From positions 1-64,000 of the IMG/VR virus record IMGVR_UViG_3300009151_000044: a stretch of DNA of 64,000 bases; one strand, written 5' to 3'. Made by a program: the position numbers and the translations under genes. Below the pieces are notes generated by a model, which saw nothing but the letters and a program-made list of their open reading frames with translations, had not been told where the DNA came from and did not search any database. Shown one piece after another: positions 1 to 64,000 of the stretch (the stretch's first letter is position 1; every line of letters starts with the position of its first letter). The DNA is from a virus.

Positions 1-181
1 AAATTTCTCTTATAAATCAAACGGATTGTATGTAGGCATATTCCATCGTGGTCCTGTAAAGGATACTGATTTACGTCTCTGCTGCCACTCAGAATACCCT
101 GCCGTCACACATCAGAACGGATTCGGGGCACAATATCGGTCGCCTGTGCGGGCTTATTTGACAGTTAAACAGCCTGAATTA
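1..181. other. Left edge, no confident gene; two candidate frames
   Basis: No full gene is visible here. On the plus strand a frame is open from base 2 to a TGA at 200-202 (about 66 codons, cut by the window edge); if real it would be the 3' end of a gene convergent with the GIY-YIG-like gene. On the minus strand a short frame (roughly 105 down to 10) ends in residues GPRWNMPTYNPFDL, with phage-like codons (AGA, CGT, AAA, TCA, GTA) but no good start or ribosome site. I cannot choose between them. Confidence 0.3.
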
Positions 182-607
182 TTAGCCTTTGAGTATATGT
201 GAACCATGTACACGAACAGAAATCTGGCCGTTATAATAGTCTTTTGATTCTAGAACTTTGTGGGTAAATTGTTCTCTGGCCTCGATGTAAGAGCATTGCG
301 CCTTGCTTGTGCAGTAATATAGGACTTCCCGAGTGAAGTTTTCTTTGCCTAATTTCAATACGTCAGCATTTAATTCCAGATTTGAACCGTAATAATCACG
401 CCAATCTGAATCAACTTTTGATCGTATTTTCTTTTTTTTCTTAGTGCCGTTCTTAAGTTTAACTACTTTGTAGCTGGTTTTAGCGAACTTGGCTAATTTT
501 TTGCCTATATATTTGCGTCCAGAGATGACATTTGTTATCAAGTACACGAAACCCACACACTCTTCGGGGAGTGTTTCAATGATTTCATTTTGATAAGTCC
601 ATGACAT
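182..607 (-). CDS. GIY-YIG-like nuclease-domain protein
   Basis: Predicted 141-residue protein. Residues about 19-37 read FVYLITN...GRKYIGKK, a variant of the GIY-YIG motif (first half VYLI, second half KYIGK), followed by a very basic stretch (KNGTKKKKKIRSK) and DWRDYYGS. A glutamate in YIEAREQF could be the metal-binding residue. Family members are single-strand or homing-type endonucleases (Seg/UvrC-like) that cut DNA; whether this copy is active or a free-standing homing nuclease is not known. It is the last gene of the gp55-47-46 transcript. No clear Shine-Dalgarno lies before the ATG. Confidence 0.65.
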   Translation of the reverse strand: MSWTYQNEIIETLPEECVGFVYLITNVISGRKYIGKKLAKFAKTSYKVVKLKNGTKKKKKIRSKVDSDWRDYYGSNLELNADVLKLGKENFTREVLYYCTSKAQCSYIEAREQFTHKVLESKDYYNGQISVRVHGSHILKG

Positions 608-608
608 G

Positions 609-620
609 CACTAATTAGTG
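609..620. repeat. 12-bp perfect palindrome at a gene junction
   Basis: CACTAATTAGTG is fully self-complementary. It covers the stop codon of the 88-residue gene and sits just before the ATG of the GIY-YIG-like gene. It could be an operator or an RNA-processing site, or chance; only the symmetry is seen. Confidence 0.4.
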
Positions 621-877
621 TTGTCAGATGTGCCTTTGTGTTGATTCTGGTTTGCCTTGCGTTTTGCTTTTGCCTGTTTCATATCTTCATTTTTCCAATC
701 TCGCCACTCTTGTACTTTTACACGACGAGCAGAGCAGATGCGCCTAATCTCACTTAACCACCATCGAACATCCATACCTGCTCGCTTGGTGTCCTCGTTG
801 AGCCATTTTTGATTTGCCTTAAAATATTCGCGAAAAGCTGACATGAGTTCATCATGTAGCTGTTCGTCTTTGTCCAT
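611..877 (-). CDS. Small basic helical protein, function unknown
   Basis: 88 residues, no cysteine apart from one in RRICSARR, rich in Lys/Arg/Trp and predicted mainly helical; the middle (KRAGMDVRWWLSEIRRICSARRVKVQEWRDW) alternates basic and aromatic residues and the tail is Lys/Asn/Gln-rich. Such proteins in T4-like phages may bind nucleic acid, but that is inference. The start ATG overlaps the gp46 stop (TAATG), so it is probably translated by coupling to gp46. No catalytic motif is visible. Confidence 0.7.
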   Translation of the reverse strand: MDKDEQLHDELMSAFREYFKANQKWLNEDTKRAGMDVRWWLSEIRRICSARRVKVQEWRDWKNEDMKQAKAKRKANQNQHKGTSDNTN

Positions 878-2655
878 TACTCAGTAACCTCAAGATCATT
901 GGCATAGCTGGTAAAGCCGTTTTCTTTAATCACACGTAGCACATTGTTTACACGACCAATAAGTTCATCTTTGTGACTGATTAAGAACACATTCTTTTTG
1001 CGTTCACGTGACGTTTTTTTCAGTATGCTTAATGCGCCTTCTACACCGCTAGCATCAAGTCCGTTGTCAATAAGTTCGTCTACAAACAGTAAATTAATCT
1101 GTTGATATAAACTTTCCCACACATCGCGGAACGCTAGAGATAACGATAAAATCAATCTAGTACGTTCGCCACGAGACAAGTTGTCAAAGTCAAGATCCTG
1201 GCCTAATTGTGTAATCTCAACATTAAGATCGTTTAAGAAACTAACGGTATGCGGCAAGCCCATCTTGTCAAGATAGTAAGTCAAACGGTTGTTCAAGTAC
1301 GCTAGATTCTGATCAATAATTTTCTTACGAATAAACGAATCTTTTGATGTTAACAACTTGAGCAAGAACTCTTGATGGTCCTTTAGGGTGCTCAATGTGT
1401 TAATACTATCCCAATTAATTTCTTGTAGAGCAGTATCAGTAAGTTCATCAATTTGTTCTTGATACGGGTCTGACTCACCTGCTTTGATCTGTAACTGTGT
1501 TTCTAAAGTTTTCAAATTATTCTGATGCTTTAGAGCCTGTTCAACAGAGTCGTAGTATGTGTCCGGCCGGACTGTTTGCTCACCTAGCGCAGTAATTTCT
1601 TTATTAATCTTAGCTAGGTCTAGTGTAACTTTATCAAAGTATTTTTGTGCGTCATCCGAGTGAGTCGTAGCCTCAGCAGACATTTCTTCATGTTTATGAT
1701 CACGGAGATCTTGTTCACAAGCGTGGCACTTTTTGTCTTTCAACTTAGCAAGCTCGCTTGCGTACTTTTTTACGCTTCGCTCCGCTTGCGCTATCGCGCT
1801 GTCTAAAGTTGCCCGCTCCTTATTGAGACTCTTGAGCTTGGACGTGCGCTCTTCGTACACTTTTAGTTCAGCATGTTTAGAAAGTTCAGTGTCAATATCA
1901 ACACCTTCTAATTCAATAATAGCACGACCAATTTTTTCTAATTCGTTTTCGTGCTGAGTATTCCATGCGCTTTGTCTAGTCAATAATCCGTCAATACTTA
2001 CCTGAATTTTTTCATTACTTTTCTTTGCGGCTTCTAAATCTGCGTTCTTTTGATAGATGTCATCTTTAGTAGTCTTAATCATTTCTTTAAGTGTTTCTGC
2101 CTTTTCGGATAGCAACGTAACGCCTAATAATTGTTCAATAATAACCCGCTGGTCGTTAGCCCGCATACTAAGAAACGGCTCGGTGTAGGTGTTAAGGGCT
2201 ACAATATGTTTGAACATATCATGCGACATTTCTAATAACTCATCAAGATCTTTTTGTGTTTCACGCATGTCGCCTTGTGCGTCATCAGATTCGTCAGTCT
2301 CTTGCTCTTGATCATTTACATAGAACTTTAGTACGTTAGGTTTTCGTCCACGCTCAATACGATAGTTAGTGCCGTCCTTTTCAAACGTTAATGTAACTAA
2401 CATGCCTTTATTGTTAATCTTGTTAATAAGATTATCTTTTTTAATGTTAGTTAATGCGTTACCAAACAAACTATAACTGAGCGCATTTACAATAGTAGTT
2501 TTACCTGTACCGTTTCTGCTACCGCTGTCATCTCCGCCTTGATCTAAGTTTTCACCTAGCACAAGTGTTAGATTTTCTTGCGCAAAATTTACAGCCTGGG
2601 TTTGATTACCCACACTCATGAAGTTTTTTACTGTTAATTCTTTAATTTTTATCAT
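877..2655 (-). CDS. 46: gp46-like recombination endonuclease subunit (SbcC/Rad50 ATPase)
   Basis: 592 residues (T4 gp46 is 560). N-terminal Walker A GSRNGTGKTT at about 45-54; two long coiled-coil arms either side of a zinc hook KCHACEQDL (C310, C313); ABC signature LSRGERTR from about 493; Walker B LLFVDE about 522-527; terminal H-loop FLISHKDE. This is the SMC-like ATPase that with gp47 forms the Mre11/Rad50-type complex resecting ends for recombination-dependent replication and host DNA breakdown. ATG overlaps the gp47 stop as ATGA, so the two subunits are coupled. The family call is secure. Confidence 0.97.
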   Translation of the reverse strand: MIKIKELTVKNFMSVGNQTQAVNFAQENLTLVLGENLDQGGDDSGSRNGTGKTTIVNALSYSLFGNALTNIKKDNLINKINNKGMLVTLTFEKDGTNYRIERGRKPNVLKFYVNDQEQETDESDDAQGDMRETQKDLDELLEMSHDMFKHIVALNTYTEPFLSMRANDQRVIIEQLLGVTLLSEKAETLKEMIKTTKDDIYQKNADLEAAKKSNEKIQVSIDGLLTRQSAWNTQHENELEKIGRAIIELEGVDIDTELSKHAELKVYEERTSKLKSLNKERATLDSAIAQAERSVKKYASELAKLKDKKCHACEQDLRDHKHEEMSAEATTHSDDAQKYFDKVTLDLAKINKEITALGEQTVRPDTYYDSVEQALKHQNNLKTLETQLQIKAGESDPYQEQIDELTDTALQEINWDSINTLSTLKDHQEFLLKLLTSKDSFIRKKIIDQNLAYLNNRLTYYLDKMGLPHTVSFLNDLNVEITQLGQDLDFDNLSRGERTRLILSLSLAFRDVWESLYQQINLLFVDELIDNGLDASGVEGALSILKKTSRERKKNVFLISHKDELIGRVNNVLRVIKENGFTSYANDLEVTE

Positions 2656-3665
2656 AGGCTGTTATAAATCTCTAATAGCGTATTCTTGTTAAACTGATCA
2701 GAGTCAATATTAATAATTTGACTTGACACAATTTGATCAACTGATTCAAATGCTTGAATGTCGATATTAGTATTAATTTCAATTTCTTTACGTTCGGCAA
2801 TTAACGTAAGTTCTCGGATGTCATAATCCGCAATAAATTTTTCTTTAATAAAACTTGCTTCTTCGTAGGTAATATCGATGTCTAACGCAACTCGTAAATG
2901 TTGTTTAGGTTTAATAATAGTATCAGCTTCGTCAATTAATCTGCTTAATGCTAATGTACGAAATGTCGGTTGATTAGGCCACGAATGAAATACCGGTTGA
3001 CCGCCCCATTCTAAAATCATCATGCCTCGATCGTCATCCCAAGCATCTGAATAGTTATGAGGAAATGCGTTACCGATGTAACACATATTTTCATTCATTT
3101 GACGTTTATGAAAATGTCCGCTAAAGCCCATTTCAAAGCCTTTAAACGCTTCTGCTTGAAGCTCTCCGTGATCAGGCATCTGTACCATTGCGTTCATAAA
3201 GAACTTGGGCAATTCAAAGTGGCCAAAACAATATTTGCCTGTGCGATTTTTAATAGTCTTCCACTCCTCGCCAACTAGCCACGGGCATAGGGTAACATCA
3301 CCAATGGTGGTAACTTCGGGAACTACAGTAACACCGGGAATATATTTGCCAAATTCTACAGAGTGAATATCCCGCTTGTCTTTGTAATATAGATCATGAT
3401 TGCCAGGGAAGAAATAAAATTGATCGAACGCCTGACCGAGCTTTTCCAAGGCCCTAAGGCTATAGTCCATAGTAGTGATATTAAGACTATTGCGATTATG
3501 ATGCCAATCGCCCATAAAAATTCCAACATCACAACCTTCCTCCTTGGCTTTGGCAATGTACCAGTCTACGAAATCCTCACAGTCTTGATTGTGAGTATTA
3601 CTGTTCGACTTCAATCCAAAATGTATGTCTGTAAAACAGGCAATCTTTTTAAACATATTACTCAT
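2652..3665 (-). CDS. 47: gp47-like recombination nuclease subunit (SbcD/Mre11)
   Basis: 338 residues with the metallophosphoesterase motifs in order: D13-x-H15 (TDIHFG), GDWHHN (52-57), GNHD (88-91), GHFE (148-151) and GHFH (183-186). It is the dinuclear-metal nuclease partner of gp46. The frame is open 18 bases further upstream, but I chose the ATG at 3665 because GAGGAAAG lies about 8 bases before it and the protein then begins MSNMFKKIACFTDIH; an ATG at 3656 is possible. It overlaps the end of gp55 by 8 bases. Same operon as gp55 and gp46. Confidence 0.95.
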   Translation of the reverse strand: MSNMFKKIACFTDIHFGLKSNSNTHNQDCEDFVDWYIAKAKEEGCDVGIFMGDWHHNRNSLNITTMDYSLRALEKLGQAFDQFYFFPGNHDLYYKDKRDIHSVEFGKYIPGVTVVPEVTTIGDVTLCPWLVGEEWKTIKNRTGKYCFGHFELPKFFMNAMVQMPDHGELQAEAFKGFEMGFSGHFHKRQMNENMCYIGNAFPHNYSDAWDDDRGMMILEWGGQPVFHSWPNQPTFRTLALSRLIDEADTIIKPKQHLRVALDIDITYEEASFIKEKFIADYDIRELTLIAERKEIEINTNIDIQAFESVDQIVSSQIINIDSDQFNKNTLLEIYNSL

Positions 3666-4491
3666 TAGAACTGCTTTCCTCATTGCGTTTTACTGCGGCA
3701 GCATGTTCACCGGCACCTGTGCGCGAGTATGATGGATTCATACCGTTCATCTCAAGAATGTCATCACGGATATTTTGATTACGCTTTTCAATATTAATAA
3801 CACGAACAAAACTGTTGGTCACCGCCGCAGTAAAGTAAGCAAATGGGTTATCACTTTTGCTTTCATCAAATTGTAATCCAATCTGTGTTAACTGTAGAAT
3901 AGCCTGACCCTTCATCTCGTCATTGTATGTGTAGCCACGAACGTTGCCGCGAGTAGCGTACCTCTCACATAATTTTAACATCATTCGTGCTAGAGTTGGA
4001 GTAATTTGACCCGCATCTTTGTCAAATTTGCCTTTTTCAAGATCACCCTTCCAATGGCTTTTACCCACGCAAATTATTTCATCTTCATCGTTAAACTTCC
4101 AATGCTGGAACGGCGGAAAGTTTACTTTGTCTCGGTGATCTGCTAGACTTTTAGGATTCTTTTTACGTACATTATTAAGCGGAATATGATCAAAGGTCAT
4201 GATCCTAAACACAACATCTGTTTTGGCAATCTTTTTATAGTCTACTTCACAGTCTGCTTGTTTGACTTTTTGCCCGTCTTTTTTGCGGGTAGCATAGTCT
4301 AAATCACCTATTCTTTTGGCTTGATTTCTTTTAGCTTCTGCTACTGTACGTATGTTTATTTTGTCCACACTCGGCAAAATAATATCATATTGATGATACT
4401 TTGGATCGGTAAAACTACAGTATGATGTCTTACTTCTGTGTATTTCTAACAACATATCTTTATTGTTTAGATAGTTAACTTTTGCGGTCAT
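3658..4491 (-). CDS. 55: gp55-like late-transcription sigma factor
   Basis: 277 residues. The C-terminal half (about 165-260: LCERYATRGNVRGYTYNDEMKGQ..., then NPFAYFTAAVTNSFVRVINIEK) matches the region-2-like core of phage gp55 sigma factors, which direct host RNA polymerase to late promoters of the TATAAATA type. It is longer than T4 gp55 (185); the N-terminal 100 residues are basic and family-specific. It is first in its operon, 22 bases from a TTGACT/TATAAT promoter that abuts a divergent late promoter, so this regulator is made early and then acts at its own upstream region. Confidence 0.93.
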   Translation of the reverse strand: MTAKVNYLNNKDMLLEIHRSKTSYCSFTDPKYHQYDIILPSVDKINIRTVAEAKRNQAKRIGDLDYATRKKDGQKVKQADCEVDYKKIAKTDVVFRIMTFDHIPLNNVRKKNPKSLADHRDKVNFPPFQHWKFNDEDEIICVGKSHWKGDLEKGKFDKDAGQITPTLARMMLKLCERYATRGNVRGYTYNDEMKGQAILQLTQIGLQFDESKSDNPFAYFTAAVTNSFVRVINIEKRNQNIRDDILEMNGMNPSYSRTGAGEHAAAVKRNEESSSNE

Positions 4492-4512
4492 GGATCATTC
4501 CTATTTTAAGCT

Positions 4513-4541
4513 ATTATAAACTACGCGGTTAATAAAGTCAA
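4513..4541 (-). promoter_or_regulatory. Early sigma70-type promoter for the gp55-47-46 operon
   Basis: On the minus strand TTGACT (4541-4536), a 17-base spacer and TATAAT (4518-4513) lie 22 bases before the gp55 ATG. This matches the host vegetative sigma consensus in 11 of 12 positions. Its -35 end touches the late promoter facing the other way. Confidence 0.85.
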
Positions 4542-4549
4542 ATAAATAC
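4541..4549 (+). promoter_or_regulatory. Late promoter (AATAAATAC) for the baseplate operon
   Basis: AATAAATAC, 18 bases before the ATG at 4568. The same element recurs before genes at 10041, 30423 and 35039 at nearly the same distance, and resembles the T4 late consensus TATAAATA read by gp55. Confidence 0.75.
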
Positions 4550-4567
4550 TTGCCAAAGGGACATATT

Positions 4568-5569
4568 ATGGCAGTCAATGGACAAAATTTACAATCAACT
4601 ATAGCGGCTACTACAGCAACGTTCGGTGCGGCAACTGCCGCAATTGGCACTGCGCAACGGCTTGGTTCAGCACTATCAAATATAGGTAGCGCAGCCGATG
4701 TTGGTAGCGCAATTCGCAGTATCAATCTTCCAGCGGCAGGTGAAGCAGTTGGTGATATTATGGGTGCTATCTCCATGTTTGGCGGTGGCGGCGATAATCC
4801 TAATGATTGGCGAGTTAAATTAAGCATGCCAAACTGGGTTAGTTTTAAAAATAGTGCTGTGCTTAAACCACTGAAAGATGCGGGAGGATTTATATTTCCA
4901 TACACTCCGGAAATATCAATTAGTAGCACATCAAAATATACCCCAGTTGTTCCGACACACAGTAATTATCCCTTCCAAGCATATCAAAATAGTGATCCTG
5001 GCACAATAACTGTTACAGGAGATTTCAACGTAGAAGACAGTACACAAGCATTGTATTGGATTGCCTGTGTTCACTACTTGCGATCAGTTACAAAAATGTT
5101 TTCTGGATTTGATCCTAAAGCAGGTAATCCTCCTCCAATTGTAAAGTTAAACGGATACGGAGCATACGTGTTTAAAAATATTCCAGTACTAGTTACATCC
5201 ATGAAAGTCACGCTAGGTAAAGAATGTGATTATATCAGTTGTAATGTAGTAGGTAGTGCCGCAGGCGAGCTAGCTGGTATCGCTGATAGTATTGGCGGCC
5301 TTGCTGACGCAGTTGGTGGAGCCTTACCTGGCTTATCTGGTATTACAAGTACGGTAAGTAGTATAGCAGGCGGCGTCGGCCAAGTAGCAAGCCTATTAGG
5401 CAGTTTTGGCCTTGGTGGCTCGACTAGTGGCGGAACAGCACATGTGCCAACAAAGAGTACAATTGTAGTTACATTACAGCCTGCTTACAGTAGAGCAAGT
5501 GCTCGTAGTTTTAGTCTTGATAGATTTGTACAAGGTGGATACATGAATAACTCAGTAGGATACGTATAA
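4568..5569 (+). CDS. Baseplate tail-tube cap/initiator (gp48- or gp54-like)
   Basis: 333 residues from ATG 4568 (an upstream in-frame start at 4550 lacks a ribosome site and overlaps the promoter region). N-terminus is Ala/Thr-rich; the core at about 105-235 contains PYTPEISISSTSKY, then DPGTITVTGDFNVEDSTQALYW and VKLNGYGAYVFKNIPVLV, typical of the tube-joining proteins of marine T4-like phages; a Gly/Ser-rich low-complexity segment follows and the end is basic. It would sit between baseplate hub and tail tube. T4 has two such proteins (gp48, 364 residues; gp54, 320) and I cannot say which this represents. First gene of the late transcript. Confidence 0.7.
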   Translation: MAVNGQNLQSTIAATTATFGAATAAIGTAQRLGSALSNIGSAADVGSAIRSINLPAAGEAVGDIMGAISMFGGGGDNPNDWRVKLSMPNWVSFKNSAVLKPLKDAGGFIFPYTPEISISSTSKYTPVVPTHSNYPFQAYQNSDPGTITVTGDFNVEDSTQALYWIACVHYLRSVTKMFSGFDPKAGNPPPIVKLNGYGAYVFKNIPVLVTSMKVTLGKECDYISCNVVGSAAGELAGIADSIGGLADAVGGALPGLSGITSTVSSIAGGVGQVASLLGSFGLGGSTSGGTAHVPTKSTIVVTLQPAYSRASARSFSLDRFVQGGYMNNSVGYV

Positions 5570-5570
5570 T

Positions 5571-5873
5571 ATGTCAGCAGTATACACAAACTTTAGCCCG
5601 TGGGCCACTACGGAAATAAAAGAAAATTATCTTGGGGTTCTATCAATTAGAGCAGTCAGCGCCGAGCCCGATGATTTTTTATATACAATAGAATCACAGT
5701 ATACACACCGTCCAGATCTACTGGCATATGACTTGTACGGTGAAGCTTCACTATGGTGGGTTTTCATCCAGCGCAATCTTAATGTGCTCCAAGATCCGAT
5801 ATTTGATTTTGTATCGGGCACAAAAATCTATATTCCAAAGTCTAGCAGTTTAAAAATAGTGTTAGGTCTGTAA
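5571..5873 (+). CDS. 53: gp53-like baseplate wedge protein (LysM-like)
   Basis: 100 residues. The segment YTIESQYTHRPDLLAYDLYG...LWWVFIQRN...LQDP...VSGTKIYIP is the compact LysM-like fold seen in phage wedge protein 53, here near the minimal domain size (T4 gp53 is 196). It would help join wedges around the hub. Start ATG follows the preceding stop by one base (TAATATG), with AGTAGGAT inside the upstream gene as ribosome site. Confidence 0.88.
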   Translation: MSAVYTNFSPWATTEIKENYLGVLSIRAVSAEPDDFLYTIESQYTHRPDLLAYDLYGEASLWWVFIQRNLNVLQDPIFDFVSGTKIYIPKSSSLKIVLGL

Positions 5874-5874
5874 T

Positions 5875-8097
5875 ATGGGTATTCTTGATTCAGCAACAAC
5901 CGCAGTTTCTGACGTAGCTAACGCCATAACCTCAGGACCAGCATCTGCGCTGTCTAGCGTAACTAATGCTATTTCGGGAGCGTTGGGCGGAGTAGGGTCT
6001 TTATTATCTAGCCTAGGCGGATCAAAACTTCCGCTACCAAACATACTATCTCAATATACCACTTATAACTATGTGTTGAGCATTGGTGTATTAACAACTG
6101 CTGACCTTAATAATCCCGACGCTACTTATATGGCAGGAAAAAATATACCGTTAATTTGTAAGTCAGCAAACGCAGATCCGTCAAACAGAATTGCTACCGC
6201 CTACGGTAAATTTGATTTTTTTATTGAGAATCTCCAACTTCACAGCCAGATGGGATTTCAAAAAAACGCAAATACCAACATTACAAAATTAAGCTTCTCA
6301 ATCACAGAGCCGTTCAGCATGGGAATGTTCCCCATCACCCTTCAAACAGCGGCATTTCAATACGGCTGGAAAAATTATAGAGATGCTCCCTTCCTGTTAA
6401 AAATTGAATTTAGGGGCAACAAAGCAGACGGGTCAATGGCAGTAGTACCACAATCTACTAGATATATTCCTTTCAAATTCATATCAATGAATATGCGTAC
6501 TAGTGAAAAAGGCACGAACTATGACTGTAAAGTTATTCCTTATAATTTTACTGCGCTTAGTACACGGAATTCAAACTTCAAAAGTGATGTATCATTTAAA
6601 GGCGCAACTGTTCAAGAAATGCTACAAACCGGTGAAAAAAGTTTACAAGCAGTGATCAATCAACGACTCCAGCAGATGAAAACTGACGGATTATTGAAAG
6701 TTCCAGACGAGGTGGTTATATTATTTCCAACTAATCCGGCATCGTCTGCCAGTGCTGCCGCATCGTCTTCAAACACTGAATCAAAAGGGTCAGCAACTAC
6801 TAGCGCACCCTCAGGTGGAGGAGGAGGCAAAGGTGAATTACTTAAAAAGTTAGGGATAGCTGAAAGTAAAATTAATAAAACACTAGTACAGCCCGACGGT
6901 GAATGTAATGCTTTAGGAAAAGCAAGTATGGGATTTGGCCTTGATAAAAAGGGTGATCCTGCATTTGGTAACGAAAGTAAACAATGGGACGGTAAAAATA
7001 AAGTATGGGCCCGCGGCAACTCCACTGGCAATATTAAAGAAGGCGAATTTAGATTTAGTCAAGATACTAATATTGTAAATGCTATTAATCAAGTGCTGAT
7101 CAGTAGTAATTATCCATCAGAAACATTAGATCCTGGAAAACTTAGCCCAGAAGGTATGCGAGATTGGTGGATCATTGATGTTCAAACGTATCCGATCGAC
7201 ACAGATGAAAATGATGATTCTACTGGTAAAAAACCCAGCTTGTTTGTGTATAGAGTAATGCCTTATAAAGTTAGCACAGCATCTACTAATCCTCCAAATA
7301 CTGCTCCTCCTGGAATTAAAAACTTAAAAAAACAGGCGGTTAAAGAATATAATTATTTGTATACTGGAAAAAATACAGAAGTTTTAAAATTTGATATCGA
7401 ATTTAATTTAAGTTTTTCAACATTAATGGCCGCTGACGGATTAAAAAGATCTCAGGATGTCCAATTAGGCGCAAATCAAGGATCGGCTGAAGTTAAGAAA
7501 AATATATTAGATCCACAACCAGACGGCCAAAAAGTAGCGGCATTAGCGGGAGTTACACCGACGTCTACAATATTTTCACTAACCTCGACTACAACTGATA
7601 GATTAGGTGGCGGCGGAGCAGACACTCAAGCAACCCGAGCGGCTCGTGTATTTCATGATGCAATTACCAAAGGGGTAGACATGATGAAATTGAATATGGA
7701 AATTTTTGGTGATCCATACTACATTGCGCAAAGCGGGATGGGCAATTATACTTCAAAACCGACGGCATTTCAAAATCTAAATCAAGACGGAACAGTTAAT
7801 CATCAAAACGGCGAAGTTCATATATCGGTGAATTTTAGAACTCCGATCGACATTAATCAAGGAACCGGCTTGTATAATTTTGCTGGATCAACATCTGCCC
7901 CAGTAGTCCAATGGAGTGGATTGTATCGTGTAATAACAGTGATTAGTAAGTTTGAAGGCGGCCAGTTTAAACAAACATTAAGTGGCAACAGGGTACAGCA
8001 ACAAGAAAATCCAAAACCCGGTACAGCAGCCAACACATTTACTACAAGTAACGCAAAACCAGATCCTAAGGATCCTTACGCAGTAGGCGGACCATAA
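5875..8097 (+). CDS. Large baseplate hub protein (position suggests gp27 role)
   Basis: 740 residues. N-terminus (1-60) is Ala/Gly/Ser-rich and could be membrane-interacting or self-associating (SSVTNAISGALGGVGSLLSSLGG). A beta-rich domain (about 60-230: YNYVLSIGVLT, LLKIEFRGNKADGSM, STRYIPFKFISMN) resembles hub barrel domains; a Ser/Gly-rich linker lies near 285-325; the second half includes FVYRVMPYKV and a repeated barrel-like piece ending LSGNRVQQQ. Located between gp53 and the gp5 spike, where cyanophage-type genomes carry a big structural protein. Hub assignment rests on position and fold impression, not on a decisive motif. Confidence 0.6.
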   Translation: MGILDSATTAVSDVANAITSGPASALSSVTNAISGALGGVGSLLSSLGGSKLPLPNILSQYTTYNYVLSIGVLTTADLNNPDATYMAGKNIPLICKSANADPSNRIATAYGKFDFFIENLQLHSQMGFQKNANTNITKLSFSITEPFSMGMFPITLQTAAFQYGWKNYRDAPFLLKIEFRGNKADGSMAVVPQSTRYIPFKFISMNMRTSEKGTNYDCKVIPYNFTALSTRNSNFKSDVSFKGATVQEMLQTGEKSLQAVINQRLQQMKTDGLLKVPDEVVILFPTNPASSASAAASSSNTESKGSATTSAPSGGGGGKGELLKKLGIAESKINKTLVQPDGECNALGKASMGFGLDKKGDPAFGNESKQWDGKNKVWARGNSTGNIKEGEFRFSQDTNIVNAINQVLISSNYPSETLDPGKLSPEGMRDWWIIDVQTYPIDTDENDDSTGKKPSLFVYRVMPYKVSTASTNPPNTAPPGIKNLKKQAVKEYNYLYTGKNTEVLKFDIEFNLSFSTLMAADGLKRSQDVQLGANQGSAEVKKNILDPQPDGQKVAALAGVTPTSTIFSLTSTTTDRLGGGGADTQATRAARVFHDAITKGVDMMKLNMEIFGDPYYIAQSGMGNYTSKPTAFQNLNQDGTVNHQNGEVHISVNFRTPIDINQGTGLYNFAGSTSAPVVQWSGLYRVITVISKFEGGQFKQTLSGNRVQQQENPKPGTAANTFTTSNAKPDPKDPYAVGGP

Positions 8098-8098
8098 T

Positions 8099-9550
8099 AT
8101 GGCAGGACTAGATGATCAGTCAACAGAAAAATCAGTAAACCCCGGCGACCAAGCCCCTCCCCGACCCGGCCCCTTCCTAGCAAAAGTTGTCGGAGTACTT
8201 GACCAAGAGTATATGGGAGGACTAACGGTCCAATTAATGAAACCGGGCGGCAATGATGCGGTTGACGGGCAGACAATCCCAGTCAAAATGCTAACCCCGT
8301 TTTATGGTACCACAGGTGTTGGTAATGTAGGAGCCGATCCTAACGACTATAACAATACACAAAAAAGTTACGGCATGTGGTTTGTACCGCCAGATGTAGG
8401 AACAATCGTTCTAGTATTTTTTATTGATGGAAATCCAAAGTACGGATACTGGATGGGGTGTGCGCTCGATGACAGTATGAACTTTATGTTGCCGGGCATA
8501 GCCGCAACAGAAGCAGTTGTTGAGGGTGGTGGACGACTTCCTGTAGCCGAATATAACAAAAAATTAAACGAGCAAACATGTGTAGATACAACCAAAGTTA
8601 AAAAACCAAAACACCCTTTTGCTTCAGTGTTAGAAATACAGGGACTAGTAAAAGATGACGTTCGCGGGATCACAACAAGTAGTGCCCGCAGAGATATTCC
8701 TAGCGCAGTCTTTGGTATATCAACCCCTGGCCCGCTTGATAAGACTCCGGGTTCAAAAACAGGTGATGTTGGTGTAAAAGATAATGTACAAAAAGGAGTT
8801 CCAGTTAGCAGATTAGGCGGCACTACCTTTGTGATGGACGACGGCGATGATAAATTTTTACGTAAAACAAAAGCTAGCGATGGTCCACCAGAGTATACCG
8901 CAGTAGAGCAAGGCGAAACTGGCGGTGATGTAAAAATACCGCACAACGAATTAGTTCGTATTCGAACTAGAACTGGCCACCAAATTTTACTACACAATAG
9001 CGAAGATTTAATTTATATAGGAAATGCGCGAGGCACGACCTGGATAGAGTTGACCAGCAACGGCAAAATTGACATCTACGCAGAGGATAGTATTAGCCTA
9101 CATACTAAACAAGATTTTAATGTGACAGCTGATAGAGATATCAACATGACTGCTAAAGGAAATATTAATCTTAATTCAACGGCGTTAACAAATTTGTCAT
9201 CAACTGGTAATTTTAATATTAACTCAGCCGGTACAGCAAATATAACATCTACAGGAGCAGCCAACGTGAGTAGTGGTGCTGGTGTATTAGTTACTGGTAC
9301 TAGAATTGACCTAAATGGCCCTGCGGCCGCCAAATCAATTAAAGCACCTAGGGCAGTTCGAATACCCCAAGCAGAACCGTGGAAGGGGCATGAGAATCTA
9401 GATCCTACAGCGTTTACTCCGGCCAAAACAAAAGCAGTAGTGCCGGCAGTCGGAGTAACCCCAAAAGACCCAGTAGAACCTACTCCGGCATCATTTGGAA
9501 AATATTCAACAGCCACTGATACATTTAGTAAAATTAAAGGAGCAGAGTAA
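8099..9550 (+). CDS. 5: gp5-like central spike (OB fold plus beta-helix needle, no lysozyme)
   Basis: 483 residues. An N-terminal OB-like domain (about 22-150: FLAKVVGVLDQEYMGGLTVQL, then WFVPPDVGTIVLVFFIDGNP) is followed by a linker, then GHQILLHNS...GTTWIELTSNGKIDIYAEDSI and a run of short strands (DINMTAKGNINLNSTALTNL...) that is the triple beta-helix needle of VgrG/gp5 spikes, and a Pro/Ala-rich tail. T4 gp5 (575) carries a lysozyme domain between OB fold and needle; no lysozyme-like catalytic block is seen here, so peptidoglycan cutting must come from elsewhere. Confidence 0.88.
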   Translation: MAGLDDQSTEKSVNPGDQAPPRPGPFLAKVVGVLDQEYMGGLTVQLMKPGGNDAVDGQTIPVKMLTPFYGTTGVGNVGADPNDYNNTQKSYGMWFVPPDVGTIVLVFFIDGNPKYGYWMGCALDDSMNFMLPGIAATEAVVEGGGRLPVAEYNKKLNEQTCVDTTKVKKPKHPFASVLEIQGLVKDDVRGITTSSARRDIPSAVFGISTPGPLDKTPGSKTGDVGVKDNVQKGVPVSRLGGTTFVMDDGDDKFLRKTKASDGPPEYTAVEQGETGGDVKIPHNELVRIRTRTGHQILLHNSEDLIYIGNARGTTWIELTSNGKIDIYAEDSISLHTKQDFNVTADRDINMTAKGNINLNSTALTNLSSTGNFNINSAGTANITSTGAANVSSGAGVLVTGTRIDLNGPAAAKSIKAPRAVRIPQAEPWKGHENLDPTAFTPAKTKAVVPAVGVTPKDPVEPTPASFGKYSTATDTFSKIKGAE

Positions 9551-9993
9551 TGAGTTCAAACGGAAATTTATACACTAAAATAGCATTGCCAGCTGCCAAT
9601 CGTGCCGAAGATATTCATCCTAAGATGTACAAGGGATTTAGTACGCTAAGTGCTGATACAGAAAATTATAGTTTATACGACTTATCTTTGATACAGCAAG
9701 ATTTGTTAAATCATTTTAATGTTCGTCAAGGCGAGCGATTAATGAATCCTGCGTTTGGCACAATTATCTGGGACTTATTATTTGAACCACTAACTGAAGA
9801 CCTCAAAGGATTAATTTTAGAAAACGTAAATCAGATTATCAATTATGATCCTCGAGTTAAAGCTGACAACGTTATTGTTACATCCTATGAAAGCGGAATA
9901 CAAATTGAATGCTTTTTAACTTACCTGCCGTATAACATCAGCCAGAGTCTACAACTACGTTTTGACCAGGCAAACGGCCTGTTGGCAGCATAA
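9550..9993 (+). CDS. 25: gp25-like baseplate wedge protein
   Basis: 147 residues (T4 gp25 is 132). The segment LSLIQQDLLNHFNVRQGERLMNP, FGTIIWDLLFEP and the following helix are the conserved GPW/gp25 core, the sheath-polymerising platform of the wedge in all contractile systems. Start ATG overlaps the spike stop by one base (TAATG). It should form the wedge core with gp6 and gp53. Confidence 0.95.
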   Translation: MSSNGNLYTKIALPAANRAEDIHPKMYKGFSTLSADTENYSLYDLSLIQQDLLNHFNVRQGERLMNPAFGTIIWDLLFEPLTEDLKGLILENVNQIINYDPRVKADNVIVTSYESGIQIECFLTYLPYNISQSLQLRFDQANGLLAA

Positions 9994-10014
9994 TATACGC
10001 AGATAATTTTATTC

Positions 10015-10023
10015 AATAAATAC
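10015..10023 (+). promoter_or_regulatory. Late promoter (AATAAATAC) before gp6
   Basis: AATAAATAC ends 17 bases before the gp6 ATG, in the only sizeable gap (47 bases) of the early baseplate series. Identical core to the elements at 4541 and 35008. Confidence 0.72.
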
Positions 10024-10040
10024 AAGATATAGGATAAATC

Positions 10041-13000
10041 ATGAGTTCAACCGATAGACAAAATAGGTTATTAGTAGCTGAGGACTGGAAAAAAGTCTAT
10101 CAGAGTTTCAGAAACGCAGACTTTCAGAGTTACGATTTTGAAAATCTTCGCAGGACCATGATCGATTATATCCGTCAAAATTATCCTGAAGATTACAACG
10201 ACTACATTGAATCTAGCGAATACCTTGCCCTCATTGATCTTATCGCATTTATGGGGCAAAGTATTGCTTTCCGTGTTGACTTAAATGCTCGCGAAAATTT
10301 CTTAGAATTAGCAGAGCGTCGAGAATCAGTATTAAGATTAGCACGTATGTTGAGTTATAATGCTAAACGCAACGTGGCAGCTTCTGGTGTTTTAAAATTC
10401 TCATCAGTTCAAACTACTCAAAATGTCATTGACAGTAACGGTCGAAACTTATCAGGCCAAGTAATTGCGTGGAACGATGCGTCAAACGATAACTGGTACG
10501 ATCAGTTTATTAAGATTATGAACGCGGCTATGGCGCCCACTCAACAATTTGGAAGCCCGTCTGACAAAGCAGATGTTTACGGAATTCCAACAGAGCAATA
10601 TAGATTTAATGCGGCCAATAATGATGTGCCGGTATACGCATTTACTAAATCTGTTGGCGGTCGCAACATGAATTTTGAAATAACTAGCACTACATTTACC
10701 GGACAAAATTATATCTATGAGGAGCCGCCATCGGTTGGTAATAAGATGGCGTGTATATATCGTGATGACGGGCGCGGCCCGAGCAGTAGAGGATCGGGTT
10801 TCTTTTTAAATTTTACACAAGGTACTTTGAATCAAGGATCATTTACTATTACTCAACCAAGCTCAACAGAATCAGTTGACATTGATTCTACTAACATTAA
10901 TAATAACGATGTATGGTTATATAAATTAAATCAAGCAGGAATTGAAACTGAAAAATGGTCAAAAGTTTCTAGTTTTGAAGGCAACAACATTATTTACAAT
11001 AGCCTTAATAAAAAGATTAGAAATATTTATGGAGTAGTAACTAGAGCAGGAGATGCTATTAGTCTAACATTTAGCGATGGCATATTTGGAAATTTACCAT
11101 TAGGTATATTTAGAGTATACTATCGAATCAGTAACGGGCTTGCGTACACTATCAATACTCAAGATATCCGTAGTGTAACAATTAATATTCCTTATTATTC
11201 TAGCTCTAATCAACAAGAAACATTGACCATTTCTTTAAGTCTAGCTACCTCTGTATCTAATGCGGATGTTTCAGAAACTAGCGACAGCATTAAAGCCAAT
11301 GCTCCGCAAACATACTATACACAAAATAGAATGATTACAGGCGAGGACTATAATATTAGTCCGCTATCAGCAAGTACTCAAGTAGCAAAAGTAAAAGCAG
11401 TTAACCGAACAAGTAGCGGCATTAGTCGATATTTTGATCTAGTAGATCCAACAGGAAAATATAGTTCTACAAATCTATTTGCCACAGATGGTATCATTTA
11501 TAATGAAAAATACAAATCGCAAACACGATTTAGTTATGCTAATAAAACAGATATTGAAGGCGTAATTTATAATAATGTTTTTGATATATTAACTAGAAAA
11601 AATTTACGTAATTTTTATTATTCAAACTTTAATAATTTTATCACATCCAGTCTTAATATTTCTTGGTTTAATCGTACAACCGATACTGGAATGTCATCTG
11701 GGTACATTGGCGCAACTGACGGCACTCCGTATAAAGTGGGTTCATACACTAGTACTGATTTAAAATATTTTACTTCTGGATCTTTAATTAAATTTATTCC
11801 ACCGGCCGGCTATTATTTTAATACTAATAATAATAACTCATTGGTACTACAAACCGTGCCTGCTAGTCCCGGAACGAGCGCATACTTATGGGCAGAAGTT
11901 ATATCGGTCGTAGACGACGGTACTGCGGTTGGTACTGGAACATTATCTACAGGGTTCGGCCCATTGATGTTGAATAGAGTAGTTCCTACAGATGCTACAA
12001 TAACACAAATTCTGCCAAAGTGGAGAACAGTGATTGATAGTACAGTTATCACTACTATGATAGAATTAATCTTTGCTAACAAACCGTTCGGCCTAAGATA
12101 TAGTAGTGTTACTCAAACATGGCAAATTGTATTCGAGTCAAATCTTGATATAGTATCTCAATTCAGTCTTGGTAAACAAGGTGACGTTTCTAATAAGCAA
12201 CAAGACGCTAGTTGGTTATTGTTGTTTACTACTGATAACGAATATTATACTATTACTAGCCGTGAAGAACAATACATTTTTGAAAGTAACCAACAAATTA
12301 GATTTTACTTTGATAGTAGCAATAAAATTTATGATAGTCGTTCTAATTCAGTAGTTAAGGACAATATTAATATTCTGAGTGTTAATACACAACCGGGTGT
12401 TACTAGTCCGTTCACTCGTGATCAAGTATGGGATGTTGTTTCTGAGTTTATTGGTCTTGATGGATATATTGATACTAAAAAATTGATAGTATCATTTGCT
12501 GATTCTGACGATAACAATGTTGTCGATGACCCTGAATTGTTTATGAATATAGTTGATCCACTAACAAACCCAACGACAAAATATATCCTACAAGAAAAAT
12601 ATTTAATTAGTCAAGGCCAAGAAGATTATAGATATATTACAAATACTGATAATAAAGTGATAGTGTTGCCAACAGATCCTAACGCATATGGTTCTTATGT
12701 TGACGGACAATATTTTTATTTCATTGATACTGATACTGTAAAAAAATTAAATGCGTCTACTGGCAAATTAACTACCAGTTTAGATTATAAAGTTTTTGTT
12801 GGCCGCGATAATCTAAAATTCCAATATACTCATAGTGCCGATTACGAATCAAGAGTTGATCCAGGATCAAGCAACATTATGGATGTATTTGTCCTAACAA
12901 CGGGATATGATACTGCATTTAGGCAATGGTTGAACGGTGCTAATATAACAAAACCGTTAGCACCAAGCTCAGACGAATTATATAATACTGTTGCTCCATC

Positions 13001-13499
13001 GTTAAATTTAATTAAGTCAATTAGTGACGAAATTGTATATCATCCTGTAAGTTATAAAATTTTATTTGGCGCAACGGCTGATGAAGATGTTCAAGCAAGT
13101 TTTAAAATTGTAAAAAATGCTGGGCAAGTACTGACCGACAATGATGTTAAAGCTCGTGTTATCACAGCAATGAATCAATTTTTTGCTTTAGAAAATTGGG
13201 AATTTGGAGACACTTTCTATTTTACTGAGCTAGCAACATATATCGTAAATCAACTTGCCCCGGACATTAGTAATTTTGTCATTGTGCCTAGACAATCTGG
13301 TTTAAACTTTGGCAGCTTATTTGAAATTAAGTCAGCAACTGATCAAATTTTTATTAACGGAGCAACAGTTAACGATATTGAGATTATCTCCGGTATAACA
13401 TCAAGCGCCATTAAATCAATAAGCGGCACAACAGTATCATCGACAGCGACTTCTCAACAAACAATTACAAGTTCAACATACGGATCAACAAATGGCTGA
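10041..13499 (+). CDS. 6: gp6-like baseplate wedge protein (J family)
   Basis: 1152 residues, almost twice T4 gp6 (660). N-terminal block (about 15-130: DFENLRRTMIDYIRQNYPEDYNDY, LIDLIAFMGQSIAFRVDLNARENFL, RRESVLRLARMLSYN) is the defining wedge-dimerisation region; the middle has the J-like TYYTQNRMITGEDYN...VAKVKAVNRTSSG block near 430-460; the extra length lies in the second half, with a terminal arm ELATYIVNQLAPDISNFVIVP typical of gp6. It makes the ring that clamps around the hub and changes shape on contraction. Followed directly by the giant gene, overlapping by 8 bases. Confidence 0.93.
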   Translation: MSSTDRQNRLLVAEDWKKVYQSFRNADFQSYDFENLRRTMIDYIRQNYPEDYNDYIESSEYLALIDLIAFMGQSIAFRVDLNARENFLELAERRESVLRLARMLSYNAKRNVAASGVLKFSSVQTTQNVIDSNGRNLSGQVIAWNDASNDNWYDQFIKIMNAAMAPTQQFGSPSDKADVYGIPTEQYRFNAANNDVPVYAFTKSVGGRNMNFEITSTTFTGQNYIYEEPPSVGNKMACIYRDDGRGPSSRGSGFFLNFTQGTLNQGSFTITQPSSTESVDIDSTNINNNDVWLYKLNQAGIETEKWSKVSSFEGNNIIYNSLNKKIRNIYGVVTRAGDAISLTFSDGIFGNLPLGIFRVYYRISNGLAYTINTQDIRSVTINIPYYSSSNQQETLTISLSLATSVSNADVSETSDSIKANAPQTYYTQNRMITGEDYNISPLSASTQVAKVKAVNRTSSGISRYFDLVDPTGKYSSTNLFATDGIIYNEKYKSQTRFSYANKTDIEGVIYNNVFDILTRKNLRNFYYSNFNNFITSSLNISWFNRTTDTGMSSGYIGATDGTPYKVGSYTSTDLKYFTSGSLIKFIPPAGYYFNTNNNNSLVLQTVPASPGTSAYLWAEVISVVDDGTAVGTGTLSTGFGPLMLNRVVPTDATITQILPKWRTVIDSTVITTMIELIFANKPFGLRYSSVTQTWQIVFESNLDIVSQFSLGKQGDVSNKQQDASWLLLFTTDNEYYTITSREEQYIFESNQQIRFYFDSSNKIYDSRSNSVVKDNINILSVNTQPGVTSPFTRDQVWDVVSEFIGLDGYIDTKKLIVSFADSDDNNVVDDPELFMNIVDPLTNPTTKYILQEKYLISQGQEDYRYITNTDNKVIVLPTDPNAYGSYVDGQYFYFIDTDTVKKLNASTGKLTTSLDYKVFVGRDNLKFQYTHSADYESRVDPGSSNIMDVFVLTTGYDTAFRQWLNGANITKPLAPSSDELYNTVAPSLNLIKSISDEIVYHPVSYKILFGATADEDVQASFKIVKNAGQVLTDNDVKARVITAMNQFFALENWEFGDTFYFTELATYIVNQLAPDISNFVIVPRQSGLNFGSLFEIKSATDQIFINGATVNDIEIISGITSSAIKSISGTTVSSTATSQQTITSSTYGSTNG

Positions 13500-16400
13500 T
13501 AGCATTAATCCAAATAAAAATAAAGTTTCTAGTTTTCTTCCAAGATTTTATAGATCGGATTCAAATAAGAAATTTACACAGGCTACCCTTGATCAATTAG
13601 TACAGCCCGGGACAGTTGATAAACTTAACGGTTTTGTTGGAAGAAAAAATGCTAAAGCAAGTACCGGTAAAGATATCTTTATTAAAGAGATTAGCGACCA
13701 ACGGCAAAATTATCAATTAGAACCAGGAATGGTTATTAAAGATGCGTTAGATAATGTAACATTTTTTAAAGACTATATTGACTATATTAATCAACTTGAT
13801 GTATTCGGTGGCAATGTTAAGAATCATGCCCGTTTAAATAAGCAAGAATTTTATTCATGGGATCCTCATATTGACTGGGATAAGTTTGTTAACTTTCAAA
13901 ATTATTACTGGTTGCCATACGGCCCCGATGTAATCGCCATAGCCGGCCAGCAACAAAAAATTGAAAGTACATATACTGTTACTGTTGAAACAGAAGGTAA
14001 TAGTTTTGAATATGTGTTTACTCCTAACGGGTTAACTCGAAATCCAACAATTAAATTATATAAAGGGCAAACTTATAAATTTGAAATTAATAGTCCCGGA
14101 AATCCGTTTAGTATTAAAACTGTTAGATCATTAGGCACATTAGACAGATATAAAACATTTGGATTAGATGGTGTTGCGGTTGAAAACGGTACAATTACCT
14201 TTACAGTCCCAACAGATGCCCCGGACGTATTATATTATGTGAGTGAATCAGATATTGATCTCGGCGGAGTATTCCAAATATTTTCAATAAATGAAAATAC
14301 AAAAATTGATGTTGAACAAGAAATCATTGGTAAAAAGAATTACTCCCTAGCTAACGGCACTGCCCTTAGCAACGGAATGAAAGTAAAATTTATCGGCGGC
14401 GTAATGCCTTTATCATACGCTTCTGGTGAATATTATGTCGAAGGCGTAGGTACTGCTATTATTTTAATTAACGCATCAGAGCTGGCACTGATTAGCGCAT
14501 ACACTCAGTCTGAATCAATTTTATTTGATTCGACGCCGTTCGATAATATGCCGTTTAGTGATGCTACAGCATTTGCTGGTACTCCTGATTACATTGCGAT
14601 CAATAGGGCTAGTCTAGATAAGAATCCATGGTCTCGTTATAATAGATGGTTTCATATTGATGTGGTTAATTCAAGTGCTGCATTTAATAATAAAATTCCC
14701 AGTCTTGATCAGAATGCTCGAGCAGTTCGACCAATTATTGAATTTGAACCGGGACTAAAATTATTTAATTTTGGACTTCAGTCGGTTGCTGATATCGATT
14801 TGATCGATACGTATACCACTGATGTATTTTCTACAATTGAAGGGTCGTTAGGGTATAACGTTGACGGAATACCGTTGGTTCAAGGCCAACGAGTATTGTT
14901 TACTGCCGACAGTGATGGGTTTGTAAATAATAAAATTTATAAAGTTGAGTTTATTGATGTATTGCATCTCAATACAGGTAGTCGACAAATACATCTTGTT
15001 TTAGAAACTGAACCAGCGTTACATAATGTTGTATTAGTTAAACAAGGTACATCGAATGTTGGTAAATCATATTGGTTTGACGGAAGTACCTGGATAGCCG
15101 GCCAACAAAAAACTATTTTAAATCAACCACCGTTGTTTGATATTGTTGATGATAACATTGTTAGTTATGGTGATACTAATGCGTACGAAGGTTCTACTTT
15201 TAAAGGAACTAAATTATTTTCATATAAGATTGGCACTGGCGCAGCCGATGGTAAATTAGGATTTCCGTTAACCTATAAGAATATTAGTAACATTGGCGAT
15301 ATTGTTTTTAATTTTAATATTTTAACAGACACATTTAGGTATAAAGATTTAGCGAATGTCATTGATAAAAATATTAACGTGGGATATCTTACCTTAATAT
15401 CGCCTGAAACAAAAGCTATCAAATACGCCAACGGCTGGAAAACTTCCTTAGCAACACATAATCAAGCAGCCATCAGGATTTATAAAAATTCAAATTTAAC
15501 AAACAATTTTGAAATTGATATATTTGATAACAAGGACGATTTAACAGACTTAGTAGTACGTTTATATGTTAACGGTCGCCGCCTTGATAAATCATTATGG
15601 ACGATAGTAACAGGACCAGTTTATAAGAAAATAGTACTAACAACTGACATATCTATAGACGATGTGCTGACTATTAAGACATTTGCTAGACAACCAATCA
15701 ACACTAAGGGTTACTACGAAACCCCGATTAATTTACAAAATAATCCATTAAATAATAATCTTGCTGATTTTACATTGGGCGAAGTTATTGATCATGTAAG
15801 CTCTATAGTTGATAATGTAGAAGCATTTGAAGGAAATTACCCAGGCGCAGGTAACCTTAGAGATTTAGGCGATATTACACCTTACGGCACCAAGTTTGTT
15901 CAACACAGCGGTCCAATGGGACTAGCGTTATATCATATTACTAATCAAGAAAATAATATTATTCGCGCAATCGAAAATGCTAAAAATGATTATAATAAAT
16001 TCAAAAGGAATTTTATATCAATCATTGATTCTTTAGAAGTATATTCTACAGATGTAGTAACACAAGTTAACTTGATTTTACAAGCAATTAATAAAGACAA
16101 GCCTGCTAGTGTGGCATATTATTTTAGTGATATGCTAGGTTACAGTGCTAATCAATACAATGAGTATCCGGTAATTGATTATAGAATACAATCATATCCG
16201 TTAGTATCTACATTCAGCCTAACTAACTTATCAAATCAAGCAGTTTATATATACTTGAACGGAACACAGCTAGTATACAAAAAAGACTATACGTTTGACG
16301 GTCAAGGATTTGTAGTTATTAGTGCTACACTACATAATGACGACACTATTGGTATTTACGAATACGAAAATACTGACGGATGCTTTATTCCACAAACCCC

Positions 16401-19400
16401 TACTAAATTAGGAATCTGGCCAAGGTACGAGCCTAAAATCTATCTTGATACTAGTTTAGTAACACCGCGCACGATGATACAGGGACATGATGGTAGCCAA
16501 GTACTGGCCTATGGTGATTATCGTGACGATTTAATATTAGAATTAGAAAAAAGAATTTTTAATAATGTAAAAGTTGAGTATGACGCTAGCATTTTTGATA
16601 TCAACGATTTTCTACCAAGTTATGTTAGAACCACTGAATATGACCTAACAGAATTTAACGAAGTGTTATCAACCCAATTTTATAAGTGGACTAGATTAAT
16701 TGATAGAGATTTTACCAAACCATTAAGCTACGACAGAGAGAACAGTCTTACTTATAATTACCAAGGGCATACTGCGATTGACGGAAGGTCAGTTCCGGGA
16801 TACTGGAGAGGTATATATCGTTGGATGCTAGACACTGACCGCCCTAATCTATGCCCCTGGGAAAGTTTAGGATTTACGATCCAGCCAGCATGGTGGGAGA
16901 CCGTATACGGCCCGGCCCCTTACACCCGAGATAATTTAGTACTTTGGCAAGATTTAAGTCAAGGACTAGTAAAAGAACCAGGTAAGCCAGTAGTAATCTT
17001 AGAAAAATATGTTAGACCTTTCTTGGCTAATAGTATTCCTGTAGACGAAAACGGTAACATCTTAGGACCAATACTGTCAAATCTAGTTAACGGTCCGAAT
17101 ACTGTATCAATTAGTAATGATTTTGTTTTTGGAGATGTTAGTCCGATAGAAGCGGCATGGCGTAGAGGTAGCTACTATCCGTTTAGCTTTTTAATAACTG
17201 CCATGTTAACTGCTCCGGCAAAAACTTTTGGTTTACTATTGGATCGTTCAAGAGTTATTAGAAATTTAACCGGACAGCTAGTGTATAAAGATACTGGACT
17301 ACGTATTCGACCAACCGACGTGGTACTGCCTAGTATATATTCTAGTACAACTAGAGTACAGACCGCAGGTGTAATCAACTATATTATTGATTATGTCCTT
17401 AGCGATAATTTAAGATCTTACACCGACTACTCGTATAATTTAAAGCATCTTAATATGCAGCTAAGTTATCGATTGGGTGCGTTTACTAGTAAAGAAAAAT
17501 TTAACTTGCTGTTAGACAGTAAAACCCCTTCAAGCTCGGGTAGTGTTTTTGTCCCGCAAGAAGACTATAATATTATTTTAAATGTTAGTAGTCCTGTTAA
17601 AAAAATTACGTACAGCGGCGTCATTGTTACTAAATTACCAGACGGCTTTGAGGTCAAAGGCTACAGTCAAATACAACCATATTTTAAATATTTTCCATAT
17701 ATAAAAAATGGACCAACAATTAATATTGGAGGTATCTCAGAAAGTTTTTCAACGTGGACTGCTGGGGAACAATATGCTGTTGGCAAGGTTGTAAAATATA
17801 ATAATCGTTACTACAGAGTAAAGGTTTTTCATGTATCGAGCAGTGTTTTTAATGAAGCATACGTTCAACCATTAGGCAGCTTACCAATTATTGGCGGTCA
17901 GGAGGCTGTGTTTAGAACAGAATGGGATATCTCTGTAGAAATTACAGTACCATACGGCACAAAATTTAGAACTATTCAAGAAACTGTTGATTTTATTATT
18001 GGATACGGCGAATGGTTAAAATCCCAAGGATTTATATTTGATGATTTTAATAATAACATTGCATTAATTACCAACTGGGAAACCAGTGCCAAAGAATTTT
18101 TATTCTGGACAACACAAAATTGGTCTTCAGGACAAGAAAAATGGGCTGAATGGACACCATTTACTACGACTGAATATCAAGAAATTATTCGTTATAATGG
18201 GGACTATTATCAAGCTATTCGCAAATCCGTATCAGAAAATTTATTCATAGAAGATGACTATGTAAAGCTAGACGGGTTAAGTACGGTTGGCAGCTCAGTA
18301 ATATCATTAAGTCCGTCTGCTAGTAAAGTAACTTTTAGTATACCGTACTCAGTAGTAGACGATATTAAAAATCCGTTCCACGAATATGAAATTTTTAAAG
18401 TTGACGGATCGCCAATGCCGCCTCGACTAATTAATTCTTATAGAGAAGATAATGCTGTAAGTTATGCTTCTGTTACAACTGATGGTATTTTTGGCGCAAC
18501 GTTTTTCTTAGTACAAAAAGAACAAGTGGTATTAATAAACAATTCTACAATGTTTAATGACACAATCTATAATCCAGAAAGTGGTTATAGACAGGAGCGT
18601 ATTAAAGTAGCCGGATATGTAAGTACAAACTGGTTTGGAGGATTTGATGTTCCTGGCTTTATCTTCGACCAAGCAAATATTCAAGTATGGTCCTCATGGA
18701 CAGATTATGCGCTAGGCGACATCATTAAGTATAAAGAATTTTATTATAGCGCCAATCAATTTACACCGGGTACAGAAACCTTTATACCGAGTAACTGGAT
18801 CAAATTAGATACCAAGCCGACTCCTCGATTAATACCTAACTGGACATATAAGGCTTCACAATTTGAAGACTTCTATAGCCTAGACAGCGACAATTTTGAC
18901 ATCGGCCAACAACGGGCTGCACAGCATTTAATTGGGTACCAAAAGCGCCAATATCTTGAAAACATTATTAAAGATGATGTTAGTGAATACAAATTTTATC
19001 AAGGTATGATTATTGAAAAAGGTACACAAAACGTTCTTAACAAATTGTTTGACGTATTAAGTGCCGAAGGGCAAGAAAGTATAGTATTTGACGAAGAATG
19101 GGCAGTGCGTGTTGGACAATACGGTGCCAGTGCTGCCTTTGAAAACATTGAATTTATATTACCGGAGAGCTTGTTTAAAAACAATCCTCAAGGTTTTGAA
19201 CTGGCAAACAGTACTGATACTGTATCGCAGGACTTTATTATTCGCCAAACACCAAATGATGTTTATTTAAAACCATTAGGTTATAATAATAATCCATGGC
19301 CTGTTGTTAAAAACTACACTCCGTATTTAAGGACCCCTGGGTATGTTCGTCAACATGAAGTTACTGAGGTACTAATAACTCTTGACGATATTGTTAACAG

Positions 19401-22400
19401 TGACATTGATAAGATTAATAACGGTGACTACATTTGGTGCGGGTTTGAAGGCCGTGAATGGAATGTATACAAGTATGTACCTTCTAATTTCACAGTATTA
19501 AATGTAACATATGATCCCGGTAGCAGTGAATTATTTTTAGAAACTGACGCCCTTGTAAAATTACGACCTGGGGAATATATTGGTATTGAAGGCGACAAAA
19601 ATCTCCGGGGCATCGAACAAATCACATTTAAAGGATTTTATAAAGTTATTCGTTTAGAATTAAATGTAGTAGTACTGTCAGCATCTCTTAAGTCAGCTCC
19701 AAATTTTGCTCCTAATTTAATTATACCAGTATTTGTACTACAATCTCAACGGGTATCGAGTATTGACACGGCTGATTCTATAATTACATCTCAACCAACC
19801 AATGGCGACTTGTTATGGACTGACAATTCCGGTGACGGAAAATGGGCTACTTGGAAATTTAATAATGTATACAAATCTACACAGATTGCCGGTTACCTAC
19901 CAACTAAGGGATTAGAATTTGGTCGAACTATTGCGGTAAACAAAGGCGGTAATTTATCAGCAATATCTTCAGGTAACGGCGATGTTTTAATTTATAGTAA
20001 ATCGGTACCCGGCGTGCCTTGGTCTACAACTCAAAGAATTAGCAAACCGTTCACATCGTTAGGATTAGATATTTGGTCGTCTGAAGTATCCTATGCACAA
20101 GGTACTATTGTATTTTATGTTAATGGATGGTATCAAGCTAATGACATTGTTCCAGCAAGGGTTACCCCACCGAGTAGCGTTGCCCATTGGACTAAAATTT
20201 ACTTTTCAGATGTTGTAGCATTATCTCCAGACGGTACATGGCTTGCCGTTGGAAGTCCGTCGGCTAGTAATGTGTCAGTGTCAACCACAATATCTGAACT
20301 TATTACAGTTAACAGATCCGGGACACCATCTGAATTGACCAATCAAGGGGTTGTATCTTTATACAAAAAAAATAATGCTGACTTATTTTCTTTGGTCGAT
20401 ACATTCACTAGTCCATCTTCAGTTGATAATGAAAAATTTGGATCAAATCTAGTTTTTGGTGATAATGTATTATTTGTTGGAGCGATTGGTCGAAATAACA
20501 ATGCTGGTCGAGTTTATCAGTTAAACTACACAGCCGTACCCTATGCTACTGTTTTGTATAACCCAATCGGTAGTATTGATGCTACGATTAAAACAACAAT
20601 ACCTGTTGGTACCGTAGAAGTAGGCATGACAATTGTTGGCACTGGATTTACTAGCGGACAAAAAGTTAAACAAATTTTAAGTCCAACATTATATGTACTA
20701 ACAGCACCCCCTGACACGACCCCGTCGGGCCGCCTAAGTTTTGTAGTTACTCAATGGGTATATGATAACAACACTGGGATAGGCACTGGGGCGGCGCCCA
20801 ATGATCAATTTGGTTATGCTATTAATGTTAGTGGAGATTCGTCTACCCTGGCAATCTCAGCGCCCGATGCGGAGTCGGTTCATGTCTATAAGAAAGTATC
20901 CGGAGTATATACATTAGTTCAAACAGTAACCGGAACTGATTCACGATTTGGAGAAAGTATTTCTTTATCGGACACTGCCGAATATCTTGCGGTTTCGTCA
21001 ATACTAGTCGATGATAAAGAAATCGACCAAGGCGCAGTATTTGTTTATAAAAATATAAATGGATCTTTCATCACATATCAAAACCTTACTAATGTGATGC
21101 CAGAAGCCGCAGAACATTTCGGAAGTAAAATATCATTCATGAATGACTATGGTAGTATTGTAGTGTATAGTACTGCTGCCGATACTTTTGTTCCGACTAC
21201 TTTTGATACTGGCACAACTACTTTTGATGATAAATTAACAAAAATTATAACTCGTCAGCTCAATAGCGGGCGTGTTGACATATACGATCGATACGCTACT
21301 AAATGGGTATTCAGTGAAAGTTTGCCAACAATTAATTCTGAGTATGATTTATACGGTGCCAGTGTAGTAGTTGGCGCTAACCATGTATTTGTTGGGGCTC
21401 CAAACGCGGTTGATCGTACACTCCGTGCTGGTATTGTCTACGAATACAGCAAGCTAGCCAACACTTACAGTTGGTCAATCTTACATAAAGAAATTAATAA
21501 ATTAGATTTAACAAAAATTAAATCTGCGTTTTTATACAATAAGAAAACAAACAAACTGCTTACATACTTAGATGTAATTGATCCAGTACAAGGAAAAATT
21601 CCAGGCGTTGCTGAACAGGAAATTAAATTTAAAACATTTTATGATCCGGCAGTTTATTGCTCGCCAATAGGAACTGCGATAGCTGATAAATCAGTTAACA
21701 TTGACGACGGCATGGCCTGGACCAAAGATCAAGTCGGCATGTTATGGTGGGATTTAAGATCAGCTAAATTTTTAGATAGTCATGATAACGATCCTGTTTA
21801 CAGAAATAGTACATGGAGTACTTTATTTCCCGGAGCATCAATTGATATATATGAATGGGTCGAGTCGACATTATTACCAGCCGCATGGAACGAACAAGCT
21901 GATACTGATGCTGGTATCACATTAGGAATCAGCGGCACCACACTATATGGTAATAATGTATATAGTTACGAAAAACGGTATGATAATGTAGGTAAAGTTA
22001 CAAAATACAAATATTATTATTGGGTAAAGAATAAAAAAACTATCCCAAACATTATCAATCGTAATATGTCTGCCCAAGACGTATCTAATTTAATATCTAA
22101 TCCAAGAGGCGAGGGATATAAGTTTGTAGCATTGACCGGAACTAACTCTTTTAGTTTATTCAACATATCAAATTTATTAAAAGATACTGATGTTGTATTA
22201 TCTGTACAATATTGGATCGCCGACCATATCGATCAAAACATACATAGTCAGTGGAAAATAATTAGTAGGAATAAAAATACTGTATTGCCAACAGCTATTG
22301 AAACAAAATGGTTTGACAGTTTATGTGGCAAAGATCAGCAGGGACGATTAGTTCCTGACAATAGCTTGCCTCCTAAATTACAATATGGTATTGAAAATAG

Positions 22401-25400
22401 ACCTCGCCAAGGCATGTTTGTAAACAGATTTGAAGCATTAAAACAATTCTTTGAAAAGACAAATTTAATTCTATCAAGTACACAAGTTGTAGGTAACGCT
22501 GATTTATCTTTATTAGATTCTTATGATCCTGAACCTAACATTAATTTAGGGTTATATGATACTGTATTTGATACTGATGCTGAATTAAGATTTGCCAACG
22601 TTGGCGCATTTAAACAAGCAGTCTTAAAACCAGTCATAGTAAACGGTTCAATTGTTTCAATCACAATCATTACTAAAGGTAACGGCTATGTTAATGCCCC
22701 GTATCTTGATATCTCAGGCACAGGAGTTGACGCAAAGATCAAAGCAGTTATAAATGCTAAGGGCCAGGTAGTTAGCGCATCAATTATTTCAGCAGGTAAG
22801 GGATATGATGATAATACAACAGTATCTATTAGAACTTACTCCGCATTAGTACATTCAGATACGCAGGCTTTAAATTCATGGAGCATTTATTCATATGATT
22901 TGTCTACACTGACTTGGTCAAGAGTTCAATCACAAAATTTTGATACTAGAAAATATTGGAAATATATTGATTGGTATGCCACAGGATACGGACAATATTC
23001 GTTGATAGATTTTGCTGTTAACACGTTTGTTGAGTTAACGACCATTGTTACTAATATTGGTCAAATAGTTAAAGTTAGAACAACCGGTGACGGTACTTGG
23101 CTGTTATTAAGAAAGTATGCTAACTCGACAGCAGTTGATTGGACTCAAAGTTATGAAGTGATTGGTATTCAAAATGGAACTATACAATTCTTACCTGAAT
23201 TGTATAGATTTGCTGGAACACCTTACGGCTATGACGGTTCGTTGTATGATGGATCAATATTTGATAATTCTGCCGCTCGGGAATTAAGAAATATTTTAAT
23301 TTGTTTACAAAAAAATATATTAATTGATGAACTAAAACAATACTACTTAGACTTATTCTTTGTATGCGTTCGTTATGCGCATTCTGAACAAAACTATCTT
23401 GATTGGATTTTTAAAACAAGTTTTGTTAAGGCACAACATAATGTCGGCGAATTAATACAAAAGGTCACATACAATAATGATAATTTAGCAGATTTTGAAG
23501 CATATATTACTGAAGTAAAACCTTATAGAACAAAAGTTAGAGAATACATAAGTTCTTATTCTAAAACAGATACCAGCGAGTTATCTCTAACTGATTTTGA
23601 TTTACAGCCAACGTATCGCTCACAGAGTCAATCTACAATTGAAACCAAAGTAATTAACGAAGCGATTGAAGTTGATGATAGTTTAATATCTTCATACCCT
23701 TGGAAACACTGGGCAGATAATGTTGGGTTTAAAGTTACTGAACTTAAGATAGTTGACGGAGGAGCTGGATACCACTTGCCTCCAATAATTAGAATCGCTA
23801 GTAAGTCTGGAACAGGAGCAACTGCCCGAGCATTTATTTCAAACGGTAAAGTTAATAGAATTGTGTTGTTAACGCCCGGTGCTAGTTACTTAAACGCTCC
23901 AACAGTTTTAGTTGAAGGCGGCCTAAATGAAGGCGGCACAGCTGCACAGGTTGTTGCTTATATAGGAAACGGAGTTGTTCGTTCTAGTCTAATTAAAATG
24001 AAATTTGATAGACTCACACAAAATTATTTTATTACAAAATTAGAAGAGTCTGAATCTTTTACCGGAACAGGTAGTCGTTTACAATTTCCATTAAAATGGT
24101 CTCCAGATATTAGAATTGGTAAATCGTCTGTGACAATTAACGGAGTTGATGTGCTACGTGACAATTACAAATTACTGACAGTTAAATCAACAGTACGGGG
24201 TTATACAAGTTATTCTGGATCTATTATTTTTACAAAAGCAATAGCTAAAGATTCTGTAATTTTAGTTTCTTATTTAAAAGATTGGGGATTACTAAATGCA
24301 GCTGACAGGATTCAGTATTACTATAATCCACAAACTGGTGATTTAGGTAAAGATTTGTCACAATTAATGACCGGAGTTGATTACGGTGGCGTTATAATGA
24401 ACGGTCTTGGCCTAAATGTTAGCCAAGGGTGGGATAGCACACCTTACTATACTGACAGATGGGATAGTGTTGATACTACTTTTGACGATTATATTGTGTC
24501 GGTAGCGGCCAATACTCACGTGTTTACCTTGCCGTATGTCCCTGAATCGGGGGTTGAAATCAATACGTATCATATTAAATTGTATCAACAATCATATGCT
24601 GCCAATGGTTTGGATTATCAGTATGACGTGGCTGCTGGGTCATTAAAGGTAGTGATATCTAAAACTGTTACTACTACTGTACAGAATATTGCAGGCGGAT
24701 ATGTTTTATCAGTGCCAAGCACAACCGGTATCAACATAAATGATATTATTACAACCAGCACCAATAATACCTTTGGTTATAACACAAAAGTCACTGAAAT
24801 AATTAATTCGACAGCAGTACGACTGGATCAAATTATATTTGGAACTATTGGAATCGGCAGTGCCATAGTTATTACCCGCACATTAGTAAAAAATATTGAC
24901 TATGTAGTTAGTATAATTGGGCTTGTATCATTAACACAATCGGCACCCGTAGGCAGTACAATAACAATTAGCTCGCCATTAGCTCCTGTTAGATTAGATC
25001 CAACAGTTGTTCCGACTTTTATTGGCGACAATGACGCGGATGTTATTACAATTCCTAGCGGATATACTGTAAATGCTGGCGATGAATTTATTTTCCGTAA
25101 GAGTACTAGTGATGGATCAATTAAACCTCAAGAAGCGGATTACGATACTGCCCTTACCGGCGGCAATTTAGCATATAGTTCTGCTACTGGATTGAACGCA
25201 GAAGATATTATTGTTGACGGTGACGGATTTGTTACGCCTACAACTAGCCCTGCCACAGAAGAAGTCGTTCCGGGTCAAATTTTTGATACAGTTGCTATTA
25301 AAGTATACGAAAAACCCGGCGCAGGTTCTGCCAATATTAAAGTAGATAATTATGTTGGAAATAACAGTCAAGTTGAATATGCGATTACTCAGCAAATCAA

Positions 25401-27615
25401 TAGTCCGCAGGCTGTAATTGTAAAAATAACTGACGGAACATCTACGTCAGTTATCAAGACTATGGACGATGATTATATTGTTAATTTTAATACTCGCACT
25501 ATTAAATTTAATACAGCGCCTACCGCAACACAAATTATTTCGATATTCAGCTTTGGATTTAGTGGATCAAATATTTTAGATCTTGATTATTTTGTTGGTA
25601 ATAATATAACTACAGAATTTATTACTAAAGCACCATGGCTATCAGATATTACTGCGTTGGTATATCTTGACGGTATGCCTGAAGAAGTTGAATTATTTGA
25701 AACAGATGCCACATACGAAAGTAATAAAAGAGTTGGAATACGATTCAACGCTGCCCCGACTGCTGGAACTATTATAAATTTTGTAGTCGTTAGTGGTAAT
25801 GAACAAACGTTTGCTATAACCAAGACTGAAAAGATTGCCACTGACGGACGAGAAAATAGAGATATAGCTACTGGTTTATTAAATGGGACATCAACGTACG
25901 ATTTACAAAATAAAATTGGAAATAGTCTTCCTGCCGAAACCAGCATGATTGTAAGAGTTGACCAAACAATTTTACCAGCAGCCAACAACATTTACTATAA
26001 AATTAAATCAAATAAGTTAACATATACTATTGATAAAAACAAATACGCACAGTATGGTTTAGACGTTGCTGACATTTCAGTATACGTTGGCAATATTATG
26101 CTTGTGTTAGGAACAGACTATGTGGTAGATCTTAGCGGAATCAGTATTAAAATCACAGCTCATATTCGTAGTTTGTATATTAACCAGCAATTGGTTATCA
26201 GTGTAATAAAAAACACGTTAGTAGAAGGTGGTTTCTATAGGTACCTGCCGGGTATTAATAATACTCAACCACAAATTATGTTTAATCAAGTCTATGATTC
26301 ATCACACGTTGTTGAAGTTATAAGTTCTTATAAACATGACATATTAGATATCCAACGAACTTCAGTTACAGTTTCGTCTAATATTAGTTTTACTCCTGAT
26401 ACAATTGAATATTTTAATTACACAGGAGTATCTGGAGGAGTCATTAATCTTGATAGACCTGTAATTAACGATAATTATGTTTGGGTGATTAGTAACGGCG
26501 CATTGTTAGTACCGGGAATTGATTTTAAATTAAATTCAGACAAACAAAGTATTACCTTATCAGCATACCCGGCTGCTGACGATGAATTTACATTAATGAC
26601 TTACGGTAGTAATGTATTAAAATCTGGAATTTCATACATGCAGTTTAAAGATATGTTAAACCGAGTTCATTACAAACGACTAAGTTTAAATAAACAAACA
26701 TCATTAGTAACAAATCTATCATGGAACGATACTATTATTACTGTAGTCGATGCTAGCAAATTTGACGAACCGAATCCTGCTGTAAATAAACCTGGGGTAA
26801 TTGAAATACGTGGAGAGCGTATTGAATACTTTACTAAAATTGGTAATGTTCTAAGTCAATTACGACGAGGAACATTGGGCACTGGAACGCCAACTGTTCA
26901 CCGTGCTGGATCGTTTGTCCAAGACATTGGCCCAAGTGAAACTATTCCGTATGCTGAAAATACAGTTATTGAACAAGTTATAGCAGACGGAACTGACAGG
27001 GTTAATTTAATTAAAATTACTCCGGGATTATACACTTTTACTAACCCCAATACTAAAATTACTAAGACACTACCACACGATATTGAGGTATTTGTTGGCG
27101 GATATAATATTGGAGCTGAGTGGGCGGCTAATGTACCATACTCTGTTGGTATGTTTGTAACCCTAGGAAGTTACACATATAAGTGCACGATTGAACATAC
27201 TAGTGCTAGTACATTCCATGCTGATATTTTAAATTGGACATTCTTTATTGGAAACATTCGTTTAAAGAAAGACTTGTATGCTGTTTATAATGTAAACAAT
27301 CACCCAGACAGTACAGAAGGTGATGTTTCTTTTGACGCAGAATTTACAGTAGATGGGACATCAAAACAATTAATGTTAGCAACTCCGTTAACATTTGGCA
27401 CACAGGTTACAGTTGTTAAACGTACATTAACTTATTGGGATAGTACAACTAATATATTAAACGATAATAATAAAATATCAGGCTTCTTAAAAGCAGAGCC
27501 CGGTGTGTGGTATACAAATATCGGTAAATACGGCAATACTAACAATGTAGGAGCATCGTTTGACAACAATAATGCTACATTTGATGATATAACTACAACA
27601 TTTGATAGAGGATAA
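13492..27615 (+). CDS. Giant baseplate/fibre protein, 4707 residues (gp7 position)
   Basis: One uninterrupted frame of 14.1 kb. N-terminus (NKVSSFLPRFYRSD...KKFTQATLDQL, WDPHIDWDKFVNFQNYYWLPYG) is a type I associate with marine T4-like baseplate proteins. Visible further on: modules W-x(5)-Y-x-x-G-x-x-V-x-Y near residues 1421, 1733, 2193 and 4542, like small carbohydrate-binding modules; about seven FG-GAP-like blades at 2140-2660 (FGRTIAV, FGSNLVF, FGYAINV, FGESISL, FGSKISF, YGASVVV); paired G-x-GY strands near 3048/3085 and 3413/3446; and a short C-terminal TTFDD motif. It follows gp6 where T4 has gp7 (1032 residues). I infer a wedge component carrying extended receptor or glycan-binding arms. 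Function of most of its length is unknown. Confidence 0.75.
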   Translation: MADSINPNKNKVSSFLPRFYRSDSNKKFTQATLDQLVQPGTVDKLNGFVGRKNAKASTGKDIFIKEISDQRQNYQLEPGMVIKDALDNVTFFKDYIDYINQLDVFGGNVKNHARLNKQEFYSWDPHIDWDKFVNFQNYYWLPYGPDVIAIAGQQQKIESTYTVTVETEGNSFEYVFTPNGLTRNPTIKLYKGQTYKFEINSPGNPFSIKTVRSLGTLDRYKTFGLDGVAVENGTITFTVPTDAPDVLYYVSESDIDLGGVFQIFSINENTKIDVEQEIIGKKNYSLANGTALSNGMKVKFIGGVMPLSYASGEYYVEGVGTAIILINASELALISAYTQSESILFDSTPFDNMPFSDATAFAGTPDYIAINRASLDKNPWSRYNRWFHIDVVNSSAAFNNKIPSLDQNARAVRPIIEFEPGLKLFNFGLQSVADIDLIDTYTTDVFSTIEGSLGYNVDGIPLVQGQRVLFTADSDGFVNNKIYKVEFIDVLHLNTGSRQIHLVLETEPALHNVVLVKQGTSNVGKSYWFDGSTWIAGQQKTILNQPPLFDIVDDNIVSYGDTNAYEGSTFKGTKLFSYKIGTGAADGKLGFPLTYKNISNIGDIVFNFNILTDTFRYKDLANVIDKNINVGYLTLISPETKAIKYANGWKTSLATHNQAAIRIYKNSNLTNNFEIDIFDNKDDLTDLVVRLYVNGRRLDKSLWTIVTGPVYKKIVLTTDISIDDVLTIKTFARQPINTKGYYETPINLQNNPLNNNLADFTLGEVIDHVSSIVDNVEAFEGNYPGAGNLRDLGDITPYGTKFVQHSGPMGLALYHITNQENNIIRAIENAKNDYNKFKRNFISIIDSLEVYSTDVVTQVNLILQAINKDKPASVAYYFSDMLGYSANQYNEYPVIDYRIQSYPLVSTFSLTNLSNQAVYIYLNGTQLVYKKDYTFDGQGFVVISATLHNDDTIGIYEYENTDGCFIPQTPTKLGIWPRYEPKIYLDTSLVTPRTMIQGHDGSQVLAYGDYRDDLILELEKRIFNNVKVEYDASIFDINDFLPSYVRTTEYDLTEFNEVLSTQFYKWTRLIDRDFTKPLSYDRENSLTYNYQGHTAIDGRSVPGYWRGIYRWMLDTDRPNLCPWESLGFTIQPAWWETVYGPAPYTRDNLVLWQDLSQGLVKEPGKPVVILEKYVRPFLANSIPVDENGNILGPILSNLVNGPNTVSISNDFVFGDVSPIEAAWRRGSYYPFSFLITAMLTAPAKTFGLLLDRSRVIRNLTGQLVYKDTGLRIRPTDVVLPSIYSSTTRVQTAGVINYIIDYVLSDNLRSYTDYSYNLKHLNMQLSYRLGAFTSKEKFNLLLDSKTPSSSGSVFVPQEDYNIILNVSSPVKKITYSGVIVTKLPDGFEVKGYSQIQPYFKYFPYIKNGPTINIGGISESFSTWTAGEQYAVGKVVKYNNRYYRVKVFHVSSSVFNEAYVQPLGSLPIIGGQEAVFRTEWDISVEITVPYGTKFRTIQETVDFIIGYGEWLKSQGFIFDDFNNNIALITNWETSAKEFLFWTTQNWSSGQEKWAEWTPFTTTEYQEIIRYNGDYYQAIRKSVSENLFIEDDYVKLDGLSTVGSSVISLSPSASKVTFSIPYSVVDDIKNPFHEYEIFKVDGSPMPPRLINSYREDNAVSYASVTTDGIFGATFFLVQKEQVVLINNSTMFNDTIYNPESGYRQERIKVAGYVSTNWFGGFDVPGFIFDQANIQVWSSWTDYALGDIIKYKEFYYSANQFTPGTETFIPSNWIKLDTKPTPRLIPNWTYKASQFEDFYSLDSDNFDIGQQRAAQHLIGYQKRQYLENIIKDDVSEYKFYQGMIIEKGTQNVLNKLFDVLSAEGQESIVFDEEWAVRVGQYGASAAFENIEFILPESLFKNNPQGFELANSTDTVSQDFIIRQTPNDVYLKPLGYNNNPWPVVKNYTPYLRTPGYVRQHEVTEVLITLDDIVNSDIDKINNGDYIWCGFEGREWNVYKYVPSNFTVLNVTYDPGSSELFLETDALVKLRPGEYIGIEGDKNLRGIEQITFKGFYKVIRLELNVVVLSASLKSAPNFAPNLIIPVFVLQSQRVSSIDTADSIITSQPTNGDLLWTDNSGDGKWATWKFNNVYKSTQIAGYLPTKGLEFGRTIAVNKGGNLSAISSGNGDVLIYSKSVPGVPWSTTQRISKPFTSLGLDIWSSEVSYAQGTIVFYVNGWYQANDIVPARVTPPSSVAHWTKIYFSDVVALSPDGTWLAVGSPSASNVSVSTTISELITVNRSGTPSELTNQGVVSLYKKNNADLFSLVDTFTSPSSVDNEKFGSNLVFGDNVLFVGAIGRNNNAGRVYQLNYTAVPYATVLYNPIGSIDATIKTTIPVGTVEVGMTIVGTGFTSGQKVKQILSPTLYVLTAPPDTTPSGRLSFVVTQWVYDNNTGIGTGAAPNDQFGYAINVSGDSSTLAISAPDAESVHVYKKVSGVYTLVQTVTGTDSRFGESISLSDTAEYLAVSSILVDDKEIDQGAVFVYKNINGSFITYQNLTNVMPEAAEHFGSKISFMNDYGSIVVYSTAADTFVPTTFDTGTTTFDDKLTKIITRQLNSGRVDIYDRYATKWVFSESLPTINSEYDLYGASVVVGANHVFVGAPNAVDRTLRAGIVYEYSKLANTYSWSILHKEINKLDLTKIKSAFLYNKKTNKLLTYLDVIDPVQGKIPGVAEQEIKFKTFYDPAVYCSPIGTAIADKSVNIDDGMAWTKDQVGMLWWDLRSAKFLDSHDNDPVYRNSTWSTLFPGASIDIYEWVESTLLPAAWNEQADTDAGITLGISGTTLYGNNVYSYEKRYDNVGKVTKYKYYYWVKNKKTIPNIINRNMSAQDVSNLISNPRGEGYKFVALTGTNSFSLFNISNLLKDTDVVLSVQYWIADHIDQNIHSQWKIISRNKNTVLPTAIETKWFDSLCGKDQQGRLVPDNSLPPKLQYGIENRPRQGMFVNRFEALKQFFEKTNLILSSTQVVGNADLSLLDSYDPEPNINLGLYDTVFDTDAELRFANVGAFKQAVLKPVIVNGSIVSITIITKGNGYVNAPYLDISGTGVDAKIKAVINAKGQVVSASIISAGKGYDDNTTVSIRTYSALVHSDTQALNSWSIYSYDLSTLTWSRVQSQNFDTRKYWKYIDWYATGYGQYSLIDFAVNTFVELTTIVTNIGQIVKVRTTGDGTWLLLRKYANSTAVDWTQSYEVIGIQNGTIQFLPELYRFAGTPYGYDGSLYDGSIFDNSAARELRNILICLQKNILIDELKQYYLDLFFVCVRYAHSEQNYLDWIFKTSFVKAQHNVGELIQKVTYNNDNLADFEAYITEVKPYRTKVREYISSYSKTDTSELSLTDFDLQPTYRSQSQSTIETKVINEAIEVDDSLISSYPWKHWADNVGFKVTELKIVDGGAGYHLPPIIRIASKSGTGATARAFISNGKVNRIVLLTPGASYLNAPTVLVEGGLNEGGTAAQVVAYIGNGVVRSSLIKMKFDRLTQNYFITKLEESESFTGTGSRLQFPLKWSPDIRIGKSSVTINGVDVLRDNYKLLTVKSTVRGYTSYSGSIIFTKAIAKDSVILVSYLKDWGLLNAADRIQYYYNPQTGDLGKDLSQLMTGVDYGGVIMNGLGLNVSQGWDSTPYYTDRWDSVDTTFDDYIVSVAANTHVFTLPYVPESGVEINTYHIKLYQQSYAANGLDYQYDVAAGSLKVVISKTVTTTVQNIAGGYVLSVPSTTGININDIITTSTNNTFGYNTKVTEIINSTAVRLDQIIFGTIGIGSAIVITRTLVKNIDYVVSIIGLVSLTQSAPVGSTITISSPLAPVRLDPTVVPTFIGDNDADVITIPSGYTVNAGDEFIFRKSTSDGSIKPQEADYDTALTGGNLAYSSATGLNAEDIIVDGDGFVTPTTSPATEEVVPGQIFDTVAIKVYEKPGAGSANIKVDNYVGNNSQVEYAITQQINSPQAVIVKITDGTSTSVIKTMDDDYIVNFNTRTIKFNTAPTATQIISIFSFGFSGSNILDLDYFVGNNITTEFITKAPWLSDITALVYLDGMPEEVELFETDATYESNKRVGIRFNAAPTAGTIINFVVVSGNEQTFAITKTEKIATDGRENRDIATGLLNGTSTYDLQNKIGNSLPAETSMIVRVDQTILPAANNIYYKIKSNKLTYTIDKNKYAQYGLDVADISVYVGNIMLVLGTDYVVDLSGISIKITAHIRSLYINQQLVISVIKNTLVEGGFYRYLPGINNTQPQIMFNQVYDSSHVVEVISSYKHDILDIQRTSVTVSSNISFTPDTIEYFNYTGVSGGVINLDRPVINDNYVWVISNGALLVPGIDFKLNSDKQSITLSAYPAADDEFTLMTYGSNVLKSGISYMQFKDMLNRVHYKRLSLNKQTSLVTNLSWNDTIITVVDASKFDEPNPAVNKPGVIEIRGERIEYFTKIGNVLSQLRRGTLGTGTPTVHRAGSFVQDIGPSETIPYAENTVIEQVIADGTDRVNLIKITPGLYTFTNPNTKITKTLPHDIEVFVGGYNIGAEWAANVPYSVGMFVTLGSYTYKCTIEHTSASTFHADILNWTFFIGNIRLKKDLYAVYNVNNHPDSTEGDVSFDAEFTVDGTSKQLMLATPLTFGTQVTVVKRTLTYWDSTTNILNDNNKISGFLKAEPGVWYTNIGKYGNTNNVGASFDNNNATFDDITTTFDRG
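19915..21480 (+). repeat. FG-GAP/integrin-like beta-propeller segment inside the giant gene
   Basis: About seven repeats of the form F-G-x-x-(I/L)-x-(V/L)-x-x-x-(G/D), each followed by a strand ending V(F/S)VGA or LA(V/I)S and a (V/I)x(V/I)Y(K/E) strand, cover residues about 2140-2660. Spacing is irregular because of insertions. FG-GAP propellers usually bind protein or sugar ligands. Repeat family assigned by eye. Confidence 0.6.
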
Positions 27616-27619
27616 AAAT

Positions 27620-28735
27620 ATGGCAAAGCAAGTAATAGAGATAGGGTCGCGAGCAAATGACGGCACTGGCGATTCGATCCGCATCGGCGCACAGAAAATT
27701 AATGATAATTTTACTGAGCTATATTCAAACGCAGTGCCGTCTCCTGCTGGTCAAAGCGGAAAGTATTTAACTACTGACGGGACTGCCGTTACATGGGGAA
27801 CGGCAACAGTTTCTAACATAACAGGAAATGCTGCAACCGTTACAAATGGAGTTTATATTAACGGCAGTTATTCAAATCCGTCGTGGATTACTAATTTAGA
27901 TCCTAGTAAAGTGTTACCAACTCAGTCTAGTCATATTGGGCAATTCTTAACAACTGACGGTAGTACTATTAGTTGGGGGCCAGTGATACAACCAGAGCAA
28001 CTTCAAAGCGATTGGGCTCAAAGTAATACTGCTTCCTTAGATTTTATTAAAAATAAACCAACAATCCCTACAAACACTAACCAACTTGCTAACGGTGCTG
28101 GGTTTCTTACATCAAATGGTATACCTAATCAAACTGGAAATACTGGAAAATATTTAAGCACAAATGGATCAGTGTTGTCTTGGAATACAGTAAACGCACA
28201 ACTACAAAGCGATTGGACTCAAAGTAATACTGCTTCCTTAGATTTTATTAAAAACAAACCAACAATTAACACGCTTGTACCTAGTCAAACCGGTAATAGT
28301 GGAAAATATTTAAGCACTGATGGATCAACAGTATCATGGGCATCAAGTTCCGGACTAGGTGCTCGACTAATAGTATCGGCAACAACCGCTTCTCTTTCTA
28401 GTGGTGTCGCCGGAGTAGTTACTGCTTCAGGATTCAAAGGATATGCGTTATTAAGTATACAAGTTAGTGCCGGCGCATGGGTTACAGTTTATACTAGTTC
28501 TGCTGCACAATCAGCAGACAGTGGTAGAGCTATATCTACTGATCCTACACCTGGTAGTGGAGTTGTTGCTGAGTCGGTTACTACTACTGCTACTACAACA
28601 TATTTTTCTCCAGCTATAATTGGTTATAGTAGTGAAGCAGTACCGAATACGAACATTCCGTTGAAAGTTTATAATAATAGTGGGTCAACCGCAACAATCA
28701 CGGTTACACTAACTCTATTAAAATTGGAAGTATAA
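27620..28735 (+). CDS. Fibre-like structural protein with internal repeats
   Basis: 371 residues from ATG 27620, preceded by GAGGATAAAAAT; a frame extends 18 bases further upstream into the giant gene, but without a ribosome site. N-terminus IGSRANDGTGDSIRIGAQKINDNF is a common marine phage fibre attachment motif. The middle holds four G-KYL(T/S)T(D/N)G-x-x-(V/I)-x-W units and two nearly identical blocks with SDW(A/T)QSNTASLDFIKNKPT; the C-terminal 130 residues form a Ser/Thr-rich beta domain. Probably a small tail fibre or tip attached to the baseplate. The receptor is unknown. Confidence 0.75.
   Translation: MAKQVIEIGSRANDGTGDSIRIGAQKINDNFTELYSNAVPSPAGQSGKYLTTDGTAVTWGTATVSNITGNAATVTNGVYINGSYSNPSWITNLDPSKVLPTQSSHIGQFLTTDGSTISWGPVIQPEQLQSDWAQSNTASLDFIKNKPTIPTNTNQLANGAGFLTSNGIPNQTGNTGKYLSTNGSVLSWNTVNAQLQSDWTQSNTASLDFIKNKPTINTLVPSQTGNSGKYLSTDGSTVSWASSSGLGARLIVSATTASLSSGVAGVVTASGFKGYALLSIQVSAGAWVTVYTSSAAQSADSGRAISTDPTPGSGVVAESVTTTATTTYFSPAIIGYSSEAVPNTNIPLKVYNNSGSTATITVTLTLLKLEV
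28004..28266 (+). repeat. 62-bp direct repeat, two copies 201 bp apart
   Basis: Bases 28004-28065 and 28205-28266 agree at 60 of 62 positions. They encode the duplicated QSDWxQSNTASLDFIKNKPTI blocks of the fibre-like protein. Nucleotide-level identity suggests a recent duplication or gene conversion. Confidence 0.9.
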
Positions 28736-28736
28736 T

Positions 28737-30362
28737 ATGTCGACAATCTCCACTCAAGAAATAATAATCAGTGTATATCTTAAAAAGGATAATCACGAAA
28801 ATGGCATGACATTACAAGAATATGCTGACGGAGTAATTGCCGGAACCCAGCCAATTCTAAGTAATGATCAATACGCATATCAATTCGGAGCAGTTGAAGA
28901 TCAAGTTAATCTAGTAATAAATTGGGCAGAAGTTAATAACTTAACAGTGATAGAATCAAATGTTGGAGCAGCCTTAATAAAACTCCAAGGAACCGCCGAC
29001 CAATTTGATTCGTTGTTTACTATCTCAATAAAAACGGTAATTGACGGAGATAGGGAATATCTTACACATGACGGCACTTTAATAGTTCCTACAGAAATTG
29101 ACGATGTTGTACAAGCCGTTCTTGGTTTAGACAATTCGGTTAGTTTTTCGCACAATGCTATACTTGATCCAACCGTTGATCCTTCAGTAGACCCTAGTCT
29201 AATAACTAGCCCAACTCCGGTCGATCTAGCACTTGCCTATAAATTTCCAAGATCTCCGGGGTCAGATCTAGTACAAGGTAACGGTGCGTGTGTTGCTATT
29301 ATTGAACTAGGCGGCGGCTGGACTACACAAAATTTAACAAGTACATTTAGTCGAATTGGGCAACCTAATCCTACGGTAGTTGATGTATTAGTCGATGGCG
29401 GGACAAACAACCCGTCAGACGTGGGTAGTAGTGGTGAAGTGATGCTTGATATATATTGTGTGGCAGCGGTGGCGCCAGCTGCAAAAATTGCCATGTATTT
29501 TGCCCCAAACAGTTATCAAGGATTTATAGATACAATCACAACCCCGACAAATGATACAGTAAATAATCCTAGTGTTATTAGTGTCAGTTGGGGAACAACT
29601 GACACTAATTGGGGGTCAACTGCCCGAGCCGCATTTGAAGCGGCACTTCAAGCCGCTACAGTTAAAGGAATTACAGTATTCATAGCCGCCGGCGACTACG
29701 GTGTTAGAGCTATTAGTGGCGGCCCAACATATTCTTTACAATATCCAGGATCAAGCCCCTACTGTGTATGTGCTGGCGGAACTGTAGTATCTATCAACAA
29801 TGACTATTCAATTGCTAGCGAAGAGCCCTGGGGAACCAGTGGCGGGTCGTACGCCGGCGGTGGCGGCGTCAGTTCAATATTTCCAGTACCGGCATGGCAA
29901 ACGGGATTTAGTAGTAAAACATATCCCGGCAATTCTATAGTACCGCTAGGTGGCCGCGGCATTCCTGATGTGTCTGCTCACGCAGTCGGATACTTCTTTT
30001 ATTATGGTGCTCCGAACTACTCAGGTAGCTTTGTAGGAACTAGTGCCACTGCTCCGCTACTATCAGGAATGATGGCTAGATTAAATCAACTGTCCGGGCG
30101 ACGAATTGGATTTGTTAATTCAGATTGGTATAGTGTAAGAACAACCGCGTTCAATGATCAAATAACAGGCGACAACCACGGAGGAAACACTGTAGGTTAT
30201 AAGGCCACTGCTGGATGGGATGCGACAACGGGCTTAGGAAGTCCTATCGGTACGGAGTTGTATAAGTTATATAAAATTGGCACAACTTTTCCGAAACGTA
30301 ATAACGGTTTTAGACCTACTAGCGGACAAGTATATCCTAGAACAACAACAGGTGTTCGATAA
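28737..30362 (+). CDS. Sedolisin/kumamolisin-type serine-carboxyl peptidase (S53)
   Basis: 541 residues. N-terminal 140 residues resemble the pro-kumamolisin activation domain (ISVYLKKDN, MTLQEYADG, then NNLTVIES..GAALIKLQGTADQ). The catalytic domain (about 165-515) keeps every family residue: E234 and D238 in SSGEVMLD, oxyanion D320 in AAGDYG and nucleophile S436 in VGTSATAPL. The E-to-D gap (4) and D-to-D gap (82) equal kumamolisin, and D-to-S is 116 against 114. The calcium-site end DQITGDN...GWDATTGLGSP is present. No secretion signal; it lies in the late fibre operon one base after the preceding stop, so it may be a virion protein that digests host surface or matures tail proteins. S53 enzymes normally work in acid. 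Confidence 0.93.
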   Translation: MSTISTQEIIISVYLKKDNHENGMTLQEYADGVIAGTQPILSNDQYAYQFGAVEDQVNLVINWAEVNNLTVIESNVGAALIKLQGTADQFDSLFTISIKTVIDGDREYLTHDGTLIVPTEIDDVVQAVLGLDNSVSFSHNAILDPTVDPSVDPSLITSPTPVDLALAYKFPRSPGSDLVQGNGACVAIIELGGGWTTQNLTSTFSRIGQPNPTVVDVLVDGGTNNPSDVGSSGEVMLDIYCVAAVAPAAKIAMYFAPNSYQGFIDTITTPTNDTVNNPSVISVSWGTTDTNWGSTARAAFEAALQAATVKGITVFIAAGDYGVRAISGGPTYSLQYPGSSPYCVCAGGTVVSINNDYSIASEEPWGTSGGSYAGGGGVSSIFPVPAWQTGFSSKTYPGNSIVPLGGRGIPDVSAHAVGYFFYYGAPNYSGSFVGTSATAPLLSGMMARLNQLSGRRIGFVNSDWYSVRTTAFNDQITGDNHGGNTVGYKATAGWDATTGLGSPIGTELYKLYKIGTTFPKRNNGFRPTSGQVYPRTTTGVR

Positions 30363-30394
30363 GCAATCGATTAAACTACCACATTATATACATT

Positions 30395-30403
30395 GATAAA
30401 TAT
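30395..30403 (+). promoter_or_regulatory. Late promoter (GATAAATAT)
   Basis: GATAAATAT lies 19 bases before the ATG at 30423, in the 60-base gap after the peptidase gene. Purine-rich AAAGAGAGAG before the ATG supplies a ribosome site. Confidence 0.7.
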
Positions 30404-30422
30404 AAGATAAAGAGAGAGTATT

Positions 30423-31031
30423 ATGCAGAGTAAAGATACAACGGGAATTCATGTAGAAGGTCACATTAAGATTCATGACCCTGCTTCTGGTGAGGTTTTT
30501 ATTAATAAGCGTAATGCCGTTCATTACGAAAATATTAGTATTGCGCTAGCTCAGAGTATAGCGAACAGCGGCCAAGGTTTTATATATCAGATGGCCTTTG
30601 GTAACGGTGGCACTGCTATTGATCCAACTGGTATTATTACCTATTTGACTCCGAATAGTTCAGGATCAAATGCTAGTTTATATAATGAAACCTACACAAA
30701 GATCGTTGATGATAGAAGTAGTAATAACGTAGACCCAACTCGCAATTTTGTTGAAACTAGACACGTTACTGGCACAAATTATACTGACGTGTTTATTACT
30801 TGTTTGTTAGATTATGGTGAACCTAGCGGACAAAATGCTTACGATACAACAACTAATAATGAAAGTGCCTATGTTTTTGACGAGCTAGGGCTTAAATCAT
30901 ACAGTTCAACTGGGCAGAGTTTATTATTAACACATGTGGTATTCCATCCTGTACAAAAAAGTTTAAATCGATTGATTCAGATTGATTATACTGTGCGTAT
31001 TCAAAGTTTAACTGGTTTGGCAGGAGTATAA
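30423..31031 (+). CDS. Late structural protein, unknown function
   Basis: 202 residues, no recognised catalytic motif. Text such as HIKIHDPASGEVFINKRNAVHYENISIALAQSIAN and MAFGNGGTAIDPTGIITYL is typical of conserved small structural proteins next to fibres in marine T4-like phages. Has its own late promoter and leads the three fibre paralogues, so a connector or fibre-associated role is the best inference. The end is beta-rich (LLLTHVVFHPVQKSLNRLIQIDYTVRI). Confidence 0.7.
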   Translation: MQSKDTTGIHVEGHIKIHDPASGEVFINKRNAVHYENISIALAQSIANSGQGFIYQMAFGNGGTAIDPTGIITYLTPNSSGSNASLYNETYTKIVDDRSSNNVDPTRNFVETRHVTGTNYTDVFITCLLDYGEPSGQNAYDTTTNNESAYVFDELGLKSYSSTGQSLLLTHVVFHPVQKSLNRLIQIDYTVRIQSLTGLAGV

Positions 31032-31034
31032 TAA

Positions 31035-33146
31035 ATGAGTTACCAAGTCAAATATACCGAAACAACAAATCCAAGTAAGCCCCCGATCACAGTCGAAGAT
31101 CAAACAGTTAACTCGCAAACTGATTTAAAATTTGTTGGAAAGAATTATGCCGGTTATGCTTCTTACATGGCAGAAAATTTCTTACATTTATTAGAAAATT
31201 TTTCTAAAAATACTGCCCCGACTCAGCCAGTTGAAGGCCAGCTATGGTACGACAACAGCCCAGATGTTAATTTATTAAAAGTATATGACGGCACAGTATG
31301 GACAGCGGCAGGTAGTGTTAAGAAATTAGATACTGCGCCTAGTGTTGGAATTATTGGCGACCTTTGGGTAAACACTAATACCCAACAGCTTCATGTATAT
31401 TCCGGGTCTAACTGGTTGTTAATTGGTCCACAGTATAGTTCAGGATCAAAAACGGGTCCAGATGTTGAAACTATTATTGACTCAAACAATATTTCTCATA
31501 GTGTAATTACATTTTGGGCAAACAATAGCAAGGTAGCAATATTAAGCAAAGAATCATTTAAGCCAAAGTTGTTCATTCCGGGATTTACTACTATCGGTCA
31601 GGGATTTAATATTAGTACAGTTGACGCTGACAGCACAACCGCTCCAACAAAGATGTGGGGAACTGCTAGCCAAGCCAATGCGTTGGTGATCAGCGGCTCT
31701 GCTGTTGCTGCAAGTAATTTTCTTAGAGGTGATGTAATAAGCACTTCTAATACTCCATTAAATATTAGAGCAAGTGGCGGACTAAGTATTGGTAGTGATT
31801 TAAGTTTTAATATTGGTCAAGAATTATCGTCGACTATTTTATATTCTAAAACTAGTGGCGGCACTATAGATCTTAAACTAACAGCAACTAACGGCACGAT
31901 AAACACAGTAGTGCGAGTTGATTCAAACAGTAGGGTTGGTATTAACACAATTAGTCCACAAGAAGCGTTAGATGTAAATGGAAACATCACTACTAGCGGA
32001 GATATTACAGCCGCTGGGTTAACTACTAGCAATACGCTAGCAGTACAATCAACATCAACGTTTGGCGACGATATTTTTACATTGGGTAAAATTGAAACTA
32101 GTTACCTAGATATTGATGGCAATCCGTTTACTTACCCTGTAATTATTCCAGGCCCAAATGATTCAGCAGACGCAATTTACGACATTGGATCTAGTACAAG
32201 AAGATTTAGAAATATATACGCTCAAGAATTTGTTGGAAATTTTAACGGAGCATTTACTGGATCATTATCGGGAAGTATTTCAGGATCGGCAGCAAAGTTA
32301 TCTAGCCCAACTACATTTAGACTAATAGGCGATGTAGCTAGTGATGATGTAGATTTTGACGGCCAAACGCCACAACCTGGTCATGATCCGGGTCTTATTG
32401 AATTTACTACATCTATTAGTCAAAACCTTATTACAGGAAAGCCGCAAGTTACTTCGTCAAAAAATGACGATCAATTATTAGTATATCGATCGGGGGTCGA
32501 CAGCGGATTAAAACGAGTTACAAGACAATCGTTTTTTGCCAATATTCCAACAGTACCTATTGGCTCTTTAATGCCTTTTGCTGGTACAGTGTTACCAAAC
32601 GGTTATTTGCTGTGCGATGGCGGCGAGGTGCGTATTAGTGAGTACCCAGAGTTATTTGGTGTAATCGGTTATACTTACAAGAGATTAGGGCTACGTGGTA
32701 AGAACACGTTTGCGCTGCCAGATTTACGTGGTCGATTTCCAATGGGGTCGGATAGCATGGACAATGGGACAACTGTTCCGGACAAAGATGATCCAACTAT
32801 TTTAATTGACGCAGGCGGAGGAAGTGCCAACAGAGTTACTGCTACATCAGCAGATAATATTGGAGACAGTAACGGAGTTGAAGAAATAAGCATTCAGATT
32901 AACAATCTTCCGGAACATAAACATACACTTCAAAGCGATTCTGGGTTACAATATTTTGCCGGGGGAAGTCCAACAGGTGATGCTGATGGCGGAACGATCG
33001 CAGGTTACGGAGTTTCGGCCGGCGCATCAGGATATGGATTGCCTAATAGCGGAGGAGTTTCGTCACCGCGGCTTGGCGATACTATTAGCACTATGAACCC
33101 TTATATCACAATTAATTATATTATCTTTACTGGTGTCATACAATGA
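31035..33146 (+). CDS. Tail fibre with tail-collar domain (fibre paralogue 1)
   Basis: 703 residues. The N-terminal about 130 residues (DLKFVGKNYAGYASYMAENF, LLENF, GQLWYDNS, GDLWVNT) are shared with the next two fibres and are probably the attachment module. The middle is shaft-like beta (ISPQEALDVNGNITTSGDITAAG; DIGSSTRRFRNIYAQEF). From about 509 a phage tail-collar domain appears: GSLMPFAGTVLPNGYLLCDGG, YPELFGVIGYTYK and FALPDLRGRFPMGSD. The end (INNLPEHKHTLQS, PYITINYII) is the usual collar C-terminus. This is a receptor-binding fibre candidate. Confidence 0.9.
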   Translation: MSYQVKYTETTNPSKPPITVEDQTVNSQTDLKFVGKNYAGYASYMAENFLHLLENFSKNTAPTQPVEGQLWYDNSPDVNLLKVYDGTVWTAAGSVKKLDTAPSVGIIGDLWVNTNTQQLHVYSGSNWLLIGPQYSSGSKTGPDVETIIDSNNISHSVITFWANNSKVAILSKESFKPKLFIPGFTTIGQGFNISTVDADSTTAPTKMWGTASQANALVISGSAVAASNFLRGDVISTSNTPLNIRASGGLSIGSDLSFNIGQELSSTILYSKTSGGTIDLKLTATNGTINTVVRVDSNSRVGINTISPQEALDVNGNITTSGDITAAGLTTSNTLAVQSTSTFGDDIFTLGKIETSYLDIDGNPFTYPVIIPGPNDSADAIYDIGSSTRRFRNIYAQEFVGNFNGAFTGSLSGSISGSAAKLSSPTTFRLIGDVASDDVDFDGQTPQPGHDPGLIEFTTSISQNLITGKPQVTSSKNDDQLLVYRSGVDSGLKRVTRQSFFANIPTVPIGSLMPFAGTVLPNGYLLCDGGEVRISEYPELFGVIGYTYKRLGLRGKNTFALPDLRGRFPMGSDSMDNGTTVPDKDDPTILIDAGGGSANRVTATSADNIGDSNGVEEISIQINNLPEHKHTLQSDSGLQYFAGGSPTGDADGGTIAGYGVSAGASGYGLPNSGGVSSPRLGDTISTMNPYITINYIIFTGVIQ

Positions 33147-34993
33147 GCTACATAATCAATAAAACTGATGGATCTGTATTAACAGAAATAGTTGACGGCA
33201 CTATTGACCAAACAGCCACTGACTTAACACTAGTCGGAAAAAATGCCAGTAGTTACGGTGAAGCATTTAATGAAAATTTTGTTCATCTCTTAGAAAATTT
33301 TGCCAATACTAGCGCACCGAATAATCCGATTCAAGGGCAATTATGGTTTGATACTAGTGAAAATAGATTAAAAATTTACGACGGTGGTGGCTTTAAAGTA
33401 AGCGGAGGTAGTATTGTTTCTAATACTATTCCTTCAACTATCGGCCAAGGCGATATATGGATTGATAGTCGAAGGAAACAACTGTATTTCAACGATGGAG
33501 TATCTACTATATTAGCAGGACCATCTTGGTCAACGTTCCAAGGAATAACTGGATGCGAAGTAGTTGATATAGCCGATACCAATAATAATCCTCGAACAAT
33601 AATTTTATTCAAGGTTGGTGGGATTTTATTAGGAATTTTTAGTAATACTCAATTTGTTCCACTGATTGACGGCGATGGATTAGGTCTTGAGTTTCAAGGT
33701 CCGTCTTTTAACATAGCCACTAGTTACGTTAGGGGCGATCGAGTAACACATAGAAATAACCCGAATACTCCTCCTACGTTAATATATGAAGCAATTACAG
33801 CAAGTGTTCCAACGGGAACATTGCCGACTGATATTACATATTGGAAACAGGTAACTATTAGTCCTGGGTTTAATGCTAGTACACTAGGCAATTTAAAATT
33901 TGATGTTACTACTACACGAGCAAATGCGTTAATCGATGGTAACGGCGATTTGAAAACCGCAGATAATTTTATAGGTAATGTAGGCGATGCTTCTATCAAT
34001 GGTACATTAACTATCACTAACGTAGTTCCTCTAATTCTTGGCGGAAGTACACAGTCTCAAGTAACAGTCAGTAATGCGCTATTTGAATTAGCATCAAATA
34101 TATCTGATCAAAACTTCCAAGTATCGTCAAAGAACGCAGCCAACGGACTGCAAGCTAGTATCTTCGTTAATTCTCGAAATGAAAAGGTGGGCATTTATAC
34201 TAATACACCAACAGCCACGTTAGATGTCAACGGTGATACTCGTATTAGAGGTAGTTTGACAGTTGAAAAGAACATTACTGCTATCAATCAGTACGAAGTA
34301 AATATTGAAGAAAAACTTCTCAATCTAGGTAAAACATCAAACGCAACTAATAGTACAGCGAATGGCGGCGGTATCTTATTAGAAGGCGGACTAGACGGTG
34401 ATAAAACCTTATTATGGTCATCTACTATACCAGCATGGTCAAGCTCGGAAAATTTTAATATTGCCAGTTCTAAAGGATACTTTATCAACGGTATCCAAAT
34501 ACTAAATTATACAACACTTGGTAGTTCTGTACTTAATTCTAGCCTAACTGGAGTTGGTATATTACGTGCTTTACAAGTTTATAGCAATTCTGCTTCATGC
34601 GGTACCAGCATTGACGGAAATACAATTAGCTATACTAGTAATAGTTTTGCGTCTGGCGATGTTGTATTATTACCAAAGGGCACTGGAAATGTCAGTGTTA
34701 GTAATAGAAAGATTGTTAACGTTTCAAACGCCCAAGATGCTACAGATGCTGTAAATTTACAAACAGTACAGGCGTTAATTAGCAGTGCTCCCCTAGGATT
34801 GTCAGCTGATACAGCGTTTTTAGCCGGAGCAACGTTAAATGCTGACATTGCCACACAGATTATTGAAAAAGTTTATCCAGCAATTACCCACGGGATTGGT
34901 ACAGAATGTAGAATTTGGTGTATTGATCTAGGAATTGCAAAGCTATTCACTATATCTGCTCTTGGGGTATGGGGTTGGTCAACCAATCTGTAA
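33143..34993 (+). CDS. Tail fibre (fibre paralogue 2)
   Basis: 616 residues; start overlaps the previous stop as ATGA. The N-terminal module (DLTLVGKNASSYGEAFNENFVHLLENF, GQLWFDTS, GDIWIDSRRKQLYF) is homologous to the neighbours on both sides. A segment near 195-235 (YVRGDRVTHR...YEAITASVPTG...YWKQV) resembles the small binding modules in the giant protein. The shaft includes TPTATLDVNGDTRIRGSLTVEKNI and SNRKIVNVSNAQDATDAVNLQTV, the latter like adhesin stalk motifs. No collar domain is seen, so its tip differs from paralogue 1. Confidence 0.85.
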   Translation: MSYIINKTDGSVLTEIVDGTIDQTATDLTLVGKNASSYGEAFNENFVHLLENFANTSAPNNPIQGQLWFDTSENRLKIYDGGGFKVSGGSIVSNTIPSTIGQGDIWIDSRRKQLYFNDGVSTILAGPSWSTFQGITGCEVVDIADTNNNPRTIILFKVGGILLGIFSNTQFVPLIDGDGLGLEFQGPSFNIATSYVRGDRVTHRNNPNTPPTLIYEAITASVPTGTLPTDITYWKQVTISPGFNASTLGNLKFDVTTTRANALIDGNGDLKTADNFIGNVGDASINGTLTITNVVPLILGGSTQSQVTVSNALFELASNISDQNFQVSSKNAANGLQASIFVNSRNEKVGIYTNTPTATLDVNGDTRIRGSLTVEKNITAINQYEVNIEEKLLNLGKTSNATNSTANGGGILLEGGLDGDKTLLWSSTIPAWSSSENFNIASSKGYFINGIQILNYTTLGSSVLNSSLTGVGILRALQVYSNSASCGTSIDGNTISYTSNSFASGDVVLLPKGTGNVSVSNRKIVNVSNAQDATDAVNLQTVQALISSAPLGLSADTAFLAGATLNADIATQIIEKVYPAITHGIGTECRIWCIDLGIAKLFTISALGVWGWSTNL

Positions 34994-35007
34994 ACGAGCC
35001 AAAATAG

Positions 35008-35016
35008 AATAAATAC
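35008..35016 (+). promoter_or_regulatory. Late promoter (AATAAATAC) before fibre paralogue 3
   Basis: AATAAATAC ends 22 bases before the ATG at 35039, followed by AATAAGGAATG as the ribosome-site region. Same core as elements at 4541 and 10015. Confidence 0.72.
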
Positions 35017-35038
35017 TAAGAATAAGGAATGATGGAAA

Positions 35039-36574
35039 ATGCCATATACGATTAATCATTACAACGGAGATTTTGCTGTTACTGTTGCCGACGGCACAGT
35101 TGATACTAGCTATGCAGTTAAACTTGTTGGCAAAAACTACGCTGGTTACGGTGAACTTCAGAATGAGAACTTTCTAGCATTGTTAGAAAACTTTGCTAAC
35201 GGCATTGAACCAGCAAGAAAAACAGCGGGTCAACTGTGGTATAACAGCACAGACAAAAAATTAAAGTTTTTTGACGGTAGTAAATTTAAGTCAACAGGCG
35301 GAGCAGAAATAACTGATAGTGTTGAACCGTTAGGGCTTGTTGAGGGCGATTTTTGGTGGAAACGCAGTACCAAACAATTATTTGCTAGAAATAACGCAGG
35401 AACATTTACACTAGTTGGGCCGCAGGCCGCCGGAACAAATCAAACTGAAATGTTTTCTAGAGAATTAATCGATACTAGAATTCCAGCACAAACTCATCCG
35501 GTAATTGAAGCAAGAGTTAATGGTCTTACATCGTTTATTATTGCGCCAATTGACGCAGTACCTTTTAATATTGATAAAGGTATTGAAGGACAAAATATCT
35601 CAGGTTTTACTACAGTTCACCCTGGAATTACACTAGCGTTGACTGAAGAATCAGATCCAGCTAATGATATGTATGGTGTTACTGATTCGGCAGACATTAG
35701 ATTCTTTGGTACTGCTACTAACTCAGACAAGCTAGGCGGCGTGCTGGCAGCAAACTTTGTAAGGAATGATCAAGCATCTGCATTTACTCGAGTTGTTAGA
35801 TTTGCCGATGCTGGTTATACAGTCGGTGATAGTTGGGCAACAAACGGTTTATTAGTTGATATTTCTGGAGCATATCCAAGAATACAAACACAAGGTTCAT
35901 CTTTACGAGTACAAACAAAAGCATCAGGAGTTATAAAGACTCCTATTAAATTAGTTGGCAATGCAATTCTTAACGGCGGTGACGACAACGACGGATTTAC
36001 ATACGACATCGGTTCATCTACTGTAAAATTCAACACAGTCTATGCCAATGTTTTTAATGGTGCTGCCACTAAGGCTGACAGTGTAAGTGTAGGTGGTGTA
36101 TATAGAACTGCTAGCGTTGATTCGTCTGGTGTTGGAACAGGTAATACGATCGTTGCTAGAGACGCTACCGGTAATATCAATGCCGTATTATTTCAAGGTA
36201 TTGCTACACAAGCTCGTTATGCTGACTTAGCAGAAAAATATCTTGCTGATGTCGACTATGAGATTGGTACAGTTGTGATGATCGGTGGTGAAAAAGAGGT
36301 TACAGCCGGACAGGTTGGATTCCGTGCTATTGGCGCAGTATCTGCTAACCCGGCATACATGATGAATAGCGATTTAGAAGGCGGCACTTACATTGCGTTA
36401 AAAGGCCGTGTTCCTGTCAAAGTAATAGGGCATATTGCCAAGGGTCAACGTTTAGTGGCAGGCGCCGACGGCACTGCGCAAGCCGCATCTGGTAATACAG
36501 CTGACTATTTTGCTATAGCATTAGAAACAAGTGCTGACGCTGGTACGCGATTAGTTGAAGCTTTAATTTTATAA
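35039..36574 (+). CDS. Tail fibre (fibre paralogue 3) with a distinct C-terminal domain
   Basis: 511 residues. N-terminal module (VKLVGKNYAGYGELQNENFLALLENF, GQLWYNSTDKKLKFFDG, GDFWWKRSTKQLFA) matches paralogues 1 and 2. The shaft includes YDIGSSTVKFNTVYANVF. The last about 120 residues (YADLAEKYLADVDYEIGTVV, GFRAIGAVS, YIALKGRVPVKVIGHI, KGQRLVAGADGTAQ) form a compact beta domain known from many marine phage fibres, possibly a trimer-forming or capping end. It has its own late promoter, so it may be made at a different level from its relatives. Confidence 0.87.
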   Translation: MPYTINHYNGDFAVTVADGTVDTSYAVKLVGKNYAGYGELQNENFLALLENFANGIEPARKTAGQLWYNSTDKKLKFFDGSKFKSTGGAEITDSVEPLGLVEGDFWWKRSTKQLFARNNAGTFTLVGPQAAGTNQTEMFSRELIDTRIPAQTHPVIEARVNGLTSFIIAPIDAVPFNIDKGIEGQNISGFTTVHPGITLALTEESDPANDMYGVTDSADIRFFGTATNSDKLGGVLAANFVRNDQASAFTRVVRFADAGYTVGDSWATNGLLVDISGAYPRIQTQGSSLRVQTKASGVIKTPIKLVGNAILNGGDDNDGFTYDIGSSTVKFNTVYANVFNGAATKADSVSVGGVYRTASVDSSGVGTGNTIVARDATGNINAVLFQGIATQARYADLAEKYLADVDYEIGTVVMIGGEKEVTAGQVGFRAIGAVSANPAYMMNSDLEGGTYIALKGRVPVKVIGHIAKGQRLVAGADGTAQAASGNTADYFAIALETSADAGTRLVEALIL

Positions 36575-36586
36575 TAGGATACAAAA

Positions 36587-37531
36587 ATGGCCGCAGGTGT
36601 TGGACAAAAAATTGAAGCCACTGACTATAACAGTATTCAAAATAAAATAGCTGGAATTTTGGGAACTGGTAGTGGTACTTCTGGATACGGACAAGCAGTC
36701 TCTAGTTCGGCTGTTGTGTCCGGCGACAAAATCAATCTCAGCGGTTGGTTAAATCTCAGAGCTGATTTACGTGCTGCACGCGAGCATCAATTAGGCACTG
36801 GTACAGTTAGTACAGGTACTGCTACTGATGGCGCAAATTTACTAGTTCCTGCCAATAGCCTAGTTGTTACTGAAGAACTTAGAAATCAATACAATTTATT
36901 TGCTGATACAGTGATAGCAAACAAATGGTTATTAGGCACTCCGGGTCAATACTCAACAGAAATTGTTATTACCTATGCTAAATCGGGTGCTTGGAACGGT
37001 ACAATATCTAATGTAGTTACTATTTCTGGTAGCGCAAGCGGTGCTGGCACTGTTGATAATATGCGATTCTTTTTTAATGCTGGCGGTAGTTTTCAACTTC
37101 AATCTAGTCGAACTGGCCCAAGCGCAGGATCAAAAGATGACACTTGGACAACCATGTTAACTCAGGCAGCAGTGGTTACTATGAATCATAGTACTACTAC
37201 TTACTCCGGGTCAAATGGCACAGTATATAGTATTGGATATGATTCGCTAACTACATCAAATCAACTAATCTTTGGAAAACCGGCAGACGCAGGAAAGTAC
37301 GCAGAAAACGATTATTTTATCTATGCTAGAAAATCAGCTAACGGTGCTGATGTTATTTTTACATTACAATTCCAGGATGATGATACTGGGGATCAAACCG
37401 GTCTTGGCCCACCAGTAGATGAGAATGTCAATGCTGCCGGCGGCACTTTAAATACTTCAGTAAGTATGATTAGACCATCTGGGTCAAATGTTTCGATACT
37501 AGCACCTACATCAAGCCAAACCGGAATGTAA
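36587..37531 (+). CDS. Conserved virion structural protein, function unknown
   Basis: 314 residues. N-terminus (KIEATDYNSIQNKIAGILGTGSGTSGYGQ, then KINLSGWLNLRADLRAAREHQLG) is a pattern I recognise from structural proteins of T4-like marine phages; the rest is Gly/Ser/Thr-rich beta sequence with no enzymatic motif. ATG follows AATAGGATACAAA. Lies directly after the third fibre, so a fibre or tail-associated role is likely. Confidence 0.72.
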   Translation: MAAGVGQKIEATDYNSIQNKIAGILGTGSGTSGYGQAVSSSAVVSGDKINLSGWLNLRADLRAAREHQLGTGTVSTGTATDGANLLVPANSLVVTEELRNQYNLFADTVIANKWLLGTPGQYSTEIVITYAKSGAWNGTISNVVTISGSASGAGTVDNMRFFFNAGGSFQLQSSRTGPSAGSKDDTWTTMLTQAAVVTMNHSTTTYSGSNGTVYSIGYDSLTTSNQLIFGKPADAGKYAENDYFIYARKSANGADVIFTLQFQDDDTGDQTGLGPPVDENVNAAGGTLNTSVSMIRPSGSNVSILAPTSSQTGM

Positions 37532-37582
37532 GCTCCCGCTGTAAAAAATAGATAATTACTTGATATATTCAAGAGGTTATCT

Positions 37583-37933
37583 ATGGACGAACGTTTAGAA
37601 AAAGCGTATCAAGTTGTCAACTACATGGCAACGCTATCTGCTCAAAAACGAGTAATTAAAGAAGAATTTGATCAAAAGTTGCTGCATTATGTAAACGGTA
37701 GCACATTCAAAATCACACCAACTTTAATTAATTTTACAAAAACAGTTATAGATCTAGGGCATACTACTGATGTGGCATTTCTAGACGAAAATAATCTTCC
37801 AGTACTTATCGAAGATGTACAGGTATTTTTTGATATAATTGTTGATCAATATTTTCAATCCTTAAATATCTACGCAGTTAAGACAGCAGAAATTAAGTCT
37901 AAACGTTCAGTAACAGCTATTACTTCATTATGA
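37583..37933 (+). CDS. Hypothetical protein
   Basis: 116 residues, mixed helix and strand, no signal or membrane segment and no catalytic motif. Start ATG has AAGAGGTTATCT before it. Its stop overlaps the next ATG (ATGA). It bridges the structural block and the glycosyltransferase-like block and may be a partner of either. I do not recognise it. Confidence 0.65.
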   Translation: MDERLEKAYQVVNYMATLSAQKRVIKEEFDQKLLHYVNGSTFKITPTLINFTKTVIDLGHTTDVAFLDENNLPVLIEDVQVFFDIIVDQYFQSLNIYAVKTAEIKSKRSVTAITSL

Positions 37934-38763
37934 CCCACGGCGCAGTTATATTCGCACAAAATAACGGAGCAATTGACTATGTTAAAATTGCAACATTTTC
38001 TGCTAAACAAATTAAAAAATATTTGAATATTCCTGTATCGTTAATTACTGATTCTCCCACATCAGTAACTGAAGATGTGTTTGATCAAATTATTGTAATT
38101 AGTTCTAATACCACGCAAACAAAGAAATTTTTTGACGGCGCATTATCATCAAAAAATTTAATATGGAAAAATCAATCACGTAGTCAGGTGTTTGAACTAA
38201 CACCGTATGATACAACATTAGTCATCGACAGCGATTATATCGTTAATTCATCAGTGTTATTACCTGCTTTTGATAGCGACAGTAATTTTCAAATATATCG
38301 TACTAGTTTAGATCTTGCCGGTTGGCGCAACACCAGTAGCTTTGATAGATTAAATCAGTACAGTATTCCATTTTATTGGGCCACAGTGTTTATATTCAAG
38401 AAAGATGAAATTACACAAACATTTTTTAATATTGTAGATAATATTAAATTAAATTGGGAATATTATAGATTATTGTATACTATAGATTCAAAAGTATTTA
38501 GAAATGATTTTGCTTTTAGTATAGCAATTCATATTATGAATAACAATACTACTGGCGAGTTTGCTACTGCGCTTCCGGGGAGTATGACATATATCCTAGA
38601 TCGAGATTTGTTAGTAGAAATGGCAGAAGATAGAATGCAATTCTTAGTTGAAAAAGAAAGCTACCACGGAGAATATACGCTAGTTAAAACTACAGGACTT
38701 GATGTCCATGTCATGAATAAATCTAGTTTACTTAGAGTAGTTGAAGGAGGTCAAGGTGTCTAA
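37930..38763 (+). CDS. Glycosyltransferase-like protein (GT-A type, DxD)
   Basis: 277 residues. Opens with a strand-helix unit (GAVIFAQNNGAIDYVKIATFSAKQIKKYLNIPVSLITD), then FELTPYDTTLVIDSDYIV with a DSD motif near 101-103, the place where GT-A enzymes bind metal and nucleotide sugar. The following gene has the same architecture (ISLITND..; SPYEETIVLDTDMLFLDD), so the two are paralogues. Substrate and acceptor are unknown; the context after fibre genes suggests decorating fibres or host glycans. Fold call is by motif and order, not a search. Confidence 0.6.
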   Translation: MTHGAVIFAQNNGAIDYVKIATFSAKQIKKYLNIPVSLITDSPTSVTEDVFDQIIVISSNTTQTKKFFDGALSSKNLIWKNQSRSQVFELTPYDTTLVIDSDYIVNSSVLLPAFDSDSNFQIYRTSLDLAGWRNTSSFDRLNQYSIPFYWATVFIFKKDEITQTFFNIVDNIKLNWEYYRLLYTIDSKVFRNDFAFSIAIHIMNNNTTGEFATALPGSMTYILDRDLLVEMAEDRMQFLVEKESYHGEYTLVKTTGLDVHVMNKSSLLRVVEGGQGV

Positions 38764-39598
38764 AGGATTCGTTGTTCTTGCTCAAAATACAAGCACAGTA
38801 GACTATGTAAAGCAAGCATATGCTCTTGCGCTTAGTATTAAAAATACTCAAAAAACAGTAACTACAATTTCATTAATCACTAATGATCCAGTGCCTGTCC
38901 AATACAAACATGTATTCGATAAAATAATAGAAATTCCGTGGGGCGATCTTGCGAATAACCCAGTTTGGAAAATTGAAAATCGTTGGAAGATATTTCATGT
39001 ATCTCCATACGAAGAAACAATTGTATTAGATACTGACATGTTATTTTTAGATGATATTAGTGATTGGTGGAAGTATTGTAGTAATAGTGATCTTAAATTT
39101 TGCTCAACGATTAAAAATTATAAAAATGAAATTATATCTACAGACATTGTACATAGGAAAACGTTTATTGCTAACAAGTTACCTAACCCTTATGTGGCAT
39201 TATTTTATTTTAAAAAATCAGACTTAGCACTTGAGTTCTTTAAGGTGTTAGAATTTGTTGTTAAAAATTGGGAATTTTGTTCAAAAACTATTACTACTAC
39301 TAGCCCGCAAAAATGGCTCAGTATTGATTTAGCAACGGCAATGTCAATCTACATTATGGGCATTGAAGAACAGGTACTAGACCCATGTTCACCACTTGAG
39401 TTTACACATATGAAGACTGCGATCCAAGGATGGAGTCCAGTTCCGTCATCGTGGCAAAATGTTGTATCGTTTAATTTTGATGACGGAGTTATGCTAGTTG
39501 GCAATTATCGTCAACAGTTTTTGTTTCATTATGTAGAAAAAGATTTTCTAACAGACACCATGCTGGTAAAATTAGAAGGGCAAAAAATTTATGACTGA
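38756..39598 (+). CDS. Glycosyltransferase-like paralogue (GT-A type)
   Basis: 280 residues from GTG 38756, chosen because GGAGG sits 5 bases before it; a TTG 15 bases upstream lies in front of that site. Same plan as the preceding gene: GFVVLAQNTSTVDYVKQAYALALSIK, ISLITNDPVPV, then FHVSPYEETIVLDTDMLFLDDI with DTD as the metal site. Overlaps the previous gene by 8 bases and the next by 8. Likely works on the same acceptor as its paralogue or on a following sugar; inference only. Confidence 0.6.
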   Translation: MSKGFVVLAQNTSTVDYVKQAYALALSIKNTQKTVTTISLITNDPVPVQYKHVFDKIIEIPWGDLANNPVWKIENRWKIFHVSPYEETIVLDTDMLFLDDISDWWKYCSNSDLKFCSTIKNYKNEIISTDIVHRKTFIANKLPNPYVALFYFKKSDLALEFFKVLEFVVKNWEFCSKTITTTSPQKWLSIDLATAMSIYIMGIEEQVLDPCSPLEFTHMKTAIQGWSPVPSSWQNVVSFNFDDGVMLVGNYRQQFLFHYVEKDFLTDTMLVKLEGQKIYD

Positions 39599-40208
39599 CG
39601 AAATAGAATACCTAACTGATGAACAACTAGCTTCTATTTCTGGTGTTATTGATAATCTATATTACGTTTATTTTCTTGAAGGCGGTAAAATAGATGCCAT
39701 TACTAATGAAAAACGAGAAAACAGTGCTGTCAATTTTATCAAAGTAGAGTACAACCGAATTGAAAAATTCCTAGTTGGCAAGGAAAATTTTTCTGAATAT
39801 ATTGTGTCGTTGATTGATAAAGATACTCCGGTTATTGTTAAACCGTCCGAGTCAATTAACGCAAATACACACTGGTTATTAAAAATAATTGACCAACCTA
39901 CAGACAACACTACACTGACTATAGTATGGAATAACGTTAACAAAACTTGGAAATTTTCTATTAATGAATCTTCAAGAACACAAATTAAACAGATTGGATT
40001 AACGGCGCAATTATTATTTTTTATCACGTTTAACAATAATCCAAATTTCTTAATTAGAACAATTAGTATAGACATACTTGATATATCAAACACAGAAGCA
40101 ATTGAAATTCCATGGATTTCAGCGTCAGAACAAGATTATTATAGTATATCTATCAGTACCCGACGATTCTTTGAATCTTATGGAATTTTAAAGTATGAGC
40201 AAAATTAA
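39591..40208 (+). CDS. Hypothetical protein
   Basis: 205 residues, acidic N-terminus and beta-rich remainder, no recognised motif. It is embedded, with overlaps on both sides, in the glycosyltransferase-like cluster. Isoleucine-rich and Cys-free. It may be a structural acceptor or an accessory factor, but nothing in the sequence decides this. Confidence 0.65.
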   Translation: MTDEIEYLTDEQLASISGVIDNLYYVYFLEGGKIDAITNEKRENSAVNFIKVEYNRIEKFLVGKENFSEYIVSLIDKDTPVIVKPSESINANTHWLLKIIDQPTDNTTLTIVWNNVNKTWKFSINESSRTQIKQIGLTAQLLFFITFNNNPNFLIRTISIDILDISNTEAIEIPWISASEQDYYSISISTRRFFESYGILKYEQN

Positions 40209-41091
40209 AATCATTGAACAAGATGTTATATTTCTCAGTTACGATGAACCAAATGCTGAAAAAAACTACGCAGATTTATGTAATAAACTACCGTGGGCTA
40301 AACGTGTTCACGGTGTAAAAGGCAGCGATGCTGCACACAAAGCCTGCGCCGCGCTAAGTGACACTGAGTACTTTGTTACTGTAGATGCTGACAACATAGT
40401 CGATACAGAATTTTTTAAAATTGAAATAGATCTAGACGAATTGAATTTAACCCCGGACCATGTGTTTAGTTGGTGTGGTAGTGTTCATGTTAATGGATTA
40501 AGGTATGGCAATGGCGGCCTTAAACTATGGACACGTAAATTTGTTAACAATATGAAAACACACGAAAATTCAAATCCAGATGACACTAAAGGGCTAGTTG
40601 AATTTTGTTTTGATGACAAGTATTATCAATTTAACGAAAACTACAGCGAAAGTTATACTAATGCCAGCCCCTTTCAAGCATGGAGAGCAGGATTTCGTGA
40701 AGGTGTAAAAATGAGCTTAGATCAGGGTGCTAAGGTAAAAGACCTTAAAACTATTTGGTGGCAAAATTACGATCGATTATTAATATGGTGTAATGTAGGT
40801 GCCGATGTTGAACATGGATTATGGTCAATGTACGGAGCCAGAGAAGGCGCATATTTAACCAACTGTACAGATTGGGATTATGCTAATGTGCGCGACTTTG
40901 AATGGCTTACTAATGAGTGGGAAACTACGTATAGTAAAATTACAACAGATATGTTGCCGTATGAAATTATGGGATTAGGTGAAACATTAATTCACGAATG
41001 CGGTCTAGAAATAACAACATTAGACTCTAACAGCAGTAAATTTTTTAAAACAGTTTATAACAACACTCCTCGTAGAATAAGAAAACGATAA
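40195..41091 (+). CDS. Glycosyltransferase-like protein (second family)
   Basis: 298 residues. The core DVIFLSYDEPNAEKNYADL, PWAKRVHGVKGSDAAHKACAA and TEYFVTVDADNIV has a DAD motif at the usual GT-A metal position; then VNGLRYGNGGLKLWTR, FQAWRAGFREGVKMS and EHGLWSMYGAREGA. The C-terminal domain of the next gene repeats this order exactly (VFISYNES, RVHGVKG, VDADAII, GLIYGYGGVKLL, TWKSAFRECVKLS, YGFYAYAGALAG), so the two are related by duplication. Reaction is unproven. Confidence 0.65.
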   Translation: MSKIKIIEQDVIFLSYDEPNAEKNYADLCNKLPWAKRVHGVKGSDAAHKACAALSDTEYFVTVDADNIVDTEFFKIEIDLDELNLTPDHVFSWCGSVHVNGLRYGNGGLKLWTRKFVNNMKTHENSNPDDTKGLVEFCFDDKYYQFNENYSESYTNASPFQAWRAGFREGVKMSLDQGAKVKDLKTIWWQNYDRLLIWCNVGADVEHGLWSMYGAREGAYLTNCTDWDYANVRDFEWLTNEWETTYSKITTDMLPYEIMGLGETLIHECGLEITTLDSNSSKFFKTVYNNTPRRIRKR

Positions 41092-43127
41092 TGTACGATA
41101 TAATTTTTATTACCACTAGTAGTAATGCAAGCATAGAAAGATATAAAAAATTTAAATTTTTTTATCCACTGGCTAAACAAGCAAAGACCTACGACGAAGC
41201 AAAGACAAAATCTCTTACAAAATTATTTTGGTTAGTGTGGTATGATGTAGAAGTATTACCATCATTTAATTTTACTTACGAAGTGCCGGATTGGGATCAA
41301 AAATATATCCATATATTTAAACATGATGCTTCGTTTGCCTGTGTTGGAATATGCCTATCATCGAAAGAAATCAATATATCAAAAAGAGAATTTGATTATC
41401 GATACATTATTAACAATAAAAAAGAAATAGACATTCCAGCAACAACCACTAGAAAATATGAGATATTTTGTATTGATACATACAAAGAATATTTAGACGC
41501 GATAGAACGCTGTACAACTGATATGTTTTGGATGATTTCTAATAAGATATCAGTGGTTGACGATTTTAAATTTGATATCACCTTTGATCCATTTGATGGA
41601 AAGTATGACTATGACCGTAATGAGAATCATGCGTTCATTCATAGAGGAAATGGAAAAGATACGTATAACGGAGTATTCTTACTTTCTAAAAATAAACTAT
41701 TGAGTAAACGAGAAGTTGAATATAGATTTCCAGTACAACGTAAAGAATGGGATATTGTTGCTAGCATCACTAAAACTTATGAGATATTTTGTATTGATAC
41801 TTATAAAGAATATTTAGACGCAATGGAAAGCTGTACGACTGGTATGTTTTGGATGACTTCAAAAAAAATAGCGATCGACCCAGATTTTAAATTTGATATC
41901 ACCTTTGATCCATTTGATGGAAAGTATGACTATGACCGTAATGAGAATCATGTGTTTATTCACAGAGACAACGGGAAAGATACGTATAACGGAGTATTCT
42001 TACTTTCTAAAAATAAACCATTAAGTAAACGGGAAATTGAACATAGATTTCCAGTACACCGTAAAGAATGGGATATTGTTGCCAGCGTTCCGCCAGAATA
42101 CGAAAAATTTACGTTAGATACTTATAACGATTATCTAAATGCAGTTTCTAGCTCAAACACTGAATTATTTTGGAATATTCCGTCTAATGTAACTGTTAAT
42201 CCTAATTTTAAATTTAATTTGTTTTTTGGAAAAGAAGAAGAAGAGTATACTTACGATAAGAATATAAACCATTTATTTTTAAATGGTGAACACTATGACG
42301 GGGTTACGTTATACAGCACTCATTCTATAGTAACTGAACGAGAATTTACCAACAGATTTCCATTAAACAAAAAAGAATGGAATGTGATAGCATCAACACC
42401 TAATCCTTATGATATTGTGTTTATATCGTATAATGAATCATTTGCTGATGATAATTTTACTAAATTAAAAATACGTTTTCCTCGGGCAATTCGAGTTCAC
42501 GGAGTTAAAGGAATTCATCAAGCACACATCGAAGCGGCAAAGTTAGCAACTACAGAAATGTTTTGGGTAGTAGATGCTGACGCAATTATTGAAGATTCTT
42601 TTAATTTTGAATTTGAATATATTCCGTATCGTAATATTCAAAGCAGAAAAATGGTTCGCAGTATTGTTCATGTATGGCAAAGTAAAAATCCAATTAATGG
42701 ATTGATATACGGCTATGGCGGAGTTAAGTTGTTGCCTAAGGCATTAACAATGCATATGAGTACTACTACTACTGACATGACTACAAGTATAAGTTCTAAA
42801 TTTAAAGTAATGCCACAAGTATCAAACATAACTGCTTTTAATACAGATCCATTTAATACTTGGAAATCAGCATTTCGCGAATGTGTTAAGTTATCAAGTA
42901 AAGTAATCGACGGCCAAGTTGATATTGAAACTGAAGAAAGATTAGATGCATGGTGTGTGCTTAATGATGATGTGTCTTATGGGTTTTACGCCTACGCAGG
43001 CGCACTCGCTGGTAAAACATACGGCCAAGAAAATGCCGGCAATTTACCGGCGCTTTCTTTAATTAATGATTTTGATTGGTTACGAACTCAGTTTGATGCT
43101 AGTTCAGTTGCCATCGGAAAAATTTGA
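41091..43127 (+). CDS. Tandem-repeat protein ending in a glycosyltransferase-like domain
   Basis: 678 residues. A divergent first module (2-122) is followed by two almost identical 107-residue modules (123-229, 230-336: YEIFCIDTYKEYLDA..., FDPFDGKYDYDRNENH, LLSKNK, EWDIVAS) and a third more distant one (337-439). The last 240 residues are a glycosyltransferase-like domain paralogous to the preceding gene, with VDADAII. Each repeat looks like a shrunken version of that domain, keeping the TxxMFW block and losing the DxD. It overlaps thyX tail to tail by 40 bases. Role unknown; repeat copy number is likely to vary. Confidence 0.75.
   Translation: MYDIIFITTSSNASIERYKKFKFFYPLAKQAKTYDEAKTKSLTKLFWLVWYDVEVLPSFNFTYEVPDWDQKYIHIFKHDASFACVGICLSSKEINISKREFDYRYIINNKKEIDIPATTTRKYEIFCIDTYKEYLDAIERCTTDMFWMISNKISVVDDFKFDITFDPFDGKYDYDRNENHAFIHRGNGKDTYNGVFLLSKNKLLSKREVEYRFPVQRKEWDIVASITKTYEIFCIDTYKEYLDAMESCTTGMFWMTSKKIAIDPDFKFDITFDPFDGKYDYDRNENHVFIHRDNGKDTYNGVFLLSKNKPLSKREIEHRFPVHRKEWDIVASVPPEYEKFTLDTYNDYLNAVSSSNTELFWNIPSNVTVNPNFKFNLFFGKEEEEYTYDKNINHLFLNGEHYDGVTLYSTHSIVTEREFTNRFPLNKKEWNVIASTPNPYDIVFISYNESFADDNFTKLKIRFPRAIRVHGVKGIHQAHIEAAKLATTEMFWVVDADAIIEDSFNFEFEYIPYRNIQSRKMVRSIVHVWQSKNPINGLIYGYGGVKLLPKALTMHMSTTTTDMTTSISSKFKVMPQVSNITAFNTDPFNTWKSAFRECVKLSSKVIDGQVDIETEERLDAWCVLNDDVSYGFYAYAGALAGKTYGQENAGNLPALSLINDFDWLRTQFDASSVAIGKI
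41457..42407 (+). repeat. Three tandem modules, 321-bp period
   Basis: Modules begin at 41457, 41778 and 42099, an exact 321-base period (107 codons); the third is 309 bases. Bases 41562-41631 and 41883-41952 are identical over 70 positions, so modules one and two were copied or converted recently, while module three is old. Confidence 0.92.
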
Positions 43128-43756
43128 GCGATAACTCGAGCACACGCAATTGCCACTTCTTGATGTTCTTTCTGTGTACCATTAGCACTACGTAGTTCAA
43201 TAAAATGAATCCAGCTACGTAATGTACCATTCATATACAATCGACTTTCAATAAGGCCTTCCGGTAATACAGCCCGAGCTTGTTCTTTTGCTATGCCGTT
43301 AACGATAGCCCACTCGTACTCTCTTTTTGCGGCATAGATGACTCGTTGTTGGGCACGATACCATTCATTTTGTAACAGTTGATCATCGACTGGGACACTG
43401 TTCTGTCTATTCTTCTCGTCTTGCAACCGTGCTTCTCTACATACAAACGACAGGTCTTTAGTAGGGTCAGCATATCGCTGACTGAACTCTTGGAAGCTGA
43501 AACTTCTGTGTCTAAGGATTTGTCGGGCAATATCTCTGGTTGTAGTAATTTCAATACAGGCACTGACCATTTCGAGAGGGCTCCAGTGTTGGTGTTTGAC
43601 CAAGTACTTGATGAGTTTGTCTGACGTCTCTGTGTTGAGCTGATTGGAGGGATTGCTGACACGGGCGCAATACGCAATGAGTTCTTGCGCATCCGCAAGA
43701 CCCAGCTCTCTGAATTCCTCTGTAGGTTGGGAATATGATAAAAGTTTAACATTCAT
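43088..43756 (-). CDS. thyX: Flavin-dependent thymidylate synthase ThyX
   Basis: 222 residues, usual length. The ThyX signature RHRSFSFQEFSQR is at 82-94 and binds FAD and dUMP; QHWSPLE near 56-62 and the terminal ELRSANGTQKEHQEVA helix also fit. It makes dTMP from dUMP with methylenetetrahydrofolate and NADPH, supplying thymidine for phage DNA. Last gene of the minus-strand operon and convergent with the repeat gene, overlapping by 40 bases. Its start overlaps the oxygenase gene by 11 bases. Confidence 0.97.
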   Translation of the reverse strand: MNVKLLSYSQPTEEFRELGLADAQELIAYCARVSNPSNQLNTETSDKLIKYLVKHQHWSPLEMVSACIEITTTRDIARQILRHRSFSFQEFSQRYADPTKDLSFVCREARLQDEKNRQNSVPVDDQLLQNEWYRAQQRVIYAAKREYEWAIVNGIAKEQARAVLPEGLIESRLYMNGTLRSWIHFIELRSANGTQKEHQEVAIACARVIAQIFPMATELASN

Positions 43757-44321
43757 TTTTGTTTATTATAATTTTGGTTGCTATTGTAAATCGAGGAAAC
43801 TCTGCTATCTTTGATGGGGTAGTAGCAGAATGCATTAGTACAGAATCAAACACTAGTACTCTACCCGGTTTAACTGTTGATGTAAAAATTGCGTCAACGG
43901 AATTAGAGTCATAAAAAATAGTTTCGCCGTGCCAGTTTGGATCCCAAGTATAGTTTGCATATTGAAGTATCGTATATACTCCTTCTTGGAATGTGTTACA
44001 GTCTGCGTGAATCAGATCAGCTGTGTCTGAGGTAGAATAGTTAACATATTGTCTAACGTCACTAACTTGTTCCCATGGTATAAAATCAATGGTTTTAGAA
44101 TATTTGTCTAAGGTAAATTGATATAACATATCATGTTGCCCTAAATTACAAATCCATTTTTTATTAGTTTCGTTTACATTAAATGATAGATCTACATTTG
44201 TTCTAGTAAAATTTAGTTGAGATATAATTGCGTAGATATCAAAATTTTCTTGAGATGAAAATGCGTCATCATACACATAGATTTTTTTATTGTTAAAATT
44301 AAATTCTTTGCAATCGGGCAT
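43746..44321 (-). CDS. 2-oxoglutarate/Fe(II)-dependent oxygenase-like protein
   Basis: 191 residues. The facial triad is visible: H105-A-D107 (LIHADCN) and H164 (DSVLMHSATTPS), with R177 (FPRFTIATK) as the 2-oxoglutarate anchor; the strand ILQYANYTWDPNWHGETIFYD and PGRVLVFDS are typical of the prolyl-4-hydroxylase-like jelly roll. Such enzymes are common in aquatic T4-like phages; substrates (protein, DNA base or small molecule) are unknown. Starts at the stop of the upstream gene (TAATG). Confidence 0.82.
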   Translation of the reverse strand: MPDCKEFNFNNKKIYVYDDAFSSQENFDIYAIISQLNFTRTNVDLSFNVNETNKKWICNLGQHDMLYQFTLDKYSKTIDFIPWEQVSDVRQYVNYSTSDTADLIHADCNTFQEGVYTILQYANYTWDPNWHGETIFYDSNSVDAIFTSTVKPGRVLVFDSVLMHSATTPSKIAEFPRFTIATKIIINKNEC

Positions 44322-44638
44322 TATAATTTTCGATTTTTTAAAAATTTCTCGGTGGATTTTTCTATATCTTTTTTAACTTTAATAGTGTCAAGTTTAAAAT
44401 CAATATTATCAATCCGTTTTTCATATGCCTTAAATAATTCTGACAACGATTTTTCGAAAGATTCCCATCCATCTTTTTTTGTCTTAGCTGTAACTTTTAT
44501 TTCCCAAGTCTTGCCATCTTTAAAATTGACCAGTACCGCATGGAGATACCTAAGTGGTAACACGTTGAGCTTTACCTCTCCGAATACTTCTGGCCAATGC
44601 TCAATGACTTCTTTGGGAAGAATTCTTCCCGCAGTCAT
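44321..44638 (-). CDS. Conserved hypothetical protein
   Basis: 105 residues from ATG 44638, overlapping the upstream TGA by one base; a GTG one codon earlier is less likely. N-terminus HWPEVFGEVKLNVLPLRYLHAVLVNFKDGKTWEI is a pattern I recall from T4-like cyanophage genomes without known function. The C-terminal half is a charged helix, basic at the end, possibly a coiled coil. No catalytic motif. Confidence 0.68.
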   Translation of the reverse strand: MTAGRILPKEVIEHWPEVFGEVKLNVLPLRYLHAVLVNFKDGKTWEIKVTAKTKKDGWESFEKSLSELFKAYEKRIDNIDFKLDTIKVKKDIEKSTEKFLKNRKL

Positions 44639-45240
44639 CACTTAGCTTTTTTGGTCGGAACCAACTCCTCGGCCAAACGGCGCATAGCGGCAGCTTCTTT
44701 AGCAAGTTTATCAGCTTGTGAACGATAAAACTTGGCTTGATCTTCTGGAGTACCTGTTGGAGCAACTACTGGTTGAGCTATTTCAGGAGCACTTGTTGTA
44801 AGTTCTTTAGCAGATGCTACTTCAGTTAGTTTAGCAGTATCACCTAACCCTGGAGCAATAGATAATCCATCTACGGCAATACCGCGTTGTTCTGCGATGA
44901 TCTGATTTAATTCAGAAAGTAAAATAGACACACCAATTGACGGAGTCATTTCAATCTGATCAGTACCAACTTTAATTAGTCGACCTTTTGAATGTAGACT
45001 TGGCAACATACGGCTTCCGTCTGGAAATTGTGTGCGATCTAATGCTTCGGCAAACTCATATGCTTCTTGAGCGGTTGCGCTTTCGACCAAATTAATGAGA
45101 GCATTATGATATTGGTCATCTAGGCTTTCAGTCGGTACGACTAGTGCGCTATATGCGTCACCTGGTAGAGTTCTATAAGCAACAAGTACTTTCTTATTTG
45201 ATGCTTTGATTCTACCTACGTGTTTTAATGATTGTGCCAT
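44638..45240 (-). CDS. Conserved hypothetical protein
   Basis: 200 residues from ATG 45240, with AGGAG just before it; the frame is open 39 bases further up into the neighbouring gene. Residues 1-85 (KKVLVAYRTLPGDAYSALVVP, AQEAYEFAEALDRTQFPDGSRMLPSLHSKGRLIKV) look like a globular beta/alpha domain; then an Ala/Pro/Thr linker (about 140-165) and a C-terminal basic helix (DQAKFYRSQADKLAKEAAAMRRLAEEL). Resembles conserved T4-like marine phage proteins of unknown role. Confidence 0.7.
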   Translation of the reverse strand: MAQSLKHVGRIKASNKKVLVAYRTLPGDAYSALVVPTESLDDQYHNALINLVESATAQEAYEFAEALDRTQFPDGSRMLPSLHSKGRLIKVGTDQIEMTPSIGVSILLSELNQIIAEQRGIAVDGLSIAPGLGDTAKLTEVASAKELTTSAPEIAQPVVAPTGTPEDQAKFYRSQADKLAKEAAAMRRLAEELVPTKKAK

Positions 45241-45241
45241 A

Positions 45242-45475
45242 TTAGGCTCCTTGTTTAGATGCTTCTGCTTGTTTAGCAACTTGATCTAAGAATGTTGTTA
45301 GTTTGTTATATGTTTGCCCTACAACAGCCATTTCGTTTGGTTTAAATGCGCCTCGAGAGCTAGCAATATCAATAATAACTTTCATTGCGTTAAGATCGTT
45401 AATATTAAGTTCGGCCGCATTTTCTTGCGATTGTTCTGTTGTTGCTTCTTGATTTGTTTCCACTTGATCAGTCAT
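45242..45475 (-). CDS. Small acidic conserved protein
   Basis: 77 residues. Gln/Glu/Thr-rich disordered N-terminus, then helical NDLNAMKVIIDIASSRGAFKPNEMAVVGQTYNKLTTFLDQV, a short pattern shared with small proteins of marine T4-like phages. Function unknown. Ribosome site AAGGAG precedes the ATG. The 31-base gap upstream has GATAAATTA but no convincing promoter. Confidence 0.65.
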   Translation of the reverse strand: MTDQVETNQEATTEQSQENAAELNINDLNAMKVIIDIASSRGAFKPNEMAVVGQTYNKLTTFLDQVAKQAEASKQGA

Positions 45476-45506
45476 GGTATCTCCTTAAATTAAGTGTGTA
45501 TATAAT

Positions 45507-45794
45507 TTATCTCAATTGTAAATGTGGACAGGCAATTGTGAAGAAGCTGAGTTCTTTTTCACTTTCAAAGCCGATTCTTGTAGTATATACGATAGTATTA
45601 GTATAATCTAAAGCTAGATCTTGCCCGATATAATACCTATTATTTAGGTTATTCATTATCCACTGATTAACTAATTTAATAAATGTAGGGGTGTGTTTTT
45701 CTATTACAGTATATTTAAAATGAGGAGCGGCAAACTCAACTCTCCGTAAATCAAAATAATTTAAAGGATTAGGTTTGCCATTCTTTAAAGCCAT
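45507..45794 (-). CDS. Hypothetical protein
   Basis: 95 residues, basic and aromatic-rich, no recognised motif. ATG immediately follows the TAA of the VWA gene, so it is translated with it. Could be a partner of the ATPase/VWA pair; the only evidence for that is the juxtaposition. Confidence 0.62.
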   Translation of the reverse strand: MALKNGKPNPLNYFDLRRVEFAAPHFKYTVIEKHTPTFIKLVNQWIMNNLNNRYYIGQDLALDYTNTIVYTTRIGFESEKELSFFTIACPHLQLR

Positions 45795-46997
45795 TTATGC
45801 CATTTCCTTAACTTCTTCGTAGTAAGCGTACTCGCCCCAAGGTGGCACAATAGTATTATTTCCATGAATAATAAAAATAGTATCACAGTAGTTTTCGTCG
45901 CCCCACGAGCTCCAAGGATAACCGTCTGTGAACATGATAAACTTTTTAGGTTGAATATCGTGTTCTTTCATATAATCCCAGTTAGCATCAAACTCAGTAC
46001 CGCCACCGCCCATGACTTCATAGTCGTCAAACTCGTCCATGGTGTAACCGTCAAAGTCTGCTTCGTTATATACCTTAGTGTCAAAGCACCAAACCTTAAT
46101 TTTAAAGTCTTTGTACTCTTCCATAATGCCTTTAATTTCTGTTAGGAAATCTTTAGCTTGTTCGTCGCCAATTGAACCAGACATGTCGATTGATACACAG
46201 ATATCAATTGTTTCCTGAAATTGTGTACCTGGCAAAATAGCACTCATATGCCAGCCTTTGCGGTTAGGGCGCATGAATGAATAATCGTTTTTAATGGTGC
46301 TTTGAATTTGTTGACGCAAAATTTCACGCCAGTTCATCTTAGGCTCAGTAAGTTCTTTGATCATACGTTGAACGCTGGCAGGTGTATTCCCAGCACCCGC
46401 CGCCTGCGCCGCTTGCATTGTTGCTTCACGAATTTCGTCACGGATTTGTTTTAATTCATCTTTTGTATACGACGGTTTACCTTGACCATCTTTACCATCT
46501 TTACCATCTTTATCGCCCCAGTCGATATGATCATCAAGTAATTGACCAAGAGCGTCTAATTCTTGTTCGTCCATCTCGTCAAATATCTTGTCGTAGACTT
46601 CTTCAGCACCCATACCGTAGTACTTTTGATCATGGAAAATTGTAATGCCTTTAATTTGATGATCACCAATATGATCGCGAACTAATTGTCCATTAACACA
46701 ATAGTCGGCGGCAATGTTAAAAATACGTGCATTACGTCCTTCTTTACGACCCATATGGTCAAATACGTTATGAAGAATTTCGTGAGCAATAACAAATTCC
46801 ACTTGTTTAGTAGTAAGTGGTTCGAAAAATGTGCGATTAAAATAAATGGTTCTGCCGTCTGTGGCAGCGGTGCCCATCCATTCAGAGCCTTCTTCAATTT
46901 TCAAACGTGTAGCCATGTTGCCAAAAAATGGATGACGAAGTAGCAGACCTACTCGGGCTACAATAATTTTATCAATAATTGGATCATTGTGTGACAT
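45795..46997 (-). CDS. Metallopeptidase-like plus VWA domain protein
   Basis: 400 residues. An N-terminal DUF2201-type domain has the zinc motif HEILHNVFDH (72-81); an acidic Gly/Asp linker (161-174) and a helical region follow; a von Willebrand A domain has MIDAS D271-M-S273-G-S275 and later MFTDGYP. The pairing with the adjacent MoxR-type ATPase matches bacterial MoxR-VWA modules, where the ATPase remodels a target held by the VWA protein, and CobS/CobT chelatases. No cobalamin gene is nearby. Transcribed from its own perfect-consensus promoter, 24 bases from predicted start to ATG, with AGGAG. Confidence 0.85.
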   Translation of the reverse strand: MSHNDPIIDKIIVARVGLLLRHPFFGNMATRLKIEEGSEWMGTAATDGRTIYFNRTFFEPLTTKQVEFVIAHEILHNVFDHMGRKEGRNARIFNIAADYCVNGQLVRDHIGDHQIKGITIFHDQKYYGMGAEEVYDKIFDEMDEQELDALGQLLDDHIDWGDKDGKDGKDGQGKPSYTKDELKQIRDEIREATMQAAQAAGAGNTPASVQRMIKELTEPKMNWREILRQQIQSTIKNDYSFMRPNRKGWHMSAILPGTQFQETIDICVSIDMSGSIGDEQAKDFLTEIKGIMEEYKDFKIKVWCFDTKVYNEADFDGYTMDEFDDYEVMGGGGTEFDANWDYMKEHDIQPKKFIMFTDGYPWSSWGDENYCDTIFIIHGNNTIVPPWGEYAYYEEVKEMA

Positions 46998-47027
46998 ATC
47001 TACTCCTGATGTTTGCTGTATGTATAT

Positions 47028-47056
47028 ATTATAACAGGACCCGAAGGTCCTGTCAA
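47028..47056 (-). promoter_or_regulatory. Perfect sigma70 promoter with a hairpin spacer
   Basis: TTGACA (47056-47051), exactly 17 bases, then TATAAT (47033-47028), all matching consensus. The spacer is almost entirely the UUCG hairpin listed separately. It drives the VWA gene. Confidence 0.9.
47034..47053 (-). terminator. UUCG tetraloop hairpin, probable terminator of the MoxR gene
   Basis: In minus-strand RNA, ACAGGACC and GGUCCUGU pair over 8 bp around a UUCG loop, a form common in T4-type terminators, 18 bases past the MoxR stop. The following sequence is UAUAAUAU, not a long U-tract, so efficiency is uncertain; it may instead protect the RNA 3' end. Confidence 0.65.
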
Positions 47057-47071
47057 TTGGTTTTATAACTG

Positions 47072-48172
47072 TTAACGACTTTCTTTTTCTGTAGCCGCCG
47101 CAATGTACTTACCAAATTTAGAGTGGAATGCATCGAAGCACTCAATTTCGTCCGGATCCAACGGCAATTTGTAAGTGCTCAATGCCAATTTAGTACCCAT
47201 AATGACCAACTCAGTTTCAAAGTTATTCATAATGAATTCAAAGAAGTTGTTAACTTGTTTGTTCCAATCTTTAGCACCTTTGTCGCAACTATCTTTGAGC
47301 TCGTAGCATAATGCTACAGTAAGTGAATACATAGCTGAGATCTCTTTCGAATCCATCTTCTTAACTTTGCCATTCAAAATGTCAGTAGGGTTAGGCATCT
47401 TGCTGGCGTGTTTACGGTGCGCCATAAATTTAATAGCCAGACCCTCACCGATTGATCCTGAAGTTAGGTCAGTTAATGTATCGGCATCAGTGTCGTCATC
47501 TACAAGTAGTTCACTAACAAATGACCAACTACGTGGCGTAGCAAAGGCACGTGAGCTAGACTTTGGATCAAAGTCATATAAGTCTTTCTTGCTGAAAGTC
47601 AAAAAGCCCACAACATCTTTATGGATCTTATTAAGTACAGCCCATTCGTTCCAGTCTTCCCATTCAACTTGCATTTCCAAGTGAACAAAACGATTAGCCA
47701 ACGGAGCAGGCATACGATAAGTAACACCCTTGTCAGTTTCACGGTTACCGGCCGCAACCATTACTACGTTATCGGGCAATTCATAAGTACCGACCTTACG
47801 GTTAAGAACTAGTTGATAAGCCGCGGCTTGTACGCTAGGTGCGGCACTATTCATTTCGTCCATAAACAAGATAATTTGTTTATGTTGTTTGGCAAACTCT
47901 TTACTTGGTAACTCGCCAGGAGGCGCCCATACCATAGTGCCCGAGTTGCTATCAAAATATGGAATACCTTTGATATCAGTAGGTTCCCAAAGAGAAAGAC
48001 GAACGTCAATCACGTGAGCTTCTAACTCGTCGCCGAGTTGTTTAATAATATCGGATTTGCCAATACCTGGAGGACCCCAGAGGAAAATTGGACGCTTGTT
48101 TTTAAAAGCCTTACGTAGAGACTTTTTAGCGTTTTTTGGGCCTACTGTGCGGCTAAGAATTTCTGCTGCCAT
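47072..48172 (-). CDS. MoxR/CobS-like AAA+ ATPase
   Basis: 366 residues. Walker A GPPGIGKS (33-40), Walker B ILFMDEMN (101-108), sensor N143 in AAGNRETD, then PAPLANRFVHLEM with the arginine finger region: a MoxR-family ATPase. T4-like cyanophages carry a related gene annotated cobS, whose cobalt-chelatase role is doubtful in phages. It is followed by its likely partner, the metallopeptidase/VWA gene, after a terminator/promoter. Own TTGACA/TATAAT promoter, AAGGAAAT ribosome site. The client is unknown. Confidence 0.9.
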   Translation of the reverse strand: MAAEILSRTVGPKNAKKSLRKAFKNKRPIFLWGPPGIGKSDIIKQLGDELEAHVIDVRLSLWEPTDIKGIPYFDSNSGTMVWAPPGELPSKEFAKQHKQIILFMDEMNSAAPSVQAAAYQLVLNRKVGTYELPDNVVMVAAGNRETDKGVTYRMPAPLANRFVHLEMQVEWEDWNEWAVLNKIHKDVVGFLTFSKKDLYDFDPKSSSRAFATPRSWSFVSELLVDDDTDADTLTDLTSGSIGEGLAIKFMAHRKHASKMPNPTDILNGKVKKMDSKEISAMYSLTVALCYELKDSCDKGAKDWNKQVNNFFEFIMNNFETELVIMGTKLALSTYKLPLDPDEIECFDAFHSKFGKYIAAATEKESR

Positions 48173-48222
48173 TTTACATTTCCTTAAAGTTTAGCGGGGT
48201 TAAAAATTTACTTTATGTAGCT

Positions 48223-48251
48223 ATTATACAGCTACCTCGAGGAAGTGTCAA
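48223..48251 (-). promoter_or_regulatory. Perfect sigma70 promoter before the MoxR gene
   Basis: TTGACA (48251-48246), a 17-base spacer and TATAAT (48228-48223). The -35 overlaps the stop codon of the upstream gene. GTAGCT and AGCTAC flank the -10 as an inverted repeat, a possible operator. Confidence 0.88.
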
Positions 48252-48655
48252 GCGGTATTTTCAGAATCTATTTCTTTTTGTCGCTCATTCATTGCTTTTA
48301 TGAGCCCAAATTTTCGTATATCGTCTGAAAACAACATTAGCTCAAAACTCTTCTTTTCCGAAAAGACAGTAATACTTTGGTTAGTTAGCAAGTAAGGACA
48401 GTCAATATATCTTTCCAAAAAGATAATTGTCTGTGGACTAAGTTCGATTGGTTCAGTAAATGGAATCTCGTATTCCTTTAATTCTAACTCACTAGTCAAA
48501 AACATGTACCCTTCTTCACTAAGCCGAAAGGCAGTTTGTTTGTTCACTCGATTTGATTGCCACCACTTATGCGAATATAGATTTACATTAGTTTCGTCTA
48601 CACTCTTACCCCACTGTTGTAAGAATATTTTGGTTAGCACATCTCTGGTTATCAT
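48248..48655 (-). CDS. Hypothetical protein
   Basis: 135 residues; N-terminal helix with KWWQSNRV and RLSEEGYMFL, then acidic beta segments (ELELKEYEIPF, IIFLERYIDCPYLL). The pattern RLSEEGY recalls a winged-helix wing or small adaptor but is not enough for a call; similar small proteins are conserved in T4-like marine phages. Start overlaps the previous stop (ATGA). Confidence 0.65.
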   Translation of the reverse strand: MITRDVLTKIFLQQWGKSVDETNVNLYSHKWWQSNRVNKQTAFRLSEEGYMFLTSELELKEYEIPFTEPIELSPQTIIFLERYIDCPYLLTNQSITVFSEKKSFELMLFSDDIRKFGLIKAMNERQKEIDSENTA

Positions 48656-48936
48656 TTTACGATAGTGCCAGAAGTTAATTTAACAACCTGAAAATCTTCA
48701 GATCCAAATGTTAAATTTAATTTCTTAGCAAGATTTACTGCGTGACCCGGATTAGAGAAGCTGGTCTTTTTATACTTTGGCCCAGGATAGCTGGTAAGAC
48801 TGTTGAACGATTTTAGATTGAATGGCTCGTTCTTATAGAATACGGCCCAGATAGCATCTGCTTCTAAAACTTGTTCAGCTTTATACGTTTTTTTGTTGGT
48901 GTACTCTAATAGTACTTTAGGTTTAGGTCTGCTCAT
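48652..48936 (-). CDS. Small basic conserved protein
   Basis: 94 residues from ATG 48936 (MSRPKPKVLLEYTNKK). The frame stays open to a GTG at 48999 and an ATG at 48963, but neither has a good ribosome site and they lie in or before a strong inverted repeat. Positively charged, beta-rich (KAEQVLEADAIWAVFYKNEPFNL, FSNPGHAVNLAKKLN). Role unknown. Possibly expressed late from a GATAAATAT element 27 bases upstream, unlike its neighbours. Confidence 0.62.
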   Translation of the reverse strand: MSRPKPKVLLEYTNKKTYKAEQVLEADAIWAVFYKNEPFNLKSFNSLTSYPGPKYKKTSFSNPGHAVNLAKKLNLTFGSEDFQVVKLTSGTIVK

Positions 48937-48967
48937 ATATGCGTATCCAAATAATATACGCATATAT
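48935..48967. repeat. 12-bp perfect inverted repeat with 9-base loop
   Basis: ATATATGCGTAT (48935-48946) and ATACGCATATAT (48956-48967) are exact reverse complements around CCAAATAAT. It covers the likely start codon and ribosome site of the gene at 48936 and touches a late-promoter-like element, so it could be an operator or an RNA hairpin that hides the start. Confidence 0.85.
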
Positions 48968-48972
48968 TTATC
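48964..48972 (-). promoter_or_regulatory. Late-promoter-like element in the early arm
   Basis: GATAAATAT on the minus strand, identical to the plus-strand late element at 30395. It lies 27 bases before the ATG at 48936 and overlaps the inverted repeat. Only such exact match I found in the minus-strand arm. Confidence 0.45.
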
Positions 48973-48973
48973 T

Positions 48974-49222
48974 TTATTTAGGCAGTTCGAATCCGCCACC
49001 GTCCATCTCTACAGATATAACTTCAGAGTCTACGCTACGTTTAAGAGCACTATACATGCTTTCGTAGTCTTGGTTCATTTTATCCATCATCTCGGCAAGT
49101 GCTAAACCAAGCATCCTAGCCTGTTGTAAAGACATTTTAACTTCTTTACTTTGAGCTTGTTCAGCACTTCTAACCTGTTGTATAAATTGTGTAACAGGGC
49201 TTAAATTAATCTGATTTTGCAT
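48974..49222 (-). CDS. Small helical conserved protein
   Basis: 82 residues, helical (FIQQVRSAEQAQSKEVKMSLQQARMLGLALAEMMDKMNQDYESMY) with a short acidic beta end. Similar small proteins occur in T4-like cyanophages; function unknown. Overlaps the upstream gene by 17 bases. Confidence 0.65.
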   Translation of the reverse strand: MQNQINLSPVTQFIQQVRSAEQAQSKEVKMSLQQARMLGLALAEMMDKMNQDYESMYSALKRSVDSEVISVEMDGGGFELPK

Positions 49223-49685
49223 TTGACAGTACCTGTTTCATTTCAATTTCTGATTTAAATGGGCCTTTGTATGGGTAACGTTCAACAGTAATTGCTTTTG
49301 GACAAAAACTTTTAACCCAGCCCTTGTCAAATTTAATTACATAGTAACCAGCACAATATAGACTCTTACTAGCATTTGATTTAGTAAACAACGGTAGTTT
49401 ACGCCTTACATCGTACATGCTGTTATACGGACTACAACTTGTTGGGTAACTGTGACACTCATACGGAGCAGAATGTGTTACCTTAACTTTGGTACTGGTT
49501 AAGAAAAACTGTTCTCCAAACTGTTTAGTTAAGTCTTGTTTTTTATTAAACATGACTTCTCCCTTAGTACTACTCAAAACAAATTTATTATTTTCTTTTT
49601 TATGTAGGGTAGCAATCTTAGATCCGCCTTGCTCTACGATCCAAAATTTGCCGTCTACGATCGGCTTTGCGTGAATATCTGTCAT
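49206..49685 (-). CDS. Conserved hypothetical protein
   Basis: 159 residues, basic and beta-rich. The block YDVRRKLPLFTKSNASKSLYCAGYYVIKF, GWVKSFCPKAIT and RYPYKGPF is a pattern I recall from marine T4-like phages next to the RNase H gene. Four cysteines (ECHSYPTSC; YCAG; FCPK) might bind metal but no standard zinc-finger spacing is present. Starts at the RNase H stop (TAATG), so it is probably co-translated and may act in replication. Confidence 0.68.
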   Translation of the reverse strand: MTDIHAKPIVDGKFWIVEQGGSKIATLHKKENNKFVLSSTKGEVMFNKKQDLTKQFGEQFFLTSTKVKVTHSAPYECHSYPTSCSPYNSMYDVRRKLPLFTKSNASKSLYCAGYYVIKFDKGWVKSFCPKAITVERYPYKGPFKSEIEMKQVLSNAKSD

Positions 49686-50701
49686 TATTTTTCCTCAAAT
49701 AAATTTTGTACAGCTAGTACAGTCGGGTACCTTGCCTGGAATGGTTCTGCGTATGATTGAATATTGTCAGCAATCTTTTTCATATCGTAACTATTACAGA
49801 ATTTTAGCATACGTATACCTACTTGAGTAATCTCTTTAGGCACAGCATACGTATCGATAGTTTCTTTAATCAATGCCTTGATATTATCTGGCTGTGCTGT
49901 TAGATCACACAGTTGTACATTACGTTGATAGTCTTCTAATACTCTATGTTCTTCGCCATTATGGTCGGTCCAACGTTGCAACATGAGATTGTTCCACGAA
50001 TATCCTTTGGATTTACGGTCCTCAAATGCTTCAGTCAACCCGACTTTATTTTTAGTTCCCTTAACACGAACTCCCGGATATGCCGAAAAGACATTATCGC
50101 TAGTGTCGCCACGCATACACTTTTCAAATAGTAACCATTCTGGATTCGGAACTTCTTTAGGTTCTTTTGTTTTTTTGTCAATAACAAGTTTACCTTTTTT
50201 ATCAAATATACCATTAATGGTATGTGTCTCTTCAGCAACACCGTTATATTGTTTTACGTTGCCTGACAGTAGTTGATAAAAATCTCTATCTGTTGAGATA
50301 ATAACATGATCAGCCATAGGATGAGCTTGAATAAATCCCGCAATCAAATCGTCAGCTTCTAGTTGATTATGTTGTAGTACAGTACAGTTAGTTTTTTCTG
50401 TCACAAATGTTTTAAACTCGTCAAATGCTTCCCAGAATACTTTTTCTTCTTCAGCTTCTTTTACTGTATGTGCGGCACGGGCTTCAGCTCGATTAGCTTT
50501 ATACGGGGCATAATGATCTTTACGCCAGCTACGACCTTCGAGACAGAACACTACATGAGTACCACCGAAGTCTTGCCAAGCCTTCTTGATACTGTTAAAT
50601 GTAATATGAAATGCCATGCCGAGTTTAATCTCAGCATTGCCTTGTACTACATGTCTAGCACGAAAAAATGTGTTAGCAGTATCAACTAAAATATATGTCA
50701 T
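49685..50701 (-). CDS. rnh: RNase H / 5'-3' exonuclease (FEN family)
   Basis: 338 residues (T4 RNase H is 305). Active-site acids in order: D7 (LVDTANTFFR), basic arch WRKDHYAPYKANR (59-71), E115/D117/D118 (LEADDLI), D138/D140 (STDRDFYQ) and the metal-site MRGDTSDN near 205, then the helix-hairpin segment AYPGVRVKGTKNK. It removes RNA primers and flaps on the lagging strand. Overlaps the gene upstream as ATGA. Family call secure. Confidence 0.93.
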   Translation of the reverse strand: MTYILVDTANTFFRARHVVQGNAEIKLGMAFHITFNSIKKAWQDFGGTHVVFCLEGRSWRKDHYAPYKANRAEARAAHTVKEAEEEKVFWEAFDEFKTFVTEKTNCTVLQHNQLEADDLIAGFIQAHPMADHVIISTDRDFYQLLSGNVKQYNGVAEETHTINGIFDKKGKLVIDKKTKEPKEVPNPEWLLFEKCMRGDTSDNVFSAYPGVRVKGTKNKVGLTEAFEDRKSKGYSWNNLMLQRWTDHNGEEHRVLEDYQRNVQLCDLTAQPDNIKALIKETIDTYAVPKEITQVGIRMLKFCNSYDMKKIADNIQSYAEPFQARYPTVLAVQNLFEEK

Positions 50702-51108
50702 TCTATTTGTGCTCTATTGTTACCAAGTCTTGTTACATTAACATAACCAGCAGTCCGATCTTTAGCTTCCATACCTTCACCTTGAATCATGGAACTATAC
50801 AAATCTCGAAACCACCGATCAACAATTTGTTCATCTGGATCACCGTCAAATCCGTAACCAGCTTGTTTCAATTGTACTATAAACAGGTCGTTCCAGTCAA
50901 GCTCAAAAAAGCCATTTCTTGGATTGTCTTTATTAACTTTGGTGTCCAATACGCTAACCCAAGGCTCACCTCGAGCAGTAGCACGTTCTTTTGGTGCTAG
51001 TTTAGCAATACGTTCATCTTCTTTAGCCTGAGCAGTTTCTAACTGTGCTTGCTCTTTCTCGGCAAGAAGCTTGTCTATACCAAACATCTTTCTAATAAAT
51101 TGTTTCAT
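50698..51108 (-). CDS. Conserved hypothetical protein
   Basis: 136 residues from ATG 51108, which overlaps the queE TAA; a frame extends 12 bases upstream. N-terminal charged helix (about 14-45, coiled coil), then ERATARGEPWVSVLDTKVN, PRNGFFELDWNDLFIVQLKQAGY and DPDEQIVDRWFRDLY, a pattern shared by T4-like marine phages. Function unknown. It sits between queE and the RNase H gene. Confidence 0.7.
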   Translation of the reverse strand: MKQFIRKMFGIDKLLAEKEQAQLETAQAKEDERIAKLAPKERATARGEPWVSVLDTKVNKDNPRNGFFELDWNDLFIVQLKQAGYGFDGDPDEQIVDRWFRDLYSSMIQGEGMEAKDRTAGYVNVTRLGNNRAQIE

Positions 51109-51962
51109 TAAGTTCCCCACTCATTTTTAAATAGTGGCACTTGTAAACGGTCACTATAACGTAATCCGTGCTTCATAGCCATTATTGCCACATTTTTATT
51201 ATTCAATGCGTAAACACTTTCCACACCGCCCACTGGCATTAGATAAACGTGTCCTTTAAATCCTGCTTTACGATATGCGGCAATGGCACATTCAGCATCA
51301 GCAAAGTCTTGTTCAGTAGCAATAACAAACTTCAAATACGCTGTGCCGACTTCTTCATATTCACAAACTACTTCTGGAAGAATAGCTTCTTCCCACTTTT
51401 CACCACTACATGGAAGTTTAGCACTTACGCTAAATGTAATTTCTTTATTTTCACACCCATAGGCCCAAAAATTGTCAATCAAATATTGTTTAAATTCTGA
51501 TGTAAGTTTTTGAGTGCCGTTAGTTTCAAAAGTGATTTCTTTAAGACCTTGCATCTTAGGGTGACTTAACAAGTCTGGGTAAGCACGTTGCCAGCCCAAT
51601 AACGGTTCTCCACCTGTAATAACCAAGTGTTCATCCTTCCAATGATCCTGTGGAAGAATTTCCATAATACGATCTGCGATTGCTTCGCTAGTAAGCATAG
51701 GGCTAAGTTCTTTAAAACTAGGATGCCACGATGCGTAGCTATCACACCCTGTGCTAACTAATGGCAAGTCTTCATATTTTGTAAACATGTGAGATACGCT
51801 GGCAATTTCTTCGGCTTCTTCACTCAACATGCCTCGACTCATACCAAATCCAGCACATTTAAAGTTACAACCAAATGTACGTAAGAACACACTTGGTACA
51901 CCCATATAACGTCCTTCTCCTTGGATTGAATAAAATAACTCGGCTATTTTAATTTTTGACAT
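51108..51962 (-). CDS. queE: QueE-like 7-carboxy-7-deazaguanine synthase (radical SAM)
   Basis: 284 residues. N-terminus AELFYSIQGEGRYMGVPSVFLRT is the QueE signature; GGEP (117-120) binds S-adenosylmethionine; ETNGT follows. It would convert 6-carboxytetrahydropterin to 7-carboxy-7-deazaguanine on the way to preQ0. The cluster motif is unusual: C32-x3-C36 is present, but the third position of CX3CX2C is F39; the likely third ligand is C73 in TGCDSYASW after an insertion, a form I recall from phage QueE. Operon with folE upstream. Confidence 0.92.
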   Translation of the reverse strand: MSKIKIAELFYSIQGEGRYMGVPSVFLRTFGCNFKCAGFGMSRGMLSEEAEEIASVSHMFTKYEDLPLVSTGCDSYASWHPSFKELSPMLTSEAIADRIMEILPQDHWKDEHLVITGGEPLLGWQRAYPDLLSHPKMQGLKEITFETNGTQKLTSEFKQYLIDNFWAYGCENKEITFSVSAKLPCSGEKWEEAILPEVVCEYEEVGTAYLKFVIATEQDFADAECAIAAYRKAGFKGHVYLMPVGGVESVYALNNKNVAIMAMKHGLRYSDRLQVPLFKNEWGT

Positions 51963-52290
51963 TTTTCTTCCTAAAATCTTCTACATCGTCTATTGCTAGT
52001 TTTAAAGTTTCTGCATAGTTTAAAGCACCTTGAGCTTTCAAACAAACAGTTGCTTGGGTATCAATATATCCTTTGGTAAGCAGAGTCCAGATATGATGCC
52101 ATCGTGTTTGAGTCCAAAAGTTAGATCTAGTAGTAGTATAAATTGTTACAGTAACTCCAGTGTCTTCGGCCTCTACCCAAACATTATGGTCGCATTCGGA
52201 ACTACCGCATTCGCATGTAACACGATAAACTTTTGAGTCTCCCCAATCGTTGTGTTTTAATATACCTTCTGCTGGCATTTGATAATTCAT
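51949..52290 (-). CDS. Conserved small protein with a possible metal site
   Basis: 113 residues. Contains CECGSSECDH (26-35 region), which could hold one metal ion, then VWVEAEDTGVTVTIYTTTRSNFW and a helical end. Similar proteins occur between folE and queE in T4-like cyanophages, so a link to the deazaguanine pathway is plausible but unproven. Overlaps queE by 14 bases and the upstream gene as ATGA. Confidence 0.66.
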   Translation of the reverse strand: MNYQMPAEGILKHNDWGDSKVYRVTCECGSSECDHNVWVEAEDTGVTVTIYTTTRSNFWTQTRWHHIWTLLTKGYIDTQATVCLKAQGALNYAETLKLAIDDVEDFRKKNVKN

Positions 52291-52508
52291 TCCACGCCCT
52301 CCTCAAACCATTCATCGACCATTTGTTCCGCCTCTTCTTGTGTAAGGGCTGGTACAAAAATACGAGCAGGTTCTCCTGCTGTATGTTGTATACTAAACTT
52401 AATTACACCATTTAATGGTACATTATTAAATTCTCTTTCTACAACAAATTCTTGTAAATTTTTAGCACGATTGATTAATTGATCAGTTAACTCTTTAGCA
52501 GTGGTCAT
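52287..52508 (-). CDS. Hypothetical protein
   Basis: 73 residues, acidic C-terminal helix (TQEEAEQMVDEWFEEGVE), beta middle (GVIKFSIQHTAGEPARIFVPAL). No known motif. Start overlaps the folE stop as ATGA, so it is coupled to FolE. Confidence 0.6.
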   Translation of the reverse strand: MTTAKELTDQLINRAKNLQEFVVEREFNNVPLNGVIKFSIQHTAGEPARIFVPALTQEEAEQMVDEWFEEGVE

Positions 52509-53242
52509 TTTGAGGCATACTCCTGTTGCATTTTAATATTATCAAAGAATTCTTTCTTAGTACCCATGTCGTCTTTGAATGCGCCTTTGAGTACAGTAGT
52601 CTGTGTTAAGCTACTCTTAGCCATAATGCCACGATTTTCACAACAACCGTGAGTTGCTTGAACATAGACTGCTACGTTTTCTGATTCGGTTGCTTTTTGG
52701 ATTTCTCTTGCGATGTCGTTACATAATTCTTCTTGAAGTGTGCCACGACGAGCACACCACTGAGCGATGCGAGTATATTTAGAAAGGCCAATAAGTTTGT
52801 TAGCCGCAATAATTCCGATGTATGCCACACCTGATACAGGCTGGTGATGATGACTACACATAGAACGCAGTTCGCTACGTACAACCAACATACCTTCGTA
52901 TCTATCTGCCGAATCATTTGGAAAAGCTGTTGCATCTGGTGCTGGATCATATCGACCTCCCATAATTTCGTTGTAATACATTTTAGCTAATCGTTTAGCT
53001 GTACCTCGACTGTTAGGATCGCTTTCACGATCAATGAGCAATCGATCTAATACTACTTCAAACGCTTCAGTGGCTTCTTTAATTAAGATAGCCTTGTCTT
53101 CTTCACTAACATACTCACTGATGTTATCGCCTGCCCAAAAGCGTTTGCCTTCTCGCTTCATTTTAAAGCGGATAGCATCTGCTAGATTAGCTTCTTCATA
53201 GCCCTTGTCGTCTATGTTATTATAATTTACTGGGTCACTCAA
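52505..53242 (-). CDS. folE: GTP cyclohydrolase I (FolE)
   Basis: 245 residues. Zinc-binding CSHHH (C129, H132) and the late cysteine in THGCCENRG (C200/C201), plus GRYDP...DRYEGMLVVRSEL and YIGIIAANKLIGLSKYTRIA, identify FolE. It opens GTP to dihydroneopterin triphosphate, the first step to 7-deazaguanines and folate. The start is TTG with GGAG about 8 bases before; no ATG occurs before residue 28, so this rare start looks real. A TTGAAT/TATAAT promoter lies about 40 bases upstream. Confidence 0.95.
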   Translation of the reverse strand: MSDPVNYNNIDDKGYEEANLADAIRFKMKREGKRFWAGDNISEYVSEEDKAILIKEATEAFEVVLDRLLIDRESDPNSRGTAKRLAKMYYNEIMGGRYDPAPDATAFPNDSADRYEGMLVVRSELRSMCSHHHQPVSGVAYIGIIAANKLIGLSKYTRIAQWCARRGTLQEELCNDIAREIQKATESENVAVYVQATHGCCENRGIMAKSSLTQTTVLKGAFKDDMGTKKEFFDNIKMQQEYASK

Positions 53243-53283
53243 TTTATTACTCCGATGTTAAGGCAGTGGATTGCCATATGTGT

Positions 53284-53312
53284 ATTATACAATCTTATTT
53301 AGGTTTATTCAA
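53284..53312 (-). promoter_or_regulatory. Sigma70-type promoter before folE
   Basis: TTGAAT (53312-53307), 17 bases, TATAAT (53289-53284). It overlaps the end of the small membrane-protein gene and reads into the folE-queE-rnh group. Confidence 0.82.
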
Positions 53313-53510
53313 GATATTTTCTGCTCGAAGTTTGCGACAGCCTTCTTTAACAGCTATTGGATAGTCTGGGCTTATTTCAGATATTGAGCAGTCATATACT
53401 ATTGTATCACCTTTTTTTGGTAGTGATAAAAATATCATTGGTATTACTATTAGAACAGCAACAGCAATCACACCTATTTCTATAGTTTCTCGCTTAACAA
53501 TATTTGACAT
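53295..53510 (-). CDS. Small single-pass membrane protein
   Basis: 71 residues: short basic N-terminus, one hydrophobic helix at about 10-31 (IGVIAVAVLIVIPMIFLSL), then a soluble end with two cysteines (YDCSIS; EGCRKL). Topology suggests the C-terminus outside the inner membrane, where the cysteines could pair. Could be a spanin-like or superinfection factor, but there is no lipobox and no lysis neighbour. Function unknown. Confidence 0.6.
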   Translation of the reverse strand: MSNIVKRETIEIGVIAVAVLIVIPMIFLSLPKKGDTIVYDCSISEISPDYPIAVKEGCRKLRAENILNKPK

Positions 53511-53734
53511 AGGTCAGCATCCCTCTTTGATTTGAAATAAAATTCCATCTTGTCTTCGCTCGGGTGACTAGTAAATTTATCTCCCGGCAATCCAAATACT
53601 TCTAGAACGTCTATACATGCTTCATTCCACCAATATTTGTTTTGTCCCTTCCACGGAATTGCTACAATATATTGATAGCCATCGTCACGTGCTGGTATAC
53701 GGCTATCCCAGTTAGCATGTTTTTTTGAGTTCAT
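53480..53734 (-). CDS. Hypothetical protein
   Basis: 84 residues from ATG 53734, preceded by AAAGGATTCAAG; the longer frame to 53800 runs back into the SGNH gene without a ribosome site. Trp/Tyr-rich (YQYIVAIPWKGQNKYWWNEACIDVLEVFG) with a basic C-terminus. Not recognised. Overlaps both neighbours. Confidence 0.6.
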   Translation of the reverse strand: MNSKKHANWDSRIPARDDGYQYIVAIPWKGQNKYWWNEACIDVLEVFGLPGDKFTSHPSEDKMEFYFKSKRDADLCQILLSEKL

Positions 53735-54293
53735 CTTGAATCCTTTTAAAGACAAATCTGTTACCAACTTCTGTATAATGATTAATAGTACCCCGTTCAC
53801 TGGCCCATAACGTACTAAGATTAATATTATGTTTTTCTATTGCTAGTGAATTAACAATTTCAACATGCGACAAACTAATATATGGAACAGCAATCATATC
53901 ATGAATCTGCTTACGTAACAAATTATAAATGTCAATTTGATATTCTTCGTCGTAATGGTATTTGAAAAAATTCTTTGCTGTGTATAGATTTGTATTAAAC
54001 GGTCGGAAATGCTCAATTAAATCCGTAAGTATTAGATCACAATTTTTATGTAACCCAGATTTATGTATAGGATGATTATTAGTGTGTATCCTACTGGGAC
54101 TAGTATGACTTACTATTACTAGATCAAATTGGTTTATATCAACGCTACAAACTTGTTTATAAATTTTATATTCACCAATACCTGCTTGTGCTAGATTAGT
54201 TACCTGATGTTGTTCGGCAAGTAATCCTACCCAACTTAAATTAGGTGTTGATAATTTAGTAGCAAAACTATCACCGGCAATTAAAATGTTCAT
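53712..54293 (-). CDS. SGNH/GDSL-like hydrolase
   Basis: 193 residues. N-terminus MNILIAGDSFATKL has the block I serine (S9); NLAQAGIGEYKIYK supplies block II glycine; the late histidine is H172 in TINHYTEVGNR. The usual Asp three residues before that His is T169, so the triad is incomplete or rearranged. SGNH enzymes remove acyl or acetyl groups from sugars and lipids, often polysaccharide acetyls, which would suit a phage that meets capsule; activity is uncertain. The 49-base gap upstream contains a bulged inverted repeat. Confidence 0.58.
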   Translation of the reverse strand: MNILIAGDSFATKLSTPNLSWVGLLAEQHQVTNLAQAGIGEYKIYKQVCSVDINQFDLVIVSHTSPSRIHTNNHPIHKSGLHKNCDLILTDLIEHFRPFNTNLYTAKNFFKYHYDEEYQIDIYNLLRKQIHDMIAVPYISLSHVEIVNSLAIEKHNINLSTLWASERGTINHYTEVGNRFVFKRIQDELKKTC

Positions 54294-54342
54294 ATAGTAA
54301 CATACACGTAAGGGTAGTAGTTGACTATAAACACAGTCCTAC

Positions 54343-54714
54343 TCATTTTTTGTAATTTCCTTTTTCAGGTATAACATGTCTAACACCGCCACGTGGGTCT
54401 TCCATATCTCCGTTGCGTCTTGGAATCATATGTATGTGCGGATACATCACTGTTTGACCAGCTGCCGCACCGCAGTTTTGTCCAATATTATACCCGTCCC
54501 ATTGTTCATTAATAATACCATCATACCCAAATTTATGTGCAGCTTTATAACAGGCAATAATGTTATCAAACTTTTCCTGTGTTGGTACAAACAATAAGTG
54601 CCCATCTGTAACAGCATACGCATCTCTAAAGACCCAAAAGTCTTTAGCTCTGTATTCGATTTCAGTCCATGGTGCTCGACGTTCGTCAAGTGCTTGTTCT
54701 AGATCTGTTTTCAT
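54343..54714 (-). CDS. HIT-family nucleotide-binding protein
   Basis: 123 residues from ATG 54714; a GTG start at 54750 is possible but lies deeper in the previous gene. The HIT-type motif is HIHMIPRR (H93, H95) with the first His of the usual triad replaced by Tyr, preceded by GAAAGQTVMYP and, upstream, HLLFVPTQE. HIT proteins cleave dinucleoside polyphosphates or nucleotidyl conjugates. It may clear signalling nucleotides or serve nucleotide salvage next to a phosphoribosyltransferase. Specificity unknown. Confidence 0.85.
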   Translation of the reverse strand: MKTDLEQALDERRAPWTEIEYRAKDFWVFRDAYAVTDGHLLFVPTQEKFDNIIACYKAAHKFGYDGIINEQWDGYNIGQNCGAAAGQTVMYPHIHMIPRRNGDMEDPRGGVRHVIPEKGNYKK

Positions 54715-54868
54715 TTTCCAAAAATTTAATTTCGTCTTGAATATACTCACGGTACTCAGTTAGTACTCCCAACTTTCTTCCAGAGTCTCCTGTAGCCCTA
54801 AGTTTTTCTAAATCTTGATCTATAACTTTTAGTTTTGCTTTAAGATCGTCTACGGTTAACTCGCTCAT
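54686..54868 (-). CDS. Small coiled-coil protein
   Basis: 60 residues, one helix of heptad character (LTVDDLKAKLKVIDQDLEKLRATG, LTEYREYIQDEIKFLENEN). No known domain. Start overlaps the membrane-protein stop as ATGA. Confidence 0.62.
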   Translation of the reverse strand: MSELTVDDLKAKLKVIDQDLEKLRATGDSGRKLGVLTEYREYIQDEIKFLENENRSRTST

Positions 54869-55062
54869 TTGCTAGTTCCAAATCTTAATCCGCTAGCACT
54901 GCCTAATAGAATTGCAAATGCCGCCCAAGTTTCCCAAGTATATGGGATATGTAGGATAGGAAAGAGTGTATTTAAACTCCATATACCTAACAATGGTCCA
55001 ATAGCGATAGCAAATACTATCAAAATAATACCTAAAATAAGTTTAATTAATGCTGATGTCAT
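54865..55062 (-). CDS. Small membrane protein, two transmembrane helices
   Basis: 65 residues from ATG 55062, overlapping the phosphoribosyltransferase TGA as ATGA, with GGGAGGATT before it. Helix 1 about 3-25 (LIKLILGIILIVFAIAIGPLL), helix 2 about 42-60 (TWAAFAILLGSASGL). Role unknown. Confidence 0.62.
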   Translation of the reverse strand: MTSALIKLILGIILIVFAIAIGPLLGIWSLNTLFPILHIPYTWETWAAFAILLGSASGLRFGTSK

Positions 55063-55550
55063 AACCAATAATCCTCCCAAGGATAAACTAACCAACAATC
55101 TTCGTCTGCTTTATTAACTTCCCATACTGAGTAGTCTACATCTTCTTTGCTAGACAGGTTGTTCGTGAGTGTAGCAAAGCGTACAGTCTTGTGCCATATA
55201 TCATTGTCCCAGCGTATAGCACTGGGCAATGCTGATTCACGCCAGTCTTGTTTGATCCAGGCAATTGTGCTACCTTGGTCATTGATGTCATCTACTATAA
55301 GGATATTTTTACCTTCATACGCATCTTCTGCCATGCCGCAGTTGCTGACAGTATCGCCGCCATCACGCAAACTGATATCTAGGCTGTTCATCTTAATGCC
55401 AGTGTACTGACTCAGCAGATTAGCGGGAACAAGACCTCCGCGACCAATACCTACAATGTAATCTGGACGCCAATTATGTACTGACATTTGCCTGGAAATT
55501 TCCAAGCAGGCACCCTCTACTTGCGACCAAGTATAGTAAATCTTTTTCAT
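55059..55550 (-). CDS. Phosphoribosyltransferase
   Basis: 163 residues. PRPP-binding loop ILIVDDINDQGST (83-95) and the early YIVGIGRGGLVPANLLS identify a type I phosphoribosyltransferase, closest by pattern to the xanthine/hypoxanthine group found in T4-like cyanophages. It would join a purine base to PRPP for salvage; exact base unknown. Lies among HIT, ThyX-like and deazaguanine genes of nucleotide metabolism. Confidence 0.88.
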   Translation of the reverse strand: MKKIYYTWSQVEGACLEISRQMSVHNWRPDYIVGIGRGGLVPANLLSQYTGIKMNSLDISLRDGGDTVSNCGMAEDAYEGKNILIVDDINDQGSTIAWIKQDWRESALPSAIRWDNDIWHKTVRFATLTNNLSSKEDVDYSVWEVNKADEDCWLVYPWEDYWL

Positions 55551-55780
55551 GCTGTTAGTGCTGTAGCCAGAGTTGCCATTTCTTCTTTAGTCATAAAGAA
55601 ATTATATACCGCTGTGTCTCGAACTTCGCCATCGAGCCCTAATGTTTGCTGTTCAAAGTCGACACTGAATAATCCTTTAGGCATTAGTACTTCGTGTTTT
55701 TTCAACACCAGACGAAATCCTTCGTGATCTTTAATAACTGTTTCCGTATAGGTATTTCTAATTGATTCATGTAGTTCCAT
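55547..55780 (-). CDS. Hypothetical protein
   Basis: 77 residues from ATG 55780, since AAAGGAG lies 6 bases before it; ATGs at 55786 and 55804 lack such a site. Beta-rich with FMTKEEMATLATALTA at the end. No motif recognised. Overlaps the phosphoribosyltransferase start as ATGA. Confidence 0.6.
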   Translation of the reverse strand: MELHESIRNTYTETVIKDHEGFRLVLKKHEVLMPKGLFSVDFEQQTLGLDGEVRDTAVYNFFMTKEEMATLATALTA

Positions 55781-56156
55781 TTTCATCTCCTTTAATTGCT
55801 TCAAATGTTCTGTATTTGCCCAATGCTGTAATGTATTCGTTATACAGTTTCTTCAGCTTCGGATGCTTACGTTCTAGTATAACATCTCTTTCAGGAATTG
55901 CCAAGACTTTTTCAATGGTGTCTAACCGTTCTTCTAAATCTCGTCCGTTGATAACCATATTACCTTTAACTTCTATAGTAGGGGGATTAGTTTGATTAAT
56001 CTTCATTACTGTGTCATACGGATTAGAAGGATTAGCCCAATTAGTTGTACCAGTACCTGTGGTTGTATAAATCTGCCCAGGTTGTCCGGTAGTATGTACC
56101 GTATTGTTTCCGTATAATACACTAGGCATTTTTACGGTCGTCAAGATATTTGCCAT
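55767..56156 (-). CDS. Conserved protein with variable head and conserved tail
   Basis: 129 residues from ATG 56156. The N-terminal half is Thr/Gly/Asn-rich (TTGQPGQIYTTTGTGTTNW); the second half LEERLDTIEKVLAIPERDVILERKHPKLKKLYNEY...KYRTFEAIKG is a helical tail conserved in T4-like marine phages. Such two-part proteins may be minor virion or adaptor proteins. The head resembles structural-protein sequence although the gene is in the early arm. Confidence 0.62.
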   Translation of the reverse strand: MANILTTVKMPSVLYGNNTVHTTGQPGQIYTTTGTGTTNWANPSNPYDTVMKINQTNPPTIEVKGNMVINGRDLEERLDTIEKVLAIPERDVILERKHPKLKKLYNEYITALGKYRTFEAIKGDENGTT

Positions 56157-56604
56157 TTGGTATCCATTTATTATCAACTAAAAAACCCCATTCTCTTTTT
56201 TGAGGACCTGGCATAAACAATGTCCAAGCAGTTACACTTTCTTTTAATTCAATACGATGATAACTGTTAGGACTACAGATGCGGAAATGCCCAGGACCTC
56301 TCCAATATTTTATTTCGTTAATCTTTTCGCCAAGGGTATTGAACACCGGCACCCATTCATAGTACCCACCTGCTAAAATTAAGGTAGCATACGGCCATGG
56401 ATGATCATGGACATCGTCCGGATCACCTTTTAAAAACTTGTGTAGAAATATATTAAACGGAAACTTTTTTCGATCTTTAAGGAACAAGTAGTACCGTTCT
56501 AAGTATGGCTCGTTGTTCACACGATCCATAATGATAATTTTACGACCACGTTTTTCTAACCATCTAAGGCTTTGCTCTTTGATCTTTTGGAGTATCATAG
56601 TCAT
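56122..56604 (-). CDS. Cupin-fold protein
   Basis: 160 residues. Cupin motif 1 is DDVHDHPWPYATLILAGGYYEW and motif 2 PNSYHRIEL, giving His ligands for a metal in a small beta-barrel. An upstream basic helix (LRWLEKRGRKI) precedes it. Phage cupins of this kind are common in aquatic T4-like genomes and could be dioxygenase- or isomerase-like; substrate unknown. It overlaps both neighbours by 35-41 bases. Start may be ATG 56604 or 56598. Confidence 0.75.
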   Translation of the reverse strand: MTMILQKIKEQSLRWLEKRGRKIIIMDRVNNEPYLERYYLFLKDRKKFPFNIFLHKFLKGDPDDVHDHPWPYATLILAGGYYEWVPVFNTLGEKINEIKYWRGPGHFRICSPNSYHRIELKESVTAWTLFMPGPQKREWGFLVDNKWIPNGKYLDDRKNA

Positions 56605-56980
56605 CTTTTACAAGTTTATAAACTGTCTTAAATTTTTCAAACGCTATTGCTAGCCCGGGATACTGTTTACACATCTCCTCAACTCTAGACCAATCTGGGA
56701 ATTTGTTAATCCATTCGTCCCCGCCACTCCATATACTTGACATATCAATGCCACTAATAGTATTAATAGTAGAGCCATTAGTAAAACAAACAGACCCGGT
56801 ACTAATTGTATTTGGATAACATGGAATACATGGATTAGTATAATATGCTAAACCTGAGGTAGATAATGTTATAGTGCTTAAATCAATAGTATTACTAGCA
56901 TAACTATTATCAGTAAAAGTAATAGTGTCTCCACTACTTAATGTTGTTAAGTAATCCGTTTGCGCTAAAGAAGTTGTCAT
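56564..56980 (-). CDS. Ser/Thr-rich protein with helical tail
   Basis: 138 residues. The first 90 residues are Ser/Thr/Ile-rich beta-like sequence with CIPCYP (a CxxC pair); the last 45 (WSRVEEMCKQYPGLAIAFEKFKTVYKLVKDDYD) are helical and acidic. This head-plus-tail layout parallels the gene at 55767, two genes on. Function unknown; a chaperone or virion-tail adaptor is possible but unsupported. Confidence 0.6.
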   Translation of the reverse strand: MTTSLAQTDYLTTLSSGDTITFTDNSYASNTIDLSTITLSTSGLAYYTNPCIPCYPNTISTGSVCFTNGSTINTISGIDMSSIWSGGDEWINKFPDWSRVEEMCKQYPGLAIAFEKFKTVYKLVKDDYDTPKDQRAKP

Positions 56981-58034
56981 GTAAAGCCTCCGCTTGTTTT
57001 TTAATGGACGGAATCATTTGTTGATAATTGTCCATGTACTGTATTATGCGTCCGCACAAGTCTGGACGAAATACTTCATACGCTTCAAAACTTTCAGTCC
57101 ACTTGCTTGGGTATTTGAAAGTGTCAAAATACATCTCGGTGTAGCTAAGTCTATCCGGCACCATAGGAACGGCATCTACTACTGCCCCTTCATAGCAACT
57201 GATGCCCAGCGTTTCTTGTAAGTTAGCACTGAACACTAATTTAGCTTCACCTAATAATTTATGATATTCGTCTTTAGATAATGCTCGATCTTGGCAAACT
57301 ACAAATTCATATTGTGGTAAGTGAGTAGCCAAGTCTCTAAAAATCTCAACTTGTTTCTCAGGAGCAATTCTGTGTGGGAATAGAATAAGATCACGCTTAG
57401 TCATATTTTTGTATGGGCTTAGTGTAGCATCCATATATTCCATTGGCCAACCAGTACGCACAAACTTATCACTAAATGTACCGGCACGTAGTTCTGTCAA
57501 ATCTTCTTCAAACCACGGATTCTCTGTTGGAAAATCATTTAATAGATTTGTAAACAGTAGCTCAATATGAAATTGTGTAGCAAAGTAATTATAGTCAAAC
57601 GCCGCAAAGAATGATTTCTCAGCGTGTCTAACCCAGGGCTTGTTGCCAACAAGCCGCCCTAGGAAATCTTGAGGATCATAACTGCCAGCATGCCATAATC
57701 CATGTGTAGTCACAGGTATCTGTAACAGTTCACTCATGTACTTTAAGTTTATGATGCCAGGATGCCAAGCATCAGCAAAGATGAAGTGATCGCCAGGAGC
57801 CACTGATCCGGAGCAAAATAAACGACCCATTTGCTCAACCTGACTAGCCTTGTATATATTGGTACCACCAAAATTAAGAAAAGCGCCTGGAGTAGTAGCC
57901 CGGGGAATATCCTCAGGGCCAGAGATAATTTGAACATTATGTCCTGCCTTTGTAAGTAACTCCGGTACATGAGTTTTCCATTGACCTGTGTACCGGGTAT
58001 CTACTGCTTCTAGATCAACGAGAAAAACAGTCAT
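56934..58034 (-). CDS. GT-B glycosyltransferase (GT4-like)
   Basis: 366 residues. Two Rossmann-like halves; the C-terminal one has ILFPHRIAPEKQVEIFRDL and, in SANLQETLGISCYEGAVVDAVPMV, the E-x7-E pattern (ETLGISCYE) of retaining GT4 enzymes that hold the nucleotide sugar. N-terminal half has THGLWHAGSYD and RHAEKSFFAAFDYN. Acceptor is unknown: phage DNA base, host glycan or small molecule. It is in the early arm, next to the dpdA-like gene group, unlike the GT-A genes of the late arm. Confidence 0.82.
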   Translation of the reverse strand: MTVFLVDLEAVDTRYTGQWKTHVPELLTKAGHNVQIISGPEDIPRATTPGAFLNFGGTNIYKASQVEQMGRLFCSGSVAPGDHFIFADAWHPGIINLKYMSELLQIPVTTHGLWHAGSYDPQDFLGRLVGNKPWVRHAEKSFFAAFDYNYFATQFHIELLFTNLLNDFPTENPWFEEDLTELRAGTFSDKFVRTGWPMEYMDATLSPYKNMTKRDLILFPHRIAPEKQVEIFRDLATHLPQYEFVVCQDRALSKDEYHKLLGEAKLVFSANLQETLGISCYEGAVVDAVPMVPDRLSYTEMYFDTFKYPSKWTESFEAYEVFRPDLCGRIIQYMDNYQQMIPSIKKQAEALHDNFFSANGLLNNIK

Positions 58035-58291
58035 TAACTTTCTTGTCTGTTGTACGCTGGACGCGGATTTTTGCCTAGATACGGCTTACGCTCACCATTC
58101 CAAGACTTGCGTGGGCGTGTGCTACGCTCATACGATTGCCAAACTTTTGCCCCTCTATTATACAGATCTGCTTCGTTAAACGGCAACATCTCAATACGAC
58201 AAAAATCTAACAGCTTTTCAAGATCATCAAAGATCCGAACAACGTCAGGACGGTTTTCAAAGTATGCGTAGTCTTTGTAATTCTTAGCCAT
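58034..58291 (-). CDS. Conserved small protein
   Basis: 85 residues: KDYAYFENRPDVVRIFDDLEKLLDFCRIEMLPFNEADLYNRGAKVW then a basic Arg/Lys/Pro-rich tail. I recall close patterns in T4-like cyanophages; function unknown. The basic tail could bind nucleic acid. Ribosome site AAGAGG precedes the ATG. Confidence 0.68.
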   Translation of the reverse strand: MAKNYKDYAYFENRPDVVRIFDDLEKLLDFCRIEMLPFNEADLYNRGAKVWQSYERSTRPRKSWNGERKPYLGKNPRPAYNRQES

Positions 58292-58305
58292 AATAGCCTC
58301 TTATT

Positions 58306-58701
58306 TTAATATTTAATGAACGAACCATTTTCTCCGTCTTCGGAGACCTCAATCCAAACCTCACGGTCTGGATACTTTTGTGAAATAGTGTCGTACAATT
58401 CGTCCGACATCATTTCGCAACTCTTATGATCTAGCGACAAAACACCTTGTGCGCTAGAATACAGTTGTTCAAGCCATCGCTTGAACTGTATGAATTCCAC
58501 ATCTCTATCATTGTGGGTGACACTAAGCCATACCCTAAAATGGAAAATATGACGATGAGGATTAGCAAGAAACGATACATCATATTGATCTCCTGTTGCT
58601 AGGTTAGGGTCTGTAGCGGCCGCAGGATAGCAATGAATGCCTTCCTTTTGAAATGTGACCCAAATCATTTTAAGCGGGCGAATGTCTTGTTTAATAATCA
58701 T
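58306..58701 (-). CDS. T-fold (QueD/PTPS-like) protein
   Basis: 131 residues. The order NPHRHIFHFRVWLSV, DVEFIQFKRWLEQL, LDHKSCEMMSDELYDTI, VWIEVSEDGENGSF parallels QueD: HGH zinc site, (V/I)xDFxxLK, LDH and the VxET..G turn. If so it makes 6-carboxytetrahydropterin from dihydroneopterin triphosphate, between FolE and QueE. The usual catalytic Cys and the N-terminal His are not evident, so it is divergent or has another role. It belongs to the dpdA-like gene group (ATGA overlaps). Confidence 0.55.
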   Translation of the reverse strand: MIIKQDIRPLKMIWVTFQKEGIHCYPAAATDPNLATGDQYDVSFLANPHRHIFHFRVWLSVTHNDRDVEFIQFKRWLEQLYSSAQGVLSLDHKSCEMMSDELYDTISQKYPDREVWIEVSEDGENGSFIKY

Positions 58702-59240
58702 TTTATAATTTGGTCGTTAGTGTAGTCAGTCCACGGAGTGAACTTACTACGGTCTTTAAGAGTGTGTAGACTATGTGACCACACACCAGGATTAGTAGCA
58801 TTAAAATCTTTATCGTCAATTTTAATCATCGTATTATAATTCCATAATTTAATGTAGGGAATTGGAACTCTTATCTGCGGAATAAAATTATTATGATCAT
58901 TTAATCCGCCATCATTGAATTCTTCTACTTGATTTAAGGGAATATCTAAACTACACCAGTAGCCTTGCTCGAGAAAATATGTAATCATATCTTCCCATAG
59001 TTTATGTTCATCATATCCGTTGGGATTAAAACTATGATTAGCACCAAAGAAAATATGCTTAATATGTTTACTAGTATCAAGCAAACAATTCTCATCTCCG
59101 AGGATATGCTCGATTGCTTGCTCGTTTTGAACACCAGTTACAAATAGTGTACGCATACCGAATGTAGGTGTATGCTCGACTTCATTACCAATAAAGAAAT
59201 CTACGTTATCACTCACACCGTCTTTATAGTCACGCTTCAT
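58698..59240 (-). CDS. Conserved protein in the deazaguanine group
   Basis: 180 residues. Text such as NEVEHTPTFGMRTLFVTG, HIKHIFFGANHSFNP, VPIPYIKLWNYNTMIKIDDKDF and NPGVWSHSLHTL is shared with T4-like marine phages, where the gene also neighbours queuosine-type genes. No known fold is obvious and no ATP-pyrophosphatase (QueC) motif is seen. Likely role in making or using a 7-deazaguanine precursor is inferred only from position. Overlaps the next gene up by 11 bases. Confidence 0.66.
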   Translation of the reverse strand: MKRDYKDGVSDNVDFFIGNEVEHTPTFGMRTLFVTGVQNEQAIEHILGDENCLLDTSKHIKHIFFGANHSFNPNGYDEHKLWEDMITYFLEQGYWCSLDIPLNQVEEFNDGGLNDHNNFIPQIRVPIPYIKLWNYNTMIKIDDKDFNATNPGVWSHSLHTLKDRSKFTPWTDYTNDQIIK

Positions 59241-59472
59241 TTTTAGTTTGCTCGTAAAGTTTAAACATTCGAGTCACGTCTTCCATGCGTTCAGCAAAAT
59301 GCTCAGGAGCACCTCGAGCCGCCGCTTTCATGTCATATTCTTCGGGATAGTGTCGTAAACAAGCTCGAGCACCGTCTTTGATTGCTTTTGGAACTCGGGG
59401 AGTAGTCAGGATCTCTAATAGAAATCTTTTAGTTTGTACTACTGCTCGATATCTTTCATCTGGTAATGTCAT
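59230..59472 (-). CDS. BPSL0761-like small protein
   Basis: 80 residues. MTLPDERYRAVVQTKRFLLEILTTPRVPKAI...ARACLRHYPEEYDM matches the pattern of the BPSL0761 family, small helical proteins of Proteobacteria with no known function. Its presence hints at a proteobacterial host. Start overlaps the dpdA-like stop as ATGA. Confidence 0.72.
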   Translation of the reverse strand: MTLPDERYRAVVQTKRFLLEILTTPRVPKAIKDGARACLRHYPEEYDMKAAARGAPEHFAERMEDVTRMFKLYEQTKNEA

Positions 59473-61106
59473 TTTACTATTGCTTCTAGTTCGTCAAGTT
59501 TATCAATTGCGGATTCGTTGAATTCGCTGTCTTCTGCTAATTGTACAGTATTGGAATCCACTTCGTCAAATAGATTGGCAAACGATGTACTAGCATTAAC
59601 AGTTTTCTTACCGCTAGCACCTCGAGTACCAATAATATCCATCCAATATTTGTTATATTCTTCAACTAGGTCGTCTGCTCGTCCTCGATCACTTGTTTCA
59701 AATATAGCATTAACGATGTCCTTGAAAAACATGTGTTCATATTGCTTAGACGATTTTCTATTTGCGTCTAGTACACTCATCATAGCAGGCATATTACCAG
59801 CATCATATTGGCGGTTAGCTTCTTGTACAGCATTAATATGCATCCAAACATTGTGCCCCATTTGAATAGCATAACTAAATGAATCCCAGCTAGTCTTGTT
59901 ACTAACTTTACCTAACTTATTCAAGTCCGGTGTTTTAATCCAATCTGCTGGATTCATTGGGTCCGGATTAGTAATACCAGGTTTGGGAATACCAGCACCG
60001 TAGATACAAATCTCTTTCATAGTAACTTGATCTATGATTGGACTAGATTCAAATAATTTAAAGATATTATCTTGTATTACTGCGTCTTTAAAGAGTCTAG
60101 TGTCTGTTGCGTATTTTTTATTGTCTGCAGAAGACTGCATACGGTAGACCCATTTTTTACGATCTTCGGTTTCTGTGTTGATATAGATTTGTCCGTTTGC
60201 GGTAGCAAGGAACGGACTTGCGCAGTCAAAAGAGATGGTAAATTGCTCATTATGATATTTCCTTACAGCACGTTGAATGTCAGTGAGCAGTACAGCCCAC
60301 TCCAATTTTGAGGTACCTAAGAAGTGCATCCAATCTTGTTCACCCTTCTCAAGCAAGCCATCAAATCTTAATGCCACTAGGCGTTTTAATACCAAGTGTA
60401 CGTCACACATATTCTGCCCACCCATACCCCAACCGTTAAAATGACGGTCGCCGTATTGTTTAGGATCACAATACTTCTTCATGCGATCATACCAGTCGTC
60501 GGCATCGGCGTGATTTTCGCCCTGTAAAACGTTTAAGAACTTACAATTGCCGTTTCGATTATTAACAAAATAATCGTTATTAATATAAGTACCTTGTACA
60601 GCTTCTGCGTATGTACTAATGCCAGTTGCCGCAACACCAGACGGACTACGAGCTACCCACGCTGGGATATCAAGCCCCATACCATAGTCCATTAGCGTGT
60701 CCATCCAAGTTAACACTTGAGAACGTTTCTTTGCCGCTTTGGGACAATTGGGATCTTTCCAATCAGCAGGCCAAACACCTTTACCGATCTGGAAACCACC
60801 TGAGTCACCTAACACCCAACTTGTAGATCTATTACGATTTCGGAACATGTCCTCGCTTTCGTCTTGTTTATTCAAATCAAGATTAGCATGTCCTGCGGAG
60901 TACAAACAATGGTCATAATAAAATGCGCCTTTATCTGGGTCAAGATAGTTAAGACTTTCAACGCCATTCACAAAACTTGCCGGAATACGAGCAGGATCTA
61001 CATAGTTGCTATAGCGTTGTTTACCTATAAATGTACTATAAAATCCCGATGTTGCTGGCAAGAAATATGCGTAATCGTTTTGATGTGCTGTTAAATTTTT
61101 ATTCAT
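59469..61106 (-). CDS. dpdA: DpdA-like 7-deazaguanine DNA transglycosylase (TGT fold)
   Basis: 545 residues from ATG 61106 (ATGA overlap with the upstream gene); an ATG at 61148 is also open. DSGGFQ (101-106) and FDCASP (D294) match the two catalytic-site motifs of tRNA-guanine transglycosylase; GWGMGGQN (about 225-232) and FLGTSKLEW (262-270) are further shared landmarks, and NVLQGENHADADDWYDRM is phage-DpdA-like. It should swap guanine in DNA for a 7-deazaguanine, giving resistance to host restriction. Longer than bacterial TGT (about 370). tRNA substrate is not excluded but phage context favours DNA. Confidence 0.85.
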   Translation of the reverse strand: MNKNLTAHQNDYAYFLPATSGFYSTFIGKQRYSNYVDPARIPASFVNGVESLNYLDPDKGAFYYDHCLYSAGHANLDLNKQDESEDMFRNRNRSTSWVLGDSGGFQIGKGVWPADWKDPNCPKAAKKRSQVLTWMDTLMDYGMGLDIPAWVARSPSGVAATGISTYAEAVQGTYINNDYFVNNRNGNCKFLNVLQGENHADADDWYDRMKKYCDPKQYGDRHFNGWGMGGQNMCDVHLVLKRLVALRFDGLLEKGEQDWMHFLGTSKLEWAVLLTDIQRAVRKYHNEQFTISFDCASPFLATANGQIYINTETEDRKKWVYRMQSSADNKKYATDTRLFKDAVIQDNIFKLFESSPIIDQVTMKEICIYGAGIPKPGITNPDPMNPADWIKTPDLNKLGKVSNKTSWDSFSYAIQMGHNVWMHINAVQEANRQYDAGNMPAMMSVLDANRKSSKQYEHMFFKDIVNAIFETSDRGRADDLVEEYNKYWMDIIGTRGASGKKTVNASTSFANLFDEVDSNTVQLAEDSEFNESAIDKLDELEAIVK

Positions 61107-61453
61107 ATTAAATGTTGTGCCAGTACCATACAGCTGATCCACGCCCATATAGTGTTAAATCCTACTAGTGTCGGTAATAATTTCTTCTCACTTGCCCAAA
61201 TAAGTGTTAGACTTGTTGCTAGTGTAAAGAAATACAACCACCATATTTGTATACCGAATATTAAACCAGGAACAATGATAAAAGCCTTGGCCGCCCAACT
61301 TAAAAACTCCACGAGATTATAGTCAGTCCAATATTCCTTTGTAAACCACATGCCATAGCACTCTTTAATCTTAGTAAACGTAATATGTTTATATACTATT
61401 ACTATTAAAACTAGCCATGCTAGGCATGCAGATACTATCTGGACATTATTCAT
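61103..61453 (-). CDS. Polytopic membrane protein, unknown function
   Basis: 116 residues with about four hydrophobic helices (near 4-22, 50-67, 68-86 and 91-112), positively charged loops inside (KHITFTKIK). No transporter motif. Sits between the clamp and the dpdA-like gene, coupled to both by TAATG and ATGA overlaps. Role unknown. Confidence 0.68.
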   Translation of the reverse strand: MNNVQIVSACLAWLVLIVIVYKHITFTKIKECYGMWFTKEYWTDYNLVEFLSWAAKAFIIVPGLIFGIQIWWLYFFTLATSLTLIWASEKKLLPTLVGFNTIWAWISCMVLAQHLI

Positions 61454-62184
61454 TACTTAGATTGTGCTGGTAGAATGTAGTTATACTCGGCAAGTCCGCT
61501 GTCAACTGTAATTTGTAGTGCGCCTTGATCAGTAATCTTCATAGTAATATCACCACTTAGATTTAAAATGCTCATCATTTGATTAACGGGCCATGACCAC
61601 GATTGTTTCAATTTACCAGTAATGCCTGCTTGGAAAATAAATGATCCAGCATGGGTGCTAGCATCACCAAAACTAAACACTAGGTTATCATCTTTAGTTG
61701 TTATTTGAAATACTGTTTCTTCAGTATGTGCTTGTGCTTGGAACTTCAACCGTTGGATACTTGAAACGCTTGGTTGGAATTCAATATCCCAAGAAGAGCC
61801 TTTATACTTTACAGACTTAAGACGTTCGTTAATAATGTCTTGATTCATAAAACGGTAATCGTTTTCAAAATCGTTAGCCGCATTAACAAAGTGTAACCCT
61901 GTTGGAATTTCTTCCCCGTTACGTTGTTGTTTAACCACGCTAATCTTTGCGTTTTCTTTGTACTCTGGGCACTTCAAATGAATGTCCAACTTGTTTAAGT
62001 TAGGCATGCCAAACGTACCTTCAAAGTCGCTGACTGGTTTATGAGTCTTAGCATTAACAATAACTGAACGATCCTCAGCCATCGATTCAATTTTTGTTTC
62101 TGTGTCAGTAGCACTAATTTTCACTAATGGCAAAAAGCCAAGTGAATGTGTATGTGCTACTAGGTCTTGTAAAAAGTCTTTCAT
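61453..62184 (-). CDS. 45: Sliding clamp gp45
   Basis: 243 residues (T4 gp45 is 228). Clamp-fold segments SWDIEFQPSVSSIQRLKFQAQ, VFSFGDAS, INQ-like INQ/VNQMMSILNLSGDITMKITDQGALQITV and terminal LAEYNYILPA fit the T4 family. The trimeric ring tethers gp43 and also licenses gp55-dependent late transcription. It heads the operon after a TTGACT/TATAAT promoter; CGGAG precedes the ATG. Confidence 0.9.
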   Translation of the reverse strand: MKDFLQDLVAHTHSLGFLPLVKISATDTETKIESMAEDRSVIVNAKTHKPVSDFEGTFGMPNLNKLDIHLKCPEYKENAKISVVKQQRNGEEIPTGLHFVNAANDFENDYRFMNQDIINERLKSVKYKGSSWDIEFQPSVSSIQRLKFQAQAHTEETVFQITTKDDNLVFSFGDASTHAGSFIFQAGITGKLKQSWSWPVNQMMSILNLSGDITMKITDQGALQITVDSGLAEYNYILPAQSK

Positions 62185-62205
62185 ATTGATTCTCCGTGTT
62201 TATCT

Positions 62206-62234
62206 ATTATATTTAGGTTTGTGACAAAAGTCAA
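62206..62234 (-). promoter_or_regulatory. Sigma70-type promoter before gene 45
   Basis: TTGACT (62234-62229), 17 bases, TATAAT (62211-62206), 22 bases before the clamp ATG. Overlaps the end of the dehydrogenase gene. Same arrangement as the gp55 promoter. Confidence 0.85.
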
Positions 62235-63004
62235 GCATTTTTTCGTATTTGATGATTGTATTTCACCGTTTCTTCAACTAGTGTAATTGGCGACCCAATT
62301 GCGTTAGCCCATTGTATAAATGCTGTCGTGTCTTTGGGGAAACAATGACCTCCCCATCCACGTTCTCCATCTGGTCCTGGCACAATAGTGTGTCCAGAAC
62401 CAATTCTTTGATCGTTAGCTAGTATGTGTCTAACGATATCATAATCCATTCCTGTTGTTTCGCAAATATCGTTTATTTGATTAAAGAAACTTGTTTTAAG
62501 AGCAAGGAACGAGTTAGTTGAGTATTTGACTAAACATGCTTCTTTAGCAGTACAGTTAAACACTAGTTTACAATTTGGTAATGTTGTTTGGAATAGTTCT
62601 TGCCAAAAACATTCAGGATCCTCACCGCCTAACACAACATACTTTTGATTTAAGAAATCTTCATTAGCACTTCTTGCTCTTAAAAACTCTGGACTATATG
62701 TTATAGAAAGTGTTGAATATGCTTGTTCGAAAGCTTCGGCAATGCCAGGGGTTACTGTACTTTTAATTAACACTGGCATGAATATAGGTACTTGGTCCAA
62801 TATGCTAATAATTATACTGTCATCGCAAACACCATTTTCAGTAGCGGGAGTTGGCGCACATATAATCAATCCATCGGCATCGTGATGATCTTTAATTTGA
62901 TCTTCGGAATATTTAGGATCAACAATAACGATTTCGTGTTGATTTTTAAAAGCATTGAATACTGCTTTACCAACAAATCCGTATCCGGCAATAATTATTT
63001 TCAT
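62231..63004 (-). CDS. Short UDP-glucose/GDP-mannose dehydrogenase-like protein
   Basis: 257 residues. NAD site GYGFVG (7-12), STVTPG, FLRARSANEDFLN, then KYSTNSFLALKTSFFNQI and the catalytic C221 in GWGGHCFPKDT. Full enzymes are about 390-450 residues and end in a nucleotide-sugar-binding domain; here the protein stops soon after the central domain. It would make a UDP-uronic acid if active without that domain. ATG 63004 is 2 bases after the gene 43 stop; a TTG at 63016 is the only alternative. Unusual between gene 43 and gene 45. Confidence 0.85.
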   Translation of the reverse strand: MKIIIAGYGFVGKAVFNAFKNQHEIVIVDPKYSEDQIKDHHDADGLIICAPTPATENGVCDDSIIISILDQVPIFMPVLIKSTVTPGIAEAFEQAYSTLSITYSPEFLRARSANEDFLNQKYVVLGGEDPECFWQELFQTTLPNCKLVFNCTAKEACLVKYSTNSFLALKTSFFNQINDICETTGMDYDIVRHILANDQRIGSGHTIVPGPDGERGWGGHCFPKDTTAFIQWANAIGSPITLVEETVKYNHQIRKNA

Positions 63005-63005
63005 A

Positions 63006-64000
63006 TTAGAACTCAAATAAACTGTTAAATGTATTCTTTTCTTCAGTGCTAGTAACGTCCCACTTCAATACACCGATTAAGTTGTCTAACTTATTATCGA
63101 TGATTGTTTGCTCCATTTCAGCATGATCGAACGGCAAGTCTTTGAACCATTGTGGTAATCGTAACTCGTCTACTGGATAGGCAACACTAGTGTATCCAAG
63201 AGGATTCTGTTTTAGCTTACAAACAATAACTTTAGCACCATCGGTAATCGACATTGAGTATTTGTCGTTAAACATACGCTTTAAGGTATTCCAATTAATA
63301 CTAGCACGGACATGTCCAGGCATATTAGCTTTACCGGCTTTTACTTCTTTAGCTTGATATTCTGTAATCTTGTTAGCACGTTTAGGTGAACCTTTCTCCC
63401 AACCTGGTCTGCTTTTGAATCTCAATCTAAATTCGCTGATATGTGCTAGTACATCATCTTCGGTGGCTCCTGTCAAGACTTTTTCAAGTACATCACTTAA
63501 AAAGTTCTGAATGAATTCCGGCGTATCACTGCGCTTCAAATCCAAGCCCATGGCCTTGATCTTACCAGGTTTACCATCCACGTCTGCCCGTTTGCCCTCC
63601 TTGTCATAATACAAGACAGCATAGCGTTTCTTAGTAATGAACAGACTCTTACTGCCAACGATCTCACGACCTGCTTTGATAACTTCACCACGGGTCTTTG
63701 GACAGTGGAACGCATCTAACATAAACTGTGGGAATGTGGTATTGACTTCTTCACCAATTTGGTCATACAACTGTATAACACTTTCTTTAGTCCAGGGTAC
63801 ATGTCCTGCGGCAATTTCTTTTTCTAATGTTTTATACGCACTAAAGTAACAAGAGTCAGTATCACCATAGATAATAGCTTTGCCTGTGTGATTGTATTCG
63901 CCTGCGATAATTTCATTTACCTTACTTGCCATATGGTGTGCGATAGCACGTCCAGTAAGAGTGGTAGATTGACCGATGCGTTTATCAAAAAAGCGACACC
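63006..64000 (-). CDS. 43: DNA polymerase gp43, C-terminal part (cut by window edge)
   Basis: The frame is open from the right edge to the TAA at 63006; about 330 residues are visible, ending in FEF. Upstream of the internal ATG at 63932 it continues in frame (RFFDKRIGQSTTLTGRAIAHHM), so that ATG is not the start. Motif C YGDTDS carries the metal-binding acids of family B polymerases; GSKSLFITKKRYAVLYYD and MGLDLKRSDTPEF are the KKRY region and palm end; the thumb follows. Replicates the phage genome with the gp45 clamp. Confidence 0.95.
   Translation of the reverse strand, partial: CRFFDKRIGQSTTLTGRAIAHHMASKVNEIIAGEYNHTGKAIIYGDTDSCYFSAYKTLEKEIAAGHVPWTKESVIQLYDQIGEEVNTTFPQFMLDAFHCPKTRGEVIKAGREIVGSKSLFITKKRYAVLYYDKEGKRADVDGKPGKIKAMGLDLKRSDTPEFIQNFLSDVLEKVLTGATEDDVLAHISEFRLRFKSRPGWEKGSPKRANKITEYQAKEVKAGKANMPGHVRASINWNTLKRMFNDKYSMSITDGAKVIVCKLKQNPLGYTSVAYPVDELRLPQWFKDLPFDHAEMEQTIIDNKLDNLIGVLKWDVTSTEEKNTFNSLFEF

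Follow-up and report, generated by a model that had tools for sequence, protein, structure and literature searches.

What kind of protein is encoded by a gene of 4707 codons that directly follows gp6, at the place where phage T4 carries the gene of the baseplate wedge protein gp7? This question is raised by a virus record from IMG/VR (IMGVR_UViG_3300009151_000044), a 94-kb linear contig representing a fragment of a genome, of which the first 64,000 nucleotides (the window) were analysed here. A first-pass annotation, made from the letters alone, had proposed a wedge part that combines a baseplate-type N-terminus with a beta-propeller and sugar-binding-like modules, and had suggested that it carries long host-sensing arms. 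As outlined below, the reading that we prefer, with a probability of roughly 65%, is that the giant protein is a wedge protein of the gp7 type from a jumbo-like myovirus related to T4, which was enlarged by many inserted and appended beta-rich modules.

A Single Frame of 4707 Codons

The giant gene is one open frame on the plus strand (13492-27615), running from ATG to TAA with zero internal stops, so that the extent first annotated is exact, and each of the other five frames across it contains between 4 and 87 stops in every block of up to 1.5 kb. It accounts for 22% of the window, in keeping with the original estimate of over a fifth, and its product has a predicted mass of 525 kDa and a pI of 5.0. 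Contiguous homologous ORFs are present on dozens of independent contigs in IMG/VR, where a scan with residues 1-1600 returned 326 relatives (the best 80 of 326 were used), and the distant relatives were reached by two further scans beyond this one. One record (IMGVR_UViG_3300028392_000236) carries a frame of identical length, 4707 aa, with 100% identity over the residues 1-1600 searched, and a contig from a different metagenome is also 100% identical at residues 1-1600 and stays open up to the contig end. Complete ORFs were found in 112 of the 231 loci examined (median 4570 aa, mostly 4.2-5.5 kaa), and the frame measures 3336-5523 aa in 25 longer records, with no stop within the matched part. 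Since an identical copy and more than 200 relatives on other contigs have the same kind of frame, the giant frame is not an assembly join, the concern that had accompanied the annotation. In one close relative (L019:9992-18082, 64%), a stop ends the frame after just 2694 aa, representing a split gene, a frameshift or a truncated form.

When the giant gene was compared with four relatives, every 500-codon block had a dN of 0.04-0.48 and a dS of about 0.8-3; as dS is near saturation, dN/dS is to be read as a sign of constraint and not as a precise ratio. The gene is under strong purifying selection throughout, with a peak of dN in the block of residues 2001-2500 in all four relatives.

Genomic Context

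The genes around the giant gene that bear on its role are the following:

5571..5873 (+), gp53-like wedge protein (PF11246 at 5673-5819, E 1.2e-6)
8099..9550 (+), gp5-like hub / tail lysozyme protein (phrog_13211, E 1e-42)
9550..9993 (+), gp25-like wedge protein / sheath initiator (phrog_261 and phrog_43)
10041..13499 (+), gp6-like baseplate wedge protein, 1152 aa (phrog_10646, E 8e-297)
13492..27615 (+), giant virion structural protein, 4707 aa (phrog_10938 family)
27620..28735 (+), next gene, ATG at 27620, gp9/gp10-like N-terminus (phrog_677, phrog_958; T4 gp10, 40% over 78 aa)

The gp6-like and giant genes overlap by 8 bases (ATGGCTGA), and the genes for SbcC, SbcD and a late sigma factor lie on the minus strand, upstream of the gp53-, gp5-, gp25- and gp6-like genes. 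Among relatives, gp6 is directly upstream of the giant gene in 210 of 211 loci, and in 134 of 135 in the distant set, while gp25 was found in 196 of 196 loci, which substantiates the placement at the gp7 position of the baseplate. The gene on the 3' side is not conserved among the relatives (3 of 71). Little above shuffles was returned by a promoter and terminator scan.

Further observations were made in the remainder of the window. The N-termini encoded by the genes at 31035, 33143 and 35039 (within 27620-36574) all match phrog_14394 and phrog_15511, and these genes look like paralogous tail proteins, and the gene at 27620 has, close to its start, GTGDSIRIGAQKINDNFTELY, which we take to be a motif of cyanophage tail proteins. 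A QueE-like radical SAM protein is encoded at 51108-51962 (-), which may point to 7-deazaguanine chemistry, and 62231-63016 matches a phage family annotated as UDP-glucose dehydrogenase.

A Known Family of Jumbo-Phage Virion Proteins

In a PHROG profile search, the giant protein matched phrog_10938, a jumbo-phage virion structural protein family, over five stretches (1070 bits, E 0). Relatives in isolated phages were found by tblastn in PA5oct, MIJ3, Atu_ph07, SCTP-2 and the RaK2/121Q/CBB group (identity 25-31%), and the annotated records of PA5oct, 121Q, Atu_ph07, RaK2 and CBB place the gene directly 3' of gp6. These counterparts, namely PA5oct gp355, 121Q gp582, RaK2 ORF070w, CBB_236, phAPEC6 gp245, Atu_ph07 gp180 and SCTP-2 gp140, share with the giant the position after gp6 (in SCTP-2, after an unnamed large gene) and, in residues 1-2000 and 2650-3400, are collinear with it and 25-33% identical, but they are shorter (3323-4449 aa versus 4707 aa) and their C-terminal part diverges. 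Several of them have been observed by mass spectrometry: PA5oct gp355 is marked ESI-MS/MS in its record, phAPEC6 gp245 (381.88 kDa), which adjoins the baseplate wedge protein gp244, was detected with 17 unique peptides (PMC7247149), and CBB_236, which adjoins the baseplate wedge protein CBB_237, with 21 peptides (PMC5259590). On the strength of these relatives' virions the phrog_10938 family is virion-structural, and the giant is a baseplate/tail structural protein of this known family, with virion presence shown for its relatives; the structural, baseplate-type role first ascribed to it is thereby borne out.

Proteins of the phrog_10938 type, with 3.3-5.5 kaa, adjoin gp6 in hundreds of jumbo-like phages. 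The family is already in PHROGs, yet it is hardly studied and is annotated just as "virion structural protein" or "hypothetical"; less known are its family-wide CBM5/12 content and its optional integrin-like propeller, which are described below. A UniProt entry from an uncultured Caudovirales phage (A0A6J5L0K2, "YHYH domain-containing protein") is 67% identical to the giant in the 561 residues searched; it is uncharacterised, and BFVD models segments of it only. XacN1 ORF325 (3313 aa), whose gene follows a baseplate wedge gene, was not counted as a relative, its core match having an E-value of just 2.

A Conserved Scaffold with Variable Modules

Among relatives, conservation is concentrated in residues 1-2000 and 2650-3700, which constitute a shared scaffold, whereas residues 2000-2650 and 3700-3900 are variable with large insertions. 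The following modules and blocks were located in the protein:

13972..14280 (+), beta domain, residues about 161-263, optional in the family (hhalign 98.6% to the S-RIM2 gp9 C-terminus)
17755..17895 (+), CBM5/12-like module 1, residues 1422-1468
18151..18276 (+), CBM5/12-like module 2, residues about 1554-1595
18688..18825 (+), CBM5/12-like module 3, residues 1733-1778
19849..21426 (+), seven-bladed integrin-alpha/FG-GAP type beta-propeller, residues about 2120-2645 (profile and fold match)
20074..20220 (+), CBM5/12-like module 4, residues 2195-2243, inside the propeller region
22639..22836 (+), GxGY repeat domain 1, residues about 3050-3115, common to cyanophage baseplate proteins
23179..23601 (+), conserved block, residues 3230-3370, with DWIFKTSFV and EVKPYRTKIREY-type motifs (family conservation)
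23731..23976 (+), GxGY repeat domain 2, residues about 3414-3495 (phrog_460 match)
27121..27264 (+), CBM5/12-like module 5, residues 4544-4591, aligned to the chitinase A1 domain

Thus, the modules of the layout first proposed are present, with the propeller and most of the sugar-binding-like modules situated mid-protein and C-terminally, but a baseplate domain was not recognised at the very N-terminus, which matches its own family only, plus the domain at residues 161-263. This domain is common to the C-terminus of many cyanophage gp9-type tail proteins, has low coverage in the jumbo isolates, and was the only match of residues 1-300 in comparisons with T4 gp5 to gp12, gp53 and cyanophage proteins. 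The cyanophage gp9-type end domains are presumably cupredoxin-like with Cys/His/Met ligands, and such ligands are not evident in residues 161-263. An early cyanophage lead, the "wedge initiator" of Bellamy, was abandoned, as its match is limited to the same domain. Sequence searches against the PDB gave no match for residues 1-1150 and nothing useful for residues 2640-3720. Both GxGY repeats are common to the cyanophage giants and gp8, and the conserved block at residues 3230-3370 has no known relatives outside the family.

The beta-propeller is seven-bladed and of the integrin-alpha type, which confirms and specifies the earlier assignment: the profile search against the PDB matched integrin alpha-4 with an E-value of 1.7e-12, the AlphaFold2 model of residues 1560-2660 (mean pLDDT 83) contains a beta-propeller, and Foldseek on the propeller model listed an integrin first (E 8e-11), followed by seven-bladed propellers. 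Pfam FG-GAP_2 is just under its cut-off at this place (21.4 vs 23 bits), and the integrin-type DxDxDG calcium motif is absent from residues 2151-2660. The propeller is the fastest-evolving part of the protein, with low conservation and raised dN in the 2001-2500 block. A propeller HMM built from close relatives matches 109 of the 151 long family members, and in PA5oct, 121Q, Atu_ph07, SCTP-2 and RaK2 it gave no match, where a very diverged propeller could be missed. An optional propeller fits an exchangeable recognition module, without amounting to proof of one, and the long host-sensing arms first suggested stay hypothetical. No paper on gp7 with a propeller turned up among the papers searched.

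The sugar-binding-like modules were likewise recovered, five in the giant and one to six in each of the 151 long members. For the whole giant protein, Pfam CBM_5_12 scored 40.1 bits (cut-off 26.2), and the profile is above cut-off in nine of ten family members tested. The modules match chitin deacetylases and chitinases in the profile search against the PDB. The chitin site of chitinase A1 contains an exposed tryptophan. In module 5, Phe is aligned with the Trp that closes the matched part of chitinase A1, which makes it uncertain whether chitin is bound. The model of residues 1440-2000 gave CBM-type Foldseek matches, with weak E-values, to proteins of two Agrobacterium phages, the Milano tail spike and the 7-7-1 fibres, indicating that such modules also occur in the receptor-binding parts of other phages.

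Searching for a gp7 Core

The gp7 identity was addressed by several direct comparisons. The giant has no match to phrog_964 (gp7) in the PHROG search, PF21427 (Gp7 domain V) is absent from it, and PF23786 and PF09684 gave no matches in its own genome. Nothing significant was found in the giant by hmmsearch with a T4/cyanophage core HMM, nor by hmmsearch or hhalign with T4 gp7 itself. The N-terminal LPRFYR motif aligns with the LPxFVR starts of gp7 proteins, with a score that is not significant (rank 7 in the gp7 N-terminal profile scan). The top places of the profile scans were two internal candidates:

17974..18114 (+), candidate gp7-type helix-turn-helix, residues 1495-1541 (top of the gp7 N-terminal profile scan; pLDDT about 90)
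18841..19059 (+), candidate gp7-type KGT helical core, residues 1784-1856, with K1843-G1844-T1845 (top of the gp7-core profile scan)

The wider gp7 core comprised Menlow (283 aa), YC (236), ACP17 (482), Melnitz (896), T4-like and cyanophage proteins. When the whole giant was scanned for the gp7 core, the three best windows were in register at K1843-G1844-T1845 (score 21.0, next place 15.4); the KGT profile has its best place at 1839-1860, and the helix-turn-helix profile at 1499-1525 (score 22.1, next place 16.6). Shuffling of the columns gave 19 control proteins with top scores of no more than 20.6 and 20.5, below those of the giant in 19 of 19 for each motif, and each motif score is thus near p 0.05. 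The profiles agree in order and in place (1495-1860, a 370-residue stretch), the signal spanning about 20-30 residues per motif with an HH probability below 35%. AlphaFold predicts two confident helices at 1495-1512 and 1529-1541 (model m9f285ed62dfb) and moderately confident ones at 1784-1856 (pLDDT 60-75), and conservation within the family is among the highest in the latter residues. Foldseek with the model of the core region returned mainly CBM-type structures, with no gp7 chain among the 50 matches listed.

The claim of a gp7-like wedge part is favoured by the position after gp6 but not proven by the direct sequence comparisons: the sole gp7-like signal is internal (about 1495-1541 and 1784-1856) and weak, with no gp7 fold among the matches listed; on balance, gp7 identity is probable. 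In 12 of 12 jumbo-type records, gp8 and gp7 domain V were undetected, and gp53 was matched in all 12, above the curated cut-off in some and below it in others. This combination fits a replacement and may also reflect divergence.

A Model for the Giant Protein and Competing Explanations

In a gp7-type arrangement, one copy of the giant would be present per wedge, and hence six per virion, and would join two gp6 copies via the helical core at residues about 1495-1541 and 1784-1856. About 1490 residues precede this candidate core, compared with about 640 in T4, and about 2850 follow it; residues 1-1490 and 1900-4707 would build the outer wedge, for which T4 uses gp7, gp8 and neighbouring proteins. 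This scaffold would carry the CBM5/12-like modules as well as the optional propeller, with these parts probably touching the cell surface or holding fibres, and a binding signal may pass from them to gp6, gp25 and the sheath. More tentatively, it can be speculated that this is an all-in-one wedge, in which gp7 expanded to scaffold, fibre docking and host recognition, with the propeller as an exchangeable cassette just after the gp6-binding core, and that the jumbo-phage and cyanophage lineages each enlarged gp7 in this manner.

The strongest competitor of the gp7-type reading, although we consider it unlikely, is a baseplate-peripheral protein of a fibre network or outer wedge shell that occupies the gp7 slot, the real (gp6)2-gp7 partner being another, undetected protein. 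Such a protein would account for the weak direct gp7 homology and for the beta-rich, adhesion-type character of nearly all recognisable modules, and further wedge genes could be located outside the 94-kb fragment that the record represents, which also counts against gp7. However, a peripheral role is difficult to reconcile with the nearly invariant place after gp6, with the scaffold-like conservation of residues 1-2000 and 2650-3700, and with the peaks of both gp7 motifs within the same 370-residue stretch. Ranked below this is a fusion of several wedge proteins (gp7, gp8 and gp9/gp10-type parts), itself a special case of the gp7-type reading, which would explain why gp8 and gp7 domain V are undetectable elsewhere in complete jumbo relatives. 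Such a fusion would also account for two similarities to cyanophage proteins, that of residues 161-263 to the C-terminus of gp9-type proteins and that of the GxGY repeats to gp8. The shared pieces are, however, mobile repeat or beta modules rather than defining gp8 or gp9 domains, and hhalign against T4 gp8, gp9 and gp10 was not significant. Only the unusual length speaks for an assembly join or for read-through of a pseudogene, and this explanation was rejected as extremely improbable, because the same frame recurs on many independent contigs and in isolates, with dN far below dS along the whole gene.

Comparison with gp7 of T4, Cyanophages and XM1

If the giant is gp7, gp7-type proteins range from about 240 to 7300 residues, the wedge would be, besides the tail fibres, a store of recognition modules, and the composition of the bulky outer baseplates of jumbo phages is predicted. 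T4 gp7 (1032 aa) is 4.6 times shorter than the giant, in agreement with the "more than four times" of the first-pass annotation. Common to both are gp25- and gp6-type genes followed by the gp7 gene, the overlap with gp6 (4 bases between T4 genes 6 and 7, 8 bases here) and possibly the order of helix-turn-helix and KGT motif; they differ in domain V, which was not found in the giant, and in the lack of a significant direct match.

In size, the giant is not exceptional for its position, as the cyanophage genes annotated as gp7 after gp6 encode 4454 aa in P-HM2 and, larger than the giant, 7312 aa in P-SSM4 (L355:18138-40076); S-RIM2 has an unnamed protein of 6378 aa at the same place. These cyanophage giants resemble ours in the location directly after gp6, the GxGY repeat modules and the KGT helical motif, but share no collinear sequence homology with it beyond the repeat modules. 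Their KGT region matches T4 gp7 in hhalign (E 2e-6) and has weak tblastn matches to T4-like gp7 at the same motif. At the other extreme stands phage XM1, in which, as in T4, the core of the wedge consists of a (gp6)2-gp7 unit, and whose gp7 counterpart bears spikes, the receptor-binding parts, at two sites, a loop and the C-terminus (PMC10457771). This counterpart, XM1 gp17, has 242 aa and is about 20 times shorter than the giant, to which it is likened by its place in the (gp6)2-gp7 scheme.
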